The notes under the pieces are model-generated. The model was not told the DNA's origin and did no database searches. It saw nothing but the letters and a program-made list of their open reading frames with translations. The translations under genes were made by a program, and so were the position numbers. A stretch of 64,000 nt of DNA from Streptomyces sp. NBC_00259 (GTDB lineage Bacteria > Actinomycetota > Actinomycetes > Streptomycetales > Streptomycetaceae), in NCBI RefSeq assembly GCF_036181745.1, contig NZ_CP108080.1, positions 2,232,001-2,296,000 on the forward strand, in the 5' to 3' direction. Positions 1 through 64,000 of this stretch are shown in pieces (the stretch's first letter is position 1; every line of letters begins with the position of its first letter).

Positions 1-51
1 GCGACCTGCAACGCGACCTCGCCGCAGAACCCCGGCCCGTTCGTCTTCTGA
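1..51 (+). CDS. C-terminal end of an unidentified protein (partial)
   Basis: Only the last 16 codons are in the window, reading ATCNATSPQNPGPFVF and ending at TGA 49-51. The frame enters from the left edge. The fragment is too short to assign. It is included because the open frame, its stop and the hairpin about 80 bp downstream fit a gene end. Confidence 0.4.
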   Translation, partial: ATCNATSPQNPGPFVF

Positions 52-131
52 CGGCTGGGGCACTCCACCGCCCGCCCGGTCCCGCCGGGGCCTGGCCGGG
101 CCCGTCCCCGCCGGGGCCCGTCACCACTCCC

Positions 132-167
132 GCGATGTCACCGCTCACACACGGGCGGTGACATCGC
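132..167. terminator. 13-bp perfect stem-loop
   Basis: Arms 132-144 and 155-167 are perfect reverse complements with a 10-nt loop. There is no U-tract, which is usual for Streptomyces terminators. It lies between the gene ending at 51 and the GH15 gene, and probably terminates the former. Confidence 0.6.
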
Positions 168-247
168 CCGGGATGCCCTGGAGCCGGACCGGGCCCGGGA
201 TGCCCAGGAGCCTGACCGGGCCCGGGATGCCCAGGAGCCTGACCGAC
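167..247. repeat. Three tandem 27-bp repeats
   Basis: Units are 167-193, 194-220 and 221-247. Each begins CCCGGGATGCCC and ends near GACCGGG. Units 2 and 3 differ only in the last bases, and unit 1 has three substitutions. The array ends at TAGTAT (249-254), a possible -10 box for the GH15 gene, so copy number could affect its promoter. Confidence 0.85.
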
Positions 248-304
248 TTAGTATGAATTGCGGGGGCAGGGAGCGACTGCCGGTGGGTGGAGAGAGGACC
301 GACC

Positions 305-2188
<1,884 letters not shown>

Positions 2189-2416
2189 CCTGCCGCGAGC
2201 CCCTCGTTTCCGATTCGTCGGCCGAGTTCGTCCGCCTGCTGTGGCGCCAACGGCCGCGCTGCTGCCGTCGCGCACGGTGACGGCACTCGGACGCGGGACT
2301 TCATGTACGTGGGCACCGTGTGCCGTTTCCTCACCGACGCATTGCTGCGCCGCCGTCGGGTCGTTGAATCCCGCCCCGTGAACCTGGTCTTCGGGACACG
2401 TCTCCCTGAAAGACCA

Positions 2417-2450
2417 GGAAGGGCCTCCGCTGAAAGTCGGAGGCCCTTCC
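2417..2450. terminator. Bidirectional terminator between GH15 gene and rnpB
   Basis: Arms 2417-2429 and 2438-2450 form a perfect 13-bp stem with an 8-nt loop. It lies 20 bp beyond the 3' end of rnpB (minus strand) and downstream of the GH15 gene, so it can serve both converging transcripts. The rest of 2189-2416 shows no gene. Confidence 0.8.
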
Positions 2451-2469
2451 AAGGCAAAGCCGCAAGTGG

Positions 2470-2884
2470 CGGCAGACGAGTCGGGCTGTACGCCGGGTTC
2501 TGTCGCCCGGTGACCTCGCGGTCGCCGGGGAGACGGCCATCCATCTAGGGCCGGTGTTGCCACCGGCCTCGTGCGGTCTACCCGCGGACTCGGGCGGGCA
2601 GCCCTCGATCGTCCGCGCAGGAGCGTCCGAGGACGCTCCCTCTTGACCTTGCTCCGGGTGGGGTTTACCGAGCCGCCTGAGTCACCTCAGGCGCTGGTGG
2701 TCTCTTACACCACCGTTTCACCCTTACCGGGGACCGAGGTCCCCGGCGGTCTGCTTTCTGTGGCACTGTCCCGCGGGTCACCCCGGGTGGGCGTTACCCA
2801 CCACCCTGCCCTGTGGAGCCCGGACGTTCCTCGGGAGGCACCCCGAAGGGACCTCACGCGGCCGTCCGCCCGGCTCGTCTGCCG
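2470..2884 (-). ncRNA. rnpB: RNase P RNA, bacterial type A
   Basis: This is the catalytic RNA of ribonuclease P, which matures tRNA 5' ends. On the minus strand the conserved 5' segment GAGGAACGTCCGGGCTCC and the conserved 3' segment beginning ACAGAACCCGGC are both present at the right distance. The ends are placed by helix P1: 2874-2884 and 2470-2480 are perfectly complementary (CGGCAGACGAG pairs with CTCGTCTGCCG), giving a 415-nt RNA. The extended hairpins, such as ACCGGGGACCGAGGTCCCCGG, are typical of actinobacterial versions. Transcription runs leftwards into the 2417-2450 terminator. Confidence 0.95.
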
Positions 2885-2925
2885 TGGTCACATGCTACCC
2901 GGAGCGGGCGAGCGGCCGACGCCCC

Positions 2926-3504
2926 TCACTCGAAGGCCGCGGTGTCCAGCTCGAAGGCGAACGGCTCGGGCAACGGAAGGACCTTGCCGAAGTGGATCGT
3001 CCGCCGCTGCAGGTAGTCGCTGCCCTCTGCCTCACTGAAGAGGGTGAGCGCCGACGCGCCCCGGTCGATGAGCAGGTAGAGAGGGATTCCTCCGCGCGCA
3101 TAGGAGCAGCGCTTGGACTCGCGGTCGACCTGCGCCCGAGTCGAGGTCACCTCCACGACCATGGCCACTCCGTCACAGGGCATCCACGAGTCGGCTCCAC
3201 GGAACAAGGACAGATCCGCCGGCGCGAAGGTGATGTCGGGGATCACGTGATTCCGCGAGGAGCCGGGCGAGCCGACGAGCTTCAAGCCTTTGTTTCCGGA
3301 GAAGTCCATCTCGGTACGCGATTGCCTGATCACCTGCTTCACGATCCGGCTGATGTAGTCCTCGTGGTCCCCGTCCGGCGGCGGCGTCACAACGATCTCC
3401 CCCTCGATCAACTCCGCGCGGAAGCCCTCTGGCGTGCCCAGCGCCAGGAAGCCCTCCAGCAGGACGTCCGCCTGCGTGAGCGGCTCGTGCGGCATGGCGC
3501 TCAT
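2926..3504 (-). CDS. Uma2 family (DUF820) putative restriction-endonuclease-fold protein
   Basis: A 192-residue protein of the Uma2 family (PD-(D/E)XK nuclease fold), which is multicopy and poorly understood in Streptomyces. Recognisable features are ELIEGEIVVTPPP near the N-terminus, HVIPDITF (acidic residue), VVEVTSTRAQVDRESKRCSYA (E...K region) and the terminal YLLIDRG strand. Start ATG 3504 was chosen because AAGGAG lies 8 nt upstream; a longer reading to 3636 has no such site. It is divergent from the MerR gene and independent of it. Confidence 0.75.
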   Translation of the reverse strand: MSAMPHEPLTQADVLLEGFLALGTPEGFRAELIEGEIVVTPPPDGDHEDYISRIVKQVIRQSRTEMDFSGNKGLKLVGSPGSSRNHVIPDITFAPADLSLFRGADSWMPCDGVAMVVEVTSTRAQVDRESKRCSYARGGIPLYLLIDRGASALTLFSEAEGSDYLQRRTIHFGKVLPLPEPFAFELDTAAFE

Positions 3505-3665
3505 GTCGCGCTCCTTCCTCGGTCGCTCGCCAGACTCGGACATCACTGCACCGGCCGTCCTTGGGGTCGGGGAACCTTCCCTCGATCGTGGCACACGATC
3601 ATGAAAGCGAGGGCGCTTCCCCTCACCGTGTGGCATGGCATATGCCGCGGCGCATCAGCCCGCGC

Positions 3666-3696
3666 TTGACCTTGCCGCAGCGTCAGGGTTTCTACT
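3666..3696 (+). promoter_or_regulatory. MerR-type promoter/operator with 19-bp spacer
   Basis: A -35 TTGACC (3666-3671) and -10 TCTACT (3691-3696) are separated by 19 bp, the abnormal spacing characteristic of MerR-activated promoters. The spacer contains an imperfect inverted repeat, ACCTTGCCGC/GCGTCAGGGT. The predicted transcript start coincides with ATG 3703, so the mRNA would be leaderless. This implies autoregulation. Confidence 0.65.
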
Positions 3697-3702
3697 GAGG
3701 CC

Positions 3703-4488
3703 ATGCGGATCGGAGAGATCGCCGCTCTCGTCGGGGTCACCCCGCGGGCCGTGCGGCACTACCACCATCAGGGCCTGCTGCCCGAGCCCACCCGGCGGGC
3801 CAACGGCTACCGGGACTACTCGGTGCGGGACGCCGTGCTGCTCGCGCGGATCCGGCGGCTCACGGAGCTGGGGCTCGGACTCGACGAGGTCCGGGACGTG
3901 CTCGCGGACGACGCCGGAAGGGAGCTCGCCGAGGTTTTGGAGGAGCTGGACGAGGATCTGGGCCGGCAGCAGGAGCAGATCGCCGAGCGGCGCCGGCGGC
4001 TCGGGGCACTGCTGGAACAGGCGCGGGCCGGGCGGCTGACGGCCGAGGGGCCCGTGTCGCCGGAGCTGGCGGCGCTGTTCGGGAACCTGGCCGAGGCGCC
4101 CGCCGGGCGTCCCGAGTCCGCCATGGCCGCGAAGGACCGGGAACTGCTCGCCCTGCTGGACACGGTCGCGCCCGACGCCGAGCGCGACCGGCTGCTCGAA
4201 GCGATGCGGCGGATGACCGAGGCGCCGGGCGCCGCGGAACGCGCCTACGAGGTGTACGAGCTGCTCGACGCCCTCGCGGACGAGGACACCGGCACGGACG
4301 ACCCGAGGGTCGAGGAGGCGGCGCGGGCACTGGCCGACTCCGTTCCCGACGCGGTCGCCGAGGGACTCGGCGCCGACGGGACGCTGCCCGAAGGCCCCTT
4401 CCAGGACGCCTTCTTCGCCGACTTCTCCCCCGCCCAGGCCGCCGCCGTTCGCCGCGCGCTGCGCATCGTCGCCGAGCGTGCCCGGTGA
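3703..4488 (+). CDS. MerR family transcriptional regulator
   Basis: A 261-residue regulator. The N-terminal winged HTH is canonical (MRIGEIAALVGVTPRAVRHYHHQGLLPEP, then the RR pair region and LARIRRLTELGLGLDEVRDVL), followed by a predicted dimerisation coiled coil (about residues 80-110). The long helical C-terminal region (about 110-261) is not a metal-binding MerR tail: no cysteine cluster is visible. The effector is therefore unknown. The stop overlaps the next gene's GTG start (GTGA), so the membrane protein downstream is translationally coupled and is the likely regulatory target or partner. Confidence 0.9.
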   Translation: MRIGEIAALVGVTPRAVRHYHHQGLLPEPTRRANGYRDYSVRDAVLLARIRRLTELGLGLDEVRDVLADDAGRELAEVLEELDEDLGRQQEQIAERRRRLGALLEQARAGRLTAEGPVSPELAALFGNLAEAPAGRPESAMAAKDRELLALLDTVAPDAERDRLLEAMRRMTEAPGAAERAYEVYELLDALADEDTGTDDPRVEEAARALADSVPDAVAEGLGADGTLPEGPFQDAFFADFSPAQAAAVRRALRIVAERAR

Positions 4489-5312
4489 AGCGGCTGATCA
4501 AGGCCCTCAGAGGCGTCGCCTACACCGTGATACCGGCCGAACTGGCGCTGGTGGTCTGTCTGCTGGCGGGCGTACGGCCGCCCGCTGCCGCCGTCACCGC
4601 CACCGAGGCGGCCATGCTGCTCCTGGTCCTCGCCGAGGCCGCCGTGTTCGTACGGCTGCGTCGGCAGGGCCACAGCAACCGGTCGGCCGTGCGCGAGCTG
4701 GTGCCCGAGTCGGTGCTGCGGCTCATCGGCCACGAGCTGAAGCTGATGTGGAGCGTCGTCCTGTGGGTGGCGCGGCGCCGTCACGGTGTCGGCGACGGCG
4801 ACCAGGCGTTCGGGCACGCCCGCGACCAGGCCGCGATGATCTTCGGCTTCGCCTTCGTGTGCGTCGTGGAGACGATCGGCATGTCCTACCTGCTGAGCGA
4901 CTGGCCGGTCGTGCACGCGGTCGTCCTCGTCCTCGACGTGTACACCGTCGTCTTCATCATCGGGCTGCACGCGGCCTCGGTCACCCGCCCGCACGTCCTG
5001 TCCGCGGACGTTCTGCGGCTGCGCCAGGCCGGGCACGTCGACGTCCGCATCCCGCTGGAGCGGATCGACTCCGCCTCGTACGAGCTGCTGTTCACGCACG
5101 ACAAGAAGGAGGACGACGTCCTGAACGTGCCCGTCGGCGCGCAGACGTCGCTCACCCTGCGGCTGTCGGAGCCCGTCACGGCGGTGGGGCTGCTGGGCAA
5201 GCGGCGCGAGGTGAGCACCGTGCGCCTCCACGCCGACGACTCCCGCGCCCTGCTGAAGTCGCTCACGCAGGCGCGAAGCGCACTTTCGCCGCCGCCGGGT
5301 CGGCCTGTGTGA
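4485..5312 (+). CDS. Membrane protein of unknown function, coupled to the MerR regulator
   Basis: A 275-residue protein with about four predicted membrane spans: residues about 10-30, 38-56, 115-135 and 143-163. A soluble C-terminal half follows (LSADVLRLRQAGHVDVRIPLERI onwards, with a PH-domain-like feel). No family was recognised. It starts at GTG 4485, overlapping the merR stop by 4 nt. Its 3' end overlaps the convergent RNB ribonuclease gene by 50 bp (5263-5312). Confidence 0.8.
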   Translation: MKRLIKALRGVAYTVIPAELALVVCLLAGVRPPAAAVTATEAAMLLLVLAEAAVFVRLRRQGHSNRSAVRELVPESVLRLIGHELKLMWSVVLWVARRRHGVGDGDQAFGHARDQAAMIFGFAFVCVVETIGMSYLLSDWPVVHAVVLVLDVYTVVFIIGLHAASVTRPHVLSADVLRLRQAGHVDVRIPLERIDSASYELLFTHDKKEDDVLNVPVGAQTSLTLRLSEPVTAVGLLGKRREVSTVRLHADDSRALLKSLTQARSALSPPPGRPV

Positions 5313-6705
5313 GCCGCACCAGCAGCTCCTCCCCGAGCGGGAGCTCCGCACCGCCGCCGTCGACGGGCGCGACGACCGCCGGGTCCTGCAACTGCACGGT
5401 GCCGACGTCCGGTTCGTGGTCCTTCACATCGACCACGAACCCGTCGAACGTGTCGCCGATCCGCCCCGCGAGCAGGGCCGCCTCGACGGTGTTGACGCAC
5501 TCGCGCTCCACGGTGTTCGCGCGGCGCGAACCGTCGGCCATCTCCTTCGGCAGCGTGTCCATGGCCTCCCGTACCCACTCGGGCGGCTCCTGTCCGGCGA
5601 CCGCCGCCACGCACAGCTCACCCGTGTACCGGTCGACGAGCCGCCGCAGCGGGGCGGTGCAGTGCGTGTACGTGTCGGCGACGGCCGCGTGGACCGCCGG
5701 GTCGGGGAGCCGGCCGCCGCTGAACGCGCTGTAGCCGGCGCCGCGCAGCAGCGTCGTACACTCCTGCAAGAAGGCGGCGTGGCGGTGGTTCGTGGGGTCG
5801 AGCGAGCGGACGACCTCCGCGTACGAGACATGGTGCGGCCAGTCGATGTGCAGCGCCTTCGCGGTACGGCGCAGCCGGGCGACGGCGCCGCCCGGCGCGG
5901 TCGGCAGGGTCCGCAGGATGCCGGTGCCGGACGCGGTCATCAGATCGGCCGCGGCCATGCCCGTCAGGAGCGAGATCTGGGCGTTCCAGGCGTCCACCGG
6001 ATGCGGTGCGCGGAACTCGAGCGTGTACCCGTGGTCCTCCTGGAGGATCTCCTGCTCGGGAACGTTCAGGGAGATCCCGCCGCGCTCGATCTCCAGCCGC
6101 TCGCGCAGCAGTCCGATGTCCTTCAGCAGGGCCATCGGCTCCTCCGCGGTGCCGGAGTCGATGGCCGCCTGCACACCGGCGTAGTCCAGCTTGGCCCGGC
6201 TGCGCACCAGGGCCCGCCGTACGTCGGTGGTGACGGCCCGGCCGTCGGCGTCGAGGTCGACGGTCCACAGCAGCGCGGGGCGCGGCTGGTCGGGCAGCAG
6301 ACTGGCCGCGTCCTCGGACAGCAGCGGCGGGTGCAACGGGACCTTCTCGTCCGGGAAGTACAGCGTCAGCGCCCGGCGATGCGCCTCGGCGTCGAGCGCG
6401 CCGCCCGGTGTCACGAACGCGGCGACGTCGGCGATCGCGTAGTGCACCCGGAATCCGCCGCCCGCACGCCGCTCCAGATGCATCGCCTGGTCCAGGTCGG
6501 TGGACATCGGCGGATCGATCGTGAAGAACGGGATGTCGGTGGCGTCCCGCTCCGGAAGCCGCGGCTCCCGCGCCGCACGGTCCGCCTCCGCGAGCACCGC
6601 GGCCGGAAAGTCCTCCGGTACGCCGAGGGTCGTACGCAGCGCACGCAGCGCGGCGAGCAGAGGAGCCTCGGCGGCGCAGGTCACATGGAGATGACGGCGG
6701 GGCAT
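5263..6705 (-). CDS. RNB-domain ribonuclease (RNase II/R family)
   Basis: A 480-residue exoribonuclease-family protein. The RNB catalytic block shows FFTIDPPMSTDLDQAMHLE, with the aspartates that bind Mg2+, and HYAIADVAAFV. FPDEKVPLHPPLLSEDAASLLPDQPRPAL and the CTAPLRRLVDRY motif near the 3' end of the domain complete the family signature. N-terminal cold-shock domains are reduced compared with RNase R; a short S1-like tail follows. ATG 6705 was selected because MPRRHLHV is the family-like N-terminus. The open frame continues much further upstream only as GC-rich shadow. Confidence 0.85.
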   Translation of the reverse strand: MPRRHLHVTCAAEAPLLAALRALRTTLGVPEDFPAAVLAEADRAAREPRLPERDATDIPFFTIDPPMSTDLDQAMHLERRAGGGFRVHYAIADVAAFVTPGGALDAEAHRRALTLYFPDEKVPLHPPLLSEDAASLLPDQPRPALLWTVDLDADGRAVTTDVRRALVRSRAKLDYAGVQAAIDSGTAEEPMALLKDIGLLRERLEIERGGISLNVPEQEILQEDHGYTLEFRAPHPVDAWNAQISLLTGMAAADLMTASGTGILRTLPTAPGGAVARLRRTAKALHIDWPHHVSYAEVVRSLDPTNHRHAAFLQECTTLLRGAGYSAFSGGRLPDPAVHAAVADTYTHCTAPLRRLVDRYTGELCVAAVAGQEPPEWVREAMDTLPKEMADGSRRANTVERECVNTVEAALLAGRIGDTFDGFVVDVKDHEPDVGTVQLQDPAVVAPVDGGGAELPLGEELLVRLTQADPAAAKVRFAPA

Positions 6706-6828
6706 GTGCCGAGCGTAGGTCGGCCGCGACGGGGCGGCGACCGGGCGGAGCCCTCGCGCGGGCGGCGGCCGACTACCCTGGCGCGGGGGCCGCACCCCCT
6801 TTCCGTACGTACGCAGAGGAGAACCGCC

Positions 6829-7611
6829 GTGCTCGTGCTGTTGCCGCCGTCGGAGGGCAAGGCCGCTTCCGGACGCGGGGCACCGCTCAAGCCGGAATCC
6901 CTGTCGCTGCCCGGTCTGGCCGGGGCGCGCGCCGAGGTGCTCGACGGGCTCGTCGAGGTGTGCCTGGGGGACGAGGAGAAGGCCCGTGAGGTGCTCGGGC
7001 TGAGCGAGGGGTTGCGCGACGAGATCGCGAAGAACTCGACGTTGCGGACCGCCGGGGCACGTCCGGCGGGTGAGATCTACACGGGCGTGCTGTACGACGC
7101 CCTCGGTCTCGCCACGCTCGACGCGGCCGCGCGCAGACGTGCCCGGAAGTCGCTGCTGGTGTTCTCCGGGCTGTGGGGGGCGGTGGGTCTCGACGACCGG
7201 ATTCCCTCGTACCGCTGCTCGATGGGGGTCAAGCTGCCGGGACTCGGGGCGCTGGGCGCGTTCTGGCGGGCGCCGATGGCGTCCGTGCTGCCCGAGGCGG
7301 CCGGGGACGGGCTCGTCCTGGACCTGCGGTCCTCCGCGTACGCGGCGGCGTGGCGGCCGAAGGGCGAGGTCGCGGACCGTACGGCGAGCGTGCGCGTGCT
7401 GCACGCGCCGACCCGGAAGGTCGTCAGCCACTTCAACAAGGCGACGAAGGGGCGGATCGTGCGCAGCCTGCTGGAGGCGGGGGCGGCGCCGCGGACTCCG
7501 GCGGAGCTGGTGGAGGCGCTGCGGGACCTCGGGTACGTGGTGGAGGCGGAGGCCCCGGGCAGGGCGGGGAAGGCGTGGTCGATCGATGTGCTGGTGAACG
7601 AGATCCACTGA
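6829..7611 (+). CDS. yaaA: YaaA family peroxide stress protein (UPF0246)
   Basis: A 260-residue cytosolic protein of the YaaA family. In E. coli it limits oxidative DNA damage by keeping free iron low during peroxide stress and has DNA-binding activity. It begins with the family hallmark MLVLLPPSEGK. It also has YTGVLYDALGL, LLVFSGLWGAV, the DLRSSAYAA motif and HFNKATKGRIVR. GTG 6829 follows AGAGGAGAA with good spacing. TACCCT at 6774-6779 is a plausible -10 box. It is monocistronic and divergent from the RNB ribonuclease. Confidence 0.93.
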   Translation: MLVLLPPSEGKAASGRGAPLKPESLSLPGLAGARAEVLDGLVEVCLGDEEKAREVLGLSEGLRDEIAKNSTLRTAGARPAGEIYTGVLYDALGLATLDAAARRRARKSLLVFSGLWGAVGLDDRIPSYRCSMGVKLPGLGALGAFWRAPMASVLPEAAGDGLVLDLRSSAYAAAWRPKGEVADRTASVRVLHAPTRKVVSHFNKATKGRIVRSLLEAGAAPRTPAELVEALRDLGYVVEAEAPGRAGKAWSIDVLVNEIH

Positions 7612-7955
7612 CGGCCATGGCGTCCGGCGCGCCGCCCGGCCGTGCACGCGGTCGGGGCCGGCCGCCGTCGGGCCGGGCACGCGGTCGGGCCGGGCTCCGC
7701 ATCGGGCGCCGGCCGGCCGTGAGCCGGGCCAAGTCCCGCCCGGCCCACGGCGGGCACCACTGCGGGGACGGGCGAGCTTCCCCGGCCCGGACGTCCGACG
7801 TCCGGCCGTGCACGCCGTCGGGCCGGGCTCCGCACCCCGGCACCTGCGGGAACCAGCGAGCTTCCCGCCCGGACGTCCGACGCCCGCCTGACCAGCCGTT
7901 GCGCCCTGCGCAACGCTCATTGCACAGGACGGTTCGCTTGGGCAGGATGGCGGGC
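7612..7955. other. Intergenic region of decayed GC-rich repeats with an operator-like palindrome
   Basis: No gene is seen in these 344 bp. Two diverged copies of a segment (around 7640-7710 and 7770-7890) share pieces such as CGGCCGTGCACGC, GTCGGGCCGGGCTCCGCA and GCGAGCTTCCC...CCCGGACGTCCGACG. Near the KDPG aldolase start, GTTGCG (7898-7903) and CGCAAC (7909-7914) form an inverted repeat followed by CATTGCAC. This arrangement suits a regulator binding over the eda promoter. Confidence 0.55.
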
Positions 7956-8573
7956 ATGACCTCCGTCCTCGACCTCGCCCCCGTGGTGCCCGTCGTCGTC
8001 CTCGACGACGCCGCCGACGCCGTACCGCTCGCCCGCGCCCTCGTCGCGGGCGGGCTGCCCGCGATCGAGGTGACCCTGCGCACGCCGGCCGCGCTCGACG
8101 CGATCCGCGCGATCGCGGACGAGGTTCCGGACGCGGTGGTCGGCGCGGGCACGGTCATCTCACCGCGGAGCGTGGCCGACGCGACCGCGGCGGGCGCGGG
8201 GTTCCTGGTCAGCCCGGGCTGGACCGATGCGCTGCTGGACGCGATGGCGATGTCCGGGGTGCCGTTCCTGCCGGGCGTCTCGACGGCGTCGGAGGTGGTG
8301 GCGCTGCTGGAACGCGGCGTGACCGAGATGAAGTTCTTCCCCGCGGAGGCCTCCGGCGGCACCCCGTACCTCACCTCCCTCGCGGGCCCGCTGCCGCAGG
8401 CCCGCTTCTGCCCGACGGGCGGCATCTCGCTCGCGTCGGCGCCTTCGTATCTCGCGCTGCGGAACGTGGGGTGCGTGGGCGGTACGTGGATGCTCCCGCC
8501 CGACGCGCTGGCCGCACGGGACTGGGACCGCGTGGAGTCCCTGGCCCGCGAGGCGTCGGGGCTCCGCGCGTAA
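7956..8573 (+). CDS. eda: 2-dehydro-3-deoxy-6-phosphogluconate (KDPG/KHG) aldolase
   Basis: A 205-residue class I aldolase (TIM barrel) that cleaves KDPG to pyruvate and glyceraldehyde 3-phosphate in Entner-Doudoroff and sugar-acid catabolism. AIEVTLRT carries the catalytic Glu. VGAGTVIS, FLVSPGW, PFLPGVSTASEV, the Schiff-base lysine in TEMKFFPAEASGG and CPTGGIS are all present. Start ATG 7956 has AGGA 9 nt upstream; an in-frame ATG at 7947 would add three residues. No Entner-Doudoroff dehydratase is adjacent. Confidence 0.93.
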   Translation: MTSVLDLAPVVPVVVLDDAADAVPLARALVAGGLPAIEVTLRTPAALDAIRAIADEVPDAVVGAGTVISPRSVADATAAGAGFLVSPGWTDALLDAMAMSGVPFLPGVSTASEVVALLERGVTEMKFFPAEASGGTPYLTSLAGPLPQARFCPTGGISLASAPSYLALRNVGCVGGTWMLPPDALAARDWDRVESLAREASGLRA

Positions 8574-8604
8574 CCGGGCGCCCCGCGAAACCGGCCCCGG
8601 TGCG

Positions 8605-8631
8605 GGACGGTGGGCGGATCGCCCGCCGTCC
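8605..8631. terminator. Terminator between convergent genes
   Basis: GGACGGTGGGCG (8605-8616) pairs with CGCCCGCCGTCC (8620-8631) through a 3-nt loop with one G-U pair. It lies between the converging eda and RNase HI/phosphatase genes. Confidence 0.65.
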
Positions 8632-8723
8632 CCTCCCCGCCGCAGCACGGTGCGGCGGGGCACAGGACGGACACCACCCCCGTCCACCCCGCAGGAAACG
8701 CAGGAGACGCGGGAGACGCGGGC

Positions 8724-9974
8724 TCAGCGCAGGTGGGACGTGTCGTTCAGGAGACGCAGCGAGGCGTTGCCGTCCGCGTAGTACGCCACCGCCGACAGCG
8801 AAGCCGCCGAGAGTTCCATACGGAACAGTGCCTCCGGGGGCGCGCCGAGGGCGAGGCGGACCAGGGTCTTGATCGGGGTGACGTGCGTGACCAGGAGGAC
8901 CGTGCGGCCCCGGTAGTCCTCCGCGAGGCGGTCCCGCGTCGCCGCGACCCTCCGCGCCACCGTCGCGAAGCTCTCGCCGCCGCCCGTGGGCGCCGCCTTC
9001 GGGGAGGCGAGCCAGGCGTCCAGATCGTCCCCGTACCGCTCGCGGACCTCGCCGAACGTCAGGCCCTCCCAGGCGCCGAAGTGGGTCTCGCGCAGACCCT
9101 CGTCGATGTGTACGTCGAGCCCGAGGCGCGCCGCCACCGCCGCCGCGGTCTGCCGGCAGCGCTTCAGCGGTGAGGAGACGACCGCCTGGATCGTCCCGCG
9201 TGCGGCCAGCACCGCCGCCACGGCCTCCGCCTGCCGCTCACCGACCTCCGACAGCTCCGGGTCGGTGCCGCCGCTGCCGGAGAAGCGCTTCTGCGGGGTC
9301 AGTGCCGTCTCGCCGTGCCGCAGCAGGACGAACGTCGCGGGCGGCCCGAGGTCCGGCCCCCAGCCGGCTCCCGGCACCTCCGTGCTCATGGCGAGCGGCG
9401 CCCGCGCCGTCGGGACCGCCTGTGCGCCCGGGGCCACGGCCCCGGCCAGCGCGGCTCGCGCCTTGGCCGCGCCCGCCGCCGCGTCGCCGACGACCCGGGC
9501 CGCCCGTGCGTCCTCCGCGGACGGCACGAGCGCAGCGGAGGACGCGGAGGGCTCCCACTGCTTGCCGCGCTTGCCCGCGTCCATCGCCTCGTTGGCCAGC
9601 CGGTCCGCGTGCTTGTTCTTCTCTCGCGGGATCCACTCGTACGTCACCTGCGCGGCCGGGAAGACCCGGCCGGCCTCCGCCGCGAGCGGCTTCATGTCCG
9701 GGTGCTTGATCTTCCAGCGGCCCGACATCTGCTCGACGACGAGCTTGGAGTCCATACGGACACGGACCCTGGCGTCCGGTGCCAGCTCCTTCGCCGCCTT
9801 CAGGCCCGCGATGAGCCCCCGGTACTCGGCGACGTTGTTCGTCGCGACGCCGATGTACTCCGCCCGCTCCGCGAGCGTCTCCCCCGTCGACGGGTCGAGG
9901 ACGGCCGCGCCGTACCCCGCCGGCCCCGGGTTGCCCCGGGAGCCCCCGTCGGCCTCGACGAGCAACTCGCGCAT
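8724..9974 (-). CDS. Bifunctional RNase HI / histidine phosphatase
   Basis: A 416-residue fusion. Residues 1-135 are an RNase HI domain (LVEADGGSRGNPGPAGYG, RGLIAGLKAA, RVRMDSKLVVEQMSG, with the D-E-D acidic triad). An Ala-rich linker follows. Residues about 205-416 are a histidine phosphatase domain with LLRHGETA (phospho-histidine RHG), ETHFGAWEGLTF and VTHVTPI. The same fusion in S. coelicolor (SCO2299) has been reported to have both RNase H and acid phosphatase activity. The phosphatase half also resembles CobC, which dephosphorylates cobalamin intermediates. It starts at ATG 9974, overlapping the upstream stop (TGATG), and is the last gene of the three-gene operon. Confidence 0.93.
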   Translation of the reverse strand: MRELLVEADGGSRGNPGPAGYGAAVLDPSTGETLAERAEYIGVATNNVAEYRGLIAGLKAAKELAPDARVRVRMDSKLVVEQMSGRWKIKHPDMKPLAAEAGRVFPAAQVTYEWIPREKNKHADRLANEAMDAGKRGKQWEPSASSAALVPSAEDARAARVVGDAAAGAAKARAALAGAVAPGAQAVPTARAPLAMSTEVPGAGWGPDLGPPATFVLLRHGETALTPQKRFSGSGGTDPELSEVGERQAEAVAAVLAARGTIQAVVSSPLKRCRQTAAAVAARLGLDVHIDEGLRETHFGAWEGLTFGEVRERYGDDLDAWLASPKAAPTGGGESFATVARRVAATRDRLAEDYRGRTVLLVTHVTPIKTLVRLALGAPPEALFRMELSAASLSAVAYYADGNASLRLLNDTSHLR

Positions 9975-10717
9975 CAGAGACCGGACTCCGACGTACGGAC
10001 CAGGATGCGGCGGCAGTTCTCGCACCGGACGACCACGTCGGGCGCGGCCGCCCGCACCTCGTTCAGCTCGGTGATGTTCAGCTCGATGTGACAGCCCTCG
10101 CAGCGGCGCTGGAACAGCCGGGCCGCGCCCACTCCGCCCTGCTGCCCGCGGAGCTTCTCGTACAGCTTCATCAGGTCCGCGGGCACGGACCCGGCGACGA
10201 CCTCGCGCTCCTTGCCGGTGGACGCGGCCTCGCCGTCCAGCTCCTCGTACGCCGCGTCCCGGCGGGCCGTGGCGTCGTCGGCCTTCGCCTGGACGGAGCC
10301 GACGCGTCCGGTCAGCTCGGTGACGCGCTCCTGCGCGGACTCGCGGCGCTCCATGACCTCCAGGACGACGTCCTCCAGGTCACCCTGCCGCTTGGCGAGG
10401 GAGACGATCTCCCGCTGGAGGTTCTCCAGGTCCTTCGGGGAGGTGACGGCGCCGGAGTCGAGACGCTGCTGGTCCCGCGCCGAGCGCTGACGGACCTGGT
10501 CGACGTCCTGCTCGGCCTTGGTCTGCTCGCGGGCGCAGTCGCTCTCCTCCGTCTGCGCGGCGACGAGCAGATCGCGCAGCTGCGTGAGGTCCTTGTTCAG
10601 CGACTCGATCTCGGCGTGCTCGGGCAGCGACTTGCGCTTGTGCGTGATCTGCGACAGGCGGACGTCGAGGGCCTGGACGTCGAGGAGTCGGATCTGGTCG
10701 GCGGGCGCGGCGTTCAG
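9974..10717 (-). CDS. Zinc-ribbon coiled-coil protein (C4-type, DUF164-like)
   Basis: A 247-residue protein. An N-terminal long coiled coil (about residues 5-190; heptad-rich LNKDLTQLRDLLVAAQ and LENLQREIVSLAKRQGDLE) precedes a C-terminal zinc ribbon CEGCHIEL...CENCRRIL (two CxxC pairs). Such proteins are conserved between Nif3 and RNase H genes in actinobacteria and probably bind nucleic acid; function is unproven. The conserved N-terminus (NAAPADQIRLLDVQ) has no ATG or GTG. A CTG at 10717, with GGAG 8 nt upstream and a CTGA overlap with the Nif3 stop, is the best start. Confidence 0.85.
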   Translation of the reverse strand: MNAAPADQIRLLDVQALDVRLSQITHKRKSLPEHAEIESLNKDLTQLRDLLVAAQTEESDCAREQTKAEQDVDQVRQRSARDQQRLDSGAVTSPKDLENLQREIVSLAKRQGDLEDVVLEVMERRESAQERVTELTGRVGSVQAKADDATARRDAAYEELDGEAASTGKEREVVAGSVPADLMKLYEKLRGQQGGVGAARLFQRRCEGCHIELNITELNEVRAAAPDVVVRCENCRRILVRTSESGL

Positions 10718-11529
10718 TTGGGGGCTCCAGAGGTGTGGTGGGAGGACCAGGGGTCGGTGACCGTCTTCGAGACGTGGACCCTCAGGCCCCAGCCGTGGCG
10801 GTCGGAAATCTCGTCGAGCTGGGATGCCGCCTGCTCGCACCACGGCCATTCCGTGGCCCAGTGGGCGGCGTCGACCAGACCGAGCGGTGAGTGCTGGGTG
10901 GCCTCGGACACGGGATGGTGCCGCAGGTCCGAGGTGAGGAACGCGTCCACGCCCGCGGCCCGTACGGCGTCGAAGAGGCTGTCGCCGGAGCCGCCGCTGA
11001 CGGCGACCCTGCGGACGGTGGCGTCGAGGTCGCCGGCGACCCGGACGCCCTGCGCGGTGGCGGGCAGCCGCTTCGCGGCGCGGGCCGCGAACTCGCGCAG
11101 CGTCTCGGGGTGGTCCAGCTCGCAGATCCGGCCCAGACCGGTCTCCGGCACGAGGGGGCCGAGGACACGCAGGTCGAGGGCGCCGGCGAGGGCGTCGGAC
11201 ACTCCGGGATCGGCCGTGTCGGCGTTGGTGTGCGCGACGTGCAGCGCGATGTCGTGCTTGATGAGGGAGTGCACGACCCGGCCCTTGAAATGGGAGGCGG
11301 CGACCGTCGTCGTACCGCGCAGATAGAGCGGATGGTGGGTGACGATCAGGTCCGCGCCGAGCGCGACGGCCTCGTCGGCGATCTCCTGGACGGGGTCGAC
11401 GGCGAAGAGGACGCGGGTGATGTCCGCGTCGGGCTCGCCGCAGACCGTGCCGACGGCGTCCCACCCCTCGGCCCGCTCGGGGGGCCAGAGGGCGTCGAGC
11501 GCGGCGGTGACTTCAGACAGACGGGGCAC
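10714..11529 (-). CDS. Nif3-like dinuclear metal-centre protein
   Basis: A 271-residue member of the Nif3/YbgI family, toroidal hexamers with a two-metal site, often annotated as GTP cyclohydrolase I type 2 or phosphoesterase-like; the reaction is not settled. Metal ligands are visible in ADLIVTHHPLYL, HVAHTNAD and the C-terminal VDAAHWATEW. Start GTG 11529 is inferred because PRLSEVTAALDALWPP is the usual N-terminus. TAGCCT (11536-11541, minus strand) lies 6 nt upstream, so the transcript is probably leaderless. First gene of the operon with the zinc-ribbon protein and the RNase HI/phosphatase. Confidence 0.9.
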   Translation of the reverse strand: MPRLSEVTAALDALWPPERAEGWDAVGTVCGEPDADITRVLFAVDPVQEIADEAVALGADLIVTHHPLYLRGTTTVAASHFKGRVVHSLIKHDIALHVAHTNADTADPGVSDALAGALDLRVLGPLVPETGLGRICELDHPETLREFAARAAKRLPATAQGVRVAGDLDATVRRVAVSGGSGDSLFDAVRAAGVDAFLTSDLRHHPVSEATQHSPLGLVDAAHWATEWPWCEQAASQLDEISDRHGWGLRVHVSKTVTDPWSSHHTSGAPN

Positions 11530-11590
11530 GGAGCAAAGGCTACCTGGCCCCCTTGTGCGGCTGAACCGGCGCCGCTCTCGCGGAGCGGGC

Positions 11591-11668
11591 CGGTCGCCGA
11601 GGCCGGTCGCCGAGGCGATCACCGTGGCGATCACCGGGCCGGTCGCCGTGGCGGTCGCCGTGGCGGTC
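11591..11668. repeat. Six 12-bp imperfect tandem repeats
   Basis: Units based on CGGTCGCCGTGG (variants CGGTCGCCGAGG and CGATCACCGTGG) run head to tail in the intergenic space between Nif3 and the siderophore-binding lipoprotein gene. No conserved coding potential was seen. Confidence 0.8.
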
Positions 11669-11779
11669 GCTCGACCGACGGTTGCGGTGATCCCTCTGCC
11701 GTGATCCCCGTCCCGGGGCGACCGAGTCCCGGAGCCGTTCCGCCCCGGGACCGGTCGCCGCGTTCGCCGCGTTCGCCGC

Positions 11780-12811
11780 CTACTTGACGAGGTGGCCGCG
11801 AAGGTCGTCGAGGACCTTGTCGGCCGCGGTGACACCGAGGCCGAGGTACCAGGTCTCGTCGGGCACGTCCTTGGCCCGGCCCGCCTTGACCGCCGTCAGG
11901 TTCTTCCACAGCGGGTTGGCACGGGCGGTGTCCCGCTTGGTCTTCGACGGGTCGCCGTAGACGCCGGTGAAGATCCAGTCGGCGTCGGCCTCGTCGATCC
12001 TCTCCGGGCTGACCTCCGTGGCGAGGTCGTTGACCTGCTGGTTCTTGGGCCGCGGCAGTCCGGCGTCGTCGAGGATGGTGCCGATGAAGGAGGCCTTGGC
12101 GTACAGACGGGTCCGGTCGGGCATGTAGCGCACCATCGAGACGGTCGGCTTGTCCGCGCCGATGTCCGTGCCGAGCTGCTCCGCCTTCTTCTCGTACGCG
12201 TCGAGCTTCGCCTTCGCCTCCGCCGTCCTGTCCAGCGCGGCGGCGTTCAGGAGGTAGTTCTCCTTCCAGGTGAAGCCGGGGCGGATGGAGAAGACGGTCG
12301 GTGCTATCTGCGTGAGCTCCTTGTACTTGTCGGCGGCCCTGAGCTGGCTGCCGAGGATCAGGTCGGGCTTGAGCTGCGCGATCGCCTCGAGGTTGAGGTT
12401 GTTGATGGTGCCGACGCTCTTGGGGCTGCCGGCGGCCTTCTTCAGGTACGACGGAATGCCGCCGTCGCCCTCGGCGGGGGCGTAGCCGACGGGCTGCAGG
12501 CCCAGCGAAACAACGTTGTCGAGCTCGCCGACGTCGAGGACGACGACGCGCTTGGGGGCGGACTTCAGTTCGGTGGTGCCCATGGCGTGGGTGAGAGTGC
12601 GCGGGAAGTGACCGGGGGCCGCGTCCGTGCCCATCGCCGCGGTCTTCTTCGCGGCGTCGCCGAAGTCCTTGCCGCCCTGGGCGACGGACTTCTTGCCGCT
12701 GCTGTCGGCCTTGGTCCCGTCGGCGCCTTCGCCCCCGCTGTTTCCGCAGGCCGCGAGGGTGAGGGCGGCGGCGAGGGCGAGTGCGGCTGCGGTTCCGCGG
12801 CGTGGCGACAT
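11780..12811 (-). CDS. Iron-siderophore ABC transporter substrate-binding lipoprotein
   Basis: A 343-residue FecB/FepB-type binding protein (class III periplasmic-binding fold). The N-terminus is a lipoprotein signal (ALTLAACGNS, lipobox LAAC), so it is anchored outside the membrane. Core motifs include KRVVVLDVGELDNVVSLGLQPVGY, LEAIAQLKPDLILGSQ and a long linking helix. It should capture a ferric siderophore for an ABC importer. No permease or ATPase gene is adjacent, so it must use a system encoded elsewhere. An iron box 88 bp upstream implies repression by DmdR1/IdeR in iron-replete cells. Confidence 0.92.
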   Translation of the reverse strand: MSPRRGTAAALALAAALTLAACGNSGGEGADGTKADSSGKKSVAQGGKDFGDAAKKTAAMGTDAAPGHFPRTLTHAMGTTELKSAPKRVVVLDVGELDNVVSLGLQPVGYAPAEGDGGIPSYLKKAAGSPKSVGTINNLNLEAIAQLKPDLILGSQLRAADKYKELTQIAPTVFSIRPGFTWKENYLLNAAALDRTAEAKAKLDAYEKKAEQLGTDIGADKPTVSMVRYMPDRTRLYAKASFIGTILDDAGLPRPKNQQVNDLATEVSPERIDEADADWIFTGVYGDPSKTKRDTARANPLWKNLTAVKAGRAKDVPDETWYLGLGVTAADKVLDDLRGHLVK

Positions 12812-12898
12812 GGCGGGGGCTCCTGCGGGGCGAGGTGCGTACGACGGGGTGCGTACGAGTACGTACGAGTGGACACAAGCGGACCGCGAGGATCCGCC

Positions 12899-12917
12899 TT
12901 AGGCGTGCCTTACCTTA
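12899..12917 (-). promoter_or_regulatory. Iron box (DmdR1/IdeR operator)
   Basis: Minus-strand TAAGGTAAGGCACGCCTAA matches 14 of 19 positions of the actinobacterial iron-box consensus TTAGGTTAGGCTAACCTAA, including both TAA/TTA ends. It sits upstream of the siderophore-binding lipoprotein gene. Confidence 0.8.
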
Positions 12918-13058
12918 ACCGGCGCCCTTCTCAGCACAACCGCCCCCTCACCCTCAGGCGAATCGCGACTTGGCCACCCTTATGTGTGAAGTGAGAGGGC
13001 CCTCGCCGTTCGGCTGGACGTACGAAAACTAGCTTCGATGGCCGGAGGTGACCATCCG

Positions 13059-14222
13059 ATGACAGCGTGTGCCATCGAGGAGGCCGCGGAGCCCGGGATC
13101 GCACGGTCCGCTCCGCGCGCGGCGCTCACGGTCGGCGCGGACGGCTGCTACGCGGCCCGTCTCGCGGGTGAGGGAGACGCCCGGTTCGCGGAGCGCTGGA
13201 CGCTCGACGGTCCGGAGCCGTATGCGGTGCCGCTGCCGCTCGGCCAGCCGGAGGAGTCCGACACGGAGGTGGCGCCGCTCGCCGACGGGCGGGTGCTCGT
13301 CCACCGGCGGGTGGCGGAGCGGCGGGCGTTCTCCCTGCTGTATCCGACGGGGCCGGGCACGGGCGAACTGCTCCTGGGCGCGGTCGAGTCCGAGAGGTTG
13401 CGGCTGCTGCCGCCGTCGCCGGACGGCACCTGCGCGTACGCGCTGGCGCCCGGCGAGCACTCCACGACGGTGTGGCTGGTGGCCGGCGGGGCGTTCGGAC
13501 CCGAGCGGGTCGCGGAGGTGCCCGGCCGCTGCTCCGGCGGAGCGTGGCTGGACCGTACGGGCCGGATGCTCGCCCTGGACCGGGAGCGGGACGGGATCAC
13601 CAAGGCGGTGGTGGTCGACCTGGAGCGCGGTGGGGAGGTGACACCGCTGCTGCAGATCACGGAGGACAGCAACGACCGGCTGCTGCTCGCCGACGCCGAG
13701 AGCGGGCTGCTGCTGATCCGCTCGGACGCGGCAGGACACGACCGGCTGGGGTGGGGGGTGCTCGGGAGTCTGCGGCCGGTGCGCTTCCCCGAGTGCCTGC
13801 GCCTGGCCGACGCGGCGGTGACACCGTTCGCGATCCAGCCGGGGCAGGTGCTGATACCGGAGACGTGCGCGGTGGCGCTGCGGATCGACGCGGCGGCGGG
13901 AAGCTGGGTGGGGGTGTGGCGGCCCGCGGGGCGCCGGATGGATCAACTGGCCGCACCGGAGGGCTGGTTGGCGGGCTCGGGGCTGTGGACGCGGGACGGG
14001 GTGCTGCAACTGCCGTACGCGACCGGGGAGGTGCCGTGCGGGGTGGCCCGGGTGGAGCCCCCCGAGGCCCTTGTCCCACCCGTCCCGCACGAGCCGGTCA
14101 CAGCACCGCCACAATCGGAATGCGCAGGTGGGGAACCGTACGAGGGTGCCGGGAGTCCTGCTGTGTGCAGACCTGTGCCGTTGCAGCAGGCGCCACTCAC
14201 GGCGCGTGGAGCACGTGGTTAG
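13059..14222 (+). CDS. Conserved hypothetical protein, probable beta-propeller-like
   Basis: A 387-residue protein without signal peptide or membrane segments. Repeated short strand-rich units ending in G/D turns (LLLGAVESERLRLLPPSPDGTCAYAL and AWLDRTGRMLALDRERDG) suggest a beta-propeller or TolB-like repeat fold, but no family was recognised. Start ATG 13059 follows GGAGGTG (13043-13049). The last roughly 50 residues are Pro-rich and unlike the rest, so a frameshift or non-conserved tail from about 14080 is possible. It is divergent from the siderophore-binding lipoprotein gene. Confidence 0.7.
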   Translation: MTACAIEEAAEPGIARSAPRAALTVGADGCYAARLAGEGDARFAERWTLDGPEPYAVPLPLGQPEESDTEVAPLADGRVLVHRRVAERRAFSLLYPTGPGTGELLLGAVESERLRLLPPSPDGTCAYALAPGEHSTTVWLVAGGAFGPERVAEVPGRCSGGAWLDRTGRMLALDRERDGITKAVVVDLERGGEVTPLLQITEDSNDRLLLADAESGLLLIRSDAAGHDRLGWGVLGSLRPVRFPECLRLADAAVTPFAIQPGQVLIPETCAVALRIDAAAGSWVGVWRPAGRRMDQLAAPEGWLAGSGLWTRDGVLQLPYATGEVPCGVARVEPPEALVPPVPHEPVTAPPQSECAGGEPYEGAGSPAVCRPVPLQQAPLTARGARG

Positions 14223-14369
14223 ACTCTGCGGCCGGGGGCTACGCAGCCGCACCGTCCGGATGCCGACGGTGACGGGTTCCGGCGAAATTCCGCGAACGCG
14301 AATCCGCGAATTCCGACGGATTCCCCCGGTGACAGAAATCAGCGATGAACAACGGGGTGAACTTCCCAC

Positions 14370-14540
14370 ATGTCTGAAGCCCGAACCGACACGACCCAGG
14401 CGCGTCCGCAGGGAGCGGCCGCGAACCGGGCCGAGCCCGTCGGCGCCGCCGGAAAGCACCGGGGCGGTGCGGCGGCATCGGAGGACACACAGTCCCCGGC
14501 CCACGGCCGCCACCGCCGCCCGACGGGTGGCGGGCACTAG
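14370..14540 (+). CDS. Small 56-residue basic, Ala/Gly/His-rich protein
   Basis: A short frame MSEARTDTTQARPQGAAANR... ending RRPTGGGH at TAG 14540, immediately followed by a strong terminator (14550-14582). GGGGTGA at 14354-14360 is a weak, close ribosome site. A TAGACT -10-like element at 14219-14224 lies upstream. No homology was recognised. The terminator placement and codon pattern make it a real small gene more likely than not; it is predicted to be disordered. Confidence 0.5.
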   Translation: MSEARTDTTQARPQGAAANRAEPVGAAGKHRGGAAASEDTQSPAHGRHRRPTGGGH

Positions 14541-14549
14541 GTTCCGGAC

Positions 14550-14582
14550 CGCCTGACGGGCTCCGTCGGAGCCCGTCAGGCG
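14550..14582. terminator. Strong bidirectional terminator
   Basis: CGCCTGACGGGCTCCG (14550-14565) and CGGAGCCCGTCAGGCG (14567-14582) are perfect inverted repeats. It lies between the small + strand gene and the converging SDR gene. Confidence 0.85.
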
Positions 14583-14599
14583 ATCGAGTACACGGGGAG

Positions 14600-15553
14600 T
14601 CAGGCCCGCTTCAGGCCCAGGACGTCCGTGGCCGCGAAGGTCTCGTCGGGCGCACGGTCCGCGTAGTACGCGCCCAGGACCCCGTCGAGTTCCTCGTAAG
14701 AGAACGTCTCCTTCGCCGAGTCGAACTGGGCCGCGACCTTTGGCCGTTCGACCACCGCGACCATGCCGCCGTGGACGACCAGGAGTTGACCGTTGACGCG
14801 GGACGCCGCCGGGGAGGCGAGGTAGCCGACGAGCGGTGCGACGTGCTCCGGGGCGAGCGGGTCGAGTCCGCCGTCGGCCGGTACGGCGAGGCCCGCGAAG
14901 ACGTCCTCGGTCATGCGCGTACGGGCCCGTGGGCAGATCGCGTTGGCCGTGACGCCGTACTTCCGCAGCGCCTGCGCGGTCGACGTCGTCAGGCCGACGA
15001 TGCCGCCCTTGGCCGCCGCGTAGTTGGGCTGGCCCGCCGAGCCCGCCAGGAACGCCTCCGACGAGGTGTTGACGATCCGGCCGTACACCGGGGCGCCCGC
15101 CGCCTTGGAGCGCTCGCGCCAGTGCACCGACGCGAAGTGGGTCGTGTTGAAGTGGCCCTTGAGATGGACCCGGATCACCGAGTCCCATTCGTCCTCGCTC
15201 ATCGAGAAGACCATCCGGTCCCGCAGGATGCCCGCGTTGTTGACCAGGATGTCGAGCTTGCCGTACGTGCCGGTCGCCAGGTCGACCAGGGCGCGGGCGG
15301 CGTCGAAGTCCGCGACGTCGCCGACGTGCGCCACCGCCTGCCCGCCCGCCGCGCGGATCTCCGCCGCGACCTGCTCCGCGGGCGCGGCGGACGCCTCGCC
15401 CGAGCCGTCCCGGCCGGGCTGCCCGTAGTCGTTGACGACGACGGCCGCCCCGAGCCGGGCCAGCTCCAGCGCCTCCGCCCGGCCCAGCCCGCGGCCCGCG
15501 CCCGTGACGACCGCGGACAGGCCCTGCAGGGGAAGTGACTGTGGAAGTGACAT
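14600..15553 (-). CDS. SDR family oxidoreductase (17beta-HSD4 / ChsB1-like)
   Basis: A 317-residue classical short-chain dehydrogenase. The nucleotide-binding TGAGRGLG is at residues 17-24, NNAG at 105-108 and the catalytic Y178-xxx-K182 (NYAAAK) is preceded by NTSS. The C-terminal extension (LLVVHGGMVAVVERPKVAAQFD) resembles peroxisomal MFE-2 / Hsd4-type 3-hydroxyacyl-CoA dehydrogenases of steroid side-chain beta-oxidation. The expected reaction is NAD+-dependent oxidation of a 3-hydroxyacyl-CoA. It is the third gene of the MaoC-ADH-SDR operon (15-bp gap), below a KstR operator. Substrate is inferred, not proven. Confidence 0.85.
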   Translation of the reverse strand: MSLPQSLPLQGLSAVVTGAGRGLGRAEALELARLGAAVVVNDYGQPGRDGSGEASAAPAEQVAAEIRAAGGQAVAHVGDVADFDAARALVDLATGTYGKLDILVNNAGILRDRMVFSMSEDEWDSVIRVHLKGHFNTTHFASVHWRERSKAAGAPVYGRIVNTSSEAFLAGSAGQPNYAAAKGGIVGLTTSTAQALRKYGVTANAICPRARTRMTEDVFAGLAVPADGGLDPLAPEHVAPLVGYLASPAASRVNGQLLVVHGGMVAVVERPKVAAQFDSAKETFSYEELDGVLGAYYADRAPDETFAATDVLGLKRA

Positions 15554-15568
15554 ACGAGCGGGTCCCCC

Positions 15569-16645
15569 TCAGATCTCGATGCAGGTACGCAGCGCCTCAC
15601 CGGTACGCATCTGGTGCAGCGCCTCGTTGATCTCCGCGAGCTGCACCCGGTGCGTGATCAGCGACTCCAGGTCGATCCGGCCGGCCCGCCACAGCGTGAT
15701 GGCCCGTTCGTACGAGCGGAGCACGTCGCCGCCGCCGTACATCGACGGCAGGATCCGCTTCTCGTCGAAGAACAGCTCGAACATGTTGAGCTGCAGGAAG
15801 TCGTCCATCGCGCCCGCGCCGACGATGCACAGCGTCCCGCCGCGCCGGGTCGTCTCGTACGCCGTCCTGGCCGTCGCCGACTTGCCGACGACCTCGAAGA
15901 CGTAGTCGAAGCCCTCGCCGCCGGTGATCCGCTGCCTGGCGTCGGCGAGTTCGTCGGGCGAGACCGCCTCGGTCGCGCCGAAGGACAGTGCCGCCTCGCG
16001 CCGTGACGCCACCGGGTCGACGGCGACGATCTGCGCGGCGCCCTGTACCCGCGCGCCCTGGATCGTGGAGATGCCGACGCCGCCGCAGCCGATGACGGCG
16101 ACGGACGAACCGGCCTCCACCTTGGCGGTGTTGATGGCCGCGCCGAGACCCGTGGTCACTCCGCAGCCGATGAGCGCGGCGATCTCGAACGGGACGTCCT
16201 GCGGTATCGGCACCGCGCAGCCCGCGTCGACGACGACCTCCTCCACGAAGGTGCCGGTCCCGGCGAAGCCGAAGACATCGCCGCCGGGGCGCTTGAAGTT
16301 GGGTGTGCCGGCGTTCATGAACCCGGCCAGACAGAGCTGGGTCTGGCCCCGCTTGCAGGCCGGACAGGCCCGGCAGGACGGCAGCCAGCACATCAGCACC
16401 CGGTCGCCCTGCTGGACGCCCGTCACTCCATCGCCGACGTCGAGGATCTCCCCGGCGCCCTCGTGGCCGGGGATGAACGGCGCGGGCTGCGGCAGCACAC
16501 CGCTCATCGCGGAGACGTCCGAGTGGCACAGCCCGGTCGCCCTGAGGCGGACCCTCACCTTGCCGGGGCCGAAGCCCACCGCTTCGACGTCGTCGAGGAC
16601 GTCGAGTTTGTCCTGGCCGATCTCGTGCAATACGGCTGCGCGCAT
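15569..16645 (-). CDS. Zinc-dependent alcohol dehydrogenase (MDR family)
   Basis: A 358-residue medium-chain dehydrogenase. Catalytic zinc ligands are in GLCHSD (C40) and IPGHEGAG (H61, E62). The structural zinc cluster is CRACPACKRGQTQLC. The Rossmann motif is VIGCGGVGIST. It most resembles the class III-like actinobacterial AdhE/AdhD enzymes, oxidising primary alcohols or hydroxyacyl thioesters with NAD. It lies 21 bp after the MaoC-type gene and 15 bp before the SDR gene, so the three are one transcript. Confidence 0.9.
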   Translation of the reverse strand: MRAAVLHEIGQDKLDVLDDVEAVGFGPGKVRVRLRATGLCHSDVSAMSGVLPQPAPFIPGHEGAGEILDVGDGVTGVQQGDRVLMCWLPSCRACPACKRGQTQLCLAGFMNAGTPNFKRPGGDVFGFAGTGTFVEEVVVDAGCAVPIPQDVPFEIAALIGCGVTTGLGAAINTAKVEAGSSVAVIGCGGVGISTIQGARVQGAAQIVAVDPVASRREAALSFGATEAVSPDELADARQRITGGEGFDYVFEVVGKSATARTAYETTRRGGTLCIVGAGAMDDFLQLNMFELFFDEKRILPSMYGGGDVLRSYERAITLWRAGRIDLESLITHRVQLAEINEALHQMRTGEALRTCIEI

Positions 16646-16666
16646 GGTGCGGCTCCCTTCGGGAGG

Positions 16667-17539
16667 TCAGGAGAATTCGACGATGGTGTCGGCGAGCACC
16701 GGTGCGTCGTCCCGGTCCACGGCCGTCACCGACACCTGGACGCGGTCCGCTCCGGCCCACATCCGGATACGCAGGGTCTCCCCCGGGAACACCACCCCGG
16801 CGAAGCGCGTGCTGTACGAGCGGACGCGCGTGACGTCCCCGTCGAGGAGCGTGTCGACGACGGCCTTGAGCGTGATGCCGTACGTGCACAGGCCGTGCAG
16901 GATCGGCCGGTCGAAGCCGGCGAGCTTGGCGAACTCCGGGTCGGCGTGCAGCGGGTTCCAATCGCCGGAGAGCCGGTAGAGCAGCGCCTGGTCCTCGCGT
17001 ACCGCCCGTTCGACGACCTTGTCGGGCTCGCGGTCCGGCTGCTCGGCGCGTGTGGAGGGGCCGCGTTCGCCACCGAAGCCGCCCTCGCCCCGTACGAAGA
17101 TCTGCGCGTCGCTCGTCCACAGCGGGCCGTCCTCGTCGGCCGCCTCGGAACGGAGCACGAGGATCGCGGCCTTGCCCTTGTCGTAGACGGCGGCGACGCG
17201 CGAGGTGCTGGTGGCCCGTCCCCTGACGGGGATCGGGCGGTGGAGCGTGATCGTCTGGCCACCGTGCAGCACGGCGGCGAGGTCGACGTCGATGCCGGGG
17301 GCGGAGAGCCCGCCGACGACGCCCATGCCCGCGCCCGCGACGGTGGCGAAGCTGGGCAGGACGTGCAGCCGGGACTCCAGGGTGTAGCGCAGTTCGTCGG
17401 GGTCGGTGGCCGGACTGCCCTGGCCCTGGAACGAACCGGCGCCGAGGCCGAGGTGGTAGAGCTGGATGTCCTTGTGGTCCCAGGTGATCTCGGCGCTGCG
17501 CGGCTCCGCGGCGACCGCCCTGGCGGCATCGATGGGCAT
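16667..17539 (-). CDS. MaoC-type double-hotdog enoyl-CoA hydratase (ChsH3-like)
   Basis: A 290-residue protein with two hotdog halves. The C-terminal half carries the hydratase-2 motif D193-W-N195-P-L-H198 followed by GFDRPILHGLCTYG. The N-terminus MPIDAARAV...DIQLYHLGLGAGS and the IYARGEGGFGG-like segment (IFVRGEGGFGG) closely recall mycobacterial Rv3538 (ChsH3/HsdB), which hydrates a steroid enoyl-CoA. Start ATG 17539 has AAGGAG 8 nt upstream. It is the first gene of the operon with ADH and SDR. A KstR operator lies about 130 bp upstream, at the edge of an IS630 insertion. Confidence 0.88.
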   Translation of the reverse strand: MPIDAARAVAAEPRSAEITWDHKDIQLYHLGLGAGSFQGQGSPATDPDELRYTLESRLHVLPSFATVAGAGMGVVGGLSAPGIDVDLAAVLHGGQTITLHRPIPVRGRATSTSRVAAVYDKGKAAILVLRSEAADEDGPLWTSDAQIFVRGEGGFGGERGPSTRAEQPDREPDKVVERAVREDQALLYRLSGDWNPLHADPEFAKLAGFDRPILHGLCTYGITLKAVVDTLLDGDVTRVRSYSTRFAGVVFPGETLRIRMWAGADRVQVSVTAVDRDDAPVLADTIVEFS

Positions 17540-17552
17540 GGACACTGCTCCT

Positions 17553-17580
17553 TGGTTCCTGGTTCCTTGGTTCCTTGGCT
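17553..17580. repeat. Short GGTTCCTT tandem repeat in the 5' leader
   Basis: About three copies of GGTTCC(TT) lie just upstream of the MaoC gene's ribosome site. They are in the untranslated leader of the operon and could vary by slippage. Confidence 0.7.
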
Positions 17581-17669
17581 CCGGGAGGAGTGGAAGACCT
17601 CGGTGCGGCCGTCCGCACCGTCGGTCGCACCGAGGCCGTACGGGGGCCGGCCGCTCCACGCGCCCGTTC

Positions 17670-17683
17670 TAGAACGCGTTCTA
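17670..17683. promoter_or_regulatory. KstR operator upstream of the MaoC-ADH-SDR operon
   Basis: TAGAACGCGTTCTA matches the KstR consensus TNNAACNNGTTNNA exactly and sits inside the 16-bp palindrome CTAGAACGCGTTCTAG (17669-17684). On the minus strand its right half overlaps a TAGAAC -10-like hexamer. The IS630 element is inserted into the last TA of this site; the TA duplication keeps the operator intact. Confidence 0.8.
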
Positions 17684-18772
17684 GTCTTCTGAGTCGGGAA
17701 TTCTGTTCAGATATGAGGCAAGGCGTTCGAGGATCTCGTCGGCTGTCTTGGTCCAGACGTAGGGCTTCGGGTCGGTGTTCCAGGCTGCGATCCAGTTGCG
17801 GATGTCCTTCTCCAGGGCTTGGACGGATCTGTGGACGCCTCGCCGTATCTGCTTGTTGGTGAGTTCGGCGAACCATCGCTCGACGAGGTTGAGCCAGGAT
17901 GAGCCCGTCGGTGTGAAGTGCAGGTGGAACCGGGGATGGGCCAGCAGCCACTTCTTGATGGCGGGTGTCTTGTGGGTGGCGTAGTTGTCGCAGATCAGGT
18001 GGACATCCAGGCCGGCGGGCACTTCCTTGTCGAGCTTGACCAGGAACTTCTTGAACTCCTCGGCGCGGTGTCGGCGGTGCAGCGAGCCGATGACTTTGCC
18101 GGTGGCGACCTCCAGGGCCGCGAACAGTGTGGTGGTCCCGGAGCGGACGTAGTCGTGGGTCGCCCGCTCGGGAACCCCGGGCATCATCGGCAGCACGGGC
18201 TGGGACCTGTCCAGGGCCTGGATCTGCGATTTCTCATCCACGCAGAACACCAACGCCCGCTCGGGCGGGTCCAGGTAAAGCCCCACGACGTCGTGGACCT
18301 TGTCGACGAAGTACGGATCGGTTGACAGTTTGAAGGTCTCCGACCGATGCGGCTGCAGTCCGAACGCCCGCCAGATCCGTGACACCGACGACTGCGACAG
18401 GCCCACCTCCTTCGCCATCGACCGAGTCGACCAGTGTGTTGCGTTCTTCGGCGTGGACTCCAGTGTTTTCGTGACCACCGCGGCGACCTGCTCGTCCGTC
18501 ACCGTCCTGGGTCCGCCCGGACGCGGCATGTCACCCAGGCCGGCGATCCGGTACTGCACAAAGCGGGACCGCCAACGGCCCACCGCATGAGGCGTGGAAC
18601 CCAGCCGGGCCGCCACATCCTTGTTCGAGGCACCCTCGGCACACGCCAGGATGATCCGACACCGCAAGGCCCACGCCTGCGGCGTGGAACGACGCCGCAC
18701 CCACCCCTCGAGTGCAGCCCGCTCCTCATCCGACAGTCTCAACTCGGCCTTCGGCCGCCCCGTCCGCGCCAT
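17681..18772 (-). CDS. IS630 family transposase
   Basis: A 363-residue DDE transposase. The N-terminal HTH (ALRCRIILACAEGASNKDVAARLGSTPHAVGRWR) is followed by a second HTH (SMAKEVGLSQSSVSRIWRAF). The catalytic domain has VFCVDEKSQIQAL (first D), LICDNYATHK (second D) and NLVERWFAELTNKQIRRG (E). The last element codon is GAC at 17684-17686. The stop codon TAG (17683-17681) is made of the duplicated target TA plus the flanking base, so termination depends on where the element lands. Confidence 0.95.
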   Translation of the reverse strand: MARTGRPKAELRLSDEERAALEGWVRRRSTPQAWALRCRIILACAEGASNKDVAARLGSTPHAVGRWRSRFVQYRIAGLGDMPRPGGPRTVTDEQVAAVVTKTLESTPKNATHWSTRSMAKEVGLSQSSVSRIWRAFGLQPHRSETFKLSTDPYFVDKVHDVVGLYLDPPERALVFCVDEKSQIQALDRSQPVLPMMPGVPERATHDYVRSGTTTLFAALEVATGKVIGSLHRRHRAEEFKKFLVKLDKEVPAGLDVHLICDNYATHKTPAIKKWLLAHPRFHLHFTPTGSSWLNLVERWFAELTNKQIRRGVHRSVQALEKDIRNWIAAWNTDPKPYVWTKTADEILERLASYLNRIPDSED

Positions 18773-18816
18773 GAGGCAAGCCTACATATCTGAACAGAAC
18801 TCCTGACTCAGCAGAC
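17684..18816 (-). mobile_element. IS630-family insertion sequence, complete
   Basis: An 1133-bp element with near-perfect terminal inverted repeats of about 35 bp. The left end (from 17684) reads GTCTTCTGAGTCGGGAATTC; the right end on the opposite strand (from 18816) reads GTCTGCTGAGTCAGGAGTTC, and both continue TGTTCAGATATG. It is flanked by the TA dinucleotide at 17682-17683 and 18817-18818, the target duplication typical of IS630/Tc1. One transposase gene fills it. The intact ends and gene suggest a recent, possibly active copy. Confidence 0.93.
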
Positions 18817-18818
18817 TA

Positions 18819-19257
18819 GGGCCGGTCGGACCCTATGTATAACGCACCCCCCAGGACTTGTGAAGGCTCCTGACGCAACGTCAGATCGGTCGTGTCGGCC
18901 CGCCGGTACCGGCTCACCCAGGACATTTGCCATCGCCGGATCGGGACAGTCGCATCTGCCGCGCACCCGCGCCCGCGCCATGGCGTCGTGGCATGACGCG
19001 GACAGCAGCGGCCCACCCGGCAGCGGCCTCAAGGGCCTGGCCGAACGACTTGCGACGGCCGGCGGCCCCTGGTGGCGGGCGCGGCGCCGAGAGGCGGATT
19101 CCGGGTGACGGCGGAACTCCCTGCCGAGCTCCCGGCGGAAGCCCCCGAGGCCCGCGGCGGAGGTCGTCGCGGCGGAAGTCTCCCACCCCCCGGCCGAAGT
19201 TCCCGAGGCCCCGGCGAGGGACGGTTCGCCGGACAATTCCGGCCATACCCTTGGCCT
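18819..19257. other. Region between IS630 and the response regulator
   Basis: It contains no intact gene. 18819-19009 shows no recognisable feature apart from the GTATAAC-like AT-richer patch at 18837-18843. 19010-19140 is the kinase remnant. 19246-19251 (TACCCT) is a probable -10 box placing transcription start at GTG 19258. Confidence 0.5.
19010..19140 (+). pseudogene. C-terminal remnant of a sensor histidine kinase, frameshifted
   Basis: In one frame 19010-19066 encodes GPPGSGLKGLAERLATAGG, a typical histidine-kinase ATP-binding G2 box. After a one-base deletion near 19067, the next frame continues LVAGAAPRGGFRVTAELP, the expected kinase C-terminus. Everything upstream (sensor, H box, N box) is missing. 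The preceding 190 bp up to the IS630 end show nothing recognisable. This is probably what is left of the partner kinase of the adjacent response regulator. Confidence 0.65.
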
Positions 19258-19899
19258 GTGAACGAGATGCCCCGGGAGCACCGGCCCGCCAGGTCCGTCC
19301 GTGTCCTTCTCGCCGAGGACCAGGGCATGATGCGGGGCGCGCTCGCGCTGCTGCTCGGGATGGAGGAGGACATCGAGGTCGTCGCGCAGGTGGCCGCGGG
19401 CGACGAGATCGTCCGGTCGGCGCTCGTGGCACGGCCCGATGTGGCTCTGCTGGACATCGAACTGCCCGGCCTCAGCGGGCTGGACGCCGCCGCGGCGCTC
19501 CGTGAGGAGGTGCCCGACTGCCGGGTGCTGATCCTGACGACGTTCGCCAGGCCCGGGTATCTGCGGCGTGCGATGGAGGCCGGGGCCGCGGGATTCCTCG
19601 TCAAGGACGGGCCGGTGGAGGAGCTGGCGGAGGCGATCCGGGCCGTTCTCCGCGGGGAGACCGTCGTCGATCCGGTACTCGCGGCCGCGGCCCTGAGCGC
19701 GGGGCCGAGCCCGCTGACGCCGCGGGAGCGGGACGTGCTGAACGCGGCGGTGGACGGGGCGACGGTGGCGGACATCGCGGCGAAGGTGCACCTGTCGGAG
19801 TCGACGGTACGGAACTACCTCTCCGCGGCGATCGGCAAGACCGGCACCCGCAACCGCATGGAGGCGGTACGCGCGGCCCGCCGCCAGGGCTGGCTCTGA
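19258..19899 (+). CDS. LuxR/NarL family response regulator (orphan)
   Basis: A 213-residue two-component regulator. The receiver domain (residues 14-130) has the acidic pair E20-D21, phospho-acceptor D66 (LLDIELPG), the switch T in ILTTF and K in FLVKDGP. A GerE/LuxR HTH (LTPRERDVLNAAVDGATVADIAAKVHLSESTVRNYLS) ends the protein. It resembles DesR-type regulators. GTG 19258 is 7 nt after a TACCCT -10 box, so the transcript is likely leaderless. Its kinase survives only as a remnant upstream. The converging MFS gene (4-bp gap) is not obviously a target. Confidence 0.92.
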   Translation: MNEMPREHRPARSVRVLLAEDQGMMRGALALLLGMEEDIEVVAQVAAGDEIVRSALVARPDVALLDIELPGLSGLDAAAALREEVPDCRVLILTTFARPGYLRRAMEAGAAGFLVKDGPVEELAEAIRAVLRGETVVDPVLAAAALSAGPSPLTPRERDVLNAAVDGATVADIAAKVHLSESTVRNYLSAAIGKTGTRNRMEAVRAARRQGWL

Positions 19900-19903
19900 G
19901 GAG

Positions 19904-21346
19904 TCACTTCCGTACCCGGTCCCTCGGCAGCCACAGGACCATCAGCAGCGCCGCGGAGACCAGGATCCCCGTGCCCGTTCCGAACGCCAGCGCGTACCCG
20001 GCCGTCACCGCCTCCGGAGTCGTCGCACCGGCGGTGCGGGCCGCCGCGATCGTCGACAGGGCGGCGAGGCCGAGTGCGCCGCCCATCACGCGGGAGGTGT
20101 TGATCAGCCCGGACACGAGACCCGCGTCGCCCGGCGCGGCGCCGGAGGTGGCGAGGGCCGCGAGCGGCGTCCCCGCGAAACCGGCGCCCGCCATCATCAC
20201 GATGCCGGGCAGCATGATCGCGGTCAGGTACGGGCCGTGCGCGTCCATCGTGGACTGCCAGCCGAAGCCGGCCGCGGACACCAGCACACCGAGCACGGCG
20301 ACGTTGCGCGCGCCGATGACGGGCATCAGCCGTGGCGCGAGCTTGGAGCCGAGGATGACGGCGAGCGAGCTGGGCATCAGCGCGAGCCCGGCAGCGAGCG
20401 GGCTGTAGTCGAGGACGTTCTGGGCGTACAGCGTCATGAAGTACCACATGCAGAACATCGCGGCGCCGCAGCAGAACATCGCCGCGTTCGCCGCCGACAC
20501 CGACCGCGTCCGGAACAGTTTCAGCGGCATCAGCGGTGTCCTCGCCCGTGCCTCGACCGCGACGAACACGCCGAGGAGCGCGAGCCCGGCGCCCAGGGGC
20601 ACCAGGGTCGCGGGAGCGGTCCAGCCCTCCTGCTCGGTCTGCACGATCCCGTACGCGAGGGTCGCGAGGCCCGCCGTGACGAGCACCGCGCCCGGCAGGT
20701 CCAGCCGGCGCCGCTCCCCCGCGCGGCTCTCCGTGAGCCACCACACCCCCAGGGCGAGGACGAGCGCGCCGACCGGCACGTTGATCAGCAGTGTCCAGCG
20801 CCAGGAGAGGGCGTCGGTCAGCACGCCGCCGACGAGTCCGCCCGCCGCGCCGCCGCCCGCGCCGACCGCGGTCCAGGTGGCGATGGCCCGTGCCCGGGCC
20901 GGGCCTTCGGGCACGGCCGAGGTGAGGAGCGTCAGCGTCGACGGGGCGAGGACCGCGGCACCCAGGCCCTGCCCGGCGCGTGCGGCGAGCAGTTGCCAGC
21001 CCTCCTGGGCGAGCCCGCCCGCGAGCGACGCGGCGGTGAACAGCCCGAGCCCCACGAGGAACATCCGCTTGCGTCCGTACAGGTCCCCGGCCCGTCCGCC
21101 GAGCAGCATGAAGCCGGCGAAGGCGATCGAGTACGCGTTGACCACCCACTGCAGTCCCACCGCGCTCAGCCCCAGGTCGGCCCGCATCGACGGCAGCGCC
21201 GTGTTGACGACGGAGACGTCGAGGACGACGAGGAACTGCCCGGCGCAGGCGGCCAGGACGACGGCCCACATACGCGTGGGACGGCGGCCCGGCGCGGATA
21301 TCCGGGGGTCTGCTGTGGGTGACGGGGCTTGGACCATGACCGTCAT
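19904..21346 (-). CDS. MFS drug-efflux transporter, DHA2 (14-TM) family
   Basis: A 480-residue membrane protein with about 14 hydrophobic segments. Motif A (GGRAGDLYGRKRMFL), motif B (ARAGQGLGAAVLAPSTLTLL) and motif C-like GGAAGGLVGGVLTDALSWRW define proton-coupled DHA2 exporters of drugs, dyes or antibiotics. The alternative start is ATG 21337 (MVQAPSP). The start region is a 7-1-7 perfect inverted repeat CCATGACCGTCATGG (21334-21348), possibly an operator. No adjacent TetR gene is present. Confidence 0.9.
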   Translation of the reverse strand: MTVMVQAPSPTADPRISAPGRRPTRMWAVVLAACAGQFLVVLDVSVVNTALPSMRADLGLSAVGLQWVVNAYSIAFAGFMLLGGRAGDLYGRKRMFLVGLGLFTAASLAGGLAQEGWQLLAARAGQGLGAAVLAPSTLTLLTSAVPEGPARARAIATWTAVGAGGGAAGGLVGGVLTDALSWRWTLLINVPVGALVLALGVWWLTESRAGERRRLDLPGAVLVTAGLATLAYGIVQTEQEGWTAPATLVPLGAGLALLGVFVAVEARARTPLMPLKLFRTRSVSAANAAMFCCGAAMFCMWYFMTLYAQNVLDYSPLAAGLALMPSSLAVILGSKLAPRLMPVIGARNVAVLGVLVSAAGFGWQSTMDAHGPYLTAIMLPGIVMMAGAGFAGTPLAALATSGAAPGDAGLVSGLINTSRVMGGALGLAALSTIAAARTAGATTPEAVTAGYALAFGTGTGILVSAALLMVLWLPRDRVRK

Positions 21347-21415
21347 GGTCCCAGGCGCCCGACGGCCCGTACATCAGGATTTCGGCGTACGGATGCCGGG
21401 ACCCCGGGTCCTAGG

Positions 21416-21483
21416 ACTTCCGCACCACGGTCACTTCCCCACCACGGTCACGTCCGCAGCACGGTCACTTCCGCAGCACGGTC
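21416..21483. repeat. Four 17-bp tandem repeats spanning a gene 3' end
   Basis: Units 21416-21432, 21433-21449, 21450-21466 and 21467-21483 share ACTTCCGCASCACGGTC. The last unit is the coding 3' end of the Ltp1-type thiolase (stop TCA at 21465-21467); the others lie downstream. It looks like tandem duplication of the gene's last codons. Confidence 0.9.
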
Positions 21484-22652
21484 ACCACCGCCGCCCCGCC
21501 CAGCCCGATGTTGTGCGCGAGGGCCGTCCGGGCGCCGGGCACCTGCCGGTCCCCCGCCTCGGCCCGGAGCTGCCAGGTCAGCTCGGCCGCCTGGGCCAGG
21601 CCGGTCGCGCCGAGCGGATGCCCCTTGGAGATCAGCCCGCCGGACGGATTGACCACCCACCGCCCGCCGTGCGTCGTCGCCCCGGACTCCACGAGCTCGC
21701 CGGACCCGCCGTCCCGGCACATGCCGAGCGCCTCGTACGTCAGCAGCTCGTTGACGGAGAAGCAGTCGTGCAGCTCGATGACGTCGATGTCCTCGATGCC
21801 GAGGCCGGACGCCTCGTACGCGTCCCTGGCCGCGGCCCGGGACATGGGCCGGCCGACGACGTCGATGCAGGAGCCGGAGGTGAAGGAGTCGGCGGTGTCG
21901 GTGGCCATGGCCTGTCCGGCGATCTCGACGGCCTTGTGGTGCAGGCCGTGTTCGACGGCGAACCGTTCGGAGACGACGAGCACCGCGGCGGCCCCGTCGG
22001 AGGTCGGTGAGCACTGGAGCCTGGTGAGCGGTTCGTGGATGGGCTTCGCGGCGAGGATCTCGTCCACCTCGTAGACGTCCTGGAACTGGGCGTTGGGGTT
22101 GCCCGCCGAGTGCCGGTGGTTCTTGGCGGCGACGGCGGCGAGCTGCCGGGCGGTGGTGCCGTGGCGTTCCATGTGCTCGCGGGCGGCGTTGCCGAAGATC
22201 TGGGCGGTGGGCGGGGTCATCTCGAAGCCGTGCCGGGCCGCCATGATCCCGTAGTGCCGCGCCACGGGTGACGTGCTGAAGTCTCCCCCGTCCGCTCCGC
22301 CGCCCAGCGCGCCCTTCTTCATCTTCTCGAAGCCGAGCGCCAGCACGCAGTCGCTGAGACCGCCCGCCACGAACTGCCGCGCCATCATCAGCGCCGTCGA
22401 GCCGGTCGCGCAGTTGTTGTTGACGTTGTAGACGGGGACTCCGGTGAGGCCGAGTTCGTACGCGGCGCGCTGGCCGGCCGTGGAGGCCTGGAAGCAGTGG
22501 CCGACGGCGACCTGCTGGACGCGCTCGTACGGGATGCCCGCGTCGGCGAGCGCCGCCGATCCCGCCTCCTTGGCCATGTCCCAGTACTGCCAGTCCCTCG
22601 ACTCGGGCTTCTCGAACTTCGTCATCCCGACGCCGGCGATGTAGCTCTTCAT
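21465..22652 (-). CDS. ltp1: SCP-x-type thiolase / lipid-transfer protein (Ltp1-like)
   Basis: A 395-residue thiolase-fold protein of the sterol carrier protein X family. The N-terminus (YIAGVGMTKFEKPESRDW) and YNVNNNCATGS (nucleophile-position C81), LQCSPTSDGAAA, VIELHDCFSVNELL and NPSGGLISKGHPLGATG closely match mycobacterial Ltp1 (Rv2790c). It is expected to cleave or condense branched or steroid-like 3-ketoacyl-CoAs. It follows the acyl-CoA dehydrogenase gene by 15 bp, sharing its KstR-controlled promoter. Confidence 0.88.
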   Translation of the reverse strand: MKSYIAGVGMTKFEKPESRDWQYWDMAKEAGSAALADAGIPYERVQQVAVGHCFQASTAGQRAAYELGLTGVPVYNVNNNCATGSTALMMARQFVAGGLSDCVLALGFEKMKKGALGGGADGGDFSTSPVARHYGIMAARHGFEMTPPTAQIFGNAAREHMERHGTTARQLAAVAAKNHRHSAGNPNAQFQDVYEVDEILAAKPIHEPLTRLQCSPTSDGAAAVLVVSERFAVEHGLHHKAVEIAGQAMATDTADSFTSGSCIDVVGRPMSRAAARDAYEASGLGIEDIDVIELHDCFSVNELLTYEALGMCRDGGSGELVESGATTHGGRWVVNPSGGLISKGHPLGATGLAQAAELTWQLRAEAGDRQVPGARTALAHNIGLGGAAVVTVLRK

Positions 22653-22667
22653 GGTCTCGTGGCTCCT

Positions 22668-24872
22668 TCAGTCTCGCGGCAGGCCGAGGATGCGCTCGGC
22701 GACGACATTGAGCTGCACCTGTGTGGTGCCGCCGGCGATGGTCAGACAGCGCGACATCAGCAATCCGTGGACGGCCCGCTCGCCCGGCCCCTCCCGTACC
22801 GCGCCCGCCGGGCCGAGCAGTTCGAGCGTGAGCTCGGCGACCTTCTGCTGGTGCGGGGTCTGGACGAGTTTGCGTACGGACGCGCCCGCGCCCGGCTCGA
22901 TGCCGTCGACCTGCATGAGGGTCGTCCGCAGCCCGATGCAGGCGAGGGCGTGCGCCTCGGCGGCGAGCGCGCCGATCCGGGCCCGGTAGCTGTCGTCGAG
23001 TTCGTCCGCCCGCCCGATCAGCTCCTCCAGACCGGTGTCGAAGCTCAACTGGTCGGCCATGTGGACGCGTTCGTTGCCGAGCGTGTTCCGTGCGACCCGC
23101 CAGCCGTCGTTCACCTCGCCGACGATCGCGTCCGCGGGCAGCAGTGCCCCGTCGAAGTACACCTCGTTGAACATCGACTCACCGGTGATCTCCTTCAGCG
23201 GCCGGACGTCGATGCCTTCGGTGGCCCTCATGTCGACGAGGAAGTAGCTCAGACCCTTGTGCTTGGGGGCCTCGGGGTCGGTTCTGGCGAGGAGGATGCC
23301 GTGGTCGGCACGGTGCGCCGCGCTCGTCCACACCTTCTGCCCGGTGATCCGCCAGCGGCCGTCCGCCGTGCGCTCGGCGCGGGTACGCAGGTTCGCGAGG
23401 TCGGAGCCTGCGCCGGGCTCGCTGAAGAGCTGGCACCAGAGGAGTTCGCCGCGCAGCGTCGGCAGCAGGAAGCGGTCCTGCTGCTCCCTCGTCCCGTACG
23501 CGAGGAGGGAGGGCACCACCCAGGTGGCGATGCCGAGTTCGCTCATCCCGACCCCGGCGGCGCGCAGTTCGTGCTGGACGGCGAGCTGCTGGAGCGGGCC
23601 CGCGCCGAGGCCGTACGGCGGCGGCAGGTGCGGGGCGGCGTGGCCGGTGGGGGCGAGGACGCGGCGCGCGGCGGCCGGGTCCAGGCCCCGGGCGGGGGCG
23701 ATGGCTTCGCGGGCCTGCGCACGGTAGGGCCCGGCCTCCGGCGGGAGTTCCAGGCGGAGTTCGCGGCGCGCGCCCGCAGCCGCGAGCCCGACCGCGCGGA
23801 GCCGGTGGGCGTCGCCGGGGCCGAGGAGCTGCCGGGCGACGACCGCCCTGCGCAGATGGAGGTGGGCGTCGTGCTCCCAGGTGAAGCCGATGCCGCCGAG
23901 TATCTGGATGCAGTCCTTGGCGCAGCCGTACGCGGCGTCGAGCGCGGTCGCGGCCGCGAGGGCGGCGACCAGCGACGCGGCATCGGTATCGCTGTCGGCG
24001 TCCGTGTCGCTGTCGACGGCCCGGGCCGCGTCCCAGGTCAGAGCGCGGGCCTGTTCGAGCCGTACGAGCATGTCCGCGCACAGGTGCTTGATCGCCTGGA
24101 ACCGCCCGATGGGCCGCCCGAACTGTTCCCGCACCTTGGCGTACGCGGTGGCGGTGCCCAGCGCCCAGCCGGCCGTGCCGCATGCCTCGGCCGCGAACAG
24201 CACGGCCGCGAGGTCCCGTACGAGCGCCGCAGGGGCGTCGAGGACCCGGTCCGCGGGGACGCCGACGGCCTGCGCGGTGACCTCGGCCGTGGGACGGGTC
24301 GGGTCGGCGCTCTCGTGCGTACGGATCGACAGCCCGGAGGCGTCCACGGCGAGCAAGGCCCGGCCCGCGCCGAGGACGAGCAGGTCCGCGTGCCCGGCGC
24401 CGAGGACGGGCGGCGCGGTCCCGTCGAGCCGGTGGCCGTCCGGCACGGGGGCGGCGGTGAGGCTGCCGGGCCCCAGCGCCACGGCCCCGATGCGCCGTCC
24501 GTCGGCGAGCCCGGCGGCCAGATCGCCTCGCCCGGCGCGCACCAGTACGGCGGAGGCGAGCACGGTGGGCAGATACGGACCCGGCAGCGCGGCCCGCCCG
24601 GTCTCCTCCAGGACGACGGCGAGGTCGAGAAGCGTCCCGCCCCCGCCGCCGTGCTCCTCGGGCAGGTGCACCCCGAGCAGCCCCTGCTCCACGGCGCCGT
24701 CCCAGTACCCGGGCCGTCCCCCGCTGCCGCACTCCGGCGCGTCGAGCAGCTTGCGCACGGTCTCCGGCGGGGCCGCTCGCGCGAGCCAGCCGCGTACGGA
24801 GTCCGCCAGAGCGCGCTGCTCCTGTGTGATGGCGATGCCGCCGCTGTCCGTACCGGTGCTTGCACTGCCCAT
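22668..24872 (-). CDS. Double-length acyl-CoA dehydrogenase (FadE34/FadE22/FadE6 type)
   Basis: A 734-residue protein, twice the usual ACAD length, made of two fused acyl-CoA dehydrogenase folds (about 1-380 and 390-734). Domain 1 has FGRPIGRFQAIKHLCADMLVRLEQAR and CIQILGGIGFTWEHDAHLHLRR. Domain 2 has LWCQLFSEPGAGSDLANLRTRAE, KVWTSAAHRADHGILLARTD and CLTIAGGTTQVQLNVVAERILGLPR. Such fused enzymes (e.g. FadE34/ChsE3) dehydrogenate steroid side-chain CoA thioesters in mycobacteria. A DSDTDADSDTD stretch lies in the first half. ATG 24872 follows a TAGTCT -10 box by 8 nt, so the mRNA is nearly leaderless; a KstR operator covers that box. Confidence 0.9.
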   Translation of the reverse strand: MGSASTGTDSGGIAITQEQRALADSVRGWLARAAPPETVRKLLDAPECGSGGRPGYWDGAVEQGLLGVHLPEEHGGGGGTLLDLAVVLEETGRAALPGPYLPTVLASAVLVRAGRGDLAAGLADGRRIGAVALGPGSLTAAPVPDGHRLDGTAPPVLGAGHADLLVLGAGRALLAVDASGLSIRTHESADPTRPTAEVTAQAVGVPADRVLDAPAALVRDLAAVLFAAEACGTAGWALGTATAYAKVREQFGRPIGRFQAIKHLCADMLVRLEQARALTWDAARAVDSDTDADSDTDAASLVAALAAATALDAAYGCAKDCIQILGGIGFTWEHDAHLHLRRAVVARQLLGPGDAHRLRAVGLAAAGARRELRLELPPEAGPYRAQAREAIAPARGLDPAAARRVLAPTGHAAPHLPPPYGLGAGPLQQLAVQHELRAAGVGMSELGIATWVVPSLLAYGTREQQDRFLLPTLRGELLWCQLFSEPGAGSDLANLRTRAERTADGRWRITGQKVWTSAAHRADHGILLARTDPEAPKHKGLSYFLVDMRATEGIDVRPLKEITGESMFNEVYFDGALLPADAIVGEVNDGWRVARNTLGNERVHMADQLSFDTGLEELIGRADELDDSYRARIGALAAEAHALACIGLRTTLMQVDGIEPGAGASVRKLVQTPHQQKVAELTLELLGPAGAVREGPGERAVHGLLMSRCLTIAGGTTQVQLNVVAERILGLPRD

Positions 24873-24884
24873 GAACCGGCAGAC

Positions 24885-24898
24885 TAGAACACGTTCCA
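24885..24898. promoter_or_regulatory. KstR operator overlapping the acyl-CoA dehydrogenase promoter
   Basis: TAGAACACGTTCCA matches TNNAACNNGTTNNA exactly. On the minus strand its end merges with the -10 hexamer TAGTCT 8 nt before ATG 24872, an arrangement fitting direct repression. Confidence 0.82.
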
Positions 24899-24900
24899 AT

Positions 24901-24915
24901 CTGACGGAAGGTCAG
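24901..24915. promoter_or_regulatory. CTGAC-N5-GTCAG palindrome at the acyl-CoA dehydrogenase promoter
   Basis: CTGACGGAAGGTCAG overlaps the -35 region of the acyl-CoA dehydrogenase promoter. The same pattern occurs at 40156-40170 and, with one mismatch, at 52879-52893. Confidence 0.55.
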
Positions 24916-24950
24916 AAACCCGGTGGACCGGAAAGCCGGCGGCTCGGCGG

Positions 24951-24955
24951 ACCGC
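24951..24955. repeat. Left target-site duplication ACCGC
   Basis: ACCGC directly abuts the left terminal TGTC and is repeated at 35806-35810. Confidence 0.9.
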
Positions 24956-25040
24956 TGTCTTGTCTCACTGAACCCTGCGAAGTCCGGGCATACATTGCGA
25001 GGGCTCTAGCGAAGTCCCGCGTGACCTTGCGAGCAGACCT
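24956..25040 (+). repeat. Tn7-like left end with TnsB-type binding repeats
   Basis: After the terminal TGTC, related sites recur: CTGAACCCTGCGAAG (24968-24982), ATACATTGCGAGGG (24990-25003) and GTGACCTTGCGAGC (25021-25034), with a weaker CTAGCGAAGTCC (25006-25017) between. The shared core TGMNCNTTGCGAG and regular spacing are as expected of transposase-binding repeats. Confidence 0.75.
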
Positions 25041-25055
25041 GGCGTTAGGCCACCC

Positions 25056-25817
25056 GTGGAAGCTGGGCTACGTGTGCTGGCCGGTGGCGTACAGGGGCCG
25101 CCTTCTGGCGGATTCGAGGTCGGGTACGTCGAGCCGGACGGGTCGGAGTTCCGGCGGCCACTGGCCGATGTTTGGTCAGTGCGGTTCGAGGGCGTCGCGC
25201 CGGTACGCACGTTCAAGTCGTACAAAGGGCAGCGGCACCTGCCAGGGCTGTGGTGGTCGTCGACGGCGGGGGGCCACATCGGTTACGAGTCCTGGCTGGA
25301 ACGCGATCACGTGATGCTGATGGACTTCGACCCGTCGGTGGTGGGGGTGTCGTCACAGCCGTTCTGGCTGTTCTGGACGTCAGGGAACGGCAAGGTCATC
25401 TCGCACGCGCCGGACTACTTCGCACGGCGGGATGACGGTTCCGCAGTGTTGCTCGACTGCCGCCCGGCGGAACGGCGCCGGCCCCGGGACTGGGAGAAGT
25501 TCGAGGCGACGAGGACCGCCTGCGATCAGGTGGGGTGGGAGTTCCGCCTGGTGGGGGCGCCGGACGAGATCCTGGTGAGGAATGTGAAGTGGCTGTCGGG
25601 CTACCGGCATCCGCGCCACCTGGTGGAGCCAATCGCATCTGGGTTGCGGGAGGTGTTCGCCGCACCACACCCGTTGATGGCTGGCGCCACGATGGCGGGG
25701 GATCCCATCGCCGTGCTGCCGGTGCTTTTCCACTTGTTGTGGCTCCACGAGCTGTTGGTGGATGTGCGGGTTCCGCTGCACGCCGCAGCGATGGTGTCAT
25801 CGGGGCCGATGCAGTGA
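25056..25817 (+). CDS. tnsA: TnsA-like endonuclease subunit of heteromeric transposase
   Basis: A 253-residue TnsA-type protein, which cleaves the 5' ends of the transposon in partnership with TnsB. The nuclease block reads YESWLERDHVMLMDFDP (Glu), SHAPDYFARRDDG (Asp) and VLLDCRP. The position usually occupied by a catalytic lysine (D/E-x-K) is arginine, as in the streptomycete TnsA-like family I recall; activity is therefore uncertain. The start is ambiguous (GTG 25056 or GTG 25074); no clear ribosome site. The stop overlaps the tnsB start (TGATG). Confidence 0.85.
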   Translation: MEAGLRVLAGGVQGPPSGGFEVGYVEPDGSEFRRPLADVWSVRFEGVAPVRTFKSYKGQRHLPGLWWSSTAGGHIGYESWLERDHVMLMDFDPSVVGVSSQPFWLFWTSGNGKVISHAPDYFARRDDGSAVLLDCRPAERRRPRDWEKFEATRTACDQVGWEFRLVGAPDEILVRNVKWLSGYRHPRHLVEPIASGLREVFAAPHPLMAGATMAGDPIAVLPVLFHLLWLHELLVDVRVPLHAAAMVSSGPMQ

Positions 25818-27832
25818 TGGCGGGCGGGAGTGCTTCGGTGCTGCGCCCCGGCGACTGGGTCACCTACGCGGACGGCGACCACCAGGTAGTGGCCCTGGCT
25901 GGAACTTCGGTACGGCTGCGCTCTCAGGACGGGGCGGAGTCGGTGGTTCTGGCTTCGTATCTGATGGCCTCTCCCGGCTTCGCGGTCGCCGGAACAGAAC
26001 CCCCGGCAGCTGTCGAGCCGTTCGGTCTGTTGGAGAGCCTTCCGAAGTCGGTGCTGGCGGCCGCGCGAGAGTGGGAACGTCACGTCGTCGAGGTCGAGAC
26101 CGGGCTGCCGCCGACGACTGATCCAGGGTCGGGGCCACGGCAGGAGTATGACCCGGCACGGCGGACTCTGGCCGAGCGTGATGCGGCAAAGGCACACGAG
26201 CTGGGGGTCAGCGCCCGCACTGTCCAAAGCAGGCGGGCCCGCTATGCGCGTCAAGGACTGTGGGGGCTGGTCGATCAGCGCACGATCCGAGAGTGGGAGA
26301 CCACGGGGCGAGCGGATGCACGACTGATCGATGCGATCTGCCAGGTGATGGACAGCGAAACAACTACCTCGACCGGAACCCGCTCGCGGCTGATCCGCCG
26401 AGTGATCAAAATGGTGGAGGATGCGCACGGACCGGGGACGGTCCCGCTGCCCAGCAGGAGCACGTTCTATCGGCTTGTCGACGCGCTTTCCACCGGTCGA
26501 CACACCTTCGGCTCTGCCGTCACCCGCCGCCAGATGGCCAACCGGCCTGAAGGCCCGTTCACGCCGACGTTCGCGGACCGGCCCGGGGAACAGGTGCAGA
26601 TCGACTCCACCCCGCTGGACGTGATGGTGGTGCTCGATTCCGGGTTGACTGCCCGCGCCGATCTGACGATTGCTGTCGATGTTGCAACCCGCACGATCTG
26701 CGCGGCCGTGCTGCGGCCGATGGGGACGAAGGCGGTGGACGCCTCGCTGCTGTTGGCCCGGATGCTGGTGCCGGAACCGATGCGCCCGGGCTGGTCGACG
26801 TCGCTTCGGATGACGGCTTCTCGGATACCGCACCTGCGCTTGCTGGATGTGGACGCGCGGATGGAACAGGCCGCCGCGAAACCGGTGATCGTGCCGGACA
26901 CTGTCGTCATCGACGGCGGGAAGGTGTTCATCTCGGAGACCTTCATCCGGGCCTGCAATCGACTCGGAGTCTCAGTCCAAAGGGCACGTCCGCGCACCCC
27001 TACGGACAAGGCCATCGTGGAGGCGACTTTCTCCGCGATCAACACCTTGTTCTGCCAGCATGTCGCCGCCTACACCGGCCCCAACGTCTCCCGCCGTGGC
27101 GAGCGGGTGGAAGCACACGCGGCCTGGACGATTCCCGAACTCCAGGACTTGCTGGACGAGTGGCTTCTCGTCGGATGGCAGATGCGGCCGCATGACAGCC
27201 TCCGCGATCCCTACCGGCCCAAAATGGCGATGTCGCCGAACGACAAATACACGTCGCTGGTGGCCGCCAGCGGCTACCTGCCGCTGGTCTTGCGTGGTGA
27301 GGACTACCTCGAACTGTTGCCGGTGGCCTGGCGAGCGGTCAACGACTACGGAGTCCGGATCAACCACCGCACCTACGACTGTGCGGACCTGGGGCCGTGG
27401 CGGCGCCAGCAGTCCGGAATTGCTGCCAAGCGTGGTCTCTGGGAGGTGTACTACGACCCCTACGACCTGTCCCGAGTGTTCGTACGCACCCAGCACGGCT
27501 GGATCACCGTGCCCTGGATCCAGCTACCGCTGATCAACGCTCCGTTCGCGGACTTCACCTGGCAGCACGCACGCCGTCTGGCCGCCGAAGCCGGATTGGA
27601 CGACACCAACGAAGACGCGGTCGCCCGCGTGCTGGACAAGCTGCTGAGCCGGGCCGAGCACGGCCCCGACAAACGCACGGTCCGCGTGCTCGACCGAACC
27701 CGAGCGGCAGTCGCCATCCCTGCACCTGCCGCCGAACCTGAATCCGACACGCCCTCACCAATCCAGCTGCCCGCCCCGGTGGCGCCCTTCGGTGTCTTCG
27801 ACGCCCACGCTGAAGCCGAAAGGTGGCTCTGA
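25817..27832 (+). CDS. tnsB: TnsB-like DDE transposase (rve integrase core)
   Basis: A 671-residue transposase. N-terminal HTH segments (HELGVSARTVQSRRARYARQG; SRLIRRVIKMVEDAHGPGTV) bind the end repeats. The retroviral-integrase-fold core contains D263 (QIDSTPLDV), D366 (VIDGGKVF) and E402 (KAIVEATFS), the last two separated by 35 residues as in classical D-D-35-E enzymes. A Mu/TnsB-type C-terminal beta-barrel (YDPYDLSRVFVRTQHGWI) follows. It joins element 3' ends to the target. It is coupled to tnsA by a 1-nt overlap and 3 bp from tnsC. Confidence 0.95.
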   Translation: MAGGSASVLRPGDWVTYADGDHQVVALAGTSVRLRSQDGAESVVLASYLMASPGFAVAGTEPPAAVEPFGLLESLPKSVLAAAREWERHVVEVETGLPPTTDPGSGPRQEYDPARRTLAERDAAKAHELGVSARTVQSRRARYARQGLWGLVDQRTIREWETTGRADARLIDAICQVMDSETTTSTGTRSRLIRRVIKMVEDAHGPGTVPLPSRSTFYRLVDALSTGRHTFGSAVTRRQMANRPEGPFTPTFADRPGEQVQIDSTPLDVMVVLDSGLTARADLTIAVDVATRTICAAVLRPMGTKAVDASLLLARMLVPEPMRPGWSTSLRMTASRIPHLRLLDVDARMEQAAAKPVIVPDTVVIDGGKVFISETFIRACNRLGVSVQRARPRTPTDKAIVEATFSAINTLFCQHVAAYTGPNVSRRGERVEAHAAWTIPELQDLLDEWLLVGWQMRPHDSLRDPYRPKMAMSPNDKYTSLVAASGYLPLVLRGEDYLELLPVAWRAVNDYGVRINHRTYDCADLGPWRRQQSGIAAKRGLWEVYYDPYDLSRVFVRTQHGWITVPWIQLPLINAPFADFTWQHARRLAAEAGLDDTNEDAVARVLDKLLSRAEHGPDKRTVRVLDRTRAAVAIPAPAAEPESDTPSPIQLPAPVAPFGVFDAHAEAERWL

Positions 27833-27835
27833 TAC

Positions 27836-28918
27836 ATGCCTTCCCCGCCCACGACTCCGGTCAAGGAAGAGACACAGCAGGGGCCGCCGCCGGACAGCCC
27901 ACTGACCACCAAGGAGGGCTGGCGACGGTTCGTCGAACACGAACCGATCCCTCCCGTTCTCCTGTCGGCCGACGAGCGGGCAGCTCTGCCCGAGCGGCAA
28001 CGGATGCGCGCGGACGACTCGCGGCGCGGCTATCACGCCGACCTCCCACTCGTGAACACCCCGACCATCCGCAAGGTCGTCGCTACCTCCCGCCTGTTGG
28101 TCCAGCTCAACCGCCAGCAGATCTCCGCCCGCCGCGGCGTCATCCTCAGCGGCGCTTCGGGCACCGGAAAGACCACCGCGCTGTCCCAGTTGGGGCGTGC
28201 CCATGAACTCGCCGTCCGCAAGCGTCATCCTCGCGACCGCAACCGGCTACCCGTCCTCTACGCAACGGTCCCGCCGGCTGCCACCCCGCGAATGCTCGCG
28301 GTGGAGTTCGCCCGGTTCTTCGGCCTGTCCTTCCCGGCACGGTCCAACATCACCGACGTCGTCGACGCGGTCTGCGCGACCGCTGCCCACGTCCACGTCG
28401 ACCTGGTGCTGATCGACGAACTCCACAACCTCAACCTGGCCAGTCGGACCGGTGCCGAAGCTTCCGATCAACTCAAGTACTTCGCTGAGCGGCTGCCCGC
28501 CACGTTCATCTACGCAGGCATCGATGTCGAGGCCCAGGGACTGTTCGCGGGCACCCGCGGACGGCAGATCGCTGGCCGCTTCACCGTGATTCCAGCCTCC
28601 CCGTTCTCCTACGCCACCAATGAGGACCGGGACACCTGGACGGCGTTGGTCCAGACCCTGGAATCGATGCTCAGGCTGCATCACCATCGGCCTGGATCCC
28701 TCCCCAGCCTGAGCGGGTACCTCTTCCACCGCACCGGCGGAATGATCGGCAGCCTCTCCCAGCTCATCCGCGGCGCCGCCGTGCTGGCCATCGAGGACGG
28801 CAGCGAACGCATCACCGAAGACCTCCTGGACAGCGTTCCGATCGACTACGCCGCCGAACAGTCCGAAAAGCTCACAGCACCGACCAAGCGCACAGGTCGG
28901 CGAAGGCGCGCGGCCTGA
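27836..28918 (+). CDS. tnsC: TnsC/TniB-like AAA+ ATPase, transposition regulator
   Basis: A 360-residue ATPase. Walker A GASGTGKT (about residues 104-111), Walker B LVLIDELHNL and a sensor region (TFIYAGIDVE) are intact. TnsC proteins form ATP-dependent filaments on DNA, link the TniQ/TnsD target selector to TnsAB and provide target immunity. The start ATG is 3 bp past tnsB. The stop overlaps the tniQ start (TGATG), so the stoichiometry is probably coupled. Confidence 0.93.
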   Translation: MPSPPTTPVKEETQQGPPPDSPLTTKEGWRRFVEHEPIPPVLLSADERAALPERQRMRADDSRRGYHADLPLVNTPTIRKVVATSRLLVQLNRQQISARRGVILSGASGTGKTTALSQLGRAHELAVRKRHPRDRNRLPVLYATVPPAATPRMLAVEFARFFGLSFPARSNITDVVDAVCATAAHVHVDLVLIDELHNLNLASRTGAEASDQLKYFAERLPATFIYAGIDVEAQGLFAGTRGRQIAGRFTVIPASPFSYATNEDRDTWTALVQTLESMLRLHHHRPGSLPSLSGYLFHRTGGMIGSLSQLIRGAAVLAIEDGSERITEDLLDSVPIDYAAEQSEKLTAPTKRTGRRRRAA

Positions 28919-30018
28919 TGGCCGTCCGCCGCCTGCCTGACCCGATCCCGCCCGTCCGCCACGAGATCACAGGCTCCTACGTCGCCCGGCTTGCGCGGAT
29001 CCACGGCATGGATTTCCCCACGCTCTGGGAGCAGATTTCGCAACCGATCAAGCCCCGAAGCAGCGTCCGCCGACTCGTCCCAGACCAGCTCGCGATGCTC
29101 ACGGGACGATCCGTCCATCAGCTCGCCGGAGCCCTTCCCGAGCTTCGGACACCGGCACCCGACTGGCACACCTTCCGGCATGAACCACAACCCGCCTGCC
29201 ACATCTGCACAGCACCCCACCCCGGCGGCCCTGTCCTTCAGCTGCTGCCACATCACCGCTACGTCTGCGTCCGTCACCAAATCTGGATCGGACCACCAGA
29301 CGTCGACCACCTCACCACACCACTCACCGATCTACCCGAAGTCATCCATGCCCAACGACGTCACTTGCTCCTGTTCCAGCGGGCTGGCTGGGCCAACACC
29401 TACGACGCCGTCCTCACCGCGATCCTCATCTGCGCACAACTCTGGTCCAGCCCCTCTGAAGACCCCTCCGGCGCCTGGCATGAGTGGGTACGGCGCGCCA
29501 ACATCCTCATTCCGCCAGGAACATCAGAGTCATCCTTTTCCACGGCCAGACTCTGTGCTGCCGTCTATCCCGAGGCCATCTCCCTCGCAGCATGTCTCGC
29601 CTCCCCGCACTGGCGCCTACAAGCCCGGGGATCTTTGGACGACCGCGCCCGTTTCGACACGGAAATCGCTCGGCTCCTGGCCCACCCTGCTTACCACCGG
29701 GACCGTCAGGACGACCCAATCAGCTACTGGGCCGACGTCAGTTCCCGCCGCCCGCCAGTTGCTCCCATCCGTCTCTTCACCGACAGGAAACCGACCCGCA
29801 CCCCGCACCTCCACCGGCCGTCCCTGCACGCCGCCACACGCCGCACTCAGCAACGCCATGCCCGCGAGTTCGACTCCACCAACCGAGCTGGCGAGGCACT
29901 CGTCATGCACCGCCATGTCGCATCTGTTTACCGGCGCGCTTGGAATCCCATCCGGACTTGCTCCATCACCAACCAGCCCCACCCTCATTACAGCCGCTAT
30001 CTCAACCGGTTCGAATGA
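28918..30018 (+). CDS. tniQ: TniQ/TnsD family target-selection protein
   Basis: A 366-residue TniQ-domain protein. The N-terminal PPVRHEITGSYVARLARIHGMDFPTLW and the zinc-binding CHICTAPHPGGPVLQLLPHHRYVCVRH (CxxC...CxxH) define the family. It is longer than CRISPR-associated TniQ-only proteins handle alone, but shorter than E. coli TnsD (508 aa). The extra C-terminal 200 residues are basic and could read a specific attachment sequence. It is the only target selector in the element, so it presumably dictated insertion next to the 93-residue gene. Confidence 0.9.
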   Translation: MAVRRLPDPIPPVRHEITGSYVARLARIHGMDFPTLWEQISQPIKPRSSVRRLVPDQLAMLTGRSVHQLAGALPELRTPAPDWHTFRHEPQPACHICTAPHPGGPVLQLLPHHRYVCVRHQIWIGPPDVDHLTTPLTDLPEVIHAQRRHLLLFQRAGWANTYDAVLTAILICAQLWSSPSEDPSGAWHEWVRRANILIPPGTSESSFSTARLCAAVYPEAISLAACLASPHWRLQARGSLDDRARFDTEIARLLAHPAYHRDRQDDPISYWADVSSRRPPVAPIRLFTDRKPTRTPHLHRPSLHAATRRTQQRHAREFDSTNRAGEALVMHRHVASVYRRAWNPIRTCSITNQPHPHYSRYLNRFE

Positions 30019-30377
30019 ACGCAGGCCACGGCTTCCCGCTCTCCGCGCGCCCCCGATGTCAGTCCCTTCTGGGGTTCAGCCGAGATACGCGTCAAGGGGG
30101 CAATGAGTAGATCTTGATGCGGCTTTACGCGTGGTCAGCACAGTGACGCCGCAGTAAATGCGTACATCTCGCCCTGGAAGCCGGAACGGTCCGCCGCAGG
30201 TCGCGACGATCACGGCCAGGGCTCCGTCGCAGTAAATCCAGTATTTACTGCGGCAGTTGTGATTACGTCTCCGCGATCGCACAACTGCCCGAATGTGGTT
30301 CTGCTGTGAGGGCTTGAGGGGAGGAGACTGTCAGTGCGCGACGCTGACCAGTCCTGGCGCCAGCATGTTTGCCTGGG
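30019..30377. other. Non-coding interval in the Tn7-like element with CGCAGTAAAT repeats
   Basis: No credible gene. CGCAGTAAAT occurs three times: direct at 30153-30162 and 30229-30238, and inverted as ATTTACTGCG at 30243-30252, the last two forming a hairpin (10-bp arms, 4-nt loop). This stretch is AT-richer than the neighbourhood. It could terminate the tns operon or be a recombinase site. Confidence 0.6.
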
Positions 30378-31115
30378 TCATGCCCCCAGGTCCTCCGTCA
30401 CGGGCAGGCACTCGGCGAGCAGGTCGACGACGTCGCGCCAGGCTCGCTGCGCGTGCTGTGGGTGGTAGCCGACACCGGGGACCACGGGGTGGTCGACCGG
30501 CGGGTGGTGGAAGGCGTGCAAGGCGCCGCCATAGACCGCGAGGCGCCAGTCGACGCCCGCGGCCTGCATCTCAGCGGTGAACGCGTTTCGTTGCGCGGGC
30601 GGCATGATCGGGTCTTCCGATCCGACCCCGGCCCACACCGGGCAGCGGATGCGCGCTGCCTCGCCCGGTCGGCCCGTGGTAGTTGCGTTGACTGTCCCGA
30701 TCGCGCGCAAGTTGACGCCGCCTCGCCCGAGTTCCAGCGCGATGGCGCCCCCGGTGCCGTAGCCGATGGCGGCGATCCGGTCGGGGTCGGTCCGGGGCTC
30801 GGTGCGCAACTCGTCGAGTGCCGCGTGGCCGATGCGCCGCATCCGGTCGGGATCAGCGAGCAGTGGCATGCAACGGGCCAGCATCTCCTCGGGGTCACCC
30901 AAATAGCGCCCGCCGTGAAGGTCGAAGGCCAGCGCTACATATCCCAGCTCGGCGAGAGCATCGGCCCGGCGGCGCTCGACGTCGCTGAGCCCCATGCCCT
31001 CTGGTCCGAGCAGCACTGCGGGCCGGCGGTCGACACCGGCCGGGAGCGCGAGGTGCCCGATCATCGTCAAACCGTCGGCCGGGTACTCGACCGTACGCGT
31101 CGTAATCGTCATCAT
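30378..31115 (-). CDS. Dienelactone hydrolase family protein with altered nucleophile motif
   Basis: A 245-residue alpha/beta-hydrolase of the dienelactone hydrolase family. The nucleophile elbow reads AAIGYGTGGA, whereas active enzymes have GYCFGG or G-x-S-x-G: the Cys/Ser position is Gly. The Asp region (VWAGVGSEDPIMPP) and the His (YGGALHAFHHP) are present. Either another residue serves or the protein is non-hydrolytic. It is cargo of the Tn7-like element, transcribed against tns. A palindrome GTTCTGCC-gct-GGCAGAAC (31157-31175) lies 42 bp upstream. The first or second ATG (31115/31112) may be used. Confidence 0.8.
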   Translation of the reverse strand: MMTITTRTVEYPADGLTMIGHLALPAGVDRRPAVLLGPEGMGLSDVERRRADALAELGYVALAFDLHGGRYLGDPEEMLARCMPLLADPDRMRRIGHAALDELRTEPRTDPDRIAAIGYGTGGAIALELGRGGVNLRAIGTVNATTTGRPGEAARIRCPVWAGVGSEDPIMPPAQRNAFTAEMQAAGVDWRLAVYGGALHAFHHPPVDHPVVPGVGYHPQHAQRAWRDVVDLLAECLPVTEDLGA

Positions 31116-31494
31116 GAGACTGGACTGTAGTGATCGTCGAGCCCGGTCCGGCCGGTGTTCTGCCGCTGGCAGAACAGCGTAGGTGTCCCTCTGAAATACG
31201 GGACGGGCCCGGCGCTCAGGGCTTCAAGATCATCCCGTTGCCCCTTTGGCGCGTATCTCGGTACCGACGCCAATTGCATCGGATGCGAATAGGCGACACC
31301 CGCCCCGGATGCTGGCCGGACACGGCACAGATGCGGTCCGAGCAGGGCCGTTGGCCTCGGAGCCACGGTAGCGGTCTTGTCGGCGGACATCTGCGCGTCT
31401 CACTCCATCGAGCGATTGAACTGCGAAGACGCCCCCGAGTCGCATCTGATGCGAAATTCTCGCGTCAGATGCGATAGACGGAGAGTGATGGCGG
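31116..31494. promoter_or_regulatory. Divergent control region with repeated 15-bp palindromes
   Basis: No gene. GTTCTGCC/GGCAGAAC (31157-31175) faces the hydrolase gene. Three related 15-mers of form TYGCATC-N-GATGCGA lie at 31274-31288, 31440-31454 (perfect palindrome TCGCATCTGATGCGA) and 31460-31474. The last two are 20 bp apart (two helical turns) just upstream of the tyrosine recombinase. They are candidate operators for the HTH protein at 32613 or recombination core sites. Confidence 0.7.
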
Positions 31495-32613
31495 ATGGGT
31501 GGGGACGGTCTCGTTCCAGGGTCTGCTCGGCTGCACCTGATCGACGGTCTGCCGTTGCTGCGGCCGGACGAGCAGGTCTTCGAGGCGATGATCAAAGGCT
31601 GGCGCAACCAGCAGCTCGCCCGGAACCTCTCGCTGGGATACGTCGATGACCAGGAACGTACGGTCCGGGCCTTCGTCCGGCATGCCGACGCTATGCCGTG
31701 GCAGTGGACGCCGCAGCACGTCGATGAGTGGTCGGCCGATCTGCGGGCTGTGCACGGCTGTGTCCGCTCCACCCTGCGCAACTACCAGGGCTCAGTAAGG
31801 CAGTTCTGCGACTTCCTGACCAACCCGGCCTACGGCTGGAGCGACGAGCGTCTGCGGCACTTCGGTACCCACCCGGTCCAGGTGGTCTACGACTGGAACG
31901 CCGCAACGCACGCCGACGAAGCCGAGGGCGAGCCGGAACGACGGGCCTTTACCCGGCCCGAGCTGGAAGCATTCTTCGACCACGCCGACGAGGAAGTGCT
32001 GCGTGTTCGCGACAAGGGCCGCAAGGGCTGGCTGCCGGCCTTCCGGGACGCCGCCTTGTTCAAGGTCGCGTACGCCTACGGCCTGCGACGCAATGAGACC
32101 CGGATGCTCGACCTCACCGACTTCGGCCGCAACCCAGAAGGCCGGGAGTTCGGTGAGTACGGCACCCTGCTGGTCCGCTACGGCAAGGCCAAGAAGGGGT
32201 CGCCACCGAAGCGCCGCAGCGTGCTGACCGTCTGGCACTGGACGCCCGGCACGATCGAGGAATGGATCAGCGAGGTGCGGCCCGGGATGCGGCATGCGCC
32301 AAGCCGGGCCCTCTGGCCGTCCGAGCGAGGCCCGCGAATCGGGGTCCAGCGTCTGGACTCGCGCTTCGCCGCCTACCGGGACGCCGTCGGCCTGGACCCC
32401 GCGCTGGAGTTCCACTCGCTACGCAGGTCCTACATCACCCATCTGATCGAGGACGGCCACGACCCGTTGTTCGTCCAACAGCAGGTCGGCCACGACCACG
32501 CCTCCACCACCGCGATCTACACCTGCGTCTCCTCCGATTTCCGCACTCGCTCCCTGCGACGCGTCCTGGACGCCACCATCGAGGCCGCTCTGCGGACGGG
32601 AAGGACCTCCTGA
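31495..32613 (+). CDS. Tyrosine recombinase / site-specific integrase
   Basis: A 372-residue integrase with intact catalytic residues: first Arg in YAYGLRRNETRML, Lys in the beta-hairpin (RYGKAKKGSPP), H-x-L-R in EFHSLRRSYITHLI, His in QVGHDHASTTAIY and nucleophile Tyr in AIYTCVS. The N-terminal SAM-like DNA-binding domain spans about 20-110. ATG 31495 follows GGAGAG at 31480-31485. It is coupled (TGATG) to the HTH gene, and with the zinc-finger recombinase-like gene forms a trio inside the Tn7-like element. Confidence 0.93.
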   Translation: MGGDGLVPGSARLHLIDGLPLLRPDEQVFEAMIKGWRNQQLARNLSLGYVDDQERTVRAFVRHADAMPWQWTPQHVDEWSADLRAVHGCVRSTLRNYQGSVRQFCDFLTNPAYGWSDERLRHFGTHPVQVVYDWNAATHADEAEGEPERRAFTRPELEAFFDHADEEVLRVRDKGRKGWLPAFRDAALFKVAYAYGLRRNETRMLDLTDFGRNPEGREFGEYGTLLVRYGKAKKGSPPKRRSVLTVWHWTPGTIEEWISEVRPGMRHAPSRALWPSERGPRIGVQRLDSRFAAYRDAVGLDPALEFHSLRRSYITHLIEDGHDPLFVQQQVGHDHASTTAIYTCVSSDFRTRSLRRVLDATIEAALRTGRTS

Positions 32614-32939
32614 TGTCACGCCAGATCAGCTACCGGTGGCGCCTGCGTGAGCTGATGGCCGCCCGCGGCATGTTCACCGTCGCCGAGCTCATGCCGCACC
32701 TGGCCGAACGCGGCATCACACTGTCCTCCTCCCAGGTCCACCGTTTGGTCTCCGGAACCCCGGAACGGCTGTCCCTGCCCGTGCTGGCCACTCTCTGCGA
32801 CATCCTCGACTGCACGCCCACCGACCTGATCGCCACCTCGGCCCAGAACCTCCCGACCCGCCGCGCCGCCGGCGAAGAAGCTCCGATCAACCTGGCCGCC
32901 CGCCGACCCACACGGGTCCGGCTGACGCCCGAGGGGTGA
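32613..32939 (+). CDS. XRE-like helix-turn-helix protein
   Basis: A 108-residue protein with a Cro/C1-type HTH (RLRELMAARGMFTVAELMPHL...SSSQVHRLVSGTPERLSLPVLATLCDILDCTPTDLI). It is followed by a short basic tail (RRPTRVRLTPEG). It likely binds the palindromes upstream of the recombinase gene or acts as a directionality/control factor. It overlaps the recombinase stop by 1 nt and ends 3 bp before the next gene. Confidence 0.88.
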   Translation: MSRQISYRWRLRELMAARGMFTVAELMPHLAERGITLSSSQVHRLVSGTPERLSLPVLATLCDILDCTPTDLIATSAQNLPTRRAAGEEAPINLAARRPTRVRLTPEG

Positions 32940-32942
32940 GCG

Positions 32943-34409
32943 GTGACGCCGGAGGAGTACGAGCGGTGGATGATCCGCGACTGCGCACGCTGCGGCCGTC
33001 GGGCTTCCAAGTCCGCCGAGTGGTCGGACGGCCCGATCTGCCGAACCTGCTACGAACGTGCGATGCGCGTCCGCGGCCGCTGCCCCTGTTGCGAGACTGA
33101 CCGGCTGCTGCCCGGACGGGACACCGATGGCACACCGATCTGCCGCGACTGCGCGGGCATCGTCCGCGACTTCTTCTGTGATCGCTGCGGCTTCGAGGGG
33201 CTCCTACTCGGTGGGCGTCTCTGCGAACACTGCACCCTCGCTGACACGCTCGCCCACCACCTCGACGACGGCACCGGCCGTGTCGCCCCGGAGTTCCTGC
33301 CGCTGGTCGAGATCCTTCTGGAGATGGACCGGCCAAAGAGCCGCCTGATCTGGCTCCGCAACCCCAATGTCGTCCGTCTCCTGCGGGGCCTGGCCACCGG
33401 CAGCATTCCGCTCACCCACGACGGGCTGCACCAAGAAACCCCCTGGCGAACCGTTACCCACCTGCGTGACCTGCTGATGGACAGCGGCGTCCTCCCGCGA
33501 GTCGACCGGCAGCTCCTGCTCTACCAACGCTGGCTGACGGAACGGCTCGCCACCATTGGGGAACCCGAACACCACCAGCTTCTCCGGCACTTCGCCATCT
33601 GGCACCAGATGCGGCGCCTGCGGGCAAAGGCCGAGAAGGCACCGCTGGGACGCTCCCAGACCAACCACACCAAGCAGGAAGTCACCCAAGCCGGCGCCTT
33701 CCTCGCATGGCTCGCCGACCGAGGGCGCACAATCGGGCAGTGCCAGCAGGCCGACATCGACGCCTGGCACACCGAGAGCCTGGCCACCCGCCGTCCGTCC
33801 CAGTCATTCCTGCGGTGGTGCATGACGACCGGCCGGATGCCCCGCCTCACACTGCCGCCCGCGGTCATCACCCAGGACCCGGAACCGCTGCACCAGCACT
33901 GCCGGCTCGCGATCCTCCGCCGGGTCCTCAATGACGACTCCTTGCCCCTGCGGGCCCGGGTCGCCGCCGCACTCGTTCTCCTCTATGCGCAACCCGTCAG
34001 CCGCATCGTCCGCCTCGCCATCGATGACATCACCGACGACGGGACCACCGTCACCGTCCGACTGGGAGAGCCGCCGTCCCCGCTGCCGGAGCCCGTCGCC
34101 GACCTGATGCGGGCCTACATCCGGTCCCGACAGCACATGCCCTACGCCAGTAGCAGAAGCTCACAGTGGCTTTTCCCCGGCCGCCAGCCCGGACAGCCCA
34201 TGAACCCGGTCAGCCTCCAAGTCCACCTCCGAAAGATCGGCGTCCCGCCGCAACGAGGCAGGACCTCCGCGATCCGCCAGCTCGTCCTCCAAGCCCCGGC
34301 ACCCGTCATCGCGAAGGCGCTGGGCTACCACGACAAGACCGCCACCCGCCTGGTCACCGAAGCCGGAGGAACCTGGAGCCGATATGCACCCGGCGACCAC
34401 ACACGCTGA
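32943..34409 (+). CDS. Zinc-finger, recombinase-like protein of the integrase trio
   Basis: A 488-residue protein. The N-terminal ~100 residues hold four CxxC-type knuckles (CARCGR, CRTC, CPCC, CRDC...CDRCGF...CEHC), suggesting two or more zinc fingers. The rest resembles a tyrosine recombinase: an N-terminal core-binding-like domain (QAGAFLAWLADRG) and a C-terminal catalytic-like region (LLYAQPVSRIVRLAIDDI...IRQLVLQAPAPVIAKALGYHDKTATRLVTEAGGTW). The canonical HxLR and final Tyr are degraded, so it may be a catalytically weak or accessory recombinase. Start GTG 32943 follows GAGGGG. Confidence 0.75.
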   Translation: MTPEEYERWMIRDCARCGRRASKSAEWSDGPICRTCYERAMRVRGRCPCCETDRLLPGRDTDGTPICRDCAGIVRDFFCDRCGFEGLLLGGRLCEHCTLADTLAHHLDDGTGRVAPEFLPLVEILLEMDRPKSRLIWLRNPNVVRLLRGLATGSIPLTHDGLHQETPWRTVTHLRDLLMDSGVLPRVDRQLLLYQRWLTERLATIGEPEHHQLLRHFAIWHQMRRLRAKAEKAPLGRSQTNHTKQEVTQAGAFLAWLADRGRTIGQCQQADIDAWHTESLATRRPSQSFLRWCMTTGRMPRLTLPPAVITQDPEPLHQHCRLAILRRVLNDDSLPLRARVAAALVLLYAQPVSRIVRLAIDDITDDGTTVTVRLGEPPSPLPEPVADLMRAYIRSRQHMPYASSRSSQWLFPGRQPGQPMNPVSLQVHLRKIGVPPQRGRTSAIRQLVLQAPAPVIAKALGYHDKTATRLVTEAGGTWSRYAPGDHTR

Positions 34410-34489
34410 CAGGAGCGACGTGGCTGCTCTGATGGGCCAAGCTCCCGCGAGCGGCCCGATGTCAGTACCAGGTGGCAGGCTCTGCCTCC

Positions 34490-35026
34490 ATGAACAAGCA
34501 GCAGTTCTGGCAGCTCATTGAGGCAGCCCGCAATCAAGCGTCCAACCCGAACGACGGCGAAGCGGTCGCTCGCGAGGCGACCTCGCTGCTGGCCTCCCGG
34601 CCGGTCGAGGAGATCCTCGCAGCTGAACAGGTGCTGTGGGACCTGATGGTCGACTCCTACACCAATCCTCTGTGGGCCGCTGCTTACATCGCCAACGGTG
34701 GCTGCTCTGACGACGGCTTCGACTACTTCCGCGGCTGGCTGATCGCTCAGGGCCGTGAAGTCTTCGAACATGTAGTCGCTGACCCCGATGCCCTGGCAGA
34801 ACTGCCCATCGTTCAAGCCTCCGCAGCCGACGGCGTCGACCTGGAGGGTGAGGACATGCTGGGCATCGCCTGGAACGCACACATCTCAGCGACCGGTGAT
34901 CAGCTCCCCGCGAGCCCACCCACCATCCGCTACCGGGAGCTGGACCCCACCTGGAACTTCGATTTCGATGACCACGACGAAATGACTCGCCGACTGCCCC
35001 GCTTGGCAGCTCTCTATCTGGAATAG
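34490..35026 (+). CDS. DUF4240 domain-containing protein
   Basis: A 178-residue acidic cytosolic protein beginning MNKQQFWQLIEAARNQ, the DUF4240 signature (N-x-x-FWxLIE), with YIANGGCSDDGFDYFRGWLIAQGREVFEHVV in the middle. Function is unknown. Such small acidic proteins are frequent cargo of mobile elements. Start ATG 34490 is favoured because the family begins there. It lies 80 bp after the recombinase trio and may have its own promoter. Confidence 0.8.
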   Translation: MNKQQFWQLIEAARNQASNPNDGEAVAREATSLLASRPVEEILAAEQVLWDLMVDSYTNPLWAAAYIANGGCSDDGFDYFRGWLIAQGREVFEHVVADPDALAELPIVQASAADGVDLEGEDMLGIAWNAHISATGDQLPASPPTIRYRELDPTWNFDFDDHDEMTRRLPRLAALYLE

Positions 35027-35214
35027 GCAGAAGCTCGCAGTCACAAGACGGGGTCAACAGCGGAGAGCGAGACTCCCGAGCATCACTGTCCGTCACTCCA
35101 TCAGGCCATGAACACGTCTCGGCTGACGAATACGCGATACCTCAACATGCGGGCCTACCAGTCTCACACCCCCTTCTGGCACGATGCCCGGGCATCCACA
35201 CGATCAGGAGAGAC

Positions 35215-35646
35215 ATGGGCACCTGGGACGTCGGCCCCTTCGACAACGACACCGCGGCGGACTTCTCCTACACCCTCGACGAAGCAGCCGAGGGCGAGCG
35301 GGAAAGCATCATCCGCGCGGCGCTGGTCCGCACGGTCGACACCCACGGCTGCCTCAACCACGACGTCTCGGTCGAGGCAATCGCCGCGGCGGCCCTGGTG
35401 GCCGCACAGTGCCCCGGAGGCGAGCCCATCACGACCGCCTACGGGCCGGACCTGCCCATCCCCGAGCTGCCTGCCGATCTACGCGAGCTCGCCATCCACG
35501 CCCTCGACCGAGTCGTCACCGAGCCGTCCGAGCTCATGGAACTCTGGGGTGAAAGCGACAAGGGTGGCCCTTGGCGAGCGACCATCTCTCAACTGCTAAA
35601 CGCTCTTCTGCCACCGGCTCTGAGAGAACAGCTCAGCCTGATCTGA
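35215..35646 (+). CDS. DUF4259 domain-containing protein
   Basis: A 143-residue acidic protein starting MGTWDVGPFDNDTAADFSYTLDEA, the hallmark of DUF4259 (G-x-W-x-x-GPFDNDxAxDF), with AAAALVAAQCPGG later. Biochemical role is unknown. CAGGAGAG precedes ATG 35215 by 6-7 nt. It is the last cargo gene before the right end of the Tn7-like element. The 188 bp before it show no gene. Confidence 0.85.
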   Translation: MGTWDVGPFDNDTAADFSYTLDEAAEGERESIIRAALVRTVDTHGCLNHDVSVEAIAAAALVAAQCPGGEPITTAYGPDLPIPELPADLRELAIHALDRVVTEPSELMELWGESDKGGPWRATISQLLNALLPPALREQLSLI

Positions 35647-35699
35647 CAACCCCCGTCCGAGAGTCAATTCACATCGCCTCGGCGCCCAACAGACCGCCG

Positions 35700-35805
35700 A
35701 TTACGCAACCTATGGTGAGACGATCCGGCCCTCACCTGCCCAAGCGAAGGTTGCGAATCGCAGATCACCAGGAGCAGGGCTCGCAACGTTCAGTCGGACG
35801 GGACA
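35700..35805 (-). repeat. Tn7-like right end with TnsB-type binding repeats
   Basis: On the minus strand reading inward from 35805: terminal TGTC, CTGAACGTTGCGAGCCC (35779-35795), then GGTGATCTGCGATTCG (35755-35770) and GGTTGCGTAAT (35702-35712). These match the left-end core (T)TGCGA. 35647-35699 shows nothing else. Confidence 0.72.
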
Positions 35806-35810
35806 ACCGC
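35806..35810. repeat. Right target-site duplication ACCGC
   Basis: ACCGC directly follows the right terminal GACA and is identical to 24951-24955. Confidence 0.9.
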
Positions 35811-35813
35811 CGC

Positions 35814-36095
35814 TCAGCCGGGGAACGCGAGCGTGACGCCGCCGCCCTCCTTCACCGCCTCCACGGCCGCCTGGTGCACGGCCCTGCCGGTGTCCTCGTC
35901 GACGGCCGGTACGGGACTGCCCTCCACCGCGTACCACTCGGTCGCGCCGGTGTGCTGCACGGTCACCTGGGCCAGGCCGTCGATCCACGTGGTGTGCACG
36001 GTCAGGTCTCCCGTGATCGGACCTCCCTCCGTGGTCATCACCCCGCCCGTGCCGGCGACGATTCCCTGAGTGGTCCAGGTCGCCCAGGTGTCCAT
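35814..36095 (-). CDS. Conserved small hypothetical protein next to the Tn7-like insertion
   Basis: A 93-residue protein (MDTWATWTTQGIVAGTGGV...VKEGGGVTLAFPG), predicted beta-rich with a TWIDGLAQVTVQHTGATEWYAVEG core. No family was recognised. ATG 36095 has GGAGG 7 nt upstream and is preferred over an upstream ATG at 36137. Its TGA (35816-35814) ends 8 bp from the transposon right end, so its 3' end could be the attachment sequence. Before insertion, it would have preceded the acyl-CoA dehydrogenase gene by about 86 bp on the same strand. Confidence 0.75.
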   Translation of the reverse strand: MDTWATWTTQGIVAGTGGVMTTEGGPITGDLTVHTTWIDGLAQVTVQHTGATEWYAVEGSPVPAVDEDTGRAVHQAAVEAVKEGGGVTLAFPG

Positions 36096-36167
36096 GGCAC
36101 GCCTCCGCAGCAGTCCTGTGCACGTACGTATGTCCATCCTCTCCGCATTCCCGCCGACGCGCCCGGC

Positions 36168-37316
36168 TCACGCGCCGGGGGCGCCTCCCATGGACCGGAG
36201 CATCCCCACACCGCCGGTGCGCACGAAGCGCACCACGAACGCCGCCGCGAGCAGCAGGAAGACGATGTTGAGCCAGGTCGTGTAGTCCCAGGAGACCCCC
36301 TCGTCGGGGACCTTCGCGCCCGACCGGTCCGGGATGATCCCGAGCGCCCCGAAGACGAACTCGACGACGTACGCGGCGACGACGACGGAGGCGTAGAACG
36401 TCCCGAGGAGGAACGCGGCCATCCGCACCCCGTAGTACTTCCGGTAGATGTTCAGGATCGGCACGATCAGCAGGTCGGCGAAGATGAAGGCGATCACCCC
36501 GCCGAAGCTGATCCCGCCCTGCCAGAGCACCACGGCGAGCGGCACGTTGCCGACCGAGCAGACGAACGAGGCGATGGCGACGAGCGGCCCGACCAGCGGG
36601 CCCCACAGCTTCGCGAGCAGCGGGTGCCCCTCGAAGAAGAACGCGCTCCAGAACGCGTCCGGCACCCAGGCGGCCACGGCCCCGGCGATGAGCAGGCCCA
36701 GCACCAGATCGCGCAGGATCGCCGCCCACTCCATCACGAAGACGTGCGCCGTGGCGGTGAAGCCCGCCGCGGACAGCAGCCGGCGCCGGAAGGAGCCCTC
36801 GCCCCCGACGGACATGTCCATGGCCGCGTGGCCCTCCATCGAGCCGGCCAGCCCGCGCCCGGCCTGCGCCCGTGCCTCACTGAGCAGCCGCTCACGCAGG
36901 AACAGCCGGAAGAGCACGGCGAGCGCCACGATCATGACCGGCCCGCCCGCGAACTCGGCCGCGGTGAACTGCCATCCCATCAGCAGCGCCAGGATGACTC
37001 CCAGCTCGACGACGAGATTGGTCGAGGCGATCTCGAAGGCCATCGCCGCGGTGAAGTTCGCCCCCTTGCGGAACAGCGAGCGCGCGAGCGCCACGGCCGC
37101 GTACGAACACGACGACGACGCCACGCCGAGGCCGGCCGCGGCGACCAGGCTCCGCGGGCTGTCGTCGCCGAGGAGCGAGACGACGGTGGACTTGCGGACC
37201 ACGGCCTGCACGACCGCGGACAGCGCGAAGCCCAGGATCAGGGCCCAGGTGATCTCCCACGCCATCGAACCGCTGAGGGACAGGGCGTGCAGTACGGCAT
37301 CGAGCGCTGCGTCCAT
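36168..37316 (-). CDS. Permease of the UPF0718/ArsP-like family
   Basis: A 382-residue integral membrane protein with about 8-9 spans. Conserved cysteines occur in GVASSSCSYAAVAL and FVCSVGNVPLAVVLW, characteristic of the permease family that includes ArsP organoarsenical exporters. A FIFADLLIVPILNIYRKYYG segment follows. The substrate is unknown; no arsenic genes are nearby. ATG 37316 is preferred (MDAALDAVLHAL). It lies upstream of, and on the same strand as, the 93-residue gene with a 72-bp gap. Confidence 0.85.
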   Translation of the reverse strand: MDAALDAVLHALSLSGSMAWEITWALILGFALSAVVQAVVRKSTVVSLLGDDSPRSLVAAAGLGVASSSCSYAAVALARSLFRKGANFTAAMAFEIASTNLVVELGVILALLMGWQFTAAEFAGGPVMIVALAVLFRLFLRERLLSEARAQAGRGLAGSMEGHAAMDMSVGGEGSFRRRLLSAAGFTATAHVFVMEWAAILRDLVLGLLIAGAVAAWVPDAFWSAFFFEGHPLLAKLWGPLVGPLVAIASFVCSVGNVPLAVVLWQGGISFGGVIAFIFADLLIVPILNIYRKYYGVRMAAFLLGTFYASVVVAAYVVEFVFGALGIIPDRSGAKVPDEGVSWDYTTWLNIVFLLLAAAFVVRFVRTGGVGMLRSMGGAPGA

Positions 37317-37476
37317 GCGCCTCACCCTCACGGTCCGCCCCGCGCCGCAGCCCCGCCGACACGGCCGCCGCGACCGTGTCCACCCGGTCGGGCCGGGCGG
37401 GGTGGGCCCCGGGGGGACCGGGACGCCGTCCGCCTACGATGTGACCGCCGAGTAGCGCTGCCCGCCGGAGGAACCC

Positions 37477-38136
37477 ATGGCCGTCGCCCCCGCCGCCCCC
37501 AGGCCGGAGACCCTCGCGGCCTTCGAGGCCGCCAAGGGCTTCATGCCCGTACGCGAAGGGCTGGCACTCCACGCGGCCGCTGTCGAGGCCGGGGCGCTCG
37601 GGCTGCCGCTGCTGGAGGTCGGGACGTACTGCGGACGGTCCACGATCCTGCTCGCCGACGCCGCCCGCGAGGCCGGCACCGTCGCGGTCACCGTCGACCA
37701 CCACCGCGGCAGCGAGGAGCAGCAGCCGGGCTGGGACTACCACGACCCGTCGGTGGTGGACCCCGAGGTGGGCCTGATGGACACCCTGCCCGCCTTCCGC
37801 CGCACCCTGTACCGGGCGGGCCTGGAGGACCACGTGATCGCGGTCGTCGGGCGGTCTCCGCAGGTGGCGAAGGTGTGGGGCCGGGAGGTCGGACTGGTCT
37901 TCATCGACGGCGGGCACACCGACGAGCACGCCGTGAACGACTACGAGGGCTGGGCCCCGCACATCGCCGCGGGCGGCCTCCTCGTCATCCACGACGTCTT
38001 CCCTGACCCGGTCGACGAATGGACCGGCCAGGCCCCGTACCGGATCTGGCTGAGGGCCCTGGCCTCCGGCGCCTTCACCGAGGTGTCGGCGACCGACTCG
38101 CTGCGGGTGCTGCGGCGCACGGGAACCGGGATCTGA
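37477..38136 (+). CDS. Class I SAM-dependent methyltransferase-like protein
   Basis: A 219-residue Rossmann-fold protein. LLEVGTYCGRSTILLADAA is motif I, VTVDHHRG follows as motif II, GLVFIDGGHTDEHAVNDYEGW and GGLLVIHDVF are the later strands. This is the family of O-methyltransferase-like or cephalosporin-hydroxylase-like proteins (methyltransferase 24 type). The acceptor is unknown. Divergent from the permease. Confidence 0.85.
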   Translation: MAVAPAAPRPETLAAFEAAKGFMPVREGLALHAAAVEAGALGLPLLEVGTYCGRSTILLADAAREAGTVAVTVDHHRGSEEQQPGWDYHDPSVVDPEVGLMDTLPAFRRTLYRAGLEDHVIAVVGRSPQVAKVWGREVGLVFIDGGHTDEHAVNDYEGWAPHIAAGGLLVIHDVFPDPVDEWTGQAPYRIWLRALASGAFTEVSATDSLRVLRRTGTGI

Positions 38137-38169
38137 GGGACGGCGCCGGACATCCCCTAGCATCACGAC

Positions 38170-39096
38170 GTGCCGTACGACGTGAACCAGCCCCCCGTCC
38201 GGTCCCGCCGCCCGGTCCGCGGCGGAGCCCTGCTCGCGGTCGCCGCGCTGGCGGTGGCCTGCCTGTCCGGATGCGGCGGGCCGAGCGGTCCGCCCGAGGC
38301 CGCGGCCGGCGCCTCGCCGTCCGCCACGGCGACGGACACCCCGACACCGCGCCCCGCCGGGACGCCGCCCTCCGGGGACGCCAAGCCCGCGGACCCCGGC
38401 GCGGAGCCGGGCGCCGGGACCGGCCCGCTCGCCGGAAAGGTCGTCGTGATCGACCCGGGCCACAACCCCGGCAACTTCCGGCACACCCGTGAGATCAACG
38501 CGCTCGTGGACATCGGCACACACCGCAAGGAATGCGACACCACGGGCACGTCCACCAACGATGGTCACACCGAGGCGGAATTCACCCTCGATGTTTCACA
38601 CCGCCTTCGCACCCTGCTGGAAAAGCAGGGCGCAAGGGTGCAATTCACTCAGGACAACGACCGGCCTTTCGGTCCCTGCGTGGATGAACGCGCACGTATC
38701 GGGAACAAGGCCTCCGCCGATGCCGTGGTCTCCGTCCACGCGGACGGCTCGGGGGTCGGGAACCGCGGCTTCCATGTGATCCTTCCCGCACTGGTGAAGG
38801 ACGGCTCCGCCGACACCACGAAGATCGTCGGACCCTCCCGCGAACTCGGCGAGCGCATCGCCGGGACGTTCGTACGCGCCACGGGCAGCAAGCCCTCCAA
38901 CTACGTGGGCGGCGGTACCGGGTTGGACGTCCGCGGGGACCTCGGTGGACTGAATCTGTCGACCGTTCCCAAGGTGTTCATCGAATGCGGCAACATGCGT
39001 GACGCGAAGGACGCCGCCCTGCTGACAAGTTCACAGTGGCGGCAGAAGGCGGCACAGGGAATCGCGGACGGCATCAGCACCTACCTGCTGGGGTAG
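38170..39096 (+). CDS. N-acetylmuramoyl-L-alanine amidase (Amidase_3), lipoprotein
   Basis: A 308-residue exported cell-wall hydrolase that cuts between MurNAc and the stem peptide. The N-terminal signal ends in a lipobox (ACLSGCGG), followed by a Pro/Ala/Thr linker (to about residue 85) and a catalytic zinc domain. The latter has VVIDPGHNPG (His), GHTEAEFTLDVSHRL (Glu), VVSVHADGSG (His) and KVFIECGNM (catalytic Glu). Start GTG 38170. It is probably transcribed from its own promoter after the methyltransferase gene (33-bp gap, same strand). Confidence 0.92.
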   Translation: MPYDVNQPPVRSRRPVRGGALLAVAALAVACLSGCGGPSGPPEAAAGASPSATATDTPTPRPAGTPPSGDAKPADPGAEPGAGTGPLAGKVVVIDPGHNPGNFRHTREINALVDIGTHRKECDTTGTSTNDGHTEAEFTLDVSHRLRTLLEKQGARVQFTQDNDRPFGPCVDERARIGNKASADAVVSVHADGSGVGNRGFHVILPALVKDGSADTTKIVGPSRELGERIAGTFVRATGSKPSNYVGGGTGLDVRGDLGGLNLSTVPKVFIECGNMRDAKDAALLTSSQWRQKAAQGIADGISTYLLG

Positions 39097-39258
39097 ACCC
39101 GACAGGCGATAGATTCATTTCCCGCCGGGTCGGGGGCCGCATGCCGGGACAGCCCGGCACCCGTACGATGGGGCCACCCCCGAGTTCTGCGCCGTGCACC
39201 GCCGACCGGCGGCACCGACGACCGCCCCGATGAGACGCAACCGACTAAGGACCTACAC

Positions 39259-40074
39259 GTGAACATCCGCTCCCTCACTCGAGGCGATGGCGTGGTGATC
39301 GGAGCAGCGGTGGTGCTGTTCATCGCCTCGTTCCTCGGCTTCATCAGCGTCGACTGCCCGAGCGGCATCGACTGCTCCCGCGCGGACCTGCCGAACGCCT
39401 GGGACTCGCTGGGCACCGTGATGTCCATCTACATCGCCGGGATCATCGGTGCGGCGCTCATCGTCGTCGCCCGCGCGCTGCCGGGGCGCAAGGTCCTGGG
39501 CCTCGACATCGGCCAGTTCGGCGTCGCCCTGAGCATCTTCGCCCTGTGGACGATGTTCTGGACGATCATCGACATGAACGCCGACGCCGGAGCCGGCGCG
39601 ATCCTCGGCCTGCTCGGCACCCTGCTGCTGGCCGGCGCCGCGATCGCCACCCCGCTCGTGCCCGCCCTCAAGGTCGCCCTGGTCGGCCCGCCCAAGCCGC
39701 AGGCCCCGCAGCCGTACGGCGCGCAGCCGCAGGGCGGTTACGGCTACCCCGGCGCCCAGCAGCCGCCGTACGGCGCGCAGCCGGGTCAGCCGCAGCCGTA
39801 CGGTGGCCAGCCCCAGCCCGGCCCGGCCGGTCCGGCGCAGGGCCAGCCGCAGGGCGGCCCGGCCCCGCAGGCCTCGGACTTCGCCCCGTTCTGGTTCGCG
39901 GTGCCGGTGGCCCGCCCGCTGTTCGCGGAGGACGGCTCGCAGACGCCGATCGCCGAACTGGCACCCGGCACCTGGTATCTCGCGGTGGAGCAGCGCGGTC
40001 CCGGCCTGGTGGCCCAGACGCAGGACGGCCGCCGTGGCGTCCTGCAGGACACGAGCGGCATCCAGCGCGGCTGA
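39259..40074 (+). CDS. DUF5336-like membrane protein with Pro/Gln/Gly-rich linker
   Basis: A 271-residue protein. Four hydrophobic segments (about 12-30, 50-70, 80-100 and 110-135) are followed by a YG/QP-rich repeat region (PQPYGAQPQGGYGYPG..., about 150-205) and a small C-terminal domain (FWFAVPVARPLFAEDGSQTPIAEL...). Similar architecture occurs in actinobacterial DUF5336 proteins of unknown function. Start GTG 39259. Ends before a stem-loop terminator at 40097-40126. Confidence 0.75.
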   Translation: MNIRSLTRGDGVVIGAAVVLFIASFLGFISVDCPSGIDCSRADLPNAWDSLGTVMSIYIAGIIGAALIVVARALPGRKVLGLDIGQFGVALSIFALWTMFWTIIDMNADAGAGAILGLLGTLLLAGAAIATPLVPALKVALVGPPKPQAPQPYGAQPQGGYGYPGAQQPPYGAQPGQPQPYGGQPQPGPAGPAQGQPQGGPAPQASDFAPFWFAVPVARPLFAEDGSQTPIAELAPGTWYLAVEQRGPGLVAQTQDGRRGVLQDTSGIQRG

Positions 40075-40096
40075 TCGGCATCCGCACAGCGCCTCG

Positions 40097-40126
40097 CGGC
40101 CCCTCGCCCTTCCGGGCGGGGGGCCG
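40097..40126 (+). terminator. Stem-loop terminator
   Basis: CGGCCCCTCGCCC (40097-40109) pairs with GGGCGGGGGGCCG (40114-40126) across TTCC, one G-U pair. It lies 23 bp after the DUF5336-like gene. Confidence 0.75.
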
Positions 40127-40155
40127 TTGCCGTACAGTCGCCCCCGGACAGCGAA

Positions 40156-40170
40156 CTGACGGTTCGTCAG
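40156..40170. promoter_or_regulatory. CTGAC-N5-GTCAG palindrome before the LLM oxidoreductase
   Basis: CTGACGGTTCGTCAG (perfect 6-3-6 inverted repeat) lies 35 bp upstream of the start, where a TetR-type repressor would act. Confidence 0.6.
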
Positions 40171-40204
40171 ACATCTCGGACGTGACGGATGGGGGCTGGG
40201 CGTC

Positions 40205-41218
40205 ATGCGGCTCGGACTCGCACTGGGGTACTGGGGCCGCGGTCCGAACCCCGACCATGTCGACCTCGCCGTCGAGGCCGAGCGGCTCGGCTACGACTCG
40301 GTGTGGACCGCCGAGGCCTGGGGTTCCGACGCGTTCACCCCGCTGACCTGGATCGCCGCCCGTACCTCACGGATCCGGCTGGGCACGGCGGTGGCGCAGA
40401 TGGCGGCCCGTACCCCCACCGCCACGGCGATGCACGCGCTCACGCTCGACCATCTCTCCGGCGGCCGGATGATGCTCGGTCTCGGGCTGTCGGGGCCGCA
40501 GGTCGTCGAGGGCTGGTACGGACGGCCGTTCCCGAAGAGCCCGCTGACCGCGACCCGCGAGTACGTCGACGTCATCCGCCAGGTCCTGCGGCGCGAGGGC
40601 CCCGTGGAGCTCGCCGGCCGCTTCCACACCCACCCGTACGCGGGCGAGGACGGCACCGGCCTCGGCAAGCCGCTCAAGCCGATCACCCACCCCCTGCGGG
40701 CCGGACTCCCGGTCCTGCTCGGTGCCGAGGGGCCGAAGAACATCGCCCAGACGACCCGGATCGCCGACGGCTGGCTGCCGCTGTACTGGTCCCCGCTGCG
40801 GACGGACGTCTACGAGGCGTCGCTCACCGAACTGCCCGAGAACTTCGTCATCGCGCCGATGGCCCGTGCCCAGGTCTGCGACGACGTCGCGGAAGGGCTG
40901 CTGCCGGTCAAGGCGATGCTCGGCTTCTACATCGGCGGCATGGGCCATTCCGCCCGTAACTTCCACGCCGATCTGATGGCGCGCATGGGGTACGAGGACG
41001 CGGCCCGGCACATCCAGCGGCTGTTCGCCGAGGGCCGGCGTCAGGAGGCGGTGCTCGCCGTCCCGGACGCCTTCGCCGACGAGATCTCGCTCATCGGGCC
41101 GCGGCAACGGATCGCCGAGCGCCTGGAGTTGTGGCGCAAGGGCCCGGTCACCGATCTGCTGGTGACGGCACCGGACCCCGGCACCCTGCGGGTGCTGGCC
41201 GAGCTGAACGCCTCGTAA
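40205..41218 (+). CDS. LLM class F420-dependent oxidoreductase
   Basis: A 337-residue luciferase-like monooxygenase-fold enzyme (TIM barrel). It shows MRLGLALGYWGRG, AERLGYDSVWTAEAWGSDAFTPLTWIAARTSRIRLGTAV, HLSGGRMMLGLGLSGPQVVEGWYG and GLPVLLGAEGPKNI. Members use coenzyme F420 or FMN. In actinobacteria this subgroup is often linked to acyl-CoA, steroid or xenobiotic metabolism. The palindrome 35 bp upstream suggests ligand-controlled repression. Substrate unknown. Confidence 0.9.
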   Translation: MRLGLALGYWGRGPNPDHVDLAVEAERLGYDSVWTAEAWGSDAFTPLTWIAARTSRIRLGTAVAQMAARTPTATAMHALTLDHLSGGRMMLGLGLSGPQVVEGWYGRPFPKSPLTATREYVDVIRQVLRREGPVELAGRFHTHPYAGEDGTGLGKPLKPITHPLRAGLPVLLGAEGPKNIAQTTRIADGWLPLYWSPLRTDVYEASLTELPENFVIAPMARAQVCDDVAEGLLPVKAMLGFYIGGMGHSARNFHADLMARMGYEDAARHIQRLFAEGRRQEAVLAVPDAFADEISLIGPRQRIAERLELWRKGPVTDLLVTAPDPGTLRVLAELNAS

Positions 41219-41283
41219 CCGGACGCCTCGTACAGCGGAACGCCTCGCCACAGGACGGCTCGCCACCGGAGGCCTCGCCACCC
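41206..41283. repeat. Five 15-16-bp repeats spanning a gene 3' end
   Basis: Imperfect units GGACGCCTCGYMAC run from the last codons of the LLM oxidoreductase (AACGCCTCGTAA) through the intergenic space to the converging hydrolase stop. The pattern parallels the 3'-end duplications at 21416-21483. Confidence 0.8.
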
Positions 41284-41289
41284 GGACGG

Positions 41290-41934
41290 CTACGCGGGCT
41301 TCCCGGGCAGCGCCGCCACGAACTCGTCGACCGTGACGATCGCGTGCGCGTACGTGGGCGCGTTCACCTCGAAGGTGGCCTCCAGCTCCTCGGGCCCGAA
41401 CCCTCCGATGGCGCCCTTGACCAGCGTCACGTGGTAACCAAGTTCCTGGCCGAAGCGGGCCGTGGTGTCGATGCAGGTGTTCACGCGCATGCCGATGAGC
41501 ACGATCCGCGAGATGCCGTACTGCTTCAGCAGCAGATCGAGGTCGGTGTTGGCGAATCCGCTCGCCGACCAGTGCTCGTGCACGACGGTCTCGCCCTCGA
41601 CGGGCCGGAAGTCCGGATGGAACTCACCGCCCCAGGAGCCCACCGCGAAGAGCTGCGCCCGCGCGGTCGCCTGCTGCGAGGACGACAGGTGCCGCCAGTC
41701 CGCGTAGTCGCCGGGCGCGGTCCTGCGGTGCGGTACGAACAGGGTCCGGATGCCGCAGGCCCGTGTCGCCGCCAGCACCTCGCGCATATGGCCGAGCAGA
41801 CCCACCTGCTCGGCCACGGGCGCGGTGCGCGGCCACAGCTTGCCGCCCTCGGACAGGAAGTCGTTGTACGGGTCGACCAGCAGAAGGCCGGTGTTCGCGG
41901 CGCTGTAACCGGCGCCGTCCGTCTCGTCGTTCAT
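41290..41934 (-). CDS. Cysteine hydrolase, isochorismatase family
   Basis: A 214-residue isochorismatase-like hydrolase. The catalytic Asp is in LLLVDPYNDFL and the Cys in GMRVNTCIDTTARFG. The usual lysine position lies in the VHEHWSASGF region. Members hydrolyse isochorismate, nicotinamide or N-carbamoyl compounds; no neighbour indicates the substrate. ATG 41934 starts MNDETDGAGYS. It converges on the LLM oxidoreductase and follows the lipoprotein gene by 26 bp on the same strand. Confidence 0.85.
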   Translation of the reverse strand: MNDETDGAGYSAANTGLLLVDPYNDFLSEGGKLWPRTAPVAEQVGLLGHMREVLAATRACGIRTLFVPHRRTAPGDYADWRHLSSSQQATARAQLFAVGSWGGEFHPDFRPVEGETVVHEHWSASGFANTDLDLLLKQYGISRIVLIGMRVNTCIDTTARFGQELGYHVTLVKGAIGGFGPEELEATFEVNAPTYAHAIVTVDEFVAALPGKPA

Positions 41935-41960
41935 CGTCGTCCCGACCGGCCGCCGCCCGG

Positions 41961-42497
41961 CTACCCGCCGCTGAGCTGGGTCGCCGACGGCACCTTGTCC
42001 TTCACCTCGGCGCCGGCGCTCTTGCCGGCGTTCTTGATGTTGGTGATGACGTCCTCGAAGGCGCCCACGTCGGACTCGTTCGCCTGGCCCTTGCGGAGCT
42101 TGGTGCCGAGCCCCTTCAGCGACTCGATGCCGGCGGTGATCGGCGCGACCGCCTTCGACAGCAGCGGGTCGCCCTTGGCGTTGTTCGACGCCGCCTTGAG
42201 CCGGTTGTACGCGAACGCGCCCGCGAGGCCCGCCTTCACCAGGGCCACCTTCTGGCCGTCCGCGCCCTTCTTGAACTTGCCCTCCCGGTAGGGCTTGACG
42301 ATCCACTGGTACGTCGCGCCCGCGGCGAGGCCGGCGTTGGCCACGAAGCGGGTCTTGGCGAACTTCTGCTTCTCCGCCGAACTCGTCGGCGACGCTCCGC
42401 CGCCCGCCTCGTCGTCGCCTCCGCAGGCGCCGGTGCCGAGGACGAGTGCGCAGCAGAGCAGCAGCGCGAGGGCCGCGCGGCGTATCGGAGTGGGCAT
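41961..42497 (-). CDS. Putative lipoprotein of unknown function
   Basis: A 178-residue exported protein. Basic N-region, hydrophobic stretch ALALLLCCALVLGTGAC with lipobox cysteine, then a helical, Lys-rich domain (FAKTRFVANAGLAAGATYQWIVKPYREGKFKKG...). ATG 42497 has GGGAGG 6 nt upstream and gives a normal signal peptide; the open frame to 42617 does not. Function not recognised. Confidence 0.8.
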   Translation of the reverse strand: MPTPIRRAALALLLCCALVLGTGACGGDDEAGGGASPTSSAEKQKFAKTRFVANAGLAAGATYQWIVKPYREGKFKKGADGQKVALVKAGLAGAFAYNRLKAASNNAKGDPLLSKAVAPITAGIESLKGLGTKLRKGQANESDVGAFEDVITNIKNAGKSAGAEVKDKVPSATQLSGG

Positions 42498-42615
42498 GGC
42501 AGTCCTCCCTGACCTCCCCGAGACCTCTGCGCAAGCGTCACCCGCGAGCGTGCCTTCCGCCACTCGGGCGAACCCCGACAGGTTTCGTTGAAGCCAGAAC
42601 GGCAAAGCGGAGCCC

Positions 42616-42912
42616 ATGTCCCCACGTCAACGCAGTGGAAGTCACCAGGCGGCGACGATCATCACCGTCATCGCCGACGTCATGGCCGTCATCCTCGGCC
42701 TGTGGATCCTGATGTACCTACTGGAAGCGAACCGGGCCAACAGCCTGGTGGGCTTCATCCAGGACGTGGCCCGCTGGCTCGCCGGCTGGTCGTACGACCT
42801 GTTCACCTTCGACGACGCCTGGGCACGGGTGGTGGCGGGCTACGGCCTCGCCGCCGTCGTGTACCTCGTCGTCGGGCACGCCGTGGCCGGCCGCCTGCGC
42901 CGCCAGGCCTGA
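42616..42912 (+). CDS. Small two-span membrane protein
   Basis: A 98-residue protein with transmembrane segments at about 14-36 and 74-92, separated by NSLVGFIQDVARWLAGWSYDLFTFDDAWARV. A basic C-terminus (GRLRRQA) suggests inside orientation. Such proteins are common and uncharacterised in Streptomyces. It is divergent from the lipoprotein gene and followed by a strong terminator. Confidence 0.8.
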   Translation: MSPRQRSGSHQAATIITVIADVMAVILGLWILMYLLEANRANSLVGFIQDVARWLAGWSYDLFTFDDAWARVVAGYGLAAVVYLVVGHAVAGRLRRQA

Positions 42913-42921
42913 TGTTCCCGT

Positions 42922-42960
42922 CCGCGGGCGGGAGAGCCCCGGTGGCCCTCCCGCCCGCGG
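42922..42960. terminator. Bidirectional terminator
   Basis: CCGCGGGCGGGAG (42922-42934) and CTCCCGCCCGCGG (42948-42960) form a perfect 13-bp stem between converging genes. Confidence 0.85.
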
Positions 42961-42964
42961 GCGG

Positions 42965-44059
42965 TCACTGACAGCACTGGGGTTCGAGCCCGCGCGGCAG
43001 CCGTTCCCCGCCGAAGACCGCGGTGGTCGCCTCGTCTCCCCCCAGGGCGGCGACCGCCAGCAGCAGGGAGCCCGCCGTCCACGTCGTCAGCTCCTCCGGC
43101 CAGAGGGCGCGGTTGCCTTCGAAGACGTAACCCGTCCAGTAGAGGCCGTCGTCGGCGCGCAGGTGCTGGATGGACTGGAGGATCTCCAGCGCACGGTCCG
43201 ACTCTCCCATCGCCCAGAGCGCGAGGGCCAGTTCGCAGCTCTCGCCGCCGGTCACCCAGGGGTTGGGCAGCACACAGCGCACCCCCAGCCCGGGCACCAC
43301 GAACGCGTCCCAGTACTCCTCGATGCGGGCCTTCGCCTCGGCGCCGGTGAGGGCGCCGCCGAGGATCGGGTAGTACCAGTCCATCGAGTAGCGCGACTTG
43401 TCGAGGAAGCGCTCCGGGTGGCTGCGTACGGCATGGCCGAGCGCGCCGGTCGCCAACTCCCAGTCGGGCTGCGGCTCCTCGCGCTCCTCGGCGATCGCGA
43501 GGGCGCAGCGCAGGGCGTGGTAGACGGACGAACTACCGGTCAGCAGCGCGTCGTCGACGATCGCGCCGCCGTCCTCGGGGGCTTCGCGCTTCCAGCCGAT
43601 CTGACCGCCCGGCTGCTGCAGCCGCAGGACGAACTCGATCGCCGCGTAGACGGACGGCCACATCCGGTCGAGGAAGACGTCGTCGCCGGTGGCGAGGTAG
43701 TGGTGCCAGACGCCGACGGCCACGTAGGCGCAGAAGTTGGTCTCACGGCCGCGGTCGGTGGGCTGGTCGGCGTCGCCGTCGTGGTACGCGGCGTACCAGG
43801 AGCCGTCCTCGTTCTGGTGCCGTGCCAGCCACTCGTAGGCGCGCGCGGCCGCGTCGTGTTCGCCCGCCGCGTCCAGCGCCATGGCCGCCTCGGTGTGGTC
43901 CCACGGGTCCAGGTGGTGCCCGCGGAACCAGGGGATGGCGCCTTCCTCGCGCTGGACGGCGAGGATGCCGGCGACGGTCTGAGCGGCCTGGTCGGCGGTG
44001 AGGACACCGGGCAGGACGAGATGGTCGGTGCGGCCGGGACCGCGCCAGGGCACGGTCAC
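42965..44059 (-). CDS. Alpha6/alpha6-barrel (prenyltransferase-like) protein
   Basis: A 364-residue protein of the prenyltransferase/squalene-oxidase-repeat or six-hairpin glycosidase-like superfamily: repeated units such as HLDPWDHTEAAMALDAAGEHDAAARAYEWLARHQNEDGSWYAAY and GGESCELALALWAMGESDRALEILQSIQ. Terpene-cyclase DxDD or DDxxD motifs are absent. A terminal CC pair (EPQCCQ) is notable. GTG 44059 overlaps the methyltransferase stop (GTGA). It is the last gene of the glycosyltransferase-methyltransferase operon under KstR control; its role with those enzymes is unknown. Confidence 0.75.
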   Translation of the reverse strand: MTVPWRGPGRTDHLVLPGVLTADQAAQTVAGILAVQREEGAIPWFRGHHLDPWDHTEAAMALDAAGEHDAAARAYEWLARHQNEDGSWYAAYHDGDADQPTDRGRETNFCAYVAVGVWHHYLATGDDVFLDRMWPSVYAAIEFVLRLQQPGGQIGWKREAPEDGGAIVDDALLTGSSSVYHALRCALAIAEEREEPQPDWELATGALGHAVRSHPERFLDKSRYSMDWYYPILGGALTGAEAKARIEEYWDAFVVPGLGVRCVLPNPWVTGGESCELALALWAMGESDRALEILQSIQHLRADDGLYWTGYVFEGNRALWPEELTTWTAGSLLLAVAALGGDEATTAVFGGERLPRGLEPQCCQ

Positions 44060-44787
44060 TCGCCCACCTTCGGTGTGTGCGGCTTCGTCGCGTAGGCCAC
44101 GAAGCTCTTGCCGACGACGGGGTTGAGCAGCTGCTCCGCGAACCGGGTCGCGAAGGGCTTCTTCATGATGTCCCAGACGAGCAGCTTGTGGTATGCGCGG
44201 ACGGGCAGCGCCTTGTCGTTGTCGACGCCGAAGGCGCACTTGAGCCACCAGTACGGCGAGTGCAGCGCGTGCGCGTGGTGGGTGCCGTAGGGCTTGAGGC
44301 CGGCCTCGCGCATCCTGGCGAGGAGTTCGTCGGCCTTGTAGATGCGGATGTGCCCGCCCTCGACCTCGTGGTACGCGTCCGAGAGCGCCCAGCAGATCTT
44401 CTCGGGGCCGTAGCGGGGCACGGTGACGGCGATCCGGCCGCCGGGCTTGAGCACCCGGACCATCTCGGCGAGGACACCCTTGTCGTCGGGGATGTGCTCC
44501 ATCACCTCGGAGATGATCACGACGTCGAACGACTCGTCGGGAAAGGGCAGGTTGAGCGCGTCGCCCTCCATGGCGGTGGCGCTCGCGCCCTCCGGTGCCT
44601 CCCCGGCCTCCTTCATCGCCGCGAACCACTTGGCGACCTCGCGGATCTCCTCGCCGTTCTGGTCGAGGGCCACGACCTGGGCCCCGCGCCGGTAGCACTC
44701 GAACGCGTGGCGCCCGGCACCGCACCCGAGGTCGAGCACGCGGTCGCCCGGGGCGAGCGGAAAGCGGGAGAAGTCGACGGTCAGCAC
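44056..44787 (-). CDS. Class I SAM-dependent methyltransferase
   Basis: A 243-residue methyltransferase 11-type protein: RVLDLGCGAGRHAFE (motif I), VVALDQNGEEI (motif II), MEGDALNLPFPDESFDVVIISEVMEHIPDD (motif III) and LAEMVRVLKPGGRIAVTVP. The C-terminal extension (HIRIYKADELLARM..., HALHSPYWWLKCAFG) is as in methyltransferases found beside glycosyltransferases. Start GTG 44787 (VLTVDFSRFPL). Translationally coupled to the alpha6/alpha6 protein downstream and 121 bp after the glycosyltransferase. Confidence 0.88.
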   Translation of the reverse strand: MLTVDFSRFPLAPGDRVLDLGCGAGRHAFECYRRGAQVVALDQNGEEIREVAKWFAAMKEAGEAPEGASATAMEGDALNLPFPDESFDVVIISEVMEHIPDDKGVLAEMVRVLKPGGRIAVTVPRYGPEKICWALSDAYHEVEGGHIRIYKADELLARMREAGLKPYGTHHAHALHSPYWWLKCAFGVDNDKALPVRAYHKLLVWDIMKKPFATRFAEQLLNPVVGKSFVAYATKPHTPKVGE

Positions 44788-44908
44788 GAGGTCTGCCCTT
44801 CCGGATGGGTCACGGCGCCCGCGTACGGGGCGCGCTTTGCAGAGTCTGCGGGCCACCGGCCCGCACGCGCGGTGCGGCCCCGGGCCCACGGCGCGGTGCG
44901 CCGGGAGG

Positions 44909-46222
44909 TCATCGGGCACCGGCCGGGGCCGTGCGTGCCTCGATCGCCTCGCGGTAGAGGTCCGCCGTGCCCTGGGCCGCCCGGGTCCAGGTGAAGCGGG
45001 ACAGGACGCGGGCGCGGCCCGACGTCCCGATGCGCCGGCGCAAGGAAACGTCGCCCAGGAGTCTGCCGAGCGCGTCGGCGAGGGCGGCCGCGTCACCGGG
45101 CGGGACCGCGAGACAGGTCTCGCCGTCGGGGCCCGCCACCTCCGGGATGGCCCCACCGGTCGTGGCGACGAGCGGGGTGCCGGTCGCCATGGCCTCGGCC
45201 GCGGGCAACGAGAACCCCTCGTACAGCGACGGCACGCACGCCACCTGCGCGCTCCGCACGAGGTCCACGAGCTCCGCGTCGGAGATGCCCTTCACGAACT
45301 CGACGGCACCTTCGAGCCCGTACCGCTCGATCATCCGCGCCACCGGCCCGTCCTCGGCGCGCTTGCCGACGACGACGAGGTGGGCGTCGGGGCGCTCGGT
45401 GCGGAGCTTGGCGAGCGCCTCCACGAGGAACACGAGGCCCTTGAGGGGGACGTCCGCGCTGGAGGTCGTGACGATCCTGCCGGGCACCTCGGCGACCGAG
45501 GGGTCCGGCGAGAACAGGTCGGTGTCCGCGCCGATGTGCACGACCCGCACCAGTTCGGGCCGTACGCCGAGATGGTCGGTGATCTCCTGCTGCGAGGAGC
45601 CGGAGACGGTCAGCACGGACGGCAGCCGGCGCGCGACCCGCTTCTGCATGCGCGTGAAGCCGTACCAGCGCCGCACCGAGGCGCGCCGCCGCCAGTCCGG
45701 TGCGGCGTCGAGCTCCAGCTGCCGGTCGACGGTGATGGGGTGGTGGATGGTGGTGACGAGGGGCGCGCCGAGGTCGCCGAGCAGGCCGTAGCCGAGCGTC
45801 TGGTTGTCGTGGACGACGTCGAACTCGCCGCGGCGGGCCAGCAGGTGACGCCGGGCCCGCAGGGAGAAGGTCAGCGGTTCCGGGAAGCCGCCGGTCCACA
45901 TGGCGGCGACCTCGAGCCGGTCGATCCAGTCGCGGTACTCGCCCCGCTTCGGCGTGCGGAAGGGGTCGGGCTGCCGGTAGAGATCGAGGCTGGGCAGCTC
46001 GGTGAGCGGCACGCCCTCGTCGAGTACGGGATAGGGCTGCGCGCCGATCACCTCGACGCTGTGTCCGAGGCGGGAGAGCTCGCGCGACAGATGCCGTACG
46101 TAGACGCCCTGGCCCCCGCAGAACGGGTTGCCCTTGTAGGTGAGGAGAGCGATGCGCAGTGGTCGGTCACCGACACCGGCCGCACCCGCACGGGGCCCGG
46201 TCGCTATGGCCTCAGCGGTCAC
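44909..46222 (-). CDS. Glycosyltransferase family 4
   Basis: A 437-residue GT-B enzyme. N-terminal Rossmann domain: LRIALLTYKGNPFCGGQGVYVRHLSRELSRLGHSVEVIG. C-terminal donor domain: GRIVTTSSADVPLKGLVFLVEAL, VAPSLYEGFSLPAAEAMATGTPLVATTGGAIPEV (here VPSLYEGFS), with the E-x7-E type motif of GT4. It transfers a nucleotide-activated sugar to an unknown acceptor at the inner membrane face. It is first in the operon with the methyltransferase and alpha6/alpha6 protein. A KstR box covers its -10 element TAGATT (46274-46279, minus strand). Confidence 0.9.
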   Translation of the reverse strand: MTAEAIATGPRAGAAGVGDRPLRIALLTYKGNPFCGGQGVYVRHLSRELSRLGHSVEVIGAQPYPVLDEGVPLTELPSLDLYRQPDPFRTPKRGEYRDWIDRLEVAAMWTGGFPEPLTFSLRARRHLLARRGEFDVVHDNQTLGYGLLGDLGAPLVTTIHHPITVDRQLELDAAPDWRRRASVRRWYGFTRMQKRVARRLPSVLTVSGSSQQEITDHLGVRPELVRVVHIGADTDLFSPDPSVAEVPGRIVTTSSADVPLKGLVFLVEALAKLRTERPDAHLVVVGKRAEDGPVARMIERYGLEGAVEFVKGISDAELVDLVRSAQVACVPSLYEGFSLPAAEAMATGTPLVATTGGAIPEVAGPDGETCLAVPPGDAAALADALGRLLGDVSLRRRIGTSGRARVLSRFTWTRAAQGTADLYREAIEARTAPAGAR

Positions 46223-46277
46223 TCACGGCCCCCTTCTCACTCCACTTTTCGCCGGAGCGTAACCGCTCGCGCTAATC

Positions 46278-46291
46278 TAGAACAAGTTTCA
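46278..46291. promoter_or_regulatory. KstR operator between kstR and the glycosyltransferase operon
   Basis: TAGAACAAGTTTCA fits TNNAACNNGTTNNA exactly. It overlaps the minus-strand -10 TAGATT of the glycosyltransferase operon and lies about 200 bp upstream of the kstR start, so it can serve both genes. Confidence 0.85.
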
Positions 46292-46494
46292 CACTTGATC
46301 GTTCTTGATCGCTCAAGGAGCATCGAATCTACCGGCAGGTAGCGCTGCTGTAAGGCCCGGATCAGGTGATTCGCGCCACGGCGCGGAGCCCTGCCATGCT
46401 GTGCCCTCCGAAGCTCCGGGGGACGCGAACGGAGACGGGCGTCACCGGGAACGGAGACAGCGCGTTACCGGAATCGGGGACGGGGGCAGGAGAC

Positions 46495-47190
46495 ATGACC
46501 GCGGAAGCCAGGACAGCGGCTCCGTCAGTGACGGCGGTTCCGGCGACCCCTCCTCTGACGGAGCGCCAGGAGGCCAGGCGCCGGCGCATTCTGCACGCCA
46601 GCGCGCAGCTGGCCAGCCGGGGCGGCTTCGACGCGGTACAGATGCGTGAGGTCGCCGAGGCCGCCGGGGTCGCGCTGGGCACCCTGTACCGCTACTTCCC
46701 CTCCAAGGTGCATCTGCTCGTCGCCACCATGCAGGACCAGCTCCAGCATCTGCACACGACCCTGCGCAAGCGCCCGCCGGCCGCGGAGAGCTCGGCGCAG
46801 CGGGTCGCGGAGACGCTGATGCGGGCGTTCCGCGCGCTCCAGCGCGAGCCGCACCTGGCGGACGCGATGGTGCGGGCGCTCACCTTCGCCGACCGCAGCG
46901 TGAGCCCCGAGGTGGACACGGTCTCGCGCCAGACGACGGCGATCATCCTGGACGCGATGGGCCTGGAGAACCCGACGCCCGAGCAGCTCTCCGCCGTCCG
47001 GGTCATCGAGCACACCTGGCACTCCGCCCTGATCACCTGGCTGTCCGGACGCGCCTCGATCGCCCAGGTGAAGATCGACATCGAGACGGTCTGCCGCCTG
47101 ATCGACCTGACGGACCCGGAACGGGACCCGCGCCAGGAGCGGGGCCCGGCCCCGGGGCGGGGCCGGGCGGGGCGCCGGCCCACCGGCTGA
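46495..47190 (+). CDS. kstR: KstR-type TetR family repressor (steroid catabolism)
   Basis: A 231-residue TetR regulator. The HTH segment RRRRILHASAQLASRGGFDAVQMREVAEAAGVALGTLYRYFPSKVHLLVATM and the ligand-domain phrases FRALQREPHLADAMVRALTFADRSVSPEVD and VARVIEHTW-like VRVIEHTWHSALITWLSGRAS correspond closely to mycobacterial KstR, repressor of the cholesterol regulon that senses a 3-oxo-cholestenoyl-CoA-type ligand. ATG 46495 follows AGGAG; longer upstream reading lacks conservation. Operators in the window match the known KstR motif, supporting the assignment. It is divergent from the glycosyltransferase operon and autoregulation is expected. Confidence 0.92.
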   Translation: MTAEARTAAPSVTAVPATPPLTERQEARRRRILHASAQLASRGGFDAVQMREVAEAAGVALGTLYRYFPSKVHLLVATMQDQLQHLHTTLRKRPPAAESSAQRVAETLMRAFRALQREPHLADAMVRALTFADRSVSPEVDTVSRQTTAIILDAMGLENPTPEQLSAVRVIEHTWHSALITWLSGRASIAQVKIDIETVCRLIDLTDPERDPRQERGPAPGRGRAGRRPTG

Positions 47191-47225
47191 GCCCGGAGCC
47201 GGCACCGCGACTGTCTGCGGCACCG

Positions 47226-47302
47226 GCTTCGGGCTCCGGCTCCGGCTCGGGCTCGGGCTCCGGGGTTCGGCTCCGGCTCGGGCTCGGGCTCCGGTCGAGG
47301 AG
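47226..47302. repeat. Six-base GGCTCS tandem repeats
   Basis: About twelve copies of GGCTCC/GGCTCG run between kstR and the ferredoxin gene. They are a simple-sequence tract without a gene and a likely site of length variation. Confidence 0.85.
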
Positions 47303-47310
47303 GGCCGGAG

Positions 47311-47544
47311 CTACTCCTCGGGCGGGAACACCGCCTCGCCGGTGTCCGGCAAGGTGATCAGGATCGCCTCGACCGGACAGCCCTCCGCCGCCGCGAGGAT
47401 CTGCTCGTTGGCGTCGGTGTCCGGCTCGGTGGGGTGGGACTGACGGGCGGAGTCCAGTGTGAACCCGTCCGGTGCGTTGCTCACGCACATGCCCGAGCCG
47501 ATGCACACGCCCCGGTCGATCTCGATGTGCCAGCGGTCGCCCAT
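47311..47544 (-). CDS. Single-cluster ferredoxin ([3Fe-4S] type)
   Basis: A 77-residue ferredoxin: CIGSGMCVSNAPDGFTLD gives two cluster cysteines (C-x5-C, with the intervening position Ser/Gly as in [3Fe-4S] proteins) and AAAEGCPVEAI the third. Such ferredoxins normally feed electrons to cytochromes P450 or other oxygenases, but none is adjacent. ATG 47544 overlaps the aldehyde dehydrogenase stop (TGATG), so the two are co-translated; the partner oxygenase must be elsewhere. Confidence 0.9.
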   Translation of the reverse strand: MGDRWHIEIDRGVCIGSGMCVSNAPDGFTLDSARQSHPTEPDTDANEQILAAAEGCPVEAILITLPDTGEAVFPPEE

Positions 47545-49007
47545 CAGCCTTCGCTCCCGTATCCCGACGGCAAATGCACCATTTTGTGCTCAAAGTACTC
47601 GCCGAAGCCCTCGGGACCGAACTCCCGCCCCAGACCGGAGTTCTTGTATCCGCCGAACGGGCCAAGCATGTCGAGGCTGAACGTGTTGACGTTGTACGTA
47701 CCGGTCCTCACCCGGCGGGCGAAGTCGATGCCGTGCTCGACGTCGGCGGTCCACACGCTGCCGCTGAGCCCGTAGTCGGAGTCGTTGGCGACCGCGGCGG
47801 CCTCGGGCTCGTCGCCGTACGGCAGCAGACAGATCACCGGCCCGAAGATCTCCTCGCGCGCGATGCGCATCGAGTTGTCGACACCGCCGAAGAGCGTCGG
47901 CTCGACGTACCAGCCGCGGTCGAGTCCGGCCGGGCGGCCGCCGCCGGTGAGGATCTTGGCGCCTTCCTCCTGGCCGATCCTGATGTAGTCGAGGGAGCGC
48001 TGCCGCTGACGGTCCGCCACCAGCGGGCCGACCTGGGTCGCCGGGTCCAGCGGGTCGCCGGTGACCAGCGCGCCGGCCGCGGCGGCGAAGGCGTCGGCGA
48101 ACTCGTCGTAGCGGGCGCGGGGCACCAGGATGCGGGTCTGGGCGACACAGGCCTGTCCGTTGTTCATCCAGGCCGCCGGGACGATGCCCTGGACGGTCGC
48201 GTCCAGGTCCGCGTCGGGCAGGATCACGGCGGCGGACTTCCCGCCCAGCTCCAGGGTGACGCGCGTGAGATTGCGGGCGGCGACCTCCATCACGCGCCTG
48301 CCCGCGGCGACCGAGCCGGTGAAGGAGACCCGGTCGATTCCGGGGTGTCCGACGAGGTACTCACTGACCTCGCGGTCGGCGGGCAGGATCGACAGCACAC
48401 CCTCCGGCAGCCCGGCCTCGCGGGCGATGTCGGCCAGGATGTACGCGTCGAGAGGGGACTCCGGTGAGGGCTTCAGCACGACCGTGCAGCCGGCGAGCAG
48501 CGCGGGCGCGAGCTTCGCCGCGGCGACGAACTGCGGAACGTTCCACGGGACGACCGCCGCGACCACACCGACCGGCTCCCGCCGCACCAGCAGCGGCCCG
48601 AGCACACCGGTGCGCCGCTCCTCGTACGTGAAGTCCCGGGCGACGGTGATGGCCGCGTCCCAGACCATCATCGCGCCGAGCGCCTGCGCCAGGACGCTCC
48701 AGGAGTACGGGGACCCGTTCTGCGAGCTGATCGAGCGGGCGATCTCCTCGTGCCGTACGGCGATCGCGTCCTTGATCCGCCCCACGATCTCGACGCGCTC
48801 CTCCAGCGACGTCCGCGGCCAGGGCCCCTGGTCGAACGCGGCACGCGCGGCCGCGACCGCCCGGTCCACATCGGCCCGCGAGGCGTGCGGGACGCGTCCG
48901 ATGACCTGCTCGGTGTGCGGCGAGATCACCTCGATGGTGTCCGCGCCGAGGGGATCGACCAACTCCCCGCCGATGAACAGCTTTCCGTGCTCGATCAGTT
49001 CGGTCAT
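47544..49007 (-). CDS. NAD(P)-dependent aldehyde dehydrogenase
   Basis: A 487-residue ALDH. Catalytic Cys in NNGQACVAQTR, general-base Glu in LELGGKSAAV, and nucleotide-binding FTGSVAAGRRV, plus VPWNVPQFVAAAKLAPALLAGCTVVLKPSPESPL. It oxidises an aldehyde to the acid, which would suit sterol side-chain or alcohol oxidation with the nearby ADH-type enzymes. GGGAGG is 9 nt before ATG 49007. A one-mismatch KstR site (49068-49081) lies 60 bp upstream. It is co-transcribed with the ferredoxin. Confidence 0.93.
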   Translation of the reverse strand: MTELIEHGKLFIGGELVDPLGADTIEVISPHTEQVIGRVPHASRADVDRAVAAARAAFDQGPWPRTSLEERVEIVGRIKDAIAVRHEEIARSISSQNGSPYSWSVLAQALGAMMVWDAAITVARDFTYEERRTGVLGPLLVRREPVGVVAAVVPWNVPQFVAAAKLAPALLAGCTVVLKPSPESPLDAYILADIAREAGLPEGVLSILPADREVSEYLVGHPGIDRVSFTGSVAAGRRVMEVAARNLTRVTLELGGKSAAVILPDADLDATVQGIVPAAWMNNGQACVAQTRILVPRARYDEFADAFAAAAGALVTGDPLDPATQVGPLVADRQRQRSLDYIRIGQEEGAKILTGGGRPAGLDRGWYVEPTLFGGVDNSMRIAREEIFGPVICLLPYGDEPEAAAVANDSDYGLSGSVWTADVEHGIDFARRVRTGTYNVNTFSLDMLGPFGGYKNSGLGREFGPEGFGEYFEHKMVHLPSGYGSEG

Positions 49008-49067
49008 GGCGACTGCCTCCCGCGCACCGGGGTTCCACCGGGGGATCTTCTGACACTGTTTCAGAAC

Positions 49068-49081
49068 TGATACCAGTTCTA
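49068..49081. promoter_or_regulatory. KstR-like operator with one mismatch upstream of the aldehyde dehydrogenase
   Basis: Minus-strand TAGAACTGGTATCA differs from TNNAACNNGTTNNA only at one core base (GTA for GTT). It is part of a larger inverted repeat AGAACTG-atac-CAGTTCT (49063-49080). Confidence 0.5.
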
Positions 49082-49196
49082 GTTGAACTAAGCCAGACGC
49101 GGGACCGAATAGGCCCCGACCAGCGGCTTTGTCGCTGGTGCGGGCCGCTCTCATGCGGCCGCCCCGTCCGATGTGCGCTAGGTCTCATCCGCGGGT

Positions 49197-49223
49197 TGTT
49201 ACACCGGATCGGCGGCCGGTGTC
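49197..49223 (+). promoter_or_regulatory. ECF41-like sigma promoter before the FAD oxidoreductase
   Basis: TGTTACA (49197-49203), 16 bp, then TGTC (49220-49223). Each half differs by one base from the ECF41 consensus TGTCACA-N16-CGTC. An ECF41-type sigma gene lies downstream of the gene it would drive. Confidence 0.55.
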
Positions 49224-49256
49224 TCCATGCCGAGTCCACAACGCGAAGGAGACACG

Positions 49257-50453
49257 ATGAACGGGAACGGGAACAGGGACGTCGAGGTGGTCGTGGTCGG
49301 CGGCGGGTACGGGGGTGTGACGGCGGCCAACCGCCTGGCCCGGCGCGACGGCGTGTCGGTGACCCTGGTCAATCCGCGTCCCGACTTCGTCGAGCGGATC
49401 CGCCTGCACCAGCTCGTGACCGGTTCCGATGACGCGGTCGTGGGCTTCGACGAGGTTCTGGGCGGGAACGTCCGGCTGGTGGTCGACACCGCGACCCGGA
49501 TCGACGCCGCCGAGCGCCGGGTGTCGCTGGCGGGCGGTGGCACTCTCCCCTACGACTACCTCGTCTACGCGGTGGGCAGCGGCGCCTCCGGTCCCGGCGT
49601 GCCCGGAGCCGCGGAGTTCACCCATGCGGTGTCGGACCTCGAGGGAGCGCAGCGACTGCGGTCGGTGCTGGCCGCGACGCCCGCGTCCGATCCGGTGACC
49701 GTGGTCGGCTCCGGGCCGACCGGTCTGGAAACCGCCGCCGAGCTGGCAGAACTGGGCCGCAAGGTCACCCTGGTCTGCGGCGACGTGCTCGGCCCCTCCC
49801 TGCATGCCCGAGTCCGCCGCCCGGTCGCCCGCCGGCTCGCCGAGCTGGGTGTGACCGTCCTCGAAGGTCCCCGTGCGCGGGTGACGGAAGTGACGCGCGA
49901 CGGCGTGCGGCTCGACGACGGCCGCGAGCTGCCCAGCACGGTGACGATCTGGACCGCTGGATTCCGTGTCCCGGACCTGGCCGCCCGCAGCGGGCTGCGC
50001 ACCGACGCCGAAGGCCGTCTGGTCACCGACGCGACGCTGACCAGCGTGGACGACGTGCGCATCGTCGCCGCCGGGGACGCGGCGGTGATGACGGACACGC
50101 CGTTCCGGATGAGCTGCCAGGCCGCCGTGCAGCTGGGCCCGGCGGCCGCCGACACGATCCTGCGCAGGATCGCGGGGAAGAAAGCCGCTGCCGTCCGGAT
50201 GTTCTTCGCCGGGCAGTGCCTCAGCCTCGGCCGGGACGAGGGCGTCACCCAGTTCTCCTACCCGAACGACAAGGTGAACGCGCTCAGCATCAGCGGGCGG
50301 CCCGGTGCCGGCGTCAAGGAGATCGCCTGCCGGTTCACCCTCGACAAGTTGGTGTCCGGGGCACGCAAGGCCGGTTCCCGCGCGTCCCGCGCATCCCGCG
50401 GCCGAGGAGGACCGAGCCGCAGTGCCCCTGATCAGTGGGCAGGCCGCCGGTGA
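49257..50453 (+). CDS. FAD-dependent NAD(P)H oxidoreductase (NDH-2-like)
   Basis: A 398-residue pyridine-nucleotide disulphide oxidoreductase-fold flavoprotein. FAD-binding VVVVGGGYGGVTAANRLAR at the N-terminus, NAD(P)-binding VTVVGSGPTGLETAAELAELGR in the middle and VRIVAAGDAAVM as the second FAD motif. It resembles type II NADH dehydrogenases and rubredoxin-type reductases. GAAGGAG precedes ATG 49257. The Ser/Arg-rich C-terminal tail is likely disordered. It is 83 bp upstream of the ECF sigma gene and probably its target, as is common for ECF41 loci. Confidence 0.9.
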   Translation: MNGNGNRDVEVVVVGGGYGGVTAANRLARRDGVSVTLVNPRPDFVERIRLHQLVTGSDDAVVGFDEVLGGNVRLVVDTATRIDAAERRVSLAGGGTLPYDYLVYAVGSGASGPGVPGAAEFTHAVSDLEGAQRLRSVLAATPASDPVTVVGSGPTGLETAAELAELGRKVTLVCGDVLGPSLHARVRRPVARRLAELGVTVLEGPRARVTEVTRDGVRLDDGRELPSTVTIWTAGFRVPDLAARSGLRTDAEGRLVTDATLTSVDDVRIVAAGDAAVMTDTPFRMSCQAAVQLGPAAADTILRRIAGKKAAAVRMFFAGQCLSLGRDEGVTQFSYPNDKVNALSISGRPGAGVKEIACRFTLDKLVSGARKAGSRASRASRGRGGPSRSAPDQWAGRR

Positions 50454-50536
50454 CGGCCCCGTCGTCAAACTGGGTACATGCCCCACGGCCTGCTCGCGGC
50501 ATGGGGGGCCGACCACGAGAGAGTGAAGCGCACGCC

Positions 50537-51433
50537 ATGAACGACCACGTCACCGACCCCGCGACGGAGGCCTTCGTCGCCCACCGAGACCTGCTGTTCA
50601 CCGTCGCCTACGAGATGCTCGGATCGGCGGCGGACGCCGAGGACGTCCTCCAGGAGGCCTGGCTGCGGTGGGTCAAGGTCGACCTGGCTCAGGTGCGGGA
50701 CCAGCGCGCCTACCTCGTACGGATCACGACCCGGCAAGCACTCAACCGGCTGCGCACCCTCAAACGGCGCAAGGAGGCCTACGTCGGCCCCTGGCTGCCC
50801 GAGCCCCTGCTCACCGCCCCGGACGTGGCCGAGGACGTCGAACTGTCCGAGAACCTGTCGCTGGCACTCATGTTCGTCCTCGAAACCCTCTCACCGACCG
50901 AACGCGCCGTCTTCGTGCTGCGCGAGGTCTTCGACATCGGCTACGACGACATCGCGGCCGCGATCGACAAGAGCCCCGCCGCCGCACGCCAGATCGCCCA
51001 CCGCGCCCGCCGGCACGTCGACGCCCGCCGGCCGCGCACAGCGGTTTCCCCGGAAGAAGCCCGGGCAGCGTTGCGTTCGTTCCAGCGCGCGCTCGTGACC
51101 GGGGACCTCCAGGGGCTGCTCGACGTACTCGCCCCGGACGTGGTCTTCGTCAGCGACGGCGGCGGCCTCAAGCTGGCGGCCCTGCGGCCGGTCGTCGGCG
51201 CCGACAAGGTGCTCCGCTACATGGCCGGCAGTGTCGCCAAGGCCGGCGGCGCCTTCACCAGTGAGTCCACCACGGTCAACGGCAACCCCGGACTCGTCCT
51301 GCGCCTGGACGGCGTGATCGACGGCGTGCTGGCCTTCCGCGTGGAGAACGCCCGCGTCACCGGCCTCTACTACGTCCGCAATCCCGAGAAGCTCACCCGC
51401 GTCGAGTCCGAAACCCCCCTCACGTCCCGATGA
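50537..51433 (+). CDS. ECF41-type RNA polymerase sigma factor with SnoaL-like C-terminal domain
   Basis: A 298-residue sigma-70 family protein. Sigma-2 (FVAHRDLLFTVAYEMLGSAADAEDVLQEAWLRW) and sigma-4 (LSPTERAVFVLREVFDIGYDDIAAAIDKSPAAARQIAHRARRHV) are followed by a roughly 100-residue SnoaL/NTF2-like domain (LRSFQRALVTGDLQGLLDVLAPDVVFVSDGGG...). This layout defines ECF41/SigJ-type factors, whose C-terminal extension replaces a separate anti-sigma factor. ATG 50537 is the conserved start. The partner gene is the adjacent FAD oxidoreductase. Confidence 0.92.
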   Translation: MNDHVTDPATEAFVAHRDLLFTVAYEMLGSAADAEDVLQEAWLRWVKVDLAQVRDQRAYLVRITTRQALNRLRTLKRRKEAYVGPWLPEPLLTAPDVAEDVELSENLSLALMFVLETLSPTERAVFVLREVFDIGYDDIAAAIDKSPAAARQIAHRARRHVDARRPRTAVSPEEARAALRSFQRALVTGDLQGLLDVLAPDVVFVSDGGGLKLAALRPVVGADKVLRYMAGSVAKAGGAFTSESTTVNGNPGLVLRLDGVIDGVLAFRVENARVTGLYYVRNPEKLTRVESETPLTSR

Positions 51434-51595
51434 CCGTCCCTCACGTCCCACTGACCGTCCCCCGCGACACGGTCGACCGAGGCGTCCTGCCGGAGGGAAA
51501 CCGAATGCAGACCGGATGGAGAACCGCTTCTTCGGAGCCGCGCGGATGGGAAGGTGTGAGGGCTCGTGTCCACGTGATGGAGGAGAACCTTCGGC

Positions 51596-52270
51596 ATGGC
51601 CGTCATCCACCGCACTTCCCTCAAGCCGACCAAGCTGGAACTGCTCACTTCCTGGCTCCCGTCCCGCCCGTGGTACCGCGGCGGGGCGGGCGAACCGGAG
51701 TTGGCCAAGGCCGGCGGCTTCCGGCTGGATGACCCGCACGGCGAGGTCGGGATCGAGTTCATGGTGGTCACCGATGCCTCGACTCCCCACCCGACCGCCT
51801 ACCTGGTCCCGCTCACCTATCGCGGTGCCCCGCTCGCCGGCGCGGAGCACGCTCTCATCGGCACCATGGAACACGGGGTGCTGGGACGGCGCTGGGCCTA
51901 CGACGGCTGCCACGACCCGGTGCTGGTCGCCCAGTTGACGGGCGTGATCGAAGGCCGGGTCCAGGCCCAGGACCAGAACACCAGTGACCTCCCGGACCGG
52001 GAGGTCACCCGCTCCTACACCGGTGGAGGCTCCCTCTCCACGGACGTCGTCGGCACGGCCACCGACGACCGGGAGAGCACCGAGATGCCCGCACCGCAGG
52101 GCACGACCCTCCGCCTGCACCGCGTCCTGCGACCTGCCCCGGACGACCGGACCCTCCCTCCGCACGGGGCCACCGGCCACCTCGCGGGCACCTGGCACCT
52201 GCCGGACGGCACCCGCGAAACGGGGCTCTTCGCCGTCCTGCACACCGGCCGCCGGGCCCAGGCGCACTGA
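51596..52270 (+). CDS. Maltokinase N-terminal cap-like domain protein
   Basis: A 224-residue protein resembling the N-terminal cap of maltokinases, often mislabelled 1,4-alpha-glucan branching protein: MAVIHRTSLKPTKLELLTSWLPSRPWYRG, AGGFRLDDPHGEVGIEFMVV, LVPLTYRGAPLAGAEHALIGTMEHGVLGRRWAYDG. The kinase catalytic domain is absent, so it is not a maltokinase by itself. No trehalose/glycogen genes are adjacent. ATG 51596 has GGAG about 12 nt upstream. Confidence 0.75.
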   Translation: MAVIHRTSLKPTKLELLTSWLPSRPWYRGGAGEPELAKAGGFRLDDPHGEVGIEFMVVTDASTPHPTAYLVPLTYRGAPLAGAEHALIGTMEHGVLGRRWAYDGCHDPVLVAQLTGVIEGRVQAQDQNTSDLPDREVTRSYTGGGSLSTDVVGTATDDRESTEMPAPQGTTLRLHRVLRPAPDDRTLPPHGATGHLAGTWHLPDGTRETGLFAVLHTGRRAQAH

Positions 52271-52271
52271 C

Positions 52272-52302
52272 CCGCGGGCCCAGGCCGGCGCCGGGCCCGC
52301 GG
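52272..52302 (+). terminator. Stem-loop terminator
   Basis: CCGCGGGCCC (52272-52281) and GGGCCCGCGG (52293-52302) form a perfect 10-bp stem 2 bp after the cap-like gene. Confidence 0.75.
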
Positions 52303-52373
52303 TACGGAGTGCTCAGACACGCATGAGTACCTGCGCGCTGGCCGGTCGTCGCGCGAGCCGGGACGCTCGGCCC

Positions 52374-52808
52374 ATGCGACAGCAACCACTCAAGCCCGCT
52401 CCCCAGTTGTCGGGAGCACTCGTGTCGGCCCTGGTCACGATGGCGGCATGGGCCGCCTGGCTGGGCTGGGACCAGCACCGCGACGTGCAACCCGATGGCA
52501 CGACGACCGGCCCGTACGAGGCGTGGCAGGTCATCGGGCTCGTACTGACCCTGTTGGCCCCGGTCTACTGGGGGGCGTCCCGGCACAGCAGCGCGGTCGC
52601 GGTGTTCGGCACCACGGCGGGTCTCACCCTTGCCGCCTTCTACGACTGGTCGGACGACTCCAGCGGGCTGTTCGTCGTCGGCGTGGGAACGGTCACGGTG
52701 GGGAGCCTCCTCCTGACCGCCGTCGCCGCCGCCCTGATCACCGCTGTGGGACGCGACGAACGAGAGGGACTTCGAGAAGGCGGCGGCCCGAGCGGCGGCC
52801 CGAGGTGA
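52374..52808 (+). CDS. Small membrane protein of unknown function
   Basis: A 144-residue protein with about four hydrophobic segments (residues about 15-32, 50-66, 74-90 and 100-122) and a Gly/Glu/Arg tail. Start ATG 52374 (MRQQPLKPAPQLSG) places the first span normally; ATG 52323 would add 17 residues. No family recognised. Confidence 0.65.
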   Translation: MRQQPLKPAPQLSGALVSALVTMAAWAAWLGWDQHRDVQPDGTTTGPYEAWQVIGLVLTLLAPVYWGASRHSSAVAVFGTTAGLTLAAFYDWSDDSSGLFVVGVGTVTVGSLLLTAVAAALITAVGRDEREGLREGGGPSGGPR

Positions 52809-52878
52809 CCGTCGACGACCGGCAGGGCTTGCGGGGCGTGGGGCGGCCGGGGATTCCGGCGAACGACTCCCACCCGTT

Positions 52879-52906
52879 CTGACGGAGCATCAGTTCTCGT
52901 TATAGT
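52879..52906 (+). promoter_or_regulatory. Promoter with CTGAC-N5-RTCAG operator for the MBL hydrolase
   Basis: CTGACGGAGCATCAG (52879-52893) is followed by a consensus -10 TATAGT (52901-52906). TSS is expected near 52913, giving a 31-nt leader. The palindrome covers the -35 region. Confidence 0.6.
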
Positions 52907-52943
52907 GGGCAACGGCCGTGCCGCACAGGGGAGACGAGGTCGT

Positions 52944-53996
52944 ATGCCACAGGTGACGGAGCACGGCGGAGGCGTATGGTCCCTTCAGGTCCCCATCCCG
53001 GACAACCCGCTCGGCCACACCCTGGTCCATGTCCTCGACACCGACCGCGGCCCGGTCCTCGTCGACACCGGCTGGGACGATCCGGCGTCCTGGACCGCGC
53101 TCGCGGAGGGTCTCGGCGCGCTGGGGATCGCGATGGCCGACGTCCACGGTGTGGTCGTCACCCACCACCACCCCGATCACCACGGGCTGTCCGGCCAGGT
53201 GCGCGAGGCGTCCGGTGCCTGGATCGCGATGCACGCGGCCGACATCGACGTCGTACGCCGCACCCGGGACGCACGGCCCGGGGCCTGGCTCGACTACCTG
53301 GCCGGGAAGCTCGCCGCCGTCGGGGCGCCCGAGGAGCACCTCGCCCCGCTGCGCGCCGCCCGCGACGAAGGGCGGATGCGGACCCTGCCCGGGCTGCGGG
53401 CGGCGCTGCCCGACCGGGAGATCGTTCCCGGTGAGCTGCTGGACCTCGCCGGGCGGCGGCTGCGCGCGATATGGACGCCCGGTCACACTCCCGGGCATGT
53501 GTGTCTGCACCTGGAGGAGGACCACCCGGCGAACCTCCCGGGTCACGGCCGGCTCTTCTCCGGCGACCATCTGCTGCCCGGCATCAGTCCGCACATCGGC
53601 CTCTACGAGGACCCCGACGACTCCACGGTCACCGACCCCCTCGGCGACTACCTCGACTCCCTGGAACGCGTCGGGCGCCTGGGCGTCGCCGAGGTGCTCC
53701 CCGCCCATCAGCACGCCTTCACCGACGCCCCCGGCCGGGTCCGGGAGCTGCTCGCCCACCACGAGGAGCGGCTCACCGGACTGCTGTCGCTCCTCGCCAC
53801 CCCCCTCACCCCGTGGCAGCTGGCCGTGCGCATGGAGTGGAACCGCCCCTGGGACCGGATCCCGTACGGCTCACGCAACATCGCGGTCTCGGAGGCGGAG
53901 GCCCATCTGCGCCGGCTGGTGAAACTGGGGCGGGCGGAGGCGGTGGCGGGCAGCGAGCCGGTGACGTACGTCGCGACCGCGACCGCGACCGGCTGA
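52944..53996 (+). CDS. MBL-fold metallo-hydrolase
   Basis: A 350-residue metallo-beta-lactamase-fold hydrolase. Metal motif VVVTHHHPDHHG (HxHxDH), later His in TPGHTPGHVCLH, Asp in LFSGDHLLPGISPH and His in LPAHQHAF. The C-terminal ~70 residues (PLTPWQLAVRMEWNR... EAHLRRLVKLGRAEAV) form a winged-helix-like segment, as in hydrolases acting on acyl-CoA or similar thioesters. ATG 52944 follows GGGGAGACGAGG. Promoter motif shared with the acyl-CoA dehydrogenase and LLM oxidoreductase genes. Confidence 0.9.
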   Translation: MPQVTEHGGGVWSLQVPIPDNPLGHTLVHVLDTDRGPVLVDTGWDDPASWTALAEGLGALGIAMADVHGVVVTHHHPDHHGLSGQVREASGAWIAMHAADIDVVRRTRDARPGAWLDYLAGKLAAVGAPEEHLAPLRAARDEGRMRTLPGLRAALPDREIVPGELLDLAGRRLRAIWTPGHTPGHVCLHLEEDHPANLPGHGRLFSGDHLLPGISPHIGLYEDPDDSTVTDPLGDYLDSLERVGRLGVAEVLPAHQHAFTDAPGRVRELLAHHEERLTGLLSLLATPLTPWQLAVRMEWNRPWDRIPYGSRNIAVSEAEAHLRRLVKLGRAEAVAGSEPVTYVATATATG

Positions 53997-54000
53997 CCCT

Positions 54001-54047
54001 GCGCACTCCCCCCGGCCCAGAGACCCCGCGCACTCCCCCCGGCCCAG
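54001..54047. repeat. Two direct 20-bp repeats
   Basis: GCGCACTCCCCCCGGCCCAG occurs exactly at 54001-54020 and 54028-54047, between the MBL hydrolase and the riboswitch. Confidence 0.9.
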
Positions 54048-54072
54048 GGGCAGCCCCGGGGGTCCCGTATAC

Positions 54073-54190
54073 GCACCGGTAGAGTGTGCGAGTCGTCATC
54101 ACACCCGTACGAGGGAAAGCCGGTGCAAATCCGGCACTGACCCGCAACCGTGAGCCGCCCTCGCAGGCGGCGAGTCGGAACGCCTCGTAC
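54073..54190 (+). promoter_or_regulatory. Cobalamin (B12) riboswitch
   Basis: Contains the conserved core GAGGGAAAGCCGGTG, AAATCCGGCACTG and ACCCGCAACCGTGAGCC in order, the signature of AdoCbl riboswitches. The closing stem pairs GTACGAGG (54107-54114) with CCTCGTAC (54183-54190). It leads a 125-nt expression platform ending at the ATG of the secreted alpha6/alpha6-barrel gene. High cobalamin should shut the operon off. Confidence 0.95.
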
Positions 54191-54315
54191 CGGCCGTGAC
54201 CGGCTCGTGTCATCGGGACCGGCCCGTTGGCAGGCACCGTCGAGGAATACGGGGCCGGAGCCTGGTACCTATGCGTGCCTGTGCCCGGCTCCCCGCAGGA
54301 GAGGCCCAGCCCCCT

Positions 54316-55584
54316 ATGTCCGTTCGCCGCAGCGCAGCAGCGCTCGCCGCCGCCTCCGCCGTGCTCTGCGTGGCCGGTGCCCCGGCCGCGACGGCCGCCC
54401 CCACTCCGTCCCCCTCCCCCTCGGCCGCGCTCCCCACCGGGCTGTACGGCACGCAGGACCCGACGTACGACGGTGTGTGGCGGCAGTCGCTGGCGCTGCT
54501 CGCGCAGGACGTCGTCAAGACCGTGCCCGCCGACCAGGCCGTCGACTGGCTGACCGGGCAGCAGTGCGCCAACGGCGGCTTCGCCTCGTACCGCGCCGAC
54601 GTCACCAAGCCGTGCGACGCCAAGACGATGCTGGACACCAACGCCACCGCGGTCGCGGTGCAGGCCCTGCGCGCCCTCGGCGGACACCAGGACGCCGTGA
54701 ACAAGGGCATCGGCTGGCTGAAGTCCGTCCAGAACGAGGACGGCGGCTGGAGCTACAACCCGGGCATGCCCTCCGACGCCAACTCCACGTCGATCGTGAT
54801 CAGCGCCTTCGCCGCGGCGAAGGCGAGGCCGGGTGAGCTGACGTCGAAGAGCGGGAAGACGCCGTACGACGCGCTGGTCTCGTTCGCCATCCCGTGCACG
54901 GACACGGCGGGCGGCGGGGCGTTCGCCTACCAGCCGGACAAGGCGGGCAAGCTCCTCGCGAACGGCGACGCCACCGCGGCGGGCGTCCTGGCCGGGCTGG
55001 GCCGGGGCATGATCCTGGCCGGACCGAAGCCGGACGGCGAGCCCCGGTGCGCCACGCCCGCCAAGGCGACCCCCGAGCAGTCGGCGCGCAACGGCGCCGC
55101 GTACCTCGCGAAGGCGCTGGCGAAGACCGGTCACCTGGACTCGCCTCCGCTGCCCGGCGCCACCGACCCGGCCCCGAAGCCGGACTTCGGCAACACGGCG
55201 GACGCGGTGCTCGCGCTGTCGGCCGCCGGGCACTCCGACAAGGCGGCCGACGCCATACGGTGGCTGGAGCAGAACTCCGCCGCCTGGGCGAAGGAGGCCG
55301 GCCCGGCCGCGTACGCGCAGCTGATCCTCGCCGCGCACGCCTTCGGCGCAGACCCGCGTGCCTTCGGCGGCGCCGACCTGGTCCAGCAGCTGAACGCGAC
55401 CGGCCCCGCGCCGGTCTCCACCACCGCGCCGGCCGCTCCGCAGGCGCAGGCCGACGACACCGCCGCGGAGTCGGGCACGGGCGGCGACAGCGCCGGGATC
55501 TGGTGGTTCATCGGCGCCGGTGTCGCGGCGGGCGCCGGGATCGGCATCCTGATCAGCGGCCGCCGCAAGAGCAAGCAGCAGTGA
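54316..55584 (+). CDS. Secreted, membrane-anchored alpha6/alpha6-barrel protein (transcobalamin-like), B12-riboswitch controlled
   Basis: A 422-residue exported protein. Signal peptide MSVRRSAAALAAASAVLCV...ATAAP; repeat-rich prenyltransferase/squalene-oxidase-like barrel (DWLTGQQCANGGFASY, GWLKSVQNEDGGWSYNPGMPSDANSTSIVISAF, FGNTADAVLALSAAGHSDKAADAIRWLEQNS); Ala/Thr linker; C-terminal span IWWFIGAGVAAGAGIGILI and basic GRRKSKQQ anchor. Eukaryotic intrinsic factor and transcobalamin use the same barrel fold to bind B12. The riboswitch and ECF transporter downstream imply a surface B12-capture role; this is inference. Coupled to the next gene (TGATG). Confidence 0.85.
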   Translation: MSVRRSAAALAAASAVLCVAGAPAATAAPTPSPSPSAALPTGLYGTQDPTYDGVWRQSLALLAQDVVKTVPADQAVDWLTGQQCANGGFASYRADVTKPCDAKTMLDTNATAVAVQALRALGGHQDAVNKGIGWLKSVQNEDGGWSYNPGMPSDANSTSIVISAFAAAKARPGELTSKSGKTPYDALVSFAIPCTDTAGGGAFAYQPDKAGKLLANGDATAAGVLAGLGRGMILAGPKPDGEPRCATPAKATPEQSARNGAAYLAKALAKTGHLDSPPLPGATDPAPKPDFGNTADAVLALSAAGHSDKAADAIRWLEQNSAAWAKEAGPAAYAQLILAAHAFGADPRAFGGADLVQQLNATGPAPVSTTAPAAPQAQADDTAAESGTGGDSAGIWWFIGAGVAAGAGIGILISGRRKSKQQ

Positions 55585-56279
55585 TGCGCGGGCGACCTGC
55601 CGCGCTCGTCCTCGCGCTCTGCGCCGCACTCGCCGCCGTCGTCACGGTGCTGGGTGCGGCGGGGGCGGCGCAGGCGGCGGGCTACCGGTACTGGTCGTTC
55701 TGGCAGTCCGACGGCGGGTCCTGGGCGTACGCCACCCAGGGCCCGGCGACGGCCAGGCCGGCCGACGGCACGGTGGACGGTTTCCGCTTCTCCGTCAGCG
55801 CGGACTCGCAGGACTCGGCGAAGCCCCGCACCGCCCCGGGCTTCGCCGCGCTGTGCGCGGACACGCCCGCGAAGCCCGGCACCAAGCGGGTCGGCGTCGT
55901 CATCGACTTCGGCAGCGCCACGGACGCGCCGTCCGGCGAGACCCCGCCCGTCTCGCCGCGCGCCGGCTGCGCGCAGGTGCGTACGGACGCGAGCAGCGCC
56001 GAGGCGCTCGCCGCGGTGGCCAAGCCCCTGCGCTACAACGCGGACGCGCTGCTGTGCGCGATCGCCGGATACCCGGGGACGGGCTGCGGCGAACAGGTCT
56101 CGGCCGGGGCGCCCGCGTCGCCGGAGTCCACGTCGGCGCCTTCGGAGTCCGCATCCTCGTCCTCGTCCTCGTCTGCCGAGGAGAGCGACGGTGGCCCGTC
56201 GCTGAGCGTCCTCGCGGGCGTCGCCGCGGTCCTCGCGCTGGGCGCGGCGGCGTTCTGGCAGTCCCGCCGCCGAGGATGA
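55584..56279 (+). CDS. SCO2322 family surface protein
   Basis: A 231-residue exported protein: signal peptide (ALVLALCAALAAVVTVLGAAGAAQAAG), a domain beginning YRYWSFWQSDGGSWAYATQGPATARPADGTVDGFRFSV, two Cys pairs likely in disulphides (LCADTPAKP, GCAQVRTD, LLCAIAGYPGTGC), a Ser-rich linker and a C-terminal span with RRRG anchor. SCO2322 is an actinobacterial family of unknown function. Its fixed position between the barrel protein and an ECF transporter suggests it is the second half of an extracellular B12-binding assembly. Stop overlaps the next ATG (ATGA). Confidence 0.85.
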   Translation: MRGRPAALVLALCAALAAVVTVLGAAGAAQAAGYRYWSFWQSDGGSWAYATQGPATARPADGTVDGFRFSVSADSQDSAKPRTAPGFAALCADTPAKPGTKRVGVVIDFGSATDAPSGETPPVSPRAGCAQVRTDASSAEALAAVAKPLRYNADALLCAIAGYPGTGCGEQVSAGAPASPESTSAPSESASSSSSSSAEESDGGPSLSVLAGVAAVLALGAAAFWQSRRRG

Positions 56280-57655
56280 CTCCGCCCCAGCAGGCCCGTC
56301 CCCCGCTCGGGGACGGGGACCCGCCACCCCACCCGGCCCGTCCGGCGTCCGGGGACGGACGTCCCCGCCGTCCGTATGACGCCCGTCCGGCGTCCGAGGA
56401 CGCAGTCGTCGGCCGTCCCGGCGGGACCGGCCGTCACACGGGCCGTACCGGGCCCGAGGACGGACGTCCCCGCCGTCCCGGCCAGGACGGTGACGCCGCG
56501 CGTCACGGCGGCCCTCGGGGGCGGACGCCCCACCGCGGAGCGCTGCGTGCGCCCGTGGCGGGCCGGAGCAACGCGCTGCATGCCGGGGCGTGGTGGGTGT
56601 GGGCGCTCGGTCTCGCCGTCGCCGCGTCGCGGACGACGAACCCGCTCCTCCTCGGGCTGCTCGTCGGCGTCGCCGGATACGTCGTCGCCGCACGCCGCAC
56701 CGACGCGCCCTGGGCCCGTTCCTACGGCGCCTTCGTGAAGCTGGGCCTCGCCGTGATCGCCATCCGGCTGGTGTTCTCCGTCGTCCTCGGCTCACCGATC
56801 CCCGGGACGCACATCCTCCTCACCCTGCCCGAAGTCCCGCTGCCCGACTGGGCCCAGGGCATCAGGATCGGCGGCCGGGTGTCCGCCGAGCAGCTGGTGT
56901 TCGCGCTGTACGACGGGGTGAGGCTGGCGACCCTGCTGATCTGTCTCGGCGCGGCGAACGCGCTCGCCAATCCCGCCCGCCTCCTGAAGTCACTGCCGGG
57001 CGCGCTCTACGAGGCCGGAGTCGCCGTCGTCGTCGCGATGACGTTCGCGCCGAACATGGTCGCGGACGTGGTGCGGCTGCGGACCGCCCGCCGGCTGCGC
57101 GGCCGTCCCACCGGCGGCGTGAAGGCGGTCCTGCAGATCGGGCTGCCGGTGCTGGAGGGCGCGCTGGAACGGTCGGTCGCGGTGGCGGCGTCGATGGACG
57201 CGCGCGGGTACGGACGTACGGCACAGGTTCCGCCCGCGGTGCGGCACACCACCACCGCCCTCACCCTCGGCGGTCTGCTCGGGGTGTGCGCCGGCTCGTA
57301 CGGACTGCTCGCCGCGAAGGGCGCGGGATACGGACTGCCGGTGCTGCTGGGCGGGTTCGCCGCGGCGGCCGGCGGGCTGTGGCTCGGTGGGCGGCGCCAG
57401 GTGCGTACCCGCTACCGCCCCGACCGCTGGGGTGCGCGGGCCTGGCTGGTGGCGGGATCGGGCGTCGCCGTCGCGGTGCTGATGATCCGCGCGGGTTCGT
57501 ACGCTCCCGACGCCCTGCACCCCGGCGTCGTACCGCTGACCACGCCCGTCCTGCCGCTGTGGCCCGCCGTGGGCGTGCTGGTGGGCCTGCTGCCCGCGTT
57601 CGTCGCCCCCGTACCGCCGGCGAAGGAGTCGTCGCTGAAGGAGTCGTCGTCATGA
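56276..57655 (+). CDS. ECF transporter T component (CbiQ/EcfT-like)
   Basis: A 459-residue protein. The first ~100 residues are a Pro/Arg/Gly-rich cytoplasmic extension with repeats of the GDGRPRRP type; the rest is an EcfT-type membrane protein with about six spans. EcfT coupling helices are recognisable in ARRLRGRPTGGVKAVL and SMDARGYGRT (the A-R-G motifs that contact the ATPases). It links the S component to the ATPases of the energy-coupling-factor importer. A SSLKESSS repeat ends the protein. ATGA overlaps join it to neighbours on both sides. Confidence 0.88.
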   Translation: MTPPQQARPPLGDGDPPPHPARPASGDGRPRRPYDARPASEDAVVGRPGGTGRHTGRTGPEDGRPRRPGQDGDAARHGGPRGRTPHRGALRAPVAGRSNALHAGAWWVWALGLAVAASRTTNPLLLGLLVGVAGYVVAARRTDAPWARSYGAFVKLGLAVIAIRLVFSVVLGSPIPGTHILLTLPEVPLPDWAQGIRIGGRVSAEQLVFALYDGVRLATLLICLGAANALANPARLLKSLPGALYEAGVAVVVAMTFAPNMVADVVRLRTARRLRGRPTGGVKAVLQIGLPVLEGALERSVAVAASMDARGYGRTAQVPPAVRHTTTALTLGGLLGVCAGSYGLLAAKGAGYGLPVLLGGFAAAAGGLWLGGRRQVRTRYRPDRWGARAWLVAGSGVAVAVLMIRAGSYAPDALHPGVVPLTTPVLPLWPAVGVLVGLLPAFVAPVPPAKESSLKESSS

Positions 57656-59496
57656 TCCGCTTCGAGAACGTCTCGGTGACCTACGGCGACCCCGCCGCGC
57701 CGCCCACGATCGCCGGGGTGGACCTGACGGTTCCGGAGGGAGAGCTGGTCCTGCTCGTCGGCCCCTCGGGAGTCGGCAAGTCGACACTCCTGGGAGCGGT
57801 CTCCGGGCTGGTGCCGCACTTCACCGGCGGCACGCTGCGGGGGCGGGTCACGGTGGACGGCCGGGACACCCGCACGCACAAGCCGCGTGAACTCGCCGAC
57901 CTCGTCGGCACGGTGGGCCAGGACCCGCTCGCGCACTTCGTCACCGACACGGTCGAGGACGAGCTCGCGTACGGGATGGAGTCGCTGGGCCTGGCCCCGG
58001 ACGTGATGCGCAGGCGGGTCGAGGAGACGCTCGATCTGCTGGGGCTCGCGGAGTTGCGCGACCGGCCGATCGCGACGCTTTCCGGCGGCCAGCAACAGCG
58101 GGTCGCGATCGGTTCCGTGCTGACCCCGCACCCGAAGGTGCTCGTCCTGGACGAGCCGACGTCGGCGCTCGACCCGGCCGCGGCGGAGGACGTCCTGGCG
58201 GTGCTCCAGCGCCTGGTCCACGACCTGGGCACGACGGTCCTCATGGCGGAACACCGCCTCGAACGGGTCGTCCAGTACGCCGACCAGGTCATCCTGCTCC
58301 CTGCTCCCGGCGAACCCCCGGTGATGGGCGCTCCCGCCGAGGTGATGGCGGTCTCCCCTGTCCATCCCCCGGTGGTGGCGCTGGGCCGCCTCGCGGGCTG
58401 GGACCCGCTGCCCCTGTCGGTGCGCGACGCCCGCCGCCGCGCGTCCGACGTACGGGCCCGCCTGTCGGGCCGGACGCCGCCGTCGCTGTCCGGGCCGGCC
58501 GAGCCGTCCCCTTCCCCTTCCCCTTCCCTCGTCCTGTCCCCTCCCGGCGGCGTCGACTCGCGGCCGCGCCCCGTGGAGGGCGAGCGCCCGGCGGGAGCGG
58601 ACGAGCCCGCCCGCACGAGCCTGCTCGGCAGGCTGCTGCGGCGGAGCCGGCCCACCACCGCCGCCGACGGGGCACCCGCGCAGCCGGTGCGTTCGCCCGC
58701 GGCCACCGACGACGCCGACGCACCCGGGGCCGTCACCGCCGCCGACGCACCCGCGGCCGTCGTCCGGGCGCTCGGCGTCCGGCGAGGACGCGTCGAGGCG
58801 CTCCGGCGCGTGGACCTCACCGTCGCGCCCGGCGAGACCGTCGCGCTCATGGGGCGCAACGGCGCCGGGAAGTCGACGCTGCTCAGCAGCCTCGTCGGGC
58901 TGGTCGGGCCGACGTCCGGGTCGGTGCGGGTCGGGGGCCGCGATCCGCGGCGTACGGCGCCGCGCGAGCTGATCCGCCAGGTCGCGCTCGTACCGCAGGA
59001 GCCGCGGGACCTGCTGTACGCGGACACGGTCGGCGCCGAGTGCGCCGCCGCGGACGCGGACGCGGGAGCCGCGCCGGGCACCTGCCGGGACCTCGTCACC
59101 GCGCTGCTGCCGGGCGTTCCGGACGCGACCCACCCGCGGGATCTGTCCGAGGGCCAGCGCCTCGCGCTCGCCCTCGCGCTCGTGCTGACCGCCCGCCCCC
59201 CGCTGCTGCTCCTCGACGAGCCGACCCGCGGCCTGGACTACGCGGCGAAGGCCCGTCTGGTCGCCGTCCTGCGGGGCCTCGCGGCCGAGGGGCACGCCAT
59301 CGTCCTGGCCACCCATGACGTGGAGCTCGCCGCCGAGCTGGCGCACCGGGTGGTGATCCTCGCGGACGGCGAGGTCGTCGCGGACGGCCCGACGGCCGCC
59401 GTCGTCACGTCGTCCCCCGCCTTCGCCCCGCAGGTCGCGAAGATCCTCGCCCCCCAGCCGTGGCTCACGGTCGCCCAGGTGGAGGCGGCCCTGTGA
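57652..59496 (+). CDS. ECF transporter ATPase, two fused nucleotide-binding domains (A1A2)
   Basis: A 614-residue ABC protein carrying both ATPase domains of an ECF module. NBD1 (1-240): Walker A GPSGVGKST, signature LSGGQQQR, Walker B VLVLDEPTSALD. An acidic/Pro-rich linker (about 270-360) follows. NBD2 (370-614): GRNGAGKST, degenerate signature LSEGQRLALAL, LLLLDEPTRGLD. It powers uptake through the T component; the tandem form is typical of actinobacterial EcfA. GTGA overlap with the S-component gene. Confidence 0.93.
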   Translation: MIRFENVSVTYGDPAAPPTIAGVDLTVPEGELVLLVGPSGVGKSTLLGAVSGLVPHFTGGTLRGRVTVDGRDTRTHKPRELADLVGTVGQDPLAHFVTDTVEDELAYGMESLGLAPDVMRRRVEETLDLLGLAELRDRPIATLSGGQQQRVAIGSVLTPHPKVLVLDEPTSALDPAAAEDVLAVLQRLVHDLGTTVLMAEHRLERVVQYADQVILLPAPGEPPVMGAPAEVMAVSPVHPPVVALGRLAGWDPLPLSVRDARRRASDVRARLSGRTPPSLSGPAEPSPSPSPSLVLSPPGGVDSRPRPVEGERPAGADEPARTSLLGRLLRRSRPTTAADGAPAQPVRSPAATDDADAPGAVTAADAPAAVVRALGVRRGRVEALRRVDLTVAPGETVALMGRNGAGKSTLLSSLVGLVGPTSGSVRVGGRDPRRTAPRELIRQVALVPQEPRDLLYADTVGAECAAADADAGAAPGTCRDLVTALLPGVPDATHPRDLSEGQRLALALALVLTARPPLLLLDEPTRGLDYAAKARLVAVLRGLAAEGHAIVLATHDVELAAELAHRVVILADGEVVADGPTAAVVTSSPAFAPQVAKILAPQPWLTVAQVEAAL

Positions 59497-60422
59497 CCTC
59501 CGTGCCCCCCGTGTCCCCCGGCCGAGGCCCACGCCGGGCCCCTCGCCCAAGCCTTCGCCGCGACCCGCTCCCCGGCCCCGTCCAGGCCCCCGGCATCCGC
59601 CCCGCCCGTTCCGTTCGCCTCGGCCCCCGCGCCGTCGCCGCGCTCGTCCTCATCAGTGCGATCGGCGTCGCCGCCTTCGGCTGGCCGCTGCTCGCCGACG
59701 CGGACTCCGCCATCACGGACCACGCCCAGGACGCTCCCTGGCTCTTCGCCGCGCTCCTTCCCCTCCTCGTCGGCGTCGTCGTCGCGACCATCGCCGACGG
59801 AGGCATGGACGCGAAGGCGGTCGCGATGCTCGGCGTCCTCGCCGCGGTCGGCGCGGCGCTGCGTCCGCTCGGCGCCGGCACGGCGGGCCTGGAGCCCATG
59901 TTCTTCCTGATGGTGCTGAGCGGCCGGGTCCTCGGCCCGGGCTTCGGCTTCGTCCTCGGCTCGGTGACGATGTTCGCGTCCGCGCTGCTCACGGGCGGTG
60001 TCGGGCCGTGGATGCCGTTCCAGATGCTCGCGATGGGCTGGTTCACGATGGGCGCGGGCCTGCTGCCGGGCCCGGACCGGCTGAGGGGCCGTGCCGAGCT
60101 GCTGATGCTCGCGGGATACGGTTTCGCCGCGTCGTTCGCGTACGGCACGGTCATGAATCTGCAGGGCTGGACGATCGTGCCGGGCACGGCTTCGGGGATC
60201 TCCTTCCACGCGGGCGACCCGATCGGCGAGAACCTCGTCCGCTTCGTCGCGTACGTGCTCGCCACCTCGCTGGGCTGGGACCTGGGCCGCGCCGCCCTCA
60301 CCGTCGTGCTGACGCTCACCGTCGGCCCGACGCTGCTGAAGGCGCTGCGCAGGGCGACGAGGAGGGCGGCCTTCGAGGCCCAGGTCACATTCGAGCCCGC
60401 CAAAACCTCCCCGGAGCCGTGA
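59493..60422 (+). CDS. ECF transporter S component, predicted cobalamin-specific
   Basis: A 309-residue membrane protein. After a basic Pro-rich N-terminus (~50 residues), about six spans contain the S-component features VAMLGVLAAVGAALRPLGAGTAGLEPMFFLMVLSGRVLGPGFGFVLGSVTMFASALLTGGVGPWMPFQMLAMGW, where the Ala-rich early helix contacts EcfT and PWMPFQM lies near the ligand site. As the substrate-binding unit of a B12-riboswitch operon, cobalamin (or cobinamide) is the predicted ligand. Start GTG 59493. Confidence 0.88.
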   Translation: MTSVPPVSPGRGPRRAPRPSLRRDPLPGPVQAPGIRPARSVRLGPRAVAALVLISAIGVAAFGWPLLADADSAITDHAQDAPWLFAALLPLLVGVVVATIADGGMDAKAVAMLGVLAAVGAALRPLGAGTAGLEPMFFLMVLSGRVLGPGFGFVLGSVTMFASALLTGGVGPWMPFQMLAMGWFTMGAGLLPGPDRLRGRAELLMLAGYGFAASFAYGTVMNLQGWTIVPGTASGISFHAGDPIGENLVRFVAYVLATSLGWDLGRAALTVVLTLTVGPTLLKALRRATRRAAFEAQVTFEPAKTSPEP

Positions 60423-60724
60423 GGCGGCCCACAGGACTTTGGTCCCAAAACTATCGGCCTTCGTAGCCGCCGTACGAGGACGTGAGTCCTCGGGGCACCG
60501 TCCCTGACCTGCATATAAACCCCATATGTCCAGTTTGGGACTTTAGGCCCTCCCTGCCCTGTCTACGTCGTATCTACGGGGTGAGCCCGGTCACGGCGCG
60601 GGGGCCCGGGGGCTGGTTACAACTGTTCCCGTCGCAAGGAGTCGCAGGGCCTGGAAGCCCAGCACACGAGCCCGGCTCGGCCCGCCCCTCGCGACCGCCC
60701 AGTCCCCGAACGTTAGGCACTCCC
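60423..60724 (+). promoter_or_regulatory. Long leader with two DevR/OsdR-type boxes
   Basis: No gene in these 302 bp. Box 1 (60430-60449) and box 2 (60534-60553, TTTGGGACTTTAGGCCCTCC) match the DosR/DevR consensus TTSGGGACTWWAGTCCCSAA at about 14 and 15 of 20 positions. TATAAA/CATATG elements lie between (60512-60530). From 60554 to the start is a GC-rich leader with hairpin potential but no recognised riboswitch. Confidence 0.6.
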
Positions 60725-61132
60725 TTGACCCGCTCGCTGATCAACCGATTCTCTGCCCGCAACAAGTCCGTCGTTGCCGGTACCGCCGTGCTTCTGGGTG
60801 CGGTCGGTGCGGTCATGGGGACGGGATCCGCGGCGTCGGCCTCGACCGCCACGCCGCAGGAGATCGCGAAGCAGATGATGCCCGCCGCCCAGTTCCAGTG
60901 CTTCGACAAGATCGTGACGCACGAGTCCAACTGGAACCCGTCCGCCACCAACGCCTCCTCCGGCGCCTACGGCCTGGTCCAGGCCCTGCCCGGCGGCAAG
61001 ATGGCTTCCGCCGGCGCCGACTGGAAGACCAACCCCAAGACCCAGATCAAGTGGGGTCTGGACTACATGAACGAGCGCTACGGCAGCCCGTGCGGCGCCT
61101 GGAACTTCTGGCAGGCCAACCACTGGTACTAA
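60725..61132 (+). CDS. Small secreted transglycosylase-like (SLT/RPF-type) protein
   Basis: A 135-residue exported protein. Signal peptide (about 1-42: KSVVAGTAVLLGAVGAVMGTGSAASA) and a lysozyme-like domain: FDKIVTHESNWNPSATNASSGAYGLVQALPGGKMASAGADWKTNPKTQIKWGLDYMNERYGSPCGAWNFWQANHWY. The catalytic Glu is in HESNW. It should cleave glycan strands of peptidoglycan. Two cysteines (FQCF, SPCG) may form a disulphide. A TTG at 60725 is the best start (LTRSLINRF), since no ATG/GTG is suitably placed. DevR-type boxes upstream suggest hypoxia or dormancy control. Confidence 0.85.
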   Translation: MTRSLINRFSARNKSVVAGTAVLLGAVGAVMGTGSAASASTATPQEIAKQMMPAAQFQCFDKIVTHESNWNPSATNASSGAYGLVQALPGGKMASAGADWKTNPKTQIKWGLDYMNERYGSPCGAWNFWQANHWY

Positions 61133-61199
61133 GCCGACGCACCGGCCATGAGCCGACGCACCGGCACCACCGGGCCGCCACGGCGGCACCCAGAATCAC

Positions 61200-61234
61200 A
61201 AGGCTCCGAAGCGGTGACCCCGCTTCGGAGCCTT
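61200..61234 (+). terminator. Strong terminator after the transglycosylase gene
   Basis: AAGGCTCCGAAGCGG (61200-61214) and CCGCTTCGGAGCCTT (61220-61234) form a perfect 15-bp stem with a TGACC loop. Nearly the same hairpin recurs at 62738-62772. Confidence 0.9.
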
Positions 61235-61297
61235 GCTCCATTTCAGGCCCCTGCCCGAAACCGCCGCGTCGGCCACGACCGCCCCGGCCTCGGCGAG

Positions 61298-61323
61298 CGT
61301 ATTGACCGGAACCGATCAATACG
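61298..61323. promoter_or_regulatory. Operator-like inverted repeat before the truncated DeoR gene
   Basis: CGTATTGA (61298-61305) and TCAATACG (61316-61323) are perfect inverted repeats 45 bp upstream of the regulator start. Confidence 0.6.
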
Positions 61324-61368
61324 ACTGCGGCGTACAGTGACGCAACCCGACTCGCCCAGGGGGAGCCC

Positions 61369-61776
61369 ATGCGACTGCACGTCGACCAGCGCCATGAGCG
61401 GGTGCTCGCGCTCGTACGGGAGCGCGGCAGCCTCCGGGTGGCACAGCTCGCGGCCGAACTCGGCGTCTCCGCCGTGACCCTGCGCCGGGACGTGGAGACG
61501 CTCGCCGCCCAGGGCAAGGTGCGGCGCATGCACGGCGCGGTGCTGCCGCCGGACGGGACGCCGGCGGAGAACCGCGCGTCCGCGCCGGGCTCCGGCGGCG
61601 CGGTGATCGGCATGTTCTCCACCGCGTCGAGGACGATCTGTCGGCCGGGGTCGGTGACGGCCCAGCCGGAGCCGGCGAGCAGGCTGAAGAGCGCGCCGAG
61701 GCCGCCCAGCATCACCGCGCCGTACGAGCCCGTGTACGAGATGGTGCCGTGCTGGACGAACGAGCCGTCGGCGTAG
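61369..61776 (+). pseudogene. DeoR/LacI-type regulator, 3'-truncated
   Basis: The N-terminal HTH is intact (RLHVDQRHERVLALVRERGSLRVAQLAAELGVSAVTLRRDVETLAAQGKVRRMHGAVLPPDG, residues 1-65). After about 61565 the frame runs antisense into the polysaccharide lyase gene and ends at 61776. The whole sensor domain of 250 or more residues is lost. Probably non-functional, or a stand-alone DNA-binding fragment. Confidence 0.8.
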
Positions 61777-62576
61777 AGGCCGTCGCCGGAGGTGACGTAC
61801 GGGAAGACGGGCGAGAGCGCGTCCCTGCCCAGCGCGATCTTGGCCGCACTGCCGCCGACGATGCCCCGCAGGATCAGGACCCGGCACAGGTCGACGCGGT
61901 TGGCACCGGTGCTGGTACCGGTGTAGGCGGCGACGGCCGAGTCCGGCACGAAGTGGTCGACGGCACGGCAGTGGTTGGCGATCTGCGTGGCGGACAGCTG
62001 GTCGTACATCAGTACACACACGTCGAGGAGCGCCTGCGGGCCGCCGATCTGCCAGCTCCACCAGTTGCCGTAGCGGGCCTGGTTCTCGTGGTAGACCCGG
62101 GCGTGGATGTGGTCGAGGCCGGTGACGACCGCGTCCCTCAGGGCGGCGTTCCCGGTCAGCCCGGTGCCCTGCTGGCAGTAGGCCTGGGCCATGGTGCTCA
62201 GCCGGTTGAGACTGTCGACCAGCCGGGCCGAGTAGCCGAACGACTCCTGGTCCGTGTCGGGTTCCGGGTCGGCCCACACCAGGTCGGGCCAGAGCGATCC
62301 GGTGGCGGGTGCCATCGCCGACCGGTGCTCGCCCGCGCGGGCGCCGAGTGCGGCCAGCTTCGTCCTGAACGGCTCGGCGGTCGGGCTGAAGCCCTCCCCG
62401 AGTATCAGCGTGCGCCACTTGGCGCGCAGGGCACTGAAGTCGGCCGCGGACGCGGACGCGGACGCGGACGCGGCGACGGCCTGATCGGCCGGCAGCGGAC
62501 CGGCGGTCAGGCCGAGGGCGAGTGCCGTACCGCCGGTGGTGCGCAGGAAGGTGCGACGGGACCAGGAACGCGTCAT
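61600..62576 (-). pseudogene. Polysaccharide lyase family 8 (hyaluronate/xanthan lyase-like), truncated
   Basis: Starts with a Tat signal (SWSRRTFLRTTGGTALALGLTAG) and the alpha/alpha toroid domain of PL8: YGNWWSWQIGGPQALLDVCVLMYD, ANRVDLCRVLILRGIVGGSAAKI, DGLYADGSFVQHGTISYTGSYGAVMLGGL (conserved catalytic-domain segments). Homology stops at VLDAVEN near 61615. The frame then continues antisense through the DeoR fragment to 61047. About 450 C-terminal residues, including the rest of the active site and beta domains, are missing. Confidence 0.85.
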
Positions 62577-62654
62577 GGCGGTCTCCTGTACGGGGGGAGG
62601 GCTGGTCACGGAGGGGGAAGCAGGCGATTACCGCTGGCGGTTTCTAGCACGCAT

Positions 62655-62692
62655 ACGCTCAATCGCTCCATAGAACAGACGGAGTTGAGCGT
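62655..62692. promoter_or_regulatory. Operator-like inverted repeat before the lyase gene
   Basis: ACGCTCAA (62655-62662) and TTGAGCGT (62685-62692) are perfect inverted repeats about 80 bp upstream of the lyase start. Confidence 0.55.
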
Positions 62693-62737
62693 TTCGATCG
62701 TTTCCGCGACGAACCCCGAGTGACGTCCCCACATGGC

Positions 62738-62772
62738 CGAGGCTCCGAAGCGGTCATCGCTTCGGAGCCTCG
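62738..62772 (-). terminator. Strong terminator after the FadA5-type thiolase
   Basis: CGAGGCTCCGAAGCG (62738-62752) and CGCTTCGGAGCCTCG (62758-62772) form a perfect 15-bp stem with a 5-nt loop, downstream of the minus-strand thiolase. Confidence 0.88.
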
Positions 62773-62815
62773 ACCGTGCTCGTCGTGCCCGCCGGGCACG
62801 CGAGGGAAGGGGGAC

Positions 62816-64000
<1,185 letters not shown>

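Follow-up and report, generated by a model that had tools for sequence, protein, structure and literature searches.

A Tsy-Like Tyrosine-Recombinase Element Lying within a Tn3-Family Terminal Inverted Repeat in Streptomyces

The DNA analyzed here, referred to below as the window, is a stretch of 64,000 nucleotides (positions 2,232,001 to 2,296,000) from the 8.16-Mb single-contig genome of Streptomyces sp. NBC_00259. Three genes on the forward strand of the window encode a tyrosine recombinase (YRec; orf1), a small helix-turn-helix (HTH) protein (orf2), and a TnsF-like zinc-finger protein (orf3). These genes were found, as stated in the original prediction, to be tightly packed, with a 1-nt overlap between orf1 and orf2 and a 3-bp gap between orf2 and orf3 (open reading frames as given). 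The 3' end of orf3 adjoins the right-end region of the element described below, and orf1 is present once in the genome. Coordinates of the features are collected in Table 1. Elsewhere in the window, the RNase P RNA (RF00010; 2473 to 2877, minus strand) is an ordinary chromosomal gene.

Table 1. Features of the element and of the DNA enclosing it, in window coordinates
Feature	Positions	Strand	Remarks
Island with tniA/tniB/tniQ	24917-35813		10.9 kb; encloses the Tn3-type unit and the element; tni genes at 25535-30018, by Pfam
Left 5-bp target duplication of Tn3-type unit	30066-30070		CTTCT
Left Tn3-type inverted repeat	30071-30120	-	Outer tip GGGGTTCAG (30071-30079); 41-nt arms, 83% complementary to 31221-31261
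Dienelactone-hydrolase-family gene	30378-31115	-	Belongs to the Tn3-type host unit, not to the element; PF01738, 3e-29
Inner part of right Tn3-type inverted repeat	31221-31261	+	Target side adjoining the left end of the element
Whole element	31262-35163	+	3,902 bp, T...C; no target duplication
Left end	31262-31298	+	TACCGACGCCAATTGCATCGGATGCGAATAGGCGACA
orf1, tyrosine recombinase (YRec), 372 aa	31495-32613	+	Phage_integrase, 6e-18; canonical catalytic residues
orf2, small Cro/C1-type HTH protein, 108 aa	32613-32939	+	HTH_26, 2.5e-18
orf3, TnsF-like protein, 488 aa	32943-34409	+	GTG start; six CxxC pairs and catalytically degenerate tyrosine-recombinase-like body
Cargo gene, DUF4240 family, 184 aa	34472-35026	+	PF14024, 1e-39
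Right end	35128-35163	+	GAATACGCGATACCTCAACATGCGGGCCTACCAGTC; direct repeat GAATAsGCGAyA, common to the left end
Outer 9 bp of interrupted Tn3-type repeat	35164-35172	+	TCACACCCC
Right 5-bp target duplication of Tn3-type unit	35173-35177		CTTCT

The orf1 protein matched XerD structures at the sequence level. Its catalytic set was complete, as had been claimed, with R198, K231, H307, R310, H333, and Y342 invariant in 22 relatives, and the reading frames and all of the orf1 catalytic residues were conserved across genera. For the orf3 protein, the description of a recombinase-like body without HxxR or a canonical Tyr was correct, but the four CxxC knuckles ascribed to it proved to be six pairs (C14/17, 33/36, 47/50, 67/70, 79/82, and 94/97). 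Canonical R-I, HxxR, and spaced Tyr residues were absent clade-wide and likewise from a Variovorax relative. As R440 was invariant and Y481 nearly invariant, at noncanonical spacing, orf3 could conceivably retain an unusual catalytic chemistry. The Pfam match of orf3 to Phage_integrase was sub-threshold (8.5e-5) and no match was obtained in an hhalign comparison of the orf3 and orf1 profiles, so that the relation of orf3 to recombinases is drawn from its fold and the weak Pfam match. Fold prediction, which had been proposed as a check on the third protein, gave a model with a mean pLDDT of 81.7 and a pTM of 0.41, the latter indicating that the arrangement of the domains is unsure. Foldseek matches of this model were to Xer, Cre, and lambda-type recombinases, with a probability of 1.00, a best E value of 7e-6, and low global TM-scores (0.2 to 0.3 to the query). 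Recombinase-like domains, rather than a whole-chain match, were therefore predicted from the model. A search of phage records for orf3 gave no match.

The functional unit exceeds the reported trio, extending over 31262 to 35163 rather than 31495 to 34409. A copy in another Streptomyces genome (G152) corresponded to exactly this interval (92.9% over 3,905 columns) in a different genomic context, with different DNA at either side, and DNA comparisons detected an onset of homology at 31262 in seven further loci or contexts. Because these sharp ends are shared with copies in unrelated contexts, the element was delimited as T31262...C35163, with the DUF4240 gene included. The direct repeat was detected in both ends, the right end sequence also being given as GAATACGCGAYACCTCAACATGCGGGCCTACCAGTC, and the terminus of the element reads ...CCAGTC. 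In a subfamily with 50% identity, both copies of the direct repeat had changed jointly to GAAyTsGCGACrG.

The element was found to lie within the right repeat of a 1.2-kb Tn3-type unit that has GGGG tips, is flanked by CTTCT at both sides, and comprises 30071 to 31261 plus 35164 to 35172. This hydrolase-bearing unit is itself part of the tni island, which is absent from another genome (G320) in which the counterparts of 22668 to 24916 and 35814 to 41213 are only ~490 bp apart. The suggestion of a nested integrative unit was thus upheld, as the element lies within the island and directly inside the Tn3-type unit. A search with PF01526 detected no Tn3 transposase in the genome, and hence the hydrolase unit is nonautonomous there. 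Element-free hydrolase units were present in other Streptomyces genomes, one example (G465) being intact, with a length of 1,197 bp and AAAGC duplications at both sides. A query across the right end of the hydrolase unit had matches with varied flanks in 290 of 393 genomes of the genus, although some of the hits may stem from ordinary hydrolase genes.

The element is inserted at a fixed point of a Tn3-family terminal inverted repeat, with 9 bp between this point and the outer tip, and no bases are duplicated. The uninterrupted repeat, ...CTCGG/TCACACCCC (with a slash at the joint), was present in many genomes (many of L060 to L077), and two further types of uninterrupted repeat, ...CGATGTTCC/CCGAGGCCG and ...CGCAACTAC/TCACACCCG, had the joint unchanged. 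In both L033 and L039, transposons that encode a Tn3-family transposase are bounded by the second repeat type, the one in L039 also having a recombinase-family gene. No matching target duplications were seen in L033, L039, L104, or L150. A single type of element was found in several different Tn3 repeat types. Two "classes" of right flank, considered as element variants, were rejected as such, as they correspond to the outer tips of distinct types of Tn3 repeat.

Similarity of the left junctions to Tn3 repeats was scored with repeat consensi at the exact phase, on flanks collected via the left end alone and with 20,000 random windows as a control. The 99.9th percentile was exceeded by 45 of 66 distinct junctions, with ~0.07 expected, in a score that leans towards the hypothesis through consensi partly drawn from the scored loci; the uninterrupted repeats are independent of this score. 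When right ends were located without use of the flank, an outer-tip sequence was detected 3' of the right end in 45 of 49 cases in subfamily 1 and 26 of 49 cases in subfamily 2. Many right ends of subfamily 2 adjoin other sequence, and those without a tip represent decayed copies or other targets. In L033, L039, and L013, the inner and outer halves of the split repeat were of different types, indicating that some copies were rearranged after insertion. These mixed halves suggest a later recombination between element copies that joined different Tn3 ends.

The slot between orf3 and the right end, which holds the DUF4240 gene in the window, was empty or otherwise filled in relatives. Only ~37 bp separated the 3' motif of orf3 from the right-end core in ~25 elements, and the remaining elements had one of ~23 unrelated inserts at this point. 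The cargo varied even among near-identical trios. Partial or decayed first right ends, at differing stages of decay, were detected between orf3 and the cargo gene in five loci (L179, L015, L103, L165, and L100), and the distal right end was often preceded by sequence resembling the orf3-proximal one. This pattern suggests that an element may take up flanking DNA as cargo when a second right end is used. Internally deleted copies (L013 and L043) retained the left end, the 3' region of orf3, and the right end, as expected of nonautonomous derivatives that need only the ends. An integron-like cassette array was suspected from the differing genes between orf3 and a shared 40-bp end. This reading was discarded, since there is a single slot per element, whether occupied or vacant, and Tn3 repeats make up the left flanks. 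ARAGORN reported a tRNA-Ala (cgc) at 34526 to 34611 on the minus strand, within the DUF4240 gene, which is probably spurious.

Among known elements, this arrangement was closest to that of Tsy, in which a YRec gene, a short gene for an HTH protein, and one for a zinc-finger TnsF-like protein are inserted in comM (Faure 2023, PMC10293859). The ZooTsy element has the gene order YRec-HTH-TnsF-nuclease; its TnsF catalytic activity was reported as needed, and the GIY-YIG nuclease of Tsy, present in one branch only, was reported to be nonessential (PMC10293859). A YRec-dependent circle of ZooTsy has the junction ...AATCCCAGTC/AAGTTCTGAT..., with ...AATCCCAGTC as end 2, and the attachment site lies within 40 bp upstream of the insertion point (PMC10293859). 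The present element shares with Tsy an active-type YRec gene upstream, a small HTH gene between, and a third gene for a TnsF-like protein with zinc fingers and a recombinase fold. Further likenesses are the lack of long terminal inverted repeats, an end in ...CCAGTC, a target that is recognized or conserved on the left-end side, and optional cargo near the right end. In contrast to Tsy, the target is a Tn3-family repeat and not comM, a GIY-YIG nuclease gene is absent from the trio (with only the DUF4240 gene after orf3 and diverse or no cargo in relatives), the hosts are actinobacterial, and orf3 is devoid of the canonical catalytic residues, which were reported to be indispensable in ZooTsy.

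Homology searches extended this comparison. A full-length alignment of orf3 with a Variovorax plasmid protein (25% over 505 columns; 9e-20 pairwise) was obtained, and the gene for the latter follows recombinase and HTH genes, which is the order of the trio. The actinobacterial orf3 profile matched a Tn6022-type TnsF, encoded beside TnsA, TnsB, and TnsC, with 66.6 bits under strong composition bias and with 48.6 bits and low bias for the best domain, the E value being computed for two sequences only. Like orf3, the TnsF of Tn6022-type Tn7 elements has zinc fingers, an inactive recombinase fold, and a length near 500 aa, in addition to this profile homology; it is partnered with TniQ and a Tn7 transposase, whereas orf3 is paired with its own YRec and HTH protein. 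Overall, the element would best be called an actinobacterial Tsy-like variant, which would work in the way of Tsy, is placed beside it by homology, and was compared with ZooTsy by description. The transposon-end target and the catalytically degenerate TnsF-like protein are new relative to Tsy, and the kind of element itself is already known.

A full-length orf3 with enough upstream DNA was available for 46 of 75 named genome loci, and the recombinase-HTH-orf3 order was present in 44 of these. This order is not a matter of chance, and the conservation in other genomes on which the original prediction depended was thereby established. The hosts include Streptomyces, Nonomuraea, Saccharopolyspora, Frankia, Nocardia, Gordonia, and Actinomadura, and orf3 relatives were detected in 256 plasmid records; the trio-bearing form of the Tsy kind is widespread in Actinomycetota.

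The position of the trio in the island, 1.2 kb from tniQ, and the relatedness of orf3 to TnsF, which serves TniQ in Tn6022, would fit a role as an accessory (a target selector or resolution system) of the neighboring tniABQ transposon. This role is very improbable, since the unit was found with both ends unchanged at dozens of unrelated loci, mostly without nearby tni genes (which, among annotated plasmid loci with neighbors listed, were near the unit only in L036), a Tn3-type unit with its own target duplication lies between the trio and tniQ, and the trio has a recombinase of its own. The trio order was thus present outside Tn7-like elements, as had been proposed for searching, and the idea of a resolution system for such an element was abandoned. 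An inversion switch, also envisaged, was not supported, as no invertible segment bounded by the ends of the element was seen.

The location of the trio at Tn3-type ends might instead reflect a resident module of certain Tn3-family transposons, evolved near their ends for a function such as cointegrate resolution, and tyrosine recombinases are carried by some Tn3-family elements. Such an origin has very little to commend it, in that the repeat is split at one point and uninterrupted repeats of the same types exist. Moreover, the element is found in several repeat types and, with unchanged ends, at orf3-to-right-end distances of 37 bp to ~1.8 kb, and a split repeat should hinder rather than serve Tn3 transposition. 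Least credible of all is a dead relic whose ends and position are conserved only by joint copying of Tn3-plus-element blocks, as, despite many truncated copies and C-terminal orf3 fragments and frame breaks in some copies, the flanks diverge exactly at the ends in many unrelated contexts, the frames and orf1 catalytic residues are conserved across genera, and the cargo is variable among near-identical trios. In many genomes, orf3 fragments from the C terminus look far more frequent than those from the N terminus, and one C-terminal fragment in L033 (13970 to 14172) begins directly after the outer tip of another Tn3-type end.

Other known systems were also compared. The RIT elements ("recombinase in trio") have three adjacent catalytic tyrosine recombinases, and the likeness originally drawn to them was discarded because recombinase competence is confined to the orf1 protein, the middle protein being an HTH protein and the third degenerate. 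GInts and SEs have a four-gene core with two active integrases (PMC5385486, PMC10214605). They resemble the present element in that a small operon for integration occupies one end, the core proteins include an inactive relative of recombinases, and cargo adjoins the operon, but the trio comprises three genes with one active integrase and no counterpart of the fourth gene, and the targets differ. Actinobacterial Tn554-like elements (Van Houdt et al. 2012, PMC3414803) similarly have short and long tyrosine-recombinase-related genes. Their TnpA and TnpB, with or without TnpC, have catalytic motifs, whereas the catalytic set of the trio is in orf1 only, and no full orf3 relative was found in the Tn554-like plasmids pRHL2 and FB24 plasmid 1. 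Tn3-family transposon ends are also the landing sites of IS4321 and IS5075 (IS1111 family), which use a DEDD transposase with a guide RNA; as their proteins are unrelated to those of the element, this likeness is a functional convergence only.

Taken together, it is highly probable that the trio drives a site-specific transposon of 3.9 kb that is of the Tsy kind, inserts at Tn3-family repeats, and would work in the following manner. Recognition of the target, ~40 bp on the inner side of a Tn3-family terminal inverted repeat, would fall to the HTH protein together with the TnsF-like protein, which has zinc fingers and an inactive recombinase fold. The YRec would join the ends of the element into a circle (...CCAGTC/TACCGA...) and insert this circle at a single point that leaves 9 bp of the repeat on the outer side, with the target unduplicated. 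The segment of the repeat that binds the transposase would thereby be cut off from the outer tip, and hence the Tn3 end would probably be immobilized. The passenger in the slot 3' of orf3 would be gained when a second, downstream right end is used, with subsequent decay of the first. We infer from the comparison of loci that the element is mobile; it would ride on its Tn3-family hosts, probably immobilizing them.

In a more distant branch the gene order was kept and the open frame of orf3 was ~770 to 950 aa. One genome (G103) had three near-identical 6.9-kb copies (L093, L094, and L095) of a related element with a longer TnsF-like protein, each in a different large integrase gene and directly 3' of the codons for GMR-x-x-E (box-I catalytic motif, GMRxxE). 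In another (G253), the left flanks of two further relatives (L096 and L097) were similar to box II (TTQxY) of tyrosine recombinase/integrase genes, which is again a mobile-element target. Targets vary by branch, yet they are conserved sequences of recombination systems. More tentatively, and with rather more doubt than confidence, these branches could form a lineage of YRec transposons in which a catalytically dead zinc-finger TnsF does no more than read the target, as an exchangeable partner of the one active recombinase. Branches of this lineage would have been redirected to conserved sequences on which the recombination of other mobile elements depends (Tn3 ends in the present case and integrase box-I codons in the longer-TnsF relatives) and would be natural silencers of rival elements, with TnsF as a possibly reprogrammable address for a one-enzyme integrase.

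The exact ends, the precise short target, and the minimal parts are now given for a compact site-specific integrase system that is abundant in Streptomyces. This system would be a case of a Tsy-like element that functions although its TnsF is inactive, so that whether TnsF alone sets the target becomes directly testable. The element is a tyrosine-recombinase counterpart of IS4321 and may switch off Tn3-family transposons by insertion into their ends.
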